From a virus: a stretch of 27,508 nt of DNA. How positions within the stretch are numbered: position 1 is the first letter of the stretch; each line of letters starts with the position of its first letter. The stretch is from positions 1-27,508 of the IMG/VR virus record IMGVR_UViG_3300031565_002986, one strand, 5' to 3'. The position numbers and the translations under genes were made by a program. Of the stretch, positions 1-27,508 are shown one piece after another. The notes beneath the pieces were generated by a model. It did not search any database. It saw nothing but the letters and a program-made list of their open reading frames with translations, and had not been told where the DNA came from.

Positions 1-1420
1 CGATGTAAGCAAACGCATGAACAACGATCTGCCCACCTGTACCCCCTGACGGATCAACAAACCATCTTCCATTGATATGTTCGATGCGGTAGAGACCCGC
101 ACCGTAACTATCCTCCTCTGAGTTGTATATCGTTCTTGTCTCTCCGCTGTCAAGAATCCATCCTGTAAATTGGTCGACTTCGAAGATTCTCTGGGAAGCA
201 ACAGATGATGGAATCCATACGTCGGATGCTGGAACCCGGAACGCTGCACTAATCCCAAACGGGAGATATGCGAACTGATGATGGAACGTGTAGAGGACTT
301 GTAGTTCCCTGCTGAAGTCGGGGAACTCCTGGCCCACGTCAATTGACTTCACCAGAGTCTTGTAAACACCATCCGTTACATCATGGTAATACTCGATCAG
401 ATGCGCATCGGGACATGGTTCGAACGGGATCACTCCGAAGTAGACTGCATTATTCTTTTTGTCATTCGGGAATGACTCAAAGAACAGATCGGATATCTGG
501 TTCCCAAGTGATTGAAGTTGAGCTGAGTAGGTTACTGCACCAGTATGATTTGGGTCGTAGATGTTGTAGACAAAGATGTCTTTGGTTACATCCGGGAGAA
601 CTGGTTCTGATCCAGCGTAGTTGAACGTAAACTCCAAATGATTGTTGACGATACTATTGTCGAGTTGTCGGAACTTAACCCTATTTCTCTTTGGGAGATC
701 GCAGATATCAGATGCCTGATTCTGTTGTTCCCCAAGACGCCTTGCAACATTGGAGTTAACCAGTGAACTGTTGATACCACTGGTGTAACTATTCTTGAAT
801 ACCGAGAACCCCTGCTCTGTCTTGTAGAGACCATGAGATAAGAGATTCAGCACATCGTTCATCAAATCGTATGATGACCCAGAGTTCGGGATCTGCGCAT
901 CCCTGATCATGATGTTGGGATAGTCTTGTGTCCCTTGTAAGACCGGCGTTGCATAGATGTTCGAGTCGAACCATAAGTCCTGTATTGCATCTTCAATAGT
1001 TGTTGCCGCTGATGGATCAGGTGCAAACTTTGGATGTGGAGGAAAGACATCGTAGTCCAGCCGGCGCTCACTTTTCTGGGAAAGAAACCTATAGTCCACC
1101 AGCTTGACGAGTATCGCATCATTGGCTCCATCAGTAGGCCATAAACTCTTGGTACTTTCCATCAGAAGATTACTAATGGTCACCGTCTGATGACCGTCAG
1201 TGATCGTTACCGTGATGTCATTCTTATCGGAGAGTGTGTCCGCATCGGCGCGGGACATAAGAAAGTTACCGAACCCGTAATCCCTTCCGCCCATGTTACG
1301 GAAACCATTGATGTGCAACCCGCTGGCAATGATTGCCTCAATGATGTCTTCGTCTTCGGGGATGTAGCAGTAAATGTCGTTGACTTTTACATAGACGACA
1401 TCATTCGGCGTGGGAGGCAT
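1..1420 (-). CDS. Large phage structural protein of unknown function, cut by the window edge
   Basis: The minus strand stays open without a stop from an ATG at 1420 to base 1, giving at least 473 codons; the C-terminus lies outside the window. I chose this ATG because a GGAG ribosome site sits 10 bases upstream and the next upstream ATG is out of frame. The protein starts MPPTPNDVVYVKVNDIYCYI and is rich in Asp, Asn, Tyr and Phe, with few charged runs, no signal peptide and no membrane segment, as is usual for virion proteins. I do not recognise the family. It follows the portal gene after a 191-base gap holding its own promoter, so it may be expressed separately from the tail operon. A baseplate, tail-tip or other late structural role is a guess from context only. 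Confidence 0.8.
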   Translation of the reverse strand, partial: MPPTPNDVVYVKVNDIYCYIPEDEDIIEAIIASGLHINGFRNMGGRDYGFGNFLMSRADADTLSDKNDITVTITDGHQTVTISNLLMESTKSLWPTDGANDAILVKLVDYRFLSQKSERRLDYDVFPPHPKFAPDPSAATTIEDAIQDLWFDSNIYATPVLQGTQDYPNIMIRDAQIPNSGSSYDLMNDVLNLLSHGLYKTEQGFSVFKNSYTSGINSSLVNSNVARRLGEQQNQASDICDLPKRNRVKFRQLDNSIVNNHLEFTFNYAGSEPVLPDVTKDIFVYNIYDPNHTGAVTYSAQLQSLGNQISDLFFESFPNDKKNNAVYFGVIPFEPCPDAHLIEYYHDVTDGVYKTLVKSIDVGQEFPDFSRELQVLYTFHHQFAYLPFGISAAFRVPASDVWIPSSVASQRIFEVDQFTGWILDSGETRTIYNSEEDSYGAGLYRIEHINGRWFVDPSGGTGGQIVVHAFAYI

Positions 1421-1558
1421 TACACTGATTCTCCATAGAGAGTTAGTGTAAAGTTAACAGATATTGCGCGCGCGCTATTGTTATTAAATAAGAGAGAGTA
1501 AGCGCTATATATATATAATATATCATATATATATAGGTTCACCTTTTGCGGCAGCAGT
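1421..1558 (-). other. Probable untranslated leader with alternating-dinucleotide tracts and an AT hairpin
   Basis: This gene-free stretch lies between the promoter at 1565-1593 and the start at 1420. It contains a perfect inverted repeat with 12-base arms (1505-1516 and 1525-1536, CTATATATATAT against ATATATATATAG) and an 8-base loop. It also has an (AG)4 tract at 1491-1498 and a (GC)5 tract at 1466-1475. If transcription starts near 1558, these would all be in a 5' leader of about 138 bases. The AT stem is weak as RNA and has no U-tract, so it is not a normal terminator. The function is unknown. Confidence 0.5.
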
Positions 1559-1564
1559 GCCTTG

Positions 1565-1593
1565 AAAATAACAACCAAGTCGAACACTGTCAA
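1565..1593 (-). promoter_or_regulatory. Putative sigma70-type promoter for the 1..1420 gene
   Basis: Read on the minus strand there is an exact TTGACA at 1593-1588, a 17-base spacer, and TATTTT at 1570-1565, which matches four of six bases of the TATAAT consensus. It lies in a real intergenic gap, just after the portal stop codon, and points at the gene beginning at 1420. The optimal spacing and exact -35 box make it the best promoter candidate in the window. Expression is inferred, not shown. Confidence 0.55.
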
Positions 1594-1611
1594 GCCCCCA
1601 TCTAAAAATAA

Positions 1612-2901
1612 TTATGCCGCAACTGAAAGTTTTCGTTTCCCTTTGTCCTCCAAGGACTGCTGACGGTCTTCATCGGATATCTGCTTGGGTGCCTTTCCGG
1701 TTTCCGGGTCAGGCTGATTCTGTTGTTCTTGCTGCTTGAGCATGGATTGATCTTCGTCGTCGTACTCCATGTTAGCAGGGTCAGAATCGAGGGGGTGAGC
1801 CAAGACTTTGAAGGTGTCGTAGGGTAGGAGGCCCAATGCGGCGTTGATTTGCACGCTAGGACGAGCGATCTGCTCTACAAAGTCATATATCAGCCAGTTA
1901 AGCTCTTCCTGCAAAATAGAGTAGAATGCGGTCTCAGGAATGGCTCTCCCCGTAGATGACCCAAACCCCTCATTTCCGCTAGATTCAATCACCTCATAAG
2001 GGATACCCATTGCTTCGAGGATCTCGATTCGGAGGGAGTCGCCGTAATCGAATAGTCCTGCGGGGATGGTATTGCCTTTTGGATCGATATACTCCCATTT
2101 GCGGTTCCCCCTGTTGTCCATGTCCCCAGGGAGGGCCATAACGGCCCCTGTACGCATCTTTTCTACAATTTCCTGTGCTATGTCCTGATAAGCGATGATG
2201 CGTCCTTCAGGCGTTTTAGCGTGTCCTTGGGGGTGATAGATCGTCCCACCAGCGAAGCAGTTCTTGTAGAACCACATCCTCCTGATGTCCCGATACCCAC
2301 CCTCTGACCACATCTCATTCCAGGGGATGTGAGCGCCGACCAGTCTACTACGCCCATAATGAGGGTGCAGATGTCTCCAATGGACGTGATGAAATGCCTT
2401 TGGACCTCCGAGATATACCGCTTTCCCAGGTTCCATTTGTACGGTCTGAAAGTTATCCACCAAGATCCCTGATCGTTTACCGTGCTTGGTTACAATCTTG
2501 ACTGATGGGGATTCGAAATCCTTCAGACCGCTATATGTGATCCGTCCAGTTTTCTCGTCACGCTTGTAAAGGACTTCGTTGCCGGAGTATCCCCACTCGA
2601 CTGCCTTGAGCGCTTGTACTGCGCCATTGAGCCAGAACTCGTTGATCAGGTCGACGACATGTTCTTTGACTTCCGAATTTTCGGAGTCGACCATGAACTT
2701 AGCTTTGGAGAGCATTGGTCCCTTGATCAGCCAGAGTCCGAATGTGACTCTTGGGTCGATCAGCATTTCACGTATGGTGAACTGGGTGAACAGGGGACGG
2801 TTGCGATTGAACAACCAGTAACCGGAATACGCATTGGGGATGTACTCTGTTACGTGGGTACGTAGGAGTTCATTTGGATCAACGTAGGTTTGTGCGCTCA
2901 T
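1612..2901 (-). CDS. Phage portal protein
   Basis: The 429-residue product has the hallmarks of a portal, the dodecameric ring at the capsid vertex through which the terminase drives DNA. An N-terminal region has IREMLIDPRV (43-52), followed by a mixed core. The short motif YGRSRL (182-187) precedes an amphipathic segment, MRTGAVMALPGD is at 249-260, and a helical C-terminal half contains EILEAMGIPYEVIES (293-307). The last 50 residues are charged and Gln-rich, as is usual for portal tails. The start ATG overlaps the stop of the frameshifted tail chaperone by ATGA, so the two are translationally coupled. Its place is odd: portals usually follow the terminase, but here it lies about 22 kb downstream, at the end of the tail genes. 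Recognition is by eye, from portal-like motifs and length. Confidence 0.85.
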   Translation of the reverse strand: MSAQTYVDPNELLRTHVTEYIPNAYSGYWLFNRNRPLFTQFTIREMLIDPRVTFGLWLIKGPMLSKAKFMVDSENSEVKEHVVDLINEFWLNGAVQALKAVEWGYSGNEVLYKRDEKTGRITYSGLKDFESPSVKIVTKHGKRSGILVDNFQTVQMEPGKAVYLGGPKAFHHVHWRHLHPHYGRSRLVGAHIPWNEMWSEGGYRDIRRMWFYKNCFAGGTIYHPQGHAKTPEGRIIAYQDIAQEIVEKMRTGAVMALPGDMDNRGNRKWEYIDPKGNTIPAGLFDYGDSLRIEILEAMGIPYEVIESSGNEGFGSSTGRAIPETAFYSILQEELNWLIYDFVEQIARPSVQINAALGLLPYDTFKVLAHPLDSDPANMEYDDEDQSMLKQQEQQNQPDPETGKAPKQISDEDRQQSLEDKGKRKLSVAA

Positions 2902-3520
2902 TTGATTCGATCCTTTTTACTGTCCTGTAAGATGAAGTGGGACTTCGCCTTGTCTGCCAAGTCCCGGTCTTCAGTTATTGTGTAGACCAGATCATAAACC
3001 CTGTCCTGATTCAACGGTGATTGAATCTGTCTTTCGTTATATTCCTGTCGTGCTTTGATCTTGTCCCGTTGGCTATACAGGATGTGCAGCAGATTGGGAG
3101 TCTTCAATGAGTCAGGAATAATCTGAACTCCCAGTTCTGCTACGAGATCAGTTAACCATCTGTACTTTTTTTTTGCTCTGCAAACTTGAAGAAGATCACG
3201 TTTGCCATTCTGTAAGCTGCGACTTCGTTGACCTGTACGTTGTACTTGCGGGTCAGGGCCGAAGCGAACAGTGGCATGTAATCTCCATCTTCCTTTGTCT
3301 CTCCCTGTGCTACGAGCGCCATCCGGTGGAGAGTGCATACGTGTCCTTCGACTTCACCGATAAGTGATCCGTCATCACCCCTGATCTTGAATACAAGGAT
3401 GTCATCATCACTTTCGATATCGAAGATGTTGTCGGCATCAATCTTCCCGTTTGTTATCTTTGGTTTCGCAGGTTGTTTCCGTCGCACTGGTTTCTTTCTT
3501 CGCACTGGTTTCTTTTTCAT
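2898..3520 (-). CDS. Tail assembly chaperone, long form made by -1 frameshift (gpGT-like)
   Basis: A -1 slip on the A9 run at 3174-3166 would join the first 118 residues of the 3520 frame to 89 residues of the overlapping frame, giving about 207 residues. The shifted part begins KYRWLTDLVAELGV and ends SKKDRIK at 2898. This is the arrangement of the lambda G/GT pair and of most long-tailed phages, where the long form coats the tape measure and recruits tail tube subunits. The shifted frame lacks a good start of its own; its first ATG at 3338 is deep inside the upstream frame with no clear ribosome site. The stop overlaps the portal start by four bases. The arrangement is well known in the family; the slip itself is inferred from the sequence. 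Confidence 0.8.
3152..3520 (-). CDS. Tail assembly chaperone, short form (gpG-like)
   Basis: This 122-residue protein starts with a strikingly basic arm, MKKKPVRRKKPVRRKQPAKP, holding a KKPVRRK duplication. It continues into an acidic globular part and ends just after the slippery run with SKKSTDG-type codons read in the zero frame. An AGGAG ribosome site lies 6 bases before the ATG. In long-tailed phages the short form is the more abundant chaperone that keeps the tape measure soluble before tube assembly. It lies downstream of the tape-measure-like and large structural genes, whereas the usual order puts it directly between tube and tape measure. The assignment rests on the frameshift architecture rather than on a recognised protein family. 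Confidence 0.75.
   Translation of the reverse strand: MKKKPVRRKKPVRRKQPAKPKITNGKIDADNIFDIESDDDILVFKIRGDDGSLIGEVEGHVCTLHRMALVAQGETKEDGDYMPLFASALTRKYNVQVNEVAAYRMANVIFFKFAEQKKSTDG
3166..3174 (-). promoter_or_regulatory. Programmed -1 ribosomal frameshift site (A9 run)
   Basis: On the minus strand the zero-frame codons are GAG CAA AAA AAA AGT, followed 9 bases later by a TAA stop. The nine consecutive A residues contain the classic slippery heptamer A AAA AAA. A -1 slip gives AAA AAA AAG TAC and opens 89 more codons. I did not find an obvious strong stem-loop just downstream by eye; long A runs can slip without one. Confidence 0.8.
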
Positions 3521-3536
3521 CTTAGACTCCTAGAAA

Positions 3537-5303
3537 TTATTGATAGTATCCTGGTTCTCCAGTTCCCTCTTTACCTCGACCTTCAAGGTCGCCTTCGGGA
3601 GTTCCAAGAATTGCATAAGTGATCTCCCATGTGGTAACAATCACAGGGCAGTTTCCGAAGGACGACATAACTCTTGAGCTGAAGTGACTCTGGTTGTCAA
3701 GTTGTTTCACTTTCTTCCCACCAATCACATCATGCTGAGGTGGGTTAGTTGGATACCCAAGACGGATTGCGTATCCTTTCATTGTGATTGTGAAGTCATC
3801 GTTTCCGAAGTCCTGTTCGAAAAAGTCAGCTCCAGATATATCCTGATTGTGCCGCTGGTCAAGTTCGACAGAAGTTTTCTTTGTATCAGGGTTGTAATAT
3901 CCACGTCTGACTTGATCCTTGTTCCTGTATCGGTTGAATACTTTTCTTCCTTCCTTGGTGTTAACGTAGTAGGCATTCTGCATGTCAATCCATGACTGAT
4001 CCTCTGGAGGACAATCGTTGTCGAACACCCCGACAATGTATATGGGCTCTCTGAAGGCTCTTGATGATTGGGGTATGTTATATTCGACGCTTGCACTACA
4101 AGAGGTTTTTGGGTTCTCGCTATTAGAGTTCCCTTCTTCCAACAGCGGGTATGCGCCGTCCGGGTTCTGTGCATTGTTCCGTATGTCGGTAGTCCATAAC
4201 AACCATGACGTGTTGGAAGTTACAGGTTTGAACATTCCGGCAGCACGAATCGCATCTTTAATTGCATCTACTGTGGATACCCATTTCACAGAGAATGAGA
4301 CTTCGTTTGCAAACATGCTCTCCCGTATTTCAAGGGAAAGAATAATTGGAATCTTGTATTCAGTTATTAACTCTCCTAATATCCATCTTGTAATCGGATC
4401 TGGAATACCCTGATTGATTCTCTCCGATGCGATGTAACCGAAGATTGCCCATGCCTGAACCTTTGGTACTTCGGGTCTTAGTTTGATGGTACAATCCATT
4501 GTATTCGTCCACCGTTTGAACCCGACCGCAAATGGATCTCCCGCAAGAAGTTTCGAACCCATTGCATGATTGCATTCAATATCGACAACACCGGAAGGGT
4601 AGACGTTATCCGATTCAATTTCGGTGTATGTCAAGGTAAACTCGCAGGATAGATCATCAGGGGAGAAAACATAGTCTTGCTCCAAGTGATAACCAGCCAT
4701 TGATTCTGGTCCGAGGAGTCTGTAGACGAATCCTCTGAAACCCTTTGATATTCCCCCCGTACCAGGTTTTGCTCTCTTCTCTATGTATCCTTTACGGGTT
4801 AGCGTTTGGTAACCACTCTTATTTATCTTGATGCTTGACGTTACCCAGAACTCAGTTATAGAGTGATAAGAACCACCACCTTCTATGCACTCAGCCTGTC
4901 TTGCTGTTATTGCCCACACAACTCTTGCTGCTTTGAATCCTCCCATTGTTTCGTACAGTAGTATTTGTGGTTTCGGTCCCCAATCAACAGTATGGTTGTT
5001 CGGTGTTGTGTTGAACTGAAATAGTTTTCCGAATCCCCTGTCCCTGAACTGGAGAGGCTTACCCGATTGGAGAAGGGATGTTCTTATCAGTTCAAGAGGG
5101 TTGTCGGTTGAGGGTCGAGCTTCAGCTATCAGATCGAAGGAAGTTGGATAGACGATTGCTTCAATTTCGATCTGGTACTCGATGTACTTGACTGTGGTTC
5201 CCTGATTGTTGTAAATCGGAACTGCCCGTACTGTTGATTTCAGGATGTCATCAATGGTTATCCCGTTGTAGGTAACAGTGGATACGGTGTTTACTATTCC
5301 CAT
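3537..5303 (-). CDS. Large phage tail or baseplate structural protein, unknown family
   Basis: The product is 588 residues with no signal peptide, no membrane segment and no motif I recognise. It looks beta-rich, with many aromatic residues. Two parts resemble each other: VVWAITARQAEC (around 128-139) and VTTWEITYAI (around 560-569), each in a stretch that reads like a tail-protein beta domain, so an internal duplication is possible. The ATG overlaps the stop of the tape-measure-like gene in TAATG, so translation is probably coupled. Lying directly after the tape measure, it is where distal tail or tail-tip proteins usually sit; that role is inferred from position only. Confidence 0.75.
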   Translation of the reverse strand: MGIVNTVSTVTYNGITIDDILKSTVRAVPIYNNQGTTVKYIEYQIEIEAIVYPTSFDLIAEARPSTDNPLELIRTSLLQSGKPLQFRDRGFGKLFQFNTTPNNHTVDWGPKPQILLYETMGGFKAARVVWAITARQAECIEGGGSYHSITEFWVTSSIKINKSGYQTLTRKGYIEKRAKPGTGGISKGFRGFVYRLLGPESMAGYHLEQDYVFSPDDLSCEFTLTYTEIESDNVYPSGVVDIECNHAMGSKLLAGDPFAVGFKRWTNTMDCTIKLRPEVPKVQAWAIFGYIASERINQGIPDPITRWILGELITEYKIPIILSLEIRESMFANEVSFSVKWVSTVDAIKDAIRAAGMFKPVTSNTSWLLWTTDIRNNAQNPDGAYPLLEEGNSNSENPKTSCSASVEYNIPQSSRAFREPIYIVGVFDNDCPPEDQSWIDMQNAYYVNTKEGRKVFNRYRNKDQVRRGYYNPDTKKTSVELDQRHNQDISGADFFEQDFGNDDFTITMKGYAIRLGYPTNPPQHDVIGGKKVKQLDNQSHFSSRVMSSFGNCPVIVTTWEITYAILGTPEGDLEGRGKEGTGEPGYYQ

Positions 5304-6868
5304 TAGAACAACACCTCAACTTTTCTGTTCTTTGCTGGTCCTTGGAATAGTGGGTTACCCATAAACTCATACAACTGGTTCATGATGTCAGCATTAGCTG
5401 CTGAATCTACATCCCCTGCGGTTAAGTACCGTCGCAATGCTGCCCCAAGTGGTGGGATTATCTTTTCGATTCCAGCTGCCAGCATCAACCATCCTTCATG
5501 AGCTATACGTTGGATTTCGTTATTGACTGACAGTAATCCTTCAACAGTTTTGATCAGGGGGTAAAGGATGTCAGAGAGCAACTTCAAAATGGATGCGATG
5601 CTTCTTTTGATGTCATTCCATGCTGTCAGTCCTTCCTTGAATAGTCCCAACCAGGGACCAGTGGAGATATCTTTGAGATTCTCATTGATCAATCTTCCTC
5701 GACCTCTCTCTCTTTCGATGTCAGCAAGTGATTTTCCAAATTCATTACTTCGTTGCAACATCCTTGAAAACATCTTCAGGTCATTTTCAATCTGTGCGTA
5801 TAACAGTGGTCCGGGGATGTTATCTAAAGTCTTTGCAAATTTTTGAGCTCTGGAATCGAGTATTCGAAATGCAGCTGCGACTGCTATTGTTGCGACAGTC
5901 AGAGTTCCAAGAACTCCTAACAGGATTGAAAGTGTGGTTGTGCCTGCTGCTGCTGCGCCGCCTCCACCTGCTGCAATCAGACCACCACCTCCACCTGCTG
6001 GCGACCGTCGTCGTGGCACCACTGTTTCGAGTGCTGTCCTGGTTCTCGATGCTTTAGTATTCAAAGTCATCGAACCAGCGCGCATCGGATTCGTAGGAAA
6101 TAAAGGCGCAGCGGGAATGTCAACTGATCGGGTTGAACTTGCTGCCTTGGCAGCGCTCCTTACAAACTTTGCGTCAACTGGATCTGATCCTTTTCCCCCA
6201 CCACCGAACAACCCTTTGAACAGTCCCCCCAACTTGGAGAATATTGATCCGATACCTTTTGTGATTCCTGTTACCAGTCCTGATCCGAATCCCAACATAG
6301 CTGACAGTGGACTCTTCTTTCCACCTCCACCTGATGGTGATGGTTGTCCTCCACCTCCTGATCCGCCAGCGCCGCCACCAACAGCCTCTCCTCCTGCGGT
6401 TGCAAATGCGAATTGTATTGGACGCTTGTTGACCAGTGATTGAATGAAGTCAACGGCATGATTTATTCTGCGTCCGAGGTGCGCACGATTGAATGCACCA
6501 AGCATGTCATTGATGAACTTGCGACGTATAGTCGTGCTTCTCTTGTCGGATTGGATTTCATCCTTGACTGCTTTTTCAGCTTCCAGTTGTCTGTTCTTCT
6601 CCTCCTTATTCAATCCCTTCTCGAACTGCTTCTGTTCCCGTTCTGATCTCCTTCGGTCCCTGTCCGCACGATCCAGGTCGGATTGTTTTGATTTCCTTCG
6701 TTGTCGTTCCTGCGCCTCCTGAGCACGTTCCTCTCTTGCCTGTGCTCTGCGTTCAGAGTTAACACGACGCGCAGCACGTTCCTGCGCCTCTTGGCGTTTT
6801 GTTTCGTCGTCACCTTTGACTACCTTGTCACCTGTGCCAACTATCTCGATTTCGATGCGTTCAGACAT
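5303..6868 (-). CDS. Tape-measure-like tail protein
   Basis: The 521-residue product has a very charged Arg/Glu/Gln-rich region likely to form a coiled coil (about 20-110). A Gly/Ser-rich linker follows (about 159-184), then amphipathic Gly/Leu/Phe-rich repeats such as GIGSIFSKLGGLFKGLFGGG (205-224). A second Gly-rich patch (291-308) leads into one strong hydrophobic helix (311-336), and the rest is helical. Coiled coils plus a membrane-inserting helix are typical of tape measures, which set tail length and help DNA cross the membrane. It follows the tail tube gene. At 521 residues it is short; if it measures the tail at about 1.5 angstrom per residue, the tail would be roughly 80 nm. No clear ribosome site precedes the ATG at 6868. 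An internal virion or pilot protein is the alternative. Confidence 0.65.
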   Translation of the reverse strand: MSERIEIEIVGTGDKVVKGDDETKRQEAQERAARRVNSERRAQAREERAQEAQERQRRKSKQSDLDRADRDRRRSEREQKQFEKGLNKEEKNRQLEAEKAVKDEIQSDKRSTTIRRKFINDMLGAFNRAHLGRRINHAVDFIQSLVNKRPIQFAFATAGGEAVGGGAGGSGGGGQPSPSGGGGKKSPLSAMLGFGSGLVTGITKGIGSIFSKLGGLFKGLFGGGGKGSDPVDAKFVRSAAKAASSTRSVDIPAAPLFPTNPMRAGSMTLNTKASRTRTALETVVPRRRSPAGGGGGLIAAGGGGAAAAGTTTLSILLGVLGTLTVATIAVAAAFRILDSRAQKFAKTLDNIPGPLLYAQIENDLKMFSRMLQRSNEFGKSLADIERERGRGRLINENLKDISTGPWLGLFKEGLTAWNDIKRSIASILKLLSDILYPLIKTVEGLLSVNNEIQRIAHEGWLMLAAGIEKIIPPLGAALRRYLTAGDVDSAANADIMNQLYEFMGNPLFQGPAKNRKVEVLF

Positions 6869-6877
6869 CAGGTTGGG

Positions 6878-7390
6878 TTAGCTAATGGAGAAGAACCTGT
6901 ACTCTTCATTCGCAGATATCTCGGTGAGGAATACCTGGAACCGAATCGGGATCATCCTGACGTTGTTGTCAAGGTTTATCCGTGACGAGACTTCAGGGGC
7001 AATGATTGCGTTGGGAAATGTGATTGTCGCGTTGTCAGTGCCAGCCGGAGAACAGGTTGATGCTGTAAGAGCAAGTTCCTGTGCGAACCCGTTATTTACA
7101 GCGAATTGGCCCGTACAATCAACTACACCAAATGTTCCAACTGCGGGAGCTGTTACCCAAGGCCAGAGTGCGGCGTAGAGACCAGCAGCTTTCCACTCCT
7201 TGAGTACCGTCTCAACGAACACCTCCGCACCACGATACACCATGTCAACGATGTTGTCGGAGTATTCTTCGAATTGAACTACGTTACCCTTTTGGGACAC
7301 TTCCCAAAACCATCCTTCATCTGTTCTTCCTAGAGGCTGGCCTCCATAAACTGCGTTGTAATGACCAGCAGTTGCAGCATGAATAGTCAT
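6878..7390 (-). CDS. Probable major tail tube protein
   Basis: The 170-residue product is compact and beta-rich: GWFWEVSQKGNVVQFEEY (26-43), then IVDMVYRGAEVFVETVLKEW (47-66), WPWVTAPAVG and later TFPNAIIAP. This pattern, an early EG/E strand, a 'YRG...V..vL.EW' helix and a late 'PNAI' loop, is common in siphoviral tube proteins. Tubes are stacked hexamers forming the tail channel. The strong ribosome site AAGGAG, 7 bases before the ATG and just after a perfect 7-bp hairpin, fits a highly expressed gene. It lies between the neck genes and the tape-measure-like gene, the expected position. Recognition is by eye; a minor tail protein is the alternative. Confidence 0.65.
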   Translation of the reverse strand: MTIHAATAGHYNAVYGGQPLGRTDEGWFWEVSQKGNVVQFEEYSDNIVDMVYRGAEVFVETVLKEWKAAGLYAALWPWVTAPAVGTFGVVDCTGQFAVNNGFAQELALTASTCSPAGTDNATITFPNAIIAPEVSSRINLDNNVRMIPIRFQVFLTEISANEEYRFFSIS

Positions 7391-7408
7391 TAGTAACTCC
7401 TTAGATTA

Positions 7409-7429
7409 CCTGTTTCGTAAATAAACAGG
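7409..7429 (-). other. Perfect hairpin upstream of the tail tube ribosome site
   Basis: On the minus strand CCTGTTT and AAACAGG form a perfect 7-bp stem with a 7-base loop, lying 4 bases upstream of the AAGGAG site of the tube gene. There is no T-run after it, so it is not a terminator. It could be an RNA processing or stability element that raises tube protein output; this is inference. Confidence 0.45.
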
Positions 7430-7440
7430 CCCGTCGCAGG

Positions 7441-7773
7441 TTAGTCTATGAGTTCGAGTTCCACCACCTTATCACCTTTACCTAATGCTTCAAGACACTC
7501 CGGGTTAGTCACCGATGGAACGTATGATGACTTGGAGATATTGATTCCTGTCTTTATCGCCTTCGCCCATGCAAGTTTACCTGATTCAGTGGCGAATTTG
7601 AAATAGAATGTCTGTCCCTGAAATTTTACTTTGTAATCGCTTTCTACCTTGGTACATGGCAGTACATGGTAGGTTCTCACCAGTTCGGTAGCATCGTCAG
7701 GGATCTCCATTGTCTCCGTATCAATGACGTAGATGATCTCAGGGTCACTCTTAATACGGTATAGTCTTTCCAA
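7441..7773 (-). CDS. Small neck or tail protein, unknown family
   Basis: I read this as a 110-residue protein starting at a TTG at 7773, one base after the TAA of the upstream gene and 5 bases after an AGAGGAAGG ribosome site. A longer reading from ATG at 7809 would overlap the upstream gene by 35 bases and has no better ribosome site. The sequence has a beta-rich first half (EIIYVIDTETMEIPDDATEL) and a helical segment with AWAKAIKTG; it ends in an acidic strand, KVVELELID. I do not recognise it. Its place between the tail-completion and tail tube genes suggests a small tail or neck component. Confidence 0.65.
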   Translation of the reverse strand: MERLYRIKSDPEIIYVIDTETMEIPDDATELVRTYHVLPCTKVESDYKVKFQGQTFYFKFATESGKLAWAKAIKTGINISKSSYVPSVTNPECLEALGKGDKVVELELID

Positions 7774-7774
7774 G

Positions 7775-8383
7775 TTAACCTTCCTCTGGTGGACAGATGT
7801 CATCCGCAAGAACTGTCTGCTTCAACAGGTTACCAAAGTTAAGTGTAAGTGATACTCCTGTAAGTCCGTCACGGGTATCTCTGGGAGGAGAAACCCCATG
7901 CGTCCCGTGGAACCATTCCTCTTCCCTGAATTCAAGTTTGGGTGAGCGGTTGAGAAGGACCAGTGGGTGCATGAATATCTGATGATCAACGAATGTGTTG
8001 AGTACAAGATCGTTGAGTTCCAAACGGCTGTTAAGCCACTGAATGACACTCCAACGATTCTGGATTGCATAGAGTGTACGTTCTGCTACCGCTGCGATTC
8101 CTGTAAGGTTGGTGAGGTAGATGGAGGGACTGATGCGGTCGTAGGGAACTGCTTTGAGTCGTTCAGTGATTGTGATGCTGACTCCCCATATCTCCTCATG
8201 GTATCCATCGTCGGTGTTGAGTCGTGATTGGACTTCACGAATGAATACAGATGCAAATCTGTCTCCCATCATCGGATCGGGTTGACCGTCAGGCATTGCT
8301 TTGCAGTTGTCGGTGTTCCAGTCATCTGGGAGACGATCGTGGATGTACTCAGTAACCCCGGATAGAACTGCAATGTCACTCAT
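7775..8383 (-). CDS. Probable tail terminator or neck protein
   Basis: The 202-residue product has an N-terminal helix typical of tail-terminator-like proteins (YIHDRLPDDWN, 13-23). Beta strands follow (FASVFIREVQSRL and EEIWGVSITITERL), then a helix containing AAVAERTLYAIQNRW. In siphoviruses such proteins cap the tail tube and join it to the head. It begins at an ATGA overlap with the HK97 gp10-like gene and is followed one base after its stop by the next start, so the three genes are tightly coupled. The family call rests on length, secondary-structure pattern and position, not on a diagnostic motif. Confidence 0.55.
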   Translation of the reverse strand: MSDIAVLSGVTEYIHDRLPDDWNTDNCKAMPDGQPDPMMGDRFASVFIREVQSRLNTDDGYHEEIWGVSITITERLKAVPYDRISPSIYLTNLTGIAAVAERTLYAIQNRWSVIQWLNSRLELNDLVLNTFVDHQIFMHPLVLLNRSPKLEFREEEWFHGTHGVSPPRDTRDGLTGVSLTLNFGNLLKQTVLADDICPPEEG

Positions 8384-9135
8384 AATACCCTGTCCTTGAT
8401 ATGATTGATGACTTCCGACATTGCTTTCTCGGTTGCTATACGCACCCAGGGTTCGTAGTTATCAGGAATTACAGGACGTGACTTGTTGTGGTACTTGGCA
8501 TACTCAACGAGTGTACCAATCTCCAGCTTGTTGCCAGTCTGTTTGTAGAGTTGGTTCTTCTTTGGTCTGTATCCTCTGTTGCTGTTGATGGACGGTTCAA
8601 GAGAATCGAAGATCCTGTCAGTGATGCGCATGATCAATACGTTACGATCGCCCAAAACATCGAGTCGTGTTCTAGCCCCCATCTTCTTGACGTGCGCCCA
8701 TGCTATCTTGGCAGCAATCACTTGTGCCTGTGAGTAATTTATCTTGAGCATTAGTTGAGATAAGACTGATGAATACTTTCTTCTCCACTCCGCATCTTCT
8801 TCTGGGGATAGGAGCCCCCTCTTGCGGTCCTTGAATGACGTCCCTGATTGCTTCTTGGTAAGGCCGAACTGGCTTAGTTGTTTTGTTCCGATTGGACGTT
8901 GGGCAATAGTGGATCGGGCCAATGGTTTGAATGTGTTACCAAGGTCATCTGCTCCACCTTCCGAGCGTGCCTTGTATGATTTGTGAATCAATGTAAATAG
9001 CTCGACAGTGAGTGAGGTCCAGAATACCCTTCCGATTCCATGAATGTCCTTTAGTTCACCTGTGATGTAACCGCCGATACTTGCGAACACACGCTTGATG
9101 AAATACTCAGGTCTCTTGGTTCGGAGTTTAGCCAT
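8380..9135 (-). CDS. Probable tail-completion or virion morphogenesis protein (HK97 gp10/Mu gpG-like)
   Basis: The 251-residue product is basic at both ends. It shows features common to the neck/tail-completion family: a helix with FWTSLTVELFTLIHKSYKAR (38-57), GNTFKPLARSTIAQR (66-80), and a late VEYAKYHNKSRPVIP (around 211-225), in which an aromatic, His, Arg and Pro pattern precedes a C-terminal helix. Members of this family complete the tail or join it to the connector. The ATG follows the connector stop directly (TAAATG), and the stop overlaps the next gene by ATGA. The call rests on these motifs and on position between connector and tail terminator. Confidence 0.6.
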   Translation of the reverse strand: MAKLRTKRPEYFIKRVFASIGGYITGELKDIHGIGRVFWTSLTVELFTLIHKSYKARSEGGADDLGNTFKPLARSTIAQRPIGTKQLSQFGLTKKQSGTSFKDRKRGLLSPEEDAEWRRKYSSVLSQLMLKINYSQAQVIAAKIAWAHVKKMGARTRLDVLGDRNVLIMRITDRIFDSLEPSINSNRGYRPKKNQLYKQTGNKLEIGTLVEYAKYHNKSRPVIPDNYEPWVRIATEKAMSEVINHIKDRVL

Positions 9136-9714
9136 TTACACCCAGCCCCAAAACCAACCCAACCCTATGCTCTGTCCAGCGTATGTTCCACCAACACTGA
9201 TCGTTGGACGCACTCTCAACTTCTCAACACCGAATCGTTCATCAACGATCAGGTTAGACATGGATGGGTAGGAATGTTCACGGAGAGGGATGTCGATGTG
9301 AGGGGGGAGTTCCCCGGTTGCCATTGCATCGAGTTCTCTCAACGCTTCGGTGAACATCTCCTCGAAGTAATGTTCATTGCCTCTGCGCTTGGATATGTAA
9401 TGTGCTGCAATCCATGTAGTGCGGGAACAAATCCATCTGCTGTTGGGCATCTCCAACGGGTCGAAGTACCTGCTGATCCTGACAACAACTGTTTGTTCCG
9501 CATCCCTGATGAACTGATTGATTACGAGTTCTTTTTCTGTGAGTCCGTTGGATACGATAATCGTATCGTTGAGGTCATCTAAGATGTTGGTTAATCCAAG
9601 TTGAGCGTAGAGACCTTCGATCAGTTGTTGGGTGGTGAATCCATAGACCGGGACGTAGGTTGTGTAGGAACCCGCACCTCCAACAATCGCCACACCATCA
9701 TTATAAATGGGCAT
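9136..9714 (-). CDS. Head-tail connector (adaptor) protein
   Basis: The 192-residue product contains a helical core with VINQFIRDAEQTVVVRISRY (64-83), then SRTTWIAAHYISKRRGNEHY (97-116), followed by FTEALRELDAMATGELPP. A C-terminal stretch follows with REHSYPSMSNLIVDERF and PTISVGGTYAGQ. Small helical adaptors of this size bind under the portal and carry the neck; the RRGNE and 'SMSNL.VD.R' stretches look like that class. The start overlaps the stop of the long fibre gene in TAATG, so a neck gene is translationally coupled to an adsorption gene, an odd pairing. The connector role is well supported by context with the three following neck genes. Confidence 0.65.
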   Translation of the reverse strand: MPIYNDGVAIVGGAGSYTTYVPVYGFTTQQLIEGLYAQLGLTNILDDLNDTIIVSNGLTEKELVINQFIRDAEQTVVVRISRYFDPLEMPNSRWICSRTTWIAAHYISKRRGNEHYFEEMFTEALRELDAMATGELPPHIDIPLREHSYPSMSNLIVDERFGVEKLRVRPTISVGGTYAGQSIGLGWFWGWV

Positions 9715-12700
9715 TAGGTTCCTCCGGCAAGTACAACTGGATTCGGGAATTCTTCGACATCACTTTTTCTCCAGAGATAGTAATTACCTTCGTCTAGGAA
9801 GAAGGTAACAACTCCAAATGAGTCGGTGACCAGTGTCCCTGCTATTACGTTGTCTCCGTCTGAGTCAGTGGATACCCAACACTCGACCCCTGATACCGGG
9901 TCACCAGATCCAATGTCATTGACTGTTACGATAGTTTCCAGTGCTCCTGGTCCCACGATTAACCCTCCTGTTCCAAGGCTTGCGATATCCTGCGCAATGG
10001 TTGCTACAGGTGTCCCAAGGGTTGCGATAATAGCTGTGACGTCGGATTGAATTCCAGTGACATCAGCTTTGAATACATCTTCGTTGGTGGTGTCAGTGAA
10101 GTAGGTGTAGATTGTTGCTGCATCATCACCACCACCACCTGTGACTGCGTTAGCATCTACTTCACCAGGGTTAGTAAATATGAACTGGTCAGTGGTAGTT
10201 TTAATACCGTCAATTTTAACTTCGTTGGCATCAATCTCGACAATGATTGCTGCCTGAGCATCCGTTACGTTGGTTGGAGTTGCGAAACCAGTGGCCGTTG
10301 CCCAATCTCCCTGGCTCAACTGCAATTCGTTGGTATCTGCCACAATAGCTATTAGTTGTGTGCTGTTGGCATCCATTTCAATTCGCACTTCCTCTGCTGT
10401 CAGTCCAACACCTGCAACACCAACATCGTTGACTGTCTTAGCGGGGGTGGCAACATTGAAGAAGTATTCGAATGCGGCAGCAATCTGTGATCCTGTACCA
10501 AGAATCGCAGTCCCATTGATCTCAGTTAGATTGACTCCTGCTGTCAGTGTATCTAGATCGACTTGAGCAACATCAATCAGTGCGTCAGTTGTCGTATGTA
10601 ATCCTGCTGCGGTTCCTGCGGCATCTGGAACTACAGTGTTGTAACTTGCCGCAACAAGTGTTCTTGCTTCAAACTCAGCAACCGTTGGGATGTCTGCGAG
10701 TTGGGTGTCCAGGTTTGCGGCAGCTAATCCTACTGCTGATCGAACACCTGCTGCGTCCAACCCTCCAGCACCACTTAACGCATTTGAATCCACTTGGTTT
10801 GCTACTGTGAAAACAAATTGATCGGTCTTGGTCTTGATACCGTCAATCTTGCCTTCGTTCGTGCCTACCCCTGCAAGGATGTCAGAGACAGTTTTTCCAG
10901 CCTGTACGCCGGTATAGGAACTGATGTCTGTGAGCCACGGGTCACCAGCCGAACCTTGGAAATCATTGTAGCTCGCCAGTACGAATGAAGCGCCTACTCC
11001 ACCGTGAGGTCCATTAGCCAATGTTACAACTCCAGACACGTTTCCGTCTACATTGCCAGAAACAGTTGTGATTGTTCCACCCGTAATATTGGTTGGAGTT
11101 GCGTAAGATGCTGATACTAATGTTCTTGCTTCAAATTCTGATGTGCTTGGAACGTCCGCAAGTACATTACCTGCAAGTGTTACCCCTACTCCAGTAGTTG
11201 AAATGTCGAAGTCCCAAACTTCTTGAGCAGTCAATGCAGCACCAGCAACACCGACGTCATTAACAGTCTTGGCAGGAGCAGCAACGTTAAAGAAGTATTC
11301 AAATGCCGCTGCAACCTGGGAGCCTGTTCCAAGAATTGCAGTGCCGTTGATGTCTGTTAGATTCACCCCTGCGGTCAATGTATCAAGGTCAGTTTGAGCA
11401 GCATCCAACGCAGTTGATGTTGCACGAGACGAGACAGCGGCATTGAGATTAGCAACGACAAGTGATCCAACACTGCCGACCCCAACGAGTGAGGCTGTTG
11501 CAATACCCCAGACTCCTGATGCTGTAAGTGTTGAAGTTAACCATTGTCCTTGATTAGCTTGCAAGTCTGCTGTATCGGCTAAGATGTCGGATATAGTTTT
11601 CCCTGCTTGTACTCCCGTGTATGTGCTGAGGTCTTCTGTCCACATTGCTGTAACAAAGTCAGCTACCGAAGAGGCCCATGATGGTTCGGGTATCGCAGAT
11701 AATCCAATACCAGCCGCACCTGTGTTATCGTAGATGGATTCCAGTGAGTTTGTAGCGTCCCACGTTGTACCCTTAATGTCTGTCAGGTGAGTTATGATCG
11801 TATCTTGTTTCGCTTCTGTTGCGTCTCCACCAGCGGCAATGGCCTCGACAAATTCTCCGTAAGAACCGACATCACCATAAGTCACAGTCGCAGCGTTCCA
11901 AATCGCATCGGCAAGCACCGCATCACTCGTTGTGTCGGCAAGAGCAACCGCCGTTAGTCCAACACCTGCCGCTCCAACTGTCGCAATCAGAGCGTCAAGT
12001 TTCGTTTCGGTTATCACGCTGTCAACGGTTCCATTGACATTGCCACTTACGGTTCCTGCAACCGTTACAGTGCCAATCGTTGTGTTTGTAAGCGTCACGA
12101 AGCTGCCTTGACCTTCCACATTTGCGAAGTCAATTCCTGCTGCCCCCGTTGCTGTAACGTCGAGTGTTCGACCAGCGACCGTAGGTTGCAGATAATTTGC
12201 CGCGACTATGGTCCTAGCCTGAAATTCAGCAGTGCTAGGGACATCAGCAAGTACATTACCAGCTAGCGTTGCACCAACACCTGTTCCCGTTAAATCAAAA
12301 TCCCAAATCTGTTGTACGGTCGGTGCCAATCCACCTGTTGGTGCTAGTTCAAGTGCGTTTGCCGTGAACTGTGAAACGCCTGCGTCATCGCCAATAATCT
12401 CATTAAGTAATGCCGTTGCTACACCGGGCTTGATGGCAGGATCATAATCAACTGCAAGCAAGTGATCCAAATGGATATCCGCCAGTGCTGTATCAACTTC
12501 CGTATTAACTTGGGCCGTGGTAACTGTCGAGCACCCAAACGCGGTCAAGGCGTCGGTTACTTCACTTTCAACTTCAACGTCCCATGCCGCATTCCATGGG
12601 ATTGCTGTAAGGTTGTCACCGCCAGTTCCAATTTGTGCCTGTACGGTCGTCAAGTACAAACCAAATGTTCCAGCAGTAATGTGCCCTGCGCCAGTTTCGT

Positions 12701-13451
12701 CCCAGATAGCGTCAACGCCAGCAGCAGACAAGGCGTAACCTGTCTTGTCGTTGACCGTGGTTACATTCGTGGCTGTGGTGATCGTGCCTGTGATATTTGC
12801 CGTCTGGTTGCCGAGTCCGGTTGTTGCAGTTAGCGAATAACCTGTTTTCCCGACGTTCCAATCACCTTTTCCGTTTAGACTTGATGCCGCGAATTTTTCC
12901 GCTGTAAATGCTCCATCAGTTATTCCTGCTGTAGTGATCCAGTTAGCAGGAATGGACGGAAGATTGGTAAGGTTCGTTACTGTTCCGACGTTAGCAATAG
13001 CACCAGCAAGCGTATTTATTTCACCAGTGCCAGTTCCGTCTTTGATCGTGGTCACTGGATAACCAGCTGTATCCGGTGTTGCAACTGCTGTTCCGTTCCA
13101 TTCAACAACATTAACAGCAGGTGCCCCCAACTCAACTCGCATGTGTTCAACGAAACATGCAGTGGCACTAGCTGTAAGAATGACTTCATTGGAGCCGGAA
13201 AACGCAGCGTCCGGCCAATCTATTCGATATAGCCCCGGTTGATTCGTTGCGTCAACTTCCGCAACACCCCAATCGGTATGACTTCCAGTCGGTGTTAAAG
13301 TAACTTCTGTGCCTGTACTTGAACTGCCTCGATATGTGCAATATGCCAAAGAAAAACTGGTGTACGTCAATCCCGTTTTTGACGTTCCATCTGCTGCAAG
13401 ACGCATTACAAAATAGGTTGTCACATCAGCTGAGCCACTAGGTAATGCCAT
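9714..13451 (-). CDS. Long repetitive tail fibre protein with C-terminal Ig-like domain
   Basis: The 1245-residue product is low in charged residues and rich in Ala, Thr, Val, Gly and Asp. The first 110 residues form a beta domain (FSLAYCTYRGSSSTG, PGLYRIDWPDAAF) of a kind seen at the virion-binding end of fibres. The middle is a stalk of diverged repeats with recurring elements: TYTGVQAGKT, GVTLAGNVLADVPS, EINGTAILGTGSQ, FEYFFNVA and KIDGIKTKTDQF. The last 82 residues (1164-1245), with DPVSGVECWVSTD, VTDSFGVVTFFLDEGNYYLW, resemble a transthyretin or carboxypeptidase-regulatory-type Ig fold, which could be a binding tip. It is joined by TAATG to the genes on either side. The function, attachment to the host surface, is inferred from architecture. 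Confidence 0.75.
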   Translation of the reverse strand: MALPSGSADVTTYFVMRLAADGTSKTGLTYTSFSLAYCTYRGSSSTGTEVTLTPTGSHTDWGVAEVDATNQPGLYRIDWPDAAFSGSNEVILTASATACFVEHMRVELGAPAVNVVEWNGTAVATPDTAGYPVTTIKDGTGTGEINTLAGAIANVGTVTNLTNLPSIPANWITTAGITDGAFTAEKFAASSLNGKGDWNVGKTGYSLTATTGLGNQTANITGTITTATNVTTVNDKTGYALSAAGVDAIWDETGAGHITAGTFGLYLTTVQAQIGTGGDNLTAIPWNAAWDVEVESEVTDALTAFGCSTVTTAQVNTEVDTALADIHLDHLLAVDYDPAIKPGVATALLNEIIGDDAGVSQFTANALELAPTGGLAPTVQQIWDFDLTGTGVGATLAGNVLADVPSTAEFQARTIVAANYLQPTVAGRTLDVTATGAAGIDFANVEGQGSFVTLTNTTIGTVTVAGTVSGNVNGTVDSVITETKLDALIATVGAAGVGLTAVALADTTSDAVLADAIWNAATVTYGDVGSYGEFVEAIAAGGDATEAKQDTIITHLTDIKGTTWDATNSLESIYDNTGAAGIGLSAIPEPSWASSVADFVTAMWTEDLSTYTGVQAGKTISDILADTADLQANQGQWLTSTLTASGVWGIATASLVGVGSVGSLVVANLNAAVSSRATSTALDAAQTDLDTLTAGVNLTDINGTAILGTGSQVAAAFEYFFNVAAPAKTVNDVGVAGAALTAQEVWDFDISTTGVGVTLAGNVLADVPSTSEFEARTLVSASYATPTNITGGTITTVSGNVDGNVSGVVTLANGPHGGVGASFVLASYNDFQGSAGDPWLTDISSYTGVQAGKTVSDILAGVGTNEGKIDGIKTKTDQFVFTVANQVDSNALSGAGGLDAAGVRSAVGLAAANLDTQLADIPTVAEFEARTLVAASYNTVVPDAAGTAAGLHTTTDALIDVAQVDLDTLTAGVNLTEINGTAILGTGSQIAAAFEYFFNVATPAKTVNDVGVAGVGLTAEEVRIEMDANSTQLIAIVADTNELQLSQGDWATATGFATPTNVTDAQAAIIVEIDANEVKIDGIKTTTDQFIFTNPGEVDANAVTGGGGDDAATIYTYFTDTTNEDVFKADVTGIQSDVTAIIATLGTPVATIAQDIASLGTGGLIVGPGALETIVTVNDIGSGDPVSGVECWVSTDSDGDNVIAGTLVTDSFGVVTFFLDEGNYYLWRKSDVEEFPNPVVLAGGT
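10425..10565 (-). repeat. Internal coding repeat of the fibre, copy 1
   Basis: This segment encodes DTLTAGVNLTEINGTAILG followed by GSQIAAAFEYFFNVATPAKT. The second copy at 11260-11405 encodes nearly the same residues while many third positions differ. It is part of a longer duplicated unit. Confidence 0.7.
11260..11405 (-). repeat. Internal coding repeat of the fibre, copy 2
   Basis: This segment encodes DTLTAGVNLTDINGTAILG followed by GSQVAAAFEYFFNVAAPAKT, matching copy 1 with only a few residue changes. The DNA has drifted mainly at synonymous positions, so the duplication is old and the protein repeat is under constraint. A related but more diverged element (GVGATLAGNVLADVPSTAEF) recurs near 12210-12300. 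Confidence 0.7.
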
Positions 13452-14152
13452 TACAAACCTCCTCTAAGAACTTGCATTCCGCCAACCATGCTTTGACGGG
13501 TAATCGGAATATACGTTGGTCCTGCTGCTGCTTCATCCCATGTTGCTACTATCCCCGTATTAGCGAAACCAGAACCAGTAAGGGTAACAGTGTATGTTTT
13601 ATTAGTCTGTGCCGAGCTTTCTACTCCGTGACACAGACAGGTATCAAAAACGCTATTATCGTATTCTTGTACTTCCGTGAGCGGCGATGTTTGACCGCTC
13701 ATGGTTTTTGATGATCGTGCATGGGAAAAACATGCGACAACCAGCCCATTAGCAGAACAATCTATATTAGTCACCGGAATTGTCGTGCTAGTTGCCGTGG
13801 TATTTTTCCCACTGTCGGTTGGCGTTCCACCAGCACAGCCTGTGAACAACATCGGGCCTATCATCCAACCAGTATCTCCACCCGTTATGGCAACCGTCAC
13901 TGTTCCATTGGATGATCCTAGCCCAGTTTCGTCGATGTACCACAGTTCCTGATGATTACCCGGAATACTCACGTTTGTCCCTTTGTCTACTATCGTGCAA
14001 TTTTTCCCATCAACTGTGACCGCTGTAATTGGGTCAGTGGTAGTTTCATCTGCAATAAACACCGCAACCAAACGATCCGTCCCTGCCGTGCCAATATCGA
14101 ACGATACCGATGTGCCGTTGGCCAGAGATGATCTAACGTAAGCAATTGCCAT
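13451..14152 (-). CDS. Beta-rich virion-associated protein, unknown family
   Basis: The 233-residue product looks like one beta-sandwich: SVSFDIGTAGTDRLVAVFIA (16-35), then ITAVTVDGKNCTIV, a central NGTVTVAITGG, and paired strands around KTYTVTLTGSGFANTG. It ends with PTYIPITRQSMVGGMQVLRG, a short tail of a kind I recognise from the ends of phage structural proteins. An AAGGAAA ribosome site precedes the ATG. The stop overlaps the fibre start in TAATG, so it may be a partner or adaptor of that fibre. It has several Cys residues, unusual for a phage surface protein. No enzymatic motif is seen. Confidence 0.65.
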   Translation of the reverse strand: MAIAYVRSSLANGTSVSFDIGTAGTDRLVAVFIADETTTDPITAVTVDGKNCTIVDKGTNVSIPGNHQELWYIDETGLGSSNGTVTVAITGGDTGWMIGPMLFTGCAGGTPTDSGKNTTATSTTIPVTNIDCSANGLVVACFSHARSSKTMSGQTSPLTEVQEYDNSVFDTCLCHGVESSAQTNKTYTVTLTGSGFANTGIVATWDEAAAGPTYIPITRQSMVGGMQVLRGGL

Positions 14153-14161
14153 TGTATTTCC

Positions 14162-14581
14162 TTACGCCAAGGCGATTGTTCCAGCAGATAGAAGTTCAAT
14201 CTGCACGTCAATGATTGTCGTTGAAGTGGCAATGCCCAGCTTGACGGCAAAATCACCTGGTCCCAAATCGGAAAACAAACAAATCCCGCCAGTTGGCGCT
14301 AAGTAATACGTCTGTCCTGCGACAACTGTTGCACCAATCGTCATCAATCCTTTGGTGAGAATTAAACCGATTGAAGTGTCGACACCACCGCATAACGTAA
14401 TGCCCGCAACAAGCGAACTAACCGTCAAATCCGCATCCGCTGCGATTAGTTTTGAACTTGCTGTTAAGTCACGATACACCGGGACACCCCGGCCAACCGT
14501 TGCGCCCATTGTTACAAGTTCCATTAAATTGACTAATGAAGCTGGTGCAACATTCGGTTCGGTTATTGAGAGAATTGCCAT
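14162..14581 (-). CDS. Small decoration-like or tail-associated protein
   Basis: I start this at the ATG at 14581, two bases after the stop of the tailspike gene; a longer reading from 14674 would run 91 bases into that gene. The 139-residue product is Val, Ala, Gly and Thr rich. Its last third has GQTYYLAPTGGICLFSDLGPG followed by KLGIATSTTIIDVQI. A 'G..YYL....G......lg.G.....lG.A.s.t...v' pattern like this occurs in small beta domains appended to phage fibres and capsid cement proteins. Placed between spike and fibre genes, it is more likely part of the adsorption apparatus. The function is not established. Confidence 0.6.
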   Translation of the reverse strand: MAILSITEPNVAPASLVNLMELVTMGATVGRGVPVYRDLTASSKLIAADADLTVSSLVAGITLCGGVDTSIGLILTKGLMTIGATVVAGQTYYLAPTGGICLFSDLGPGDFAVKLGIATSTTIIDVQIELLSAGTIALA

Positions 14582-14583
14582 AT

Positions 14584-16782
14584 TTAATACCCCACAAATG
14601 ATCTTGATTTTTGGAACGCAACGCACTCGGAAATTGAATTGAAATGCACTATTTGAATTGCAGACATTTCCCAAGTTAATGCTACGTCACCTTTATTTGT
14701 AAATTCGATATTCGGTACGGACGAAGCATTTCCATGATGCCCAACAATAGCGTATGTATGCCATTCAGGTGTCAGTGTGACGCTGCGACCATTGAAGAAA
14801 CAGTGTGTTGTCGGTAATGCTGCAACACCGACTTCCCCCGTATCGTCCGAGCGGATTGCGAATGTCAAGATGTATAAATCACCCAATCCATCAAGAGGAC
14901 CGCCGAGGCCAGCGTCCCAAACAAAATCGAGATTTTGTAATACGATCCCCTGCCGGTTAGTTGCATCTGTGCTAACGTGCAAGCACTCCGACACATCAAG
15001 CATTCCGCCCTGCACAGTTGATAGTGCAGTCGATCCTGATCCTAACATCACCGGCATGTCATCAGAGGCACACGTCGCGGAATAAAGGCATTGATTCGAG
15101 TAAACAGTAAATGTGCCAGTTGGTGATCCTCCAAGTGTGAGAACAGTTCCGTCACGCACATCCGTCAATGTCACAGACGCACCCGCAGATATGGTTTTGA
15201 TGAAGTATCTTGTGTTTACTGCAAGTGGAGTTGGGAGCGTTCCGGTGGAACGGACCATCACTTCCATGCCAACTTCAAACGTGTGACCTGCGATGTTGAC
15301 GTTGTTTCCAGTAAACGGAGTACCATCGGCATCAACGCTTGTTCTGACGGTTTTTCCATAAGCGGATTGTTGGACACGATGCGGGACTCGTGCGAAGGCA
15401 CTGCGTTTTGACCCTGTAGTGTTAGTGCCACCACTGTTTCGACGTGGGGGCAACATGACATCATCTAACCGCTGGTTGTGATTGTTTCCTGTATCTTCGT
15501 AATTTATTCCGGTCCCAATACAACTTGAATCGTCGTTCAGCCATATCCCTGCATCACCAGCAGAACCGCTGAATCCGCAATTTTCATAAGAGACTATAGC
15601 CGTATCGTGAATGCGGATTGAACTGAGTGTCATTTCCCGCAACTGAACGCGACATGTCCCGTGTACCGATAAATCGCATCCTAAGTAAACGGTTCCATCA
15701 ACATTAACCTCTCCATCATCTGCATTCGCTTCTGTCCACATGTTCTCAATTGTGAACGGCGTGCCGACCCATTGGTTTCCTTCCAAGAATATCCAACCTA
15801 CGTCGCATCCTTGCATTAGCCCGCCGCTGAATGTTATGCGAGAACCGTTGGGATATGCATTGTCTTCTTGGTCAATGTAGAATCCAACAGTGCATTGATT
15901 CCATGTGCAGTCCCGATAACTAGCCTCTCCAGCTTGTACCAATAACGTTGGTGCGAGAACTGGCACGGTCAACCCGTTGCTTACGTTCGTGATTGAATTA
16001 GCAGCATTACGACTTGTGCGAAATGTCCCAATATAACATTGCTCCCAAGTACACCTGCTGAAATGGTGGCCCCAACATGCGTTGGATAAAAATCCAATCC
16101 CACAACGGAAAAAGTGCAGTCCGTCACCCTTTATCTCTCCTGAATTTGTAAATATTCCATGACTCTGTTTGTTGCCGTTTCCATTACTTACAGCAACAAA
16201 TTGAATGTCACGAATGAAGCATTGCTTATAGCCCCCGTCAATTTGGATGATAGTCAACGCAAATTCATTCTCATTGACAGCACGCCACGACGTACCCGGT
16301 CCATCTCCCACAATTTCTATTTCATCTTGGAACGCTCGATTGTGAATAACAGTTGCTTGGTAACCACCGGCTGGTATGTATACTCTCCCGCCATTGCTTT
16401 TTGCTTCCATCGCATCAATCGCAGCTTGGAATGCTGCACTTGAATCTGTTACTCGTGTGGGGTCTGCACCGAACTTTAATACATTCGCATGTGATTGATC
16501 GACGGCAATCCAATTGCCCGTGACTGCGGCGATTACAAACCCACCATCAGGAGTAGCAACTGATCCTGTGTCGAGGTAGTAGATGTTTCCACCACCGTCT
16601 CCGGCTGTTGTGTATCCAGACGTGACAACGACTTGCCCATCAACAGCAGCAAGTGTAGCCAGAACCGAAACATCTGTTACCTGTATCGGTATAGAGTCGA
16701 TTAGTAACGCATACTGGGCCTGGGTAGGATAGTCATTCTGCTCGAAGTACGCTTTGAGCGCGCTGGGCGTAGGTATCGCCAT
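14584..16782 (-). CDS. Tailspike with parallel beta-helix (pectate-lyase-like), probable depolymerase
   Basis: The 732-residue product begins with a short linker, TPSALKAYFEQNDYPTQAQY (5-24), of a kind common at the start of phage and bacterial spike proteins. A small beta domain follows with TSGYTTAGDGGGNIYYLD (54-71). Then comes the classic entry to a beta-helix: NVLKFGADPTRVTDSSAAFQ (100-119) with AAIDAM and GGRVYIPAGGYQ (131-142). About 300 residues of short beta repeats follow, and the C-terminal part is beta-rich. Such spikes form trimers and often cut capsular or O-antigen polysaccharide. Catalytic residues cannot be assigned by eye. Its ATG overlaps the stop of the second spike in TAATG, so the two are coupled. 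Confidence 0.75.
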   Translation of the reverse strand: MAIPTPSALKAYFEQNDYPTQAQYALLIDSIPIQVTDVSVLATLAAVDGQVVVTSGYTTAGDGGGNIYYLDTGSVATPDGGFVIAAVTGNWIAVDQSHANVLKFGADPTRVTDSSAAFQAAIDAMEAKSNGGRVYIPAGGYQATVIHNRAFQDEIEIVGDGPGTSWRAVNENEFALTIIQIDGGYKQCFIRDIQFVAVSNGNGNKQSHGIFTNSGEIKGDGLHFFRCGIGFLSNACWGHHFSRCTWEQCYIGTFRTSRNAANSITNVSNGLTVPVLAPTLLVQAGEASYRDCTWNQCTVGFYIDQEDNAYPNGSRITFSGGLMQGCDVGWIFLEGNQWVGTPFTIENMWTEANADDGEVNVDGTVYLGCDLSVHGTCRVQLREMTLSSIRIHDTAIVSYENCGFSGSAGDAGIWLNDDSSCIGTGINYEDTGNNHNQRLDDVMLPPRRNSGGTNTTGSKRSAFARVPHRVQQSAYGKTVRTSVDADGTPFTGNNVNIAGHTFEVGMEVMVRSTGTLPTPLAVNTRYFIKTISAGASVTLTDVRDGTVLTLGGSPTGTFTVYSNQCLYSATCASDDMPVMLGSGSTALSTVQGGMLDVSECLHVSTDATNRQGIVLQNLDFVWDAGLGGPLDGLGDLYILTFAIRSDDTGEVGVAALPTTHCFFNGRSVTLTPEWHTYAIVGHHGNASSVPNIEFTNKGDVALTWEMSAIQIVHFNSISECVAFQKSRSFVGY

Positions 16783-19538
16783 TAAGTCACCATGAGAGTA
16801 GAACCAATTTGTGCAAACCCAACGCCTTGACTTAGTATTCTCGATTGCAGGACTGCTGTAATTTCTTCTTCAACTTCTATCGTGTAATGCCCGCCGCTTG
16901 CAGTGTGAATATCAAAGTAGATCATCCCATCTGCGTTTTCTAAAATGAAGTCAACCGCTTCACCCCAAAAGCCCATGTACGGAAAATCTAGAGGGTTATC
17001 GGTGACGTTCCAAGTTCCATCGTCTCGCATCTGAACAACGTACGGACTCATGTAGGGATAAACTGGTTTACCGTATGCTTTACACATATTGATTCGCTGT
17101 AATGCCATATCGGACCATTCAGGAAATCCGTAACTGGAATTATTCGGCCAGTTATCTGAAATCCAAGACGGAACTCCGTTCGGACTGTTCCCAAACTCGT
17201 CCTTAATGACACCAACAAATGGCGTGTAAAGTGCTGGTGCTAGAAAATCCACATAGCCCGCCAATGGTCCACTATTGTCAACTTGCTGTTGCATCGCACT
17301 GGGCCAGTTTTCATTTAACGGACCCAAAGTTAATGAGTTAATCGACCTTGCGAACGAACTGTAGTATCCCCATAGGCAATCAGGACGTTCTGCACGGCAT
17401 TCAATCATCATGTCAAATTGCCGTTGCCCGGCAGTGTCAGCACTTCCGTTATACCCAAATGCCTCAATGTCAACCGAACACAAGGCACCTGCCGGAAGGT
17501 TCGCAAGTCTCGCCGGCAAGTTCGCTGGAATTACATCACCCGTTTCTGTGTCGTAAACGGGATTAGGTTCATCATCAAGATCACCCCGATATATTGTTCC
17601 GCCATTCGCCCAGCCCGTAACACCCGATGTCCAAGGAGGACTGACGACATGACCAGTGTCCAAATCCAAGACTCGCGGGAAAATGATCTGCGATTTAGAT
17701 TTGGCAACCCATGCGCTTCCGTCCCAATACCACCACATTACGGCAGACCAATTACCACTGCCATAGTTTTCGTTGATGATTAGTTCGGTGTCAGATAAAG
17801 GGGTGAAACTTGTAAATGGCGGTGCTGGATGTTTGTCCGAATCTGTTGCGGGACCAGGAGTCCCCAATGTTTCGTCAAAGTGGTAATCGCCCGTCAGGTC
17901 TTTCGTCAGCACAAGTCGTATTTCGGAACTGTTACTTAGTCGAACTTGAGCTGTTCCACCTTCTACGATTGTGATTCCTGCTCCTCTGAAATCATAACCA
18001 GCCTGCGGTCCTTCGAAGATATACGCTGACGTTCCGTCCTTGATAAAGTTAAACGTCAGGTCAACGTAGGTTCCTGAGAACGGCCCACCGTACATTGCAC
18101 GATTGTTCATATTCGAGCAGGTAACATTGTTAACAGTCACAATGTTTATTAGGTTTGCATAGTCAATAAAGAAACCAAGCGGTCCATCTTTTCCAAAAGT
18201 GCTATTTGTAACGTCAACTGATTCAAACGTTCCGAAGAAGTAAAGATTTCCTTGCGACGCACAATCCACCATTGTAAACGTTGGGTCTAATCCCGGTGCG
18301 TGAGTTCCAAGTGTAACACCGTCAAATCCATTGCTTGGATCGGTAAAACCTTGACCAACTTCCACTGTTGGTATTACGTTTCCTATTGAACCACTGACTA
18401 TTGCTTCCAAGATTATCAGGCCGGCAGTCCTGTATATTCTGACATCATCGTTAGCTGTGTTATGCCCATCTGTTCCGTTGACCGCATCAGAAACAGCAGT
18501 TCGTGTTGCTGCTACGTCTGCACCAATTCCAATTTCACCATCGACTGATCCGCTACCAGCAACAAAAGTGTACGTCTTGGTTCCGATCTGTATTGAATCA
18601 TTAATCGTTACAGGATTGGCAATCGTTATTACGCCTTCTGCATTAAACTCGTTACCTAAGTTCCAACTGTATCCAAATGACACTTCTGGGGCTTGTGTGG
18701 CGTCTCCGCGTGTATATGTCACATTACGAAACTCAATGTTTTTCGTTTTGGTGATCTTAAACCAACTAGGAGTATCGCCAATATTAAGGGTCAAGCCATC
18801 AACGATATAATCGTCTAAGTATCGCTTGAAATTTTCACTTTCACCGGGATCAATAACCGAACCTACCCGATGTTCACCTAAAACTAATGTTGATGTCCAC
18901 GTTCCACCGTTGACGGTGAGTGATCCGCCATACTGGCGACCACACGTCATAAAGCGATTTTCCCCTGGACCGTCATTTTTGTCGATGTTAATAAGAATGT
19001 CGAAGTTATTCAAAACTCCAACACCACCACCGGCAGAGTTAGTGATTCGATCACGGAAGCAAGCGTAACCCGGATTCTCTGCGTAACAATCCTGCAAAAT
19101 ATAATCCAGACATGCTGCTTCGAATAAATAAAATCCACCTCCTGCGGCACAATCCTTGGAAGTACAACGATTGACACGTGCAAAAGAACCGGCCTGCCCA
19201 TTACCCATGTGAAACGCTTGAACGAAAGTGTAATTATTACAGTCCACATTCAGATCGTTGACGGTTGTTACAAGTCCCGAAAACTTAATTACAAACGTGC
19301 TGTTAGCATTAGCCGTGATCGTTGAATTGTTCCCGTAGAACGTAATGCTTTTTGTAATCTCATAATCCTGCCCTACGATGTCGATTCCAGTAGGCAAACT
19401 CAATTCATCGTCATCTGCAAGAAACGCAATCGCATCCGTGAACGATGTTGCCCAGTCACCATCAAGTGGAAACGAAGTGATGACCCCCGACCTGTTCACG
19501 GTAATAGCGACAGCACTGTTTATGACGATTAGTTTCAT
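16782..19538 (-). CDS. Tailspike: beta-helix with inserted domain and C-terminal glycosidase-like barrel
   Basis: The 918-residue product has an N-terminal beta-helix (about 50-295 and 415-545, with DYEITKSITFYGNNSTITAN). This is interrupted by a small domain (298-399, GVITIANPVTINDSIQIGTK) of a type found repeatedly in phage fibres. The last 250 residues look like a TIM-barrel glycoside hydrolase of hyaluronidase (GH56) style. CSVDIEAFGY has a D-I-E triad (690-692), WGYYSSFAR is at 723-731, and VDFLAPALYTP (763-773), KPVYPYMSPY (824-833) and GMIYFDIH (871-878) follow in the expected order. The DxE would hold the catalytic Glu692. An AAGGA ribosome site precedes the ATG. The barrel call rests on motif order only. 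Confidence 0.65.
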   Translation of the reverse strand: MKLIVINSAVAITVNRSGVITSFPLDGDWATSFTDAIAFLADDDELSLPTGIDIVGQDYEITKSITFYGNNSTITANANSTFVIKFSGLVTTVNDLNVDCNNYTFVQAFHMGNGQAGSFARVNRCTSKDCAAGGGFYLFEAACLDYILQDCYAENPGYACFRDRITNSAGGGVGVLNNFDILINIDKNDGPGENRFMTCGRQYGGSLTVNGGTWTSTLVLGEHRVGSVIDPGESENFKRYLDDYIVDGLTLNIGDTPSWFKITKTKNIEFRNVTYTRGDATQAPEVSFGYSWNLGNEFNAEGVITIANPVTINDSIQIGTKTYTFVAGSGSVDGEIGIGADVAATRTAVSDAVNGTDGHNTANDDVRIYRTAGLIILEAIVSGSIGNVIPTVEVGQGFTDPSNGFDGVTLGTHAPGLDPTFTMVDCASQGNLYFFGTFESVDVTNSTFGKDGPLGFFIDYANLINIVTVNNVTCSNMNNRAMYGGPFSGTYVDLTFNFIKDGTSAYIFEGPQAGYDFRGAGITIVEGGTAQVRLSNSSEIRLVLTKDLTGDYHFDETLGTPGPATDSDKHPAPPFTSFTPLSDTELIINENYGSGNWSAVMWWYWDGSAWVAKSKSQIIFPRVLDLDTGHVVSPPWTSGVTGWANGGTIYRGDLDDEPNPVYDTETGDVIPANLPARLANLPAGALCSVDIEAFGYNGSADTAGQRQFDMMIECRAERPDCLWGYYSSFARSINSLTLGPLNENWPSAMQQQVDNSGPLAGYVDFLAPALYTPFVGVIKDEFGNSPNGVPSWISDNWPNNSSYGFPEWSDMALQRINMCKAYGKPVYPYMSPYVVQMRDDGTWNVTDNPLDFPYMGFWGEAVDFILENADGMIYFDIHTASGGHYTIEVEEEITAVLQSRILSQGVGFAQIGSTLMVT

Positions 19539-19548
19539 TTAATCCTTG

Positions 19549-20322
19549 TTATTTTAGTTCGGCAGGATTAACAAAAAACGATGCCTGACCTCGGAAGTTC
19601 CAACCACGATTTTGCTCGTCTTGGCTGGCAACGTTATAAGAGCCAGTATCAAGACTCATATCAACAATGAAAATATTTCCACTCGAATCGTAAACATCAA
19701 CGCCGATCCAACCATTGTTGCCAAAAGCGGTCGATTGAATCGTCATTCCACCACGAACTGTTCCGCCAAGAACAAACGGGTCACCTTGCATTTCGGCAAA
19801 CTCTTGGCCGAGGGTCATTTCCCAGTTCCACAGCGGAGCAACGAAGCCGGTTGTGATGTCGGCTGGCGACCAGTTCAGCGGATTTGGTCCAGGTCCGAGA
19901 TTAGAAGGATTACTCGATAGCACGACGCCAACGGAATTATTGTCAATACCCACAGCAACTGACGGATCTAGAAGATCGGTTAATAGACCAGGACTGGCAA
20001 CCATTGATCCGTTTTGAAATTCGTAAGCGGTTACAAAAACGATCAATCGACCATGCACTCCAACATTCAGGCGGTTAGACGAGTTAACATCACTGATCTT
20101 GATCATCGTCACCAACTGATCACCATCAGTGATCGAATTGGATTGATCGTTATCAAGCAATTTCGCAAGATTGTCATCCTGTAACTTATCTTCGCCACCA
20201 CCTTGAAAAACCGGAATGGTTAAATGTTGAGGTCCATCGAACGTTAGAAAATCGCTGAACGTTGTTTGAGCGGTCAGCATTGACGGAGAAAGCAACAAGA
20301 CCAGAACTAATAATTTTTTCAT
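19549..20322 (-). CDS. Secreted protein with Sec signal peptide, unknown function
   Basis: The 257-residue product starts with a clear Sec signal peptide: MKKLL, a hydrophobic core LVLVLLLSPSML, and a likely signal peptidase I site after LTA. The mature part is beta-rich, acidic and Asn/Asp-rich, with DQLVTMIKISDVNSSNRLNV and NNGWIGVDVYDSSGNIFI. It has no membrane anchor and no catalytic motif I recognise. It resembles extracellular or periplasmic proteins of environmental bacteria more than a virion protein. AAAAGGTGA precedes the ATG as a ribosome site. It is the first gene after the capsid terminator and leads the spike and fibre cassette, so it may be expressed with it. A phage-encoded secreted protein acting on the host envelope, or a recently captured host gene, are both possible. 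Confidence 0.7.
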   Translation of the reverse strand: MKKLLVLVLLLSPSMLTAQTTFSDFLTFDGPQHLTIPVFQGGGEDKLQDDNLAKLLDNDQSNSITDGDQLVTMIKISDVNSSNRLNVGVHGRLIVFVTAYEFQNGSMVASPGLLTDLLDPSVAVGIDNNSVGVVLSSNPSNLGPGPNPLNWSPADITTGFVAPLWNWEMTLGQEFAEMQGDPFVLGGTVRGGMTIQSTAFGNNGWIGVDVYDSSGNIFIVDMSLDTGSYNVASQDEQNRGWNFRGQASFFVNPAELK

Positions 20323-20383
20323 AAATCACCTTTTGTTTTTCGAGTTCGGCCTAAGCTGCCAAAGGGCCATAGTTACAGCTTGG

Positions 20384-20389
20384 TGTCAA
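20384..20389 (-). promoter_or_regulatory. TTGACA -35-like box after the capsid terminator
   Basis: An exact TTGACA on the minus strand begins inside the T-run of the terminator and faces the signal-peptide gene 60 bases downstream. No convincing -10 box lies 16-18 bases further on; TAACTA is only 8 bases away. It may be part of a non-canonical or phage-type promoter, or chance. Confidence 0.25.
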
Positions 20390-20440
20390 AAAAAAAGGAC
20401 CGACGACCGAAACCAGATATGGGTAACCGATCATCGGCCT
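20388..20440 (-). terminator. Intrinsic terminator after the major capsid gene
   Basis: On the minus strand AGGCCGATGATCG (20440-20428) pairs with CGGTCGTCGGTCCT (20409-20396), allowing two G-U pairs and one bulge. The loop is about 18 bases and is followed directly by a run of nine T residues (20396-20388). It lies 48 bases after the capsid stop and should end or reduce transcription before the adsorption cassette. Confidence 0.8.
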
Positions 20441-20488
20441 TTCTAGGAACCTGCGACGGAACCTGTACCGTTATGTAATCAACTATCC

Positions 20489-21667
20489 TTATGCCCCGAC
20501 GTTACCATAGGCAACACATGTTGGGACGTAGAGGACCGGGAGATAGTTATCGAGGAACTTGAGTTCGAATCCGGGAGGGTCAATGATCCTTGTAGCCCAG
20601 TTTGCGAATCCCTGTACTTCCCTTCCAGTAGCCAATACGTTCTCAGCAATCACTTCTGAACCGTCAATCAACCCTTCCCAGGTATCATCCGGGTCCGGGA
20701 GAAAGAGTGCATAGTCATCAGGGATCAACAACGTGTTCTCAGCTACTTCAATCCCATCCGTAGCGCCATCCACAGACAACACACCATCGTAGACATGGAA
20801 TGTCCACAGAGGCATTGCGCGGAATACGACGTCGAAACCGGCATCCGGGATTCCTTCAGCAGACTTATTACCACGACGGCTCAATGAGTCGAATACCCGG
20901 TAAGCCTGACCACCAATATCTTGCAACCCGGTGTTGTTCTGAATATTGACGAAGGTTGAAGAGTTGACCCAGATGTGACGCAAAGGCCGACCGTGCATTC
21001 GGGTCATTGCCTTATTGATCGCGTAGCACTGTCCGAGGATGTCGTTGGAGACTGTTCCCCAGTCATCAAGGATATCCGCACCTGTACCAAGATCGAGTCG
21101 ATCAAGATTATCAGCGGGGATCTGGTAGCTGATCGGGATCGAGCCATCCGTAGGAGAAGCATCGTACTCAATCAACCCATAATTATCCCCACTCGGAAGA
21201 ATATTAAATCCGCCTCTCAGCATCCGGGAGTACATCCATTCCCTCTGATTACGGAACCGTTGGGTCATGAACTTGACCTGACGTTGGACATGCGCCTGAC
21301 CACGAAGATCAACCGTAGATCCAATCTGACCACCAAGGGGTCGAGTCTTATAAACTTCTCCGTCATAGATCACGATGGATTCATGGGACCGCATGAGTTG
21401 AGCGGATACATGACCAATCGGTTTCTTGACAACCCTTCGAGGTCCGGTCTCCGGTGCTCTTGCACCTGAGAACTGACGGGTGACATCAAAGATGTCCCAT
21501 CCAGCGTCCCTTCCCTTCACCGAGTCGGTTGCTGTTGAGTTGTTCCCGGACATACGCCCAAAGAACTGCTGAAACAATGACAGAGGGGTCGAAATTCGGT
21601 TAACGATTCTTGTGATAACCGGACTCTGCATCATCTCAGAGAATGTTACAGCTTGTGTATTAGCCAT
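20489..21667 (-). CDS. Major capsid protein (gpE-like, HK97 fold expected)
   Basis: The 392-residue product fits the lambda gpE-type capsid family in length and layout. An N-terminal helical arm has MMQSPVITRIVNRISTPLSL. An extended segment with GWDIFDVTRQFSGARAPETG (56-75) is followed by RRVVKKPIGHVSAQLMRSHE. Then come a basic helix (RQVKFMTQRFRNQREWMYSR) and a C-terminal beta region with PLWTFHVYDG and FELKFLDNYLPVLYVP. It builds the icosahedral shell. It follows the protease/scaffold and decoration genes, the usual head order. A GGAG ribosome site lies 9 bases before the ATG, in an AT-rich leader. No separate delta domain or maturation cleavage site is clear. A strong terminator follows. 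Confidence 0.88.
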   Translation of the reverse strand: MANTQAVTFSEMMQSPVITRIVNRISTPLSLFQQFFGRMSGNNSTATDSVKGRDAGWDIFDVTRQFSGARAPETGPRRVVKKPIGHVSAQLMRSHESIVIYDGEVYKTRPLGGQIGSTVDLRGQAHVQRQVKFMTQRFRNQREWMYSRMLRGGFNILPSGDNYGLIEYDASPTDGSIPISYQIPADNLDRLDLGTGADILDDWGTVSNDILGQCYAINKAMTRMHGRPLRHIWVNSSTFVNIQNNTGLQDIGGQAYRVFDSLSRRGNKSAEGIPDAGFDVVFRAMPLWTFHVYDGVLSVDGATDGIEVAENTLLIPDDYALFLPDPDDTWEGLIDGSEVIAENVLATGREVQGFANWATRIIDPPGFELKFLDNYLPVLYVPTCVAYGNVGA

Positions 21668-21726
21668 TTAATATTTCTCCGATTTGAACTGATATTTAAT
21701 TAAAACGATTACTCAAGAATCGACGA

Positions 21727-22521
21727 TTAGAGTTCTTCTGCAATCCAAAGGCTTCCGTCACCCCGAACAATGTGAATTGATCCGCTGCAAGCCAAAGTGG
21801 TAGCGTTAGCTGCACCAGGGAGTCGGATATTAGAGGAGTTGGATGTGATTGTGATCGCGTCTCCCGTAGTGGTGCTGACGAACTTGTAAACGAGTCCCTT
21901 GTAGGGGACATCCGGGAGGGTAATCACCACATCAGCAGTCCCACCACCATCATCCCAGTGGTAAGCGCGATGACTGTCAGCAGCAATCAGGGTAATCCCT
22001 GCTGTTTGCTCTGCCGCTGTTACCGTGTGAATCTGGAAATCAGGACGAGCAAACATGTACGAGTCATTGAGCATGAACCTCATGCGCAACTGTTCCCGTA
22101 CCAGATACTCAAGAGCATTGCCGGCAATACCCGGAGCAGTTGTTCCGGGGATGATCAGCCGATTGGACAACAGACCACCTCCAACAACGATCAGGCCCGT
22201 AAGCCGGTCAGTGCTGACATTCATCGAGAGCATCGAGCGGGATTCCTTGAGGATACCCCAGATGTACTCGGTCCCATCCTGCGCAGTTGGGTCCCAAACA
22301 AAGAGTTTCTTGGATGCCGTCTGCTGACCGAGCATGAGCCCGGCACGAAGGATGTGTGTGTAACTAGTGTTTCCCGTATCACGGGTTGTTCCGTCGATTG
22401 TCAGACCTGAGATGTACTGCGCTTCGTATGGACCCCACAGGAATTCATTTTCGAAGGTTTCTACAGCAGCAGAAATCCCAGGAACCCGATCCCGACCACC
22501 ATAAGTGAACTGATTAGTCAT
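21727..22521 (-). CDS. Head decoration protein with C-terminal beta-domain extension
   Basis: The 264-residue product lies between protease/scaffold and capsid, the usual place for a decoration protein. The part with YTHILRAGLMLGQ (54-66) resembles the 'LRAGTVLG' hinge of lambda gpD and Mu-type decoration proteins, which trimerise on the capsid surface. Unlike the usual 110-150 residue form it has a further beta-rich domain (about 165-264). That domain has AYHWDDGGGTADVVITLPDV (187-206) and ends SGSIHIVRGDGSLWIAEEL; it looks like a small beta sandwich exposed on the capsid. Such extensions are often proposed to bind host or environmental glycans. The decoration role is well supported by position, the function of the extension is not. 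Confidence 0.7.
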   Translation of the reverse strand: MTNQFTYGGRDRVPGISAAVETFENEFLWGPYEAQYISGLTIDGTTRDTGNTSYTHILRAGLMLGQQTASKKLFVWDPTAQDGTEYIWGILKESRSMLSMNVSTDRLTGLIVVGGGLLSNRLIIPGTTAPGIAGNALEYLVREQLRMRFMLNDSYMFARPDFQIHTVTAAEQTAGITLIAADSHRAYHWDDGGGTADVVITLPDVPYKGLVYKFVSTTTGDAITITSNSSNIRLPGAANATTLACSGSIHIVRGDGSLWIAEEL

Positions 22522-22577
22522 TATTCGTTTTCCTGATTAGGTAATGTTAGTAAGTACGACTTCGGCTTTTAGCGGTC

Positions 22578-23831
22578 CTAGACCGACGTTGTTCCCATGA
22601 TCATGTTGACGATTTCATCAGCACGTTCATCGGTGAGTTGAGTGTTTGAAGTTGCAGGAACCGGATTGGGCTGGATAACAAAGTTTCCTCCACTATCCTG
22701 AGTTGCCATTGCAACCATCGGTTGGTTATCAGGCAACTTGATCTGCACCATCTCCAACGCGCCAATCTGTAGCTCCACCGGCGAAGGTGTTGCTTTGTGA
22801 TCATCACCGAACGACATCGAAGTGATGGACTCGATTTGCGTATTGAAGTTGTTGAACATGTTCTCGTCAGAAATAATCCCTCGATGTCTCAACTGAGCCA
22901 AACGATTCTTCAATTCAGATTTCTTCTGCTCAGTGATGTAAGTCATCAGACCAGAGTTCTGCTGCTGAAGATGGGACATCTCAACTGTAACTGTTTTAGT
23001 TGGTTCAGTTGCAGGTGGTTCTGTAACTGTTACCGGGGTTGTTCCTGCCTCGACAGGAACAGCGCTATTGTTGTTAGACATAACGACAGGAACCTCATGT
23101 AATTGACTATCTTTGGGTGGTTTTGTTACCGTACCACCATCACGGGCTTGCTCACTGAGTTTCTTCTGCGCAAGAGCAGCAAGTAATGCTCTTTGCAATT
23201 CATCCGGCGAAGTTCCTCTGGGAATAGAGATACCCGCTACCTGCTCCAACATCTGGTACAGGTCATCAGGGTTAGCGTCTCCATCATCGAGGATCTGCGA
23301 CATCATGTTCATGTCCATCGAGATCGGAAGTCTGTGTGACATTGAGAGTGCCAATGCACCATCAAGTGGAACGAAATTCTTTTGTCCCGGTTCGATAGGC
23401 TTTGTCACTACTGCGACATGGGTCAGGACATCTTTCCACACTTTTCCAGTGCCGTCGATGAACTCCGGTACTGCATAGATGGATGTTTCCTTGACCGACT
23501 TTCCAATTCTTTTTGCGTCATCATCAACTGGCACATCCAGGATTCCATTGAGCGCTTTTACGGAGTTTCCCTCGGAGTCCGTTGAATCAACCAGTGACAT
23601 CTCCTCCCAGAACCCGAAGTTACTCTTGGACCCACCCATAGCTGTTGTTGGAACTGCTTTCGGATCATGGAGTTCTGGCGCTGGGATATTGAGACCGTCT
23701 TTACGCATCTCGTAATGCTGCTCTGTCCAATGTTTGATCCTGTTCCGGTCGATCAACTGGACCTGTCTACCACCTTTACCATCGCCGGTAACGTAGAGAC
23801 CTTCAGTTAAGATTTGTTTCTCGAATTTCAT
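22578..23831 (-). CDS. Prohead protease fused to scaffold (Mu I/Z-like)
   Basis: The 417-residue product has an N-terminal protease domain of the Mu gpI kind. It contains a His in APELHDPKAV (His55) and KETSIYAVPEF (115-124, possible nucleophile Ser117), followed by VLTHVAVVTKPIEP. After about residue 160 it changes to a Met, Gln and Glu-rich, mostly helical and disordered region, with a Thr/Pro-rich linker (around 255-285, VEAGTTPVTVTEPPATEPTK). A second helical part (about 285-340) contains QQQNSGLMTYITEQKKSELK. That is a normal layout for a scaffold fused behind its own protease. Short AGGA boxes precede the ATG. The stop lies in a 5-bp hairpin, CGGTC-TAG-GACCG. The catalytic residues are inferred by eye. 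Confidence 0.78.
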   Translation of the reverse strand: MKFEKQILTEGLYVTGDGKGGRQVQLIDRNRIKHWTEQHYEMRKDGLNIPAPELHDPKAVPTTAMGGSKSNFGFWEEMSLVDSTDSEGNSVKALNGILDVPVDDDAKRIGKSVKETSIYAVPEFIDGTGKVWKDVLTHVAVVTKPIEPGQKNFVPLDGALALSMSHRLPISMDMNMMSQILDDGDANPDDLYQMLEQVAGISIPRGTSPDELQRALLAALAQKKLSEQARDGGTVTKPPKDSQLHEVPVVMSNNNSAVPVEAGTTPVTVTEPPATEPTKTVTVEMSHLQQQNSGLMTYITEQKKSELKNRLAQLRHRGIISDENMFNNFNTQIESITSMSFGDDHKATPSPVELQIGALEMVQIKLPDNQPMVAMATQDSGGNFVIQPNPVPATSNTQLTDERADEIVNMIMGTTSV

Positions 23832-23870
23832 CCTATAATTCCTGTAACAGAAATTACTTGTGTTTCCAAC

Positions 23871-23898
23871 AAGTTAGTGGTAACAAGTAGTGTGTCAA
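23871..23898 (-). promoter_or_regulatory. Possible promoter for the protease-capsid operon
   Basis: The 95-base gap between divergent genes holds an exact TTGACA on the minus strand at 23898-23893. A TAACTT lies 16 bases downstream at 23876-23871, a poor -10 box with three of six matches. The gap must hold start signals for both directions, which supports a promoter here, but the motif itself is weak. Confidence 0.3.
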
Positions 23899-23926
23899 TA
23901 ATGAATTTACTAGGAGTCAATTAGGA

Positions 23927-25234
23927 ATGGCTATCAACTACACAACCCTGTTCGGTGATATTGGTGAGGTCGTTCTCGCAGTCGAAGAGATCGAAGCGAT
24001 GATGGTCACCGTTGAAGCGAGACGAACTTCAATGATCACACAGTTCGACACAAGCGGAGTTACACCACTTATCAATCAGATCAACACTACGTTCAACGGG
24101 ATAATCCAGCAGATGGAGTCGATGATCAGTCAACTGATCTTCGTTGCTGATGCAAGACTCAAGGATCGGGAAACCGTATTGGAGCAACTTCCAAAACTTG
24201 TGAGCACCAACACTGACAATGTGATGGTTGAATTGATTTCTGACATGATAACCAATTCAGAAACTGTAAAAGAATCTACTGCCAGCGCAACGCTTTCGAG
24301 TCAGGATACTACCAATACTGACGCAGGTGATCTGATTATCACGAAATTGGTCCCTGGTAATATTGCTCCCGGTCAGGGGTTCAAACAGAACAGATTCCTT
24401 GCAGGTGAGGACAGTGAACTCCCATTGGTGGACACAGTTACAGTAGTATGTACCACTGATTCCCAACAACGCGCTTCTCTGGGAGGAGAGACCTTTACCG
24501 TATCAGGAATCCAGCCTCAACAGCAGACACCGTTTGCCAGCAATCAGGGAGGGAACAGGGGAACATTGTCATTGCGGGTAGGAAACTCAAACAACCGCAT
24601 TACCAACTTCTTCAATACATTCTCGGTCACCGATACCCCTGATGACTGGACGATTGTTGCAGGGACTCCGACAACCGATTTCATGGAAGAGACAACAGAC
24701 ATATTCGATGATGACTCTGCGCTACGGTTCAACTTTGGAACCACCCCCGCTCTCTCCTACAACATCTACAGCATCCTTACTCCCGGAGAAGTCATGGTCC
24801 TGTACTACTATCTCAAGCGGGATGCCACTGCTGCCGGGACATTGACGATGCTCTTACAGATCGACGGAGTTACCATTGCAACGCAGGCTATCAGTATTGG
24901 TGCTGCGCAGGACGACTGGTTCAAGTACAGTTATGTGTTTGTTGTCCCTGACGATATTGGACTCGATGACGGAACCACATTCCTCAAGTTTACATCTGGA
25001 GTTACTACCGCTGATGTTCTCATTGATGGTGGTGTACTGACTCCCATGACCTACTTCGGAGGGATAGGACTTGCAGTATCCAGAGGCTTTGAGAAGTTCC
25101 TGATTGATGATGAATTCATCGTTGCCTACACCAATGATGAAGCAGGGAAGTTCCAACGATTCTTCACAAGAGCGTTCGGTTGGCAACTGCCAAGCATCAC
25201 TTCAACGTCAGAGACGATCAGCGAACCTAGTTAG
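23927..25234 (+). CDS. Virion-associated appendage protein with beta-sandwich domain, only plus-strand gene
   Basis: The 435-residue product has a helical N-terminal part (about 1-120, with EIEAMMVTVEARRTSMITQF and repeated Ile/Met heptads) that could form a trimeric coiled-coil stalk. A linker follows, then a beta-sandwich (about 229-376, with TFSVTDTPDDWTIVAG, VLYYYLKRDATAAGTLTMLL and DVLIDGGVLTPM) resembling carbohydrate-binding jelly rolls. The C-terminus is a mixed tail. No signal peptide is seen. An AGGAG box lies 10 bases before the ATG. The gene runs against all its neighbours, faces the terminase, and its TAG overlaps the terminase TAA in TTAG. A head fibre or capsid-attached appendage is plausible; the role is inferred from shape alone. 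Confidence 0.7.
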   Translation: MAINYTTLFGDIGEVVLAVEEIEAMMVTVEARRTSMITQFDTSGVTPLINQINTTFNGIIQQMESMISQLIFVADARLKDRETVLEQLPKLVSTNTDNVMVELISDMITNSETVKESTASATLSSQDTTNTDAGDLIITKLVPGNIAPGQGFKQNRFLAGEDSELPLVDTVTVVCTTDSQQRASLGGETFTVSGIQPQQQTPFASNQGGNRGTLSLRVGNSNNRITNFFNTFSVTDTPDDWTIVAGTPTTDFMEETTDIFDDDSALRFNFGTTPALSYNIYSILTPGEVMVLYYYLKRDATAAGTLTMLLQIDGVTIATQAISIGAAQDDWFKYSYVFVVPDDIGLDDGTTFLKFTSGVTTADVLIDGGVLTPMTYFGGIGLAVSRGFEKFLIDDEFIVAYTNDEAGKFQRFFTRAFGWQLPSITSTSETISEPS

Positions 25235-26823
25235 TGCCCAATCTGTTTGTACCTGTTCCTTGGCATCACTGTGATCGGGATATCAGAGTATTGAACCGCA
25301 CTGGTCATGAAGTAATCATCAGGTGACCCTGCGTTCTCCCACTTCACATGGTTAGCCGCATGAGCCAACGTATCAATAATATCATCCGTCTCCTGTGGGT
25401 GGCCCTGCCATGTAAAGATCTCTTCTTCCGCATCACCCAACCATGATGGGTTGCCCCAAGGGAACCAGATTCTCCCGGACTTCATCTGTATGATCGAGTT
25501 AGTTGAGTTAACCAATTTGTCCTTATCCTTATGCAACCCCTCGATGTTCATCCCCATCCTTGCTGCAAACTGACTGACACCCTTACCAACTCCATTCTCC
25601 TCTACAATCGCAACTGATGGTTGCCACATCTCGTACTGGTTCCTGAGTTCATCCACAACCTCCGGGATCTCCTCCCTAAACCTAATCATGTGCAAAAACA
25701 ACAAGTTGAAGCATGTTGTCAACGCCCATGTAGAGATCACACTCCATGATGGGTTCTTAACCTTGGTGGGAAACAGATCAACATCCCCTGGTCCTTCCTC
25801 GGACGTCGTAGCGCTATCAATGGTCTGAAATATCTCCTGAATATCTGTACGCATATCCAGACCTCTCCCACTGAAATTTGGGCCCAAGTACAGCAGTTCA
25901 CCCCTAATGCTGTAGTACCTTGCCCAATGCTTCTTGTATCGTGCATTGGCTACAACACCCCACGATCCCTCAACCAGAGCTTCATAGAGTTCAGCGGACA
26001 ACTTCTGCTTGAGTCGTGCTTCGTAAGCCTTGTGATCGAGGTACGGGTTATCCTTGTACGTCGAGGGGATGAAGGGTCTCTTGGGATCTTTTCCAATCCA
26101 CCTGACCTTGACTCCCTTCTCTGCTGCTTCCTCCTCAGTCATGTCAGGACTAATCTTGAACTTCCTTTTAACCCATGCAAAACCTATCCCATCCGGGTTA
26201 CACGTACTACGCATCCTGATCGGGACCATCTTAGCCCACTGGCACAACTGGCAGTTGTCATAATAGATCGGATCATCACCCGCATCCCTCTCCGTATGCA
26301 GGGGACAAACACACTTACGCAATCGAGTGAACAGGTAGTCATAATCACGTTCCGCATGTTGCGTCACTTCATCGAAGTACACACCCTGAACCTCAATCCC
26401 CTGATATCTCGTATAGGCATTACTCTCTCCGATGTACCCAAACTGCACACAAGCATCCACCATCCTCTCCCCTGATGGGCTGAACGTAGGGTAGAGAAAC
26501 TTATGAGTCGATGCTTCATACCTGACCTCCTTGGTTCTCAGGAACGGCATCATCCAGTTCATCATCCGGTCCAAGAGCGCACCACTCTGCTTCAAGTCAG
26601 TCAGAGTCTTACGAAGAATTAAACATGCGTAACCAGGGACAGTGACGTACTCCAGAGCCAAGTCAAGAATCACATCACTCTTACCTCCTCCAAGAGCGCC
26701 ACCCATGAGCGCTTCATCATGAGGGAGCATCTTCAACGCCATCTGCTTCGGGAACGGAGTATGCGGCATGTACTTGTTACGTCGAGGTTTAACAAGTCCA
26801 GCCAATAGATCGAGATCACTCAC
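25231..26823 (-). CDS. terL: Terminase large subunit (DNA packaging ATPase/nuclease)
   Basis: I start this at a GTG at 26823, 8 bases after GGAGG; the longer TTG start would overlap that ribosome site. The 530-residue product has a Walker A P-loop GALGGGKS (42-49), Walker B VYFDE (148-152) and a coupling motif STCNP (206-210). The C-terminal nuclease has candidate acidic residues Asp336 (TIDSA), Glu408/409 (VEENG) and Asp480/481 (ETDDIID). Between Walker B and the coupling motif is a Cys-rich insert, C171-x-C173-x2-H176 ... C191-x2-C194, which could bind zinc. It motors DNA into the prohead and cuts concatemers. It overlaps the preceding small gene by GTGAGTGA. No separate small terminase subunit is evident. 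Confidence 0.92.
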   Translation of the reverse strand: MSDLDLLAGLVKPRRNKYMPHTPFPKQMALKMLPHDEALMGGALGGGKSDVILDLALEYVTVPGYACLILRKTLTDLKQSGALLDRMMNWMMPFLRTKEVRYEASTHKFLYPTFSPSGERMVDACVQFGYIGESNAYTRYQGIEVQGVYFDEVTQHAERDYDYLFTRLRKCVCPLHTERDAGDDPIYYDNCQLCQWAKMVPIRMRSTCNPDGIGFAWVKRKFKISPDMTEEEAAEKGVKVRWIGKDPKRPFIPSTYKDNPYLDHKAYEARLKQKLSAELYEALVEGSWGVVANARYKKHWARYYSIRGELLYLGPNFSGRGLDMRTDIQEIFQTIDSATTSEEGPGDVDLFPTKVKNPSWSVISTWALTTCFNLLFLHMIRFREEIPEVVDELRNQYEMWQPSVAIVEENGVGKGVSQFAARMGMNIEGLHKDKDKLVNSTNSIIQMKSGRIWFPWGNPSWLGDAEEEIFTWQGHPQETDDIIDTLAHAANHVKWENAGSPDDYFMTSAVQYSDIPITVMPRNRYKQIGH

Positions 26824-27112
26824 CCAGTTTCCCTCCAAATGATTGGGCTTTGGCTATTGCTGCCTTGGCGATATTGACTATACCGCTAAACTCTGCAAGT
26901 GTTCCAGCTATTGCCGTTTGGTGCTTAACGATCGCCTCTAACGCTGCTAGTAGTTCAGCGTTGATTGACATCAGTTGCTTGACCGCATCCCGCAAGTCAA
27001 TTTTCGTTTGATCGCAACAGTTTCCGCTATCAATCCAATCGTCCGTCAAAACTCCAATAGCTTCTTGTATTGGCCGATTCTTGCCTTCGCAGTAGATAGT
27101 TAATTCACTCAC
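26816..27112 (-). CDS. Small helical protein before terminase, possible small subunit
   Basis: The 98-residue product starts at a GTG with a GGGGAG box 5 bases upstream. It has a Cys-containing first third (TIYCEGKNRP and DSGNCCDQTK) and then a long Ala/Leu/Ile-rich helical stretch, QLMSINAELLAALEAIVKHQ, that looks like a coiled coil. It lies directly in front of the large terminase and shares an 8-base overlap with it, which is where a small terminase subunit is usually found. It lacks a visible DNA-binding helix-turn-helix, so this is only a suggestion. It may instead be an unrelated small phage protein. Confidence 0.65.
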   Translation of the reverse strand: MSELTIYCEGKNRPIQEAIGVLTDDWIDSGNCCDQTKIDLRDAVKQLMSINAELLAALEAIVKHQTAIAGTLAEFSGIVNIAKAAIAKAQSFGGKLGE

Positions 27113-27491
27113 TTTGTCTCCCCTGTGGTTGGGCGTTGGCTATTGCTATTGCCCACGGGAATGGTTTCCATTCCTTGAACGTGGTCACATCCACGCCGAA
27201 AATAGTAGACATGGCCCTTGCCGCTGCTCGATTGCCTTGTTCGTGCGATGCACCTTCGTCTTGGTACGGCATCGCAATGTTGCAATGCCAGCTCCAAGCG
27301 TAGGATTCGTCCCGCTGGATCGCTGCCTTGAGAACCTCAAAAGCCTCTATCGGCTGGGTTGGATCAAGCATACCAGTCGGGCCACAATGGAACCCTGTTC
27401 TCTTAGTTGCCGGTGATTCACCCTCACTGCAATCGTATTCCGGGTCATCAGACCAACCACAACAAGGACAGCCCCACGGTCCATGAATCAC
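27105..27491 (-). CDS. Conserved phage hypothetical protein with Cys-rich N-terminus
   Basis: The 128-residue product begins MIHGPWGCPCCGWSDDPEYD, with Cys8, Cys10, Cys11, Cys21 and a later His-Cys, suggesting a small zinc-binding or redox knuckle. The second half has SWHCNIAMPYQDEGASHEQG (67-86), followed by NRAAARAMSTIFGVD. I recognise this general type from other phages as a conserved protein without known function; the His/Cys and Asp/Glu pair in the second half could bind a metal. A TGA two codons before the ATG shows that this start is the first possible. The stop overlaps the next gene in GTGAGTGA. Confidence 0.7.
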   Translation of the reverse strand: MIHGPWGCPCCGWSDDPEYDCSEGESPATKRTGFHCGPTGMLDPTQPIEAFEVLKAAIQRDESYAWSWHCNIAMPYQDEGASHEQGNRAAARAMSTIFGVDVTTFKEWKPFPWAIAIANAQPQGRQSE

Positions 27492-27508
27492 ACCAACCCC
27501 AACGTCGA

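Follow-up and report, generated by a model that had tools for sequence, protein, structure and literature searches.

A portal gene behind capsid and tail genes, next to a predicted −1 frameshift pair, in a lineage of tailed phages from metagenome-derived records

The portal gene of the phage fragment analyzed here (the window, the whole stretch of 27,508 bases) lay far from the terminase gene, after the capsid and tail genes, and directly behind two overlapping frames with the layout of a −1 frameshift gene. This layout was observed in the sequences themselves, and from it we infer frameshifting, a chaperone role for the pair and translational coupling to the portal. The best explanation, which we hold with a probability of roughly 0.7, combines a gene order kept across the lineage, a pair acting as a G/GT-like tail assembly chaperone that would sit behind the tape measure gene, and a normal portal whose translation may be coupled to that of the pair. 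The features of the window other than its plus-strand and variable genes were as follows, in the direction of transcription.

25231..26838, minus strand: terminase large subunit (TerL); phrog_979, E = 3.5e-44
22578..23831, minus strand: protease/scaffold candidate, 417 aa; conserved place between TerL and decoration gene, function from position only
21727..22521, minus strand: head decoration protein; HDPD, E = 2.8e-7, above cut-off
20489..21667, minus strand: major capsid protein; phrog_29, E = 1e-4; homologues of 61–72% identity in G002, G003 and G006
9136..9714, minus strand: head-tail adaptor candidate, Mu gp36-like; Phage_Mu_Gp36, E = 0.001 (below cut-off); phrog_195, E = 0.0075
8380..9135, minus strand: neck protein candidate, 251 aa; conserved position, function from position only
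7775..8383, minus strand: neck/tail terminator candidate, 202 aa; conserved position, function from position only
6878..7390, minus strand: tail tube candidate, 170 aa; weak family matches
5303..6868, minus strand: tape measure candidate, 521 aa; composition; comes after the tube candidate
3537..5303, minus strand: large structural protein, 588 aa, perhaps distal tail; function inferred from position
3152..3520, minus strand: zero-frame chaperone candidate (G-like), 122 aa; open reading frame, 19 members aligned
3166..3174, minus strand: nine-A run, predicted slippery site for −1 frameshifting (heptamer 3167–3173)
2898..3173, minus strand: −1 frame extension (T-like part); ends in the ATGA shared with the portal start
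1612..2901, minus strand: portal protein, 429 aa; Portal_Mu, phrog_113, relatives and an AlphaFold model
2..1420, minus strand: tail hub/tip candidate, cut by the window edge; function from position only

The window is a complete linear virus record (IMG/VR IMGVR_UViG_3300031565_002986), so no sequence extends beyond its ends. It is a fragment of a tailed phage from a diverse lineage, met here only in metagenome-derived records. The sequence-only reading had suspected a little-described lineage, which was borne out by tblastn searches of 50,697 phage records, where matches were absent or distant. The window portal, the window capsid, the capsid of locus L042 and two tube candidates had no match in these records. 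The portals of L035 and L041 matched 3 and 86 records, respectively, at approximately 20–25% identity among the matches listed; most of the best 20 of the 86 carried a portal annotation and came from Bacillus and Gordonia phages, with E values as low as 3e-8. The window TerL matched 1054 records, every one at less than 60% identity and none at 80% coverage. When the window portal was used as the sole query against viral contigs, no match was obtained. First access to the lineage came from the capsid, which recovered seven records; one was a 7.2-kb fragment, identical across capsid and TerL, and the portal was present in three of the remaining six. A search with a portal alignment then gave 25 viral loci and one contig of a Planctomycetaceae metagenome-assembled genome (MAG), the only relative found in a scan of bacterial and archaeal genomes. 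The MAG contig may be a binned virus, and no host is therefore claimed. With the window, the set comprised 27 loci and 22 distinct portal sequences, several records being near duplicates; identity to the window portal ranged from 64% down to 30% among 20 aligned portals. For a lineage with no close relative in the phage records searched, the arrangement of frameshift pair and portal gives annotators a handle on the group.

TerL was identified clearly; the family matches of the capsid, decoration protein, adaptor and portal were weaker, though consistent. Several gene names are those of candidates. The names of the tube and the tape measure rest on weak matches, composition and position. In 6 of 17 members the tube candidate matched phrog_2175 (best E = 8.9e-7), whose sole name is "protein with Ig domain", and one member showed a weak match to Phage_TTP_17 (E = 0.055). 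The tape measure candidate had a charged N-terminal part and a hydrophobic segment at residues 310–337; a similar segment occurred in 8 of 14 members. Proteins of the family were 282–658 aa long, and no Pfam or PHROGs family that would name it was matched. Pfam and PHROGs likewise gave no name for the zero-frame chaperone candidate, the large protein or the hub in the members scanned, and PDB sequence searches gave no match for the tube candidate, the large protein or the hub. The hub candidate was 34% and 32% identical to proteins of 904 aa (G003) and 881 aa (G002). Between the capsid and adaptor genes of the window (14584–19538, minus strand) were a tail-spike-like protein of 732 aa with a pectate-lyase-like domain and a neighbor of 918 aa, neither of which had a relative in the portal loci searched. 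A 257-aa protein between the capsid and spike genes (19549–20322, minus strand), with a start that resembles a signal peptide by eye, also lacked relatives in the portal loci.

The 429-aa protein is very likely the portal, judging from family matches and a structural model. The window protein matched phrog_113 (portal; E = 3.8e-5) and Portal_Mu (PF06074; E = 4.7e-5), in the latter case just missing the curated cut-off (23.3 vs. 23.9 bits). That cut-off was passed in 16 of 24 records, namely in 15 of the 23 virus records, where the match was this portal, and in the MAG, where it was on another contig. An AlphaFold model built from 21 relatives (mean pLDDT 72.7, pTM 0.62) gave 121 PDB matches at E ≤ 0.001 (best E = 3.7e-13), and the best 50 of the 121 were portal, neck, connector or virion entries, as expected of the Caudoviricetes portal fold; TM scores of the top matches were approximately 0.5, with high rmsd. 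A structure prediction that spoke against a portal, named beforehand as a reason to abandon the assignment, was thus not obtained, the model matching solved phage portals. The fold search was required because the PDB sequence search was uninformative: the portal profile gave a single weak match, to an RNA polymerase (E = 0.069), which was taken as chance. Frames of 873 and 844 aa, approximately twice the usual portal length, occurred in L025 (9995–12616) and L030 (9235–11769); by eye, their C-terminal extensions are similar.

Alternatively, the true portal could be another gene, near the terminase and either outside the window or unrecognized. The window ends only 670 bases upstream of TerL, and record G020 had no Portal_Mu match, which leaves room for such a gene. 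Against it, Portal_Mu matches were confined to the portal found by similarity in 22 of the 24 records searched; in the MAG (G028) this portal was matched weakly and a place on a different contig strongly. No second portal near the terminase was found in the virus records with either Portal_Mu or PF04860: the 23 virus records had no additional Portal_Mu place and no PF04860 match above cut-off, and the two sub-threshold PF04860 matches (G020 and G026) both fell within this same portal. Together with the resemblance of the model to portal structures, these results make a portal elsewhere very improbable.

The structural block was long and on the minus strand, interrupted once by a plus-strand gene. 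Every open reading frame named in the sequence-only reading was present, in the stated order of tube, tape-measure-like protein, large structural protein, chaperone and portal, and the distance of about 22 kb given there between portal and terminase agreed with the 22,330 bases by which the portal lies downstream of TerL. As read from the sequence, with several names positional, the order was terminase, protease/scaffold, decoration, capsid, variable genes, adaptor, neck, tube, tape measure, large tail protein, the pair with −1 frameshift layout, portal and tail hub. Thirteen relative records spanning terminase and portal were mapped. In 12 of them the order from terminase through hub resembled that of the window, in answer to the synteny comparison proposed earlier, and the portal followed TerL on the same strand at 12.5–19.4 kb (in three of the 12, G014, G024 and G025, this distance presumes a circular map). 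The plus-strand gene of the window (435 aa, 23927–25234), between TerL and the protease/scaffold candidate, had an opposite-strand homologue at the same place in 11 of the 13 mapped relatives, that is, in 11 of the 12 with the standard order.

Profiles seeded from the window proteins found homologues of the large structural protein in all 26 other portal loci, and of the tube and tape measure candidates in 23 each, and in 25 a hub homologue followed the portal; several misses coincided with cut ends of loci. Because the zero-frame profile missed some records, the frameshift scan served to locate the pair. In G023, the remaining mapped record, the adaptor and neck genes were upstream of TerL and the portal block was on the other strand (L039, L055), with the large protein, pair and portal still together; the large protein was inverted in L044 and approximately 1.4 kb further away in L038. 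The terminase genes themselves varied: the TerL frames of G020 and G026 (L049, L050) were 944 and 912 aa long and carried an insertion, which we take to be intein-like and to lie inside the Walker A motif, and the TerL match of G012 (1743–3233) ran through one TAG.

Among 14 viruses, the tree distances of portal and TerL, a comparison also proposed at the outset, were correlated with r = 0.89. None of the ten gene pairs compared correlated more closely, and the portal is therefore no recent import. Because the order repeats in diverged relatives, neither chance nor a local assembly fault accounts for it. A sequencing or assembly error, that is, a chimeric contig with a false frameshift at the nine-A run, would have in its favor that homopolymer runs are prone to error and that the record is a linear fragment; the identical order and −1 layout in many separate records, and heptamers other than A runs in 6 of the 27 loci, speak so strongly against it that we give it almost no weight.

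What the sequence-only reading overlooked above all is that the gene it called "chaperone" is predicted to be a pair of frames joined by −1 frameshifting. The open reading frame taken there for the chaperone gene (2898–3338, 146 aa) is unlikely to be a separate gene: its first approximately 55 codons overlap the 122-aa frame at 3152–3520 in a different frame, and its conserved part is 2898–3173. The nine-A run falls in the last codons of the 122-aa frame, and ribosomes would be predicted to enter 2898–3173 by a −1 shift at this run, from which the conserved −1 frame continues to the portal start. A scan of the 700 bases upstream of each portal required a slippery heptamer preceded by 60 codons or more, together with a −1 frame of no fewer than 45 codons that runs more than 20 codons past the end of the zero frame; these thresholds were chosen after the layout was already known from the loci. 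The layout was found upstream of the portal in all 27 loci (22 distinct portals), and elsewhere on the same strand 17 times in 519,042 bases of loci, overlapping records included. In 21 loci the heptamer was of the A-run kind, and the others had GGGAAAC, AAATTTT or TTTTTTC.

Relative to the called portal start, the −1 frame ended between −43 and +37 bases in all 27 loci, and within 3 bases in 15 of them. The zero frame stopped 111–305 bases before the portal start, so unshifted ribosomes stop short of it. Mean column identity was higher in the −1 part than in the zero-frame part (38% vs. 22%; 19 aligned members), and close pairs differed in excess at third positions of the −1 part; on this sequence evidence the −1 frame is coding. 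RNA structure 3′ of the slippery site had a median z of −0.9 over 19 loci, with no consistent fold. For the window and the three relatives closest to it, z lay between −2.2 and −4.1, and for several other loci it was near zero; a stimulatory structure is therefore not claimed. Strong Shine-Dalgarno-like stretches, at most 20 bases upstream of the slippery site, were present in L039 and L040 (duplex energies of −7.3 and −10.2 kcal/mol, respectively) and may stimulate frameshifting there.

That the pair is the tail assembly chaperone is likely, not proven, and the identification comes mainly from layout, homology being weak. In the G/GT design, a short protein is made together with a form extended by −1 frameshifting, according to PMC5009743. 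All 27 loci had the short frame, the conserved −1 slippery site and the predicted extended product; the pair was not directly before the tape measure gene, its place being after both the candidate for that gene and the large protein. PMC3556154 reports AAAAAAC and GGGAAAC as slippery sites of phiCbK-like chaperones. The zero-frame part had no match to known chaperones by Pfam, profile or fold, and its model (mean pLDDT 88) had no PDB match at E ≤ 0.001; the −1 part had no match to the Niagara extension. A weak Pfam match (E = 0.045, in 1 of 19 members) prompted a comparison with gpE′ of P2 and 186; close to its beginning, the −1 part weakly resembles the gpE′ extension over 15–20 residues. The gpE′ extensions ranked second and third among 327 frames of four phage stretches, above 30 shuffles, with hhalign probabilities of only 9% and 5% and with one unrelated P2 frame slightly higher.

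The same recoding device could instead serve a head or portal assembly factor, the chaperone itself having been lost or gone unrecognized. The pair stays beside the portal even where genes are rearranged elsewhere (G023), and the lack of a chaperone match by sequence or fold fits such a factor too. The combination of short and long products, the −1 direction and the slippery sites are, however, those of G/GT genes; the gpE′ likeness points the same way; and the tube and tape measure candidates of the window are only 9 bases apart, so there is no room for another pair between them. We regard a head or portal factor as unlikely.

With the pair as chaperone, the most probable course of events is that, like its lambda counterpart, it yields two forms of tail assembly chaperone, a short one (G-like) and a rarer, long one (GT-like), from a site behind the tape measure gene rather than before it and beside the portal, which would still be the normal head gateway and work with the distant terminase. 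As a less certain further step, some portal translation may derive from shifted ribosomes, because only those reach the portal start. Such a supply could keep the portal scarce and tied to the long form of the chaperone, and ribosomes probably also start directly at the ribosome-binding site of the portal.

The closeness of pair and portal may equally have no regulatory meaning, an account that accepts the same anatomy and denies only this last step; the odds on it are about even. Compact phage genomes overlap genes everywhere, and on this account the portal is translated from its own start. Other neighbors in the window overlap as well (at 8380–8383 and at 5303). The ATGA, through which coupling was first proposed as something that may set the ratio of portal to chaperone, is present in the window at 2898–2901; an ATGA was present in just 6 of the 27 loci, so that what is conserved is not the ATGA itself and is instead the end of the −1 frame near the portal start. 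Weak portal ribosome-binding sites, considered as proof of coupling, were absent: the portal signal was ordinary (median −4.6 kcal/mol over 26 loci with called starts), within the range of the medians of eight other genes (−2.8 to −5.95 kcal/mol). Dependence on shifted ribosomes is therefore unnecessary, and coupling would supplement direct initiation, not replace it. What a meaningless overlap explains less readily is that the −1 frame ends near the portal start in every locus, when the unshifted frame stops well before it, and that this closeness is kept although other parts of the order vary (G023, L044).

A stronger form, in which one frameshift site sets two doses, the ratio of short to long chaperone and a portal limited to few copies per particle, seems to us doubtful. 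If true, it would link head initiation to tail assembly at a single site. With this arrangement, the idea that recoding can control the dose of a portal could be put to a natural test.

Annotators commonly expect the portal gene beside the terminase gene and the chaperone gene before the tape measure gene. The claim that the window departs from the usual order held against the four phages checked for both rules, Andromeda, Niagara, Felix O1 and PAK_P1, all with the portal by the terminase and an annotated chaperone before the tape measure. T4 and T7 deviate from that order too, and separation of portal and terminase alone therefore has precedent. In T4, as in the window, the portal gene (20) comes after the tail tube gene (19); it lies 2.7 kb after TerL and, unlike in the window, before the protease, scaffold and capsid genes, with no adjoining chaperone gene in the stretch examined. 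The order in G023, with adaptor and neck upstream of TerL, is reminiscent of that of T4. The T7 portal (gene 8, annotated as head-tail adaptor) is approximately 15.5 kb from the terminase, like that of the window, but it precedes scaffold and capsid, and the terminase comes later. In Gordonia phage UBSmoodge portal and terminase are 1.9 kb apart, and the capsid protease comes after minor tail genes; the portal, unlike that of the window, is still ahead of that protease. Among known systems the portal is close to Mu-like (DUF935) portals such as gp10 of Bacillus phage Andromeda, the L041 portal being approximately 25% identical to Andromeda-like portals; the Andromeda portal, in contrast to that of the window, directly follows TerL, and the annotated chaperone of that phage precedes its tape measure gene.

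The pair resembles lambda G/GT, P2 E/E′ and phiCbK gp93/gp94 in having a short protein and a predicted −1 extended form, and shares both heptamers with phiCbK-like phages. It differs from G/GT systems in following the tape measure candidate, directly before the portal, and in its weak sequence link; in the annotation of P2, E/E′ comes immediately ahead of the tape measure gene. The combination described here, in which the portal gene comes later than the capsid and tail genes and adjoins a frameshift chaperone candidate that itself follows the tape measure candidate, was not found among the papers listed in the literature searched, which included few subscription papers. A lineage that breaks both rules and yet keeps a frameshift gene by its portal would show that the rules, as followed in Andromeda, Niagara, Felix O1 and PAK_P1, are not functional necessities.
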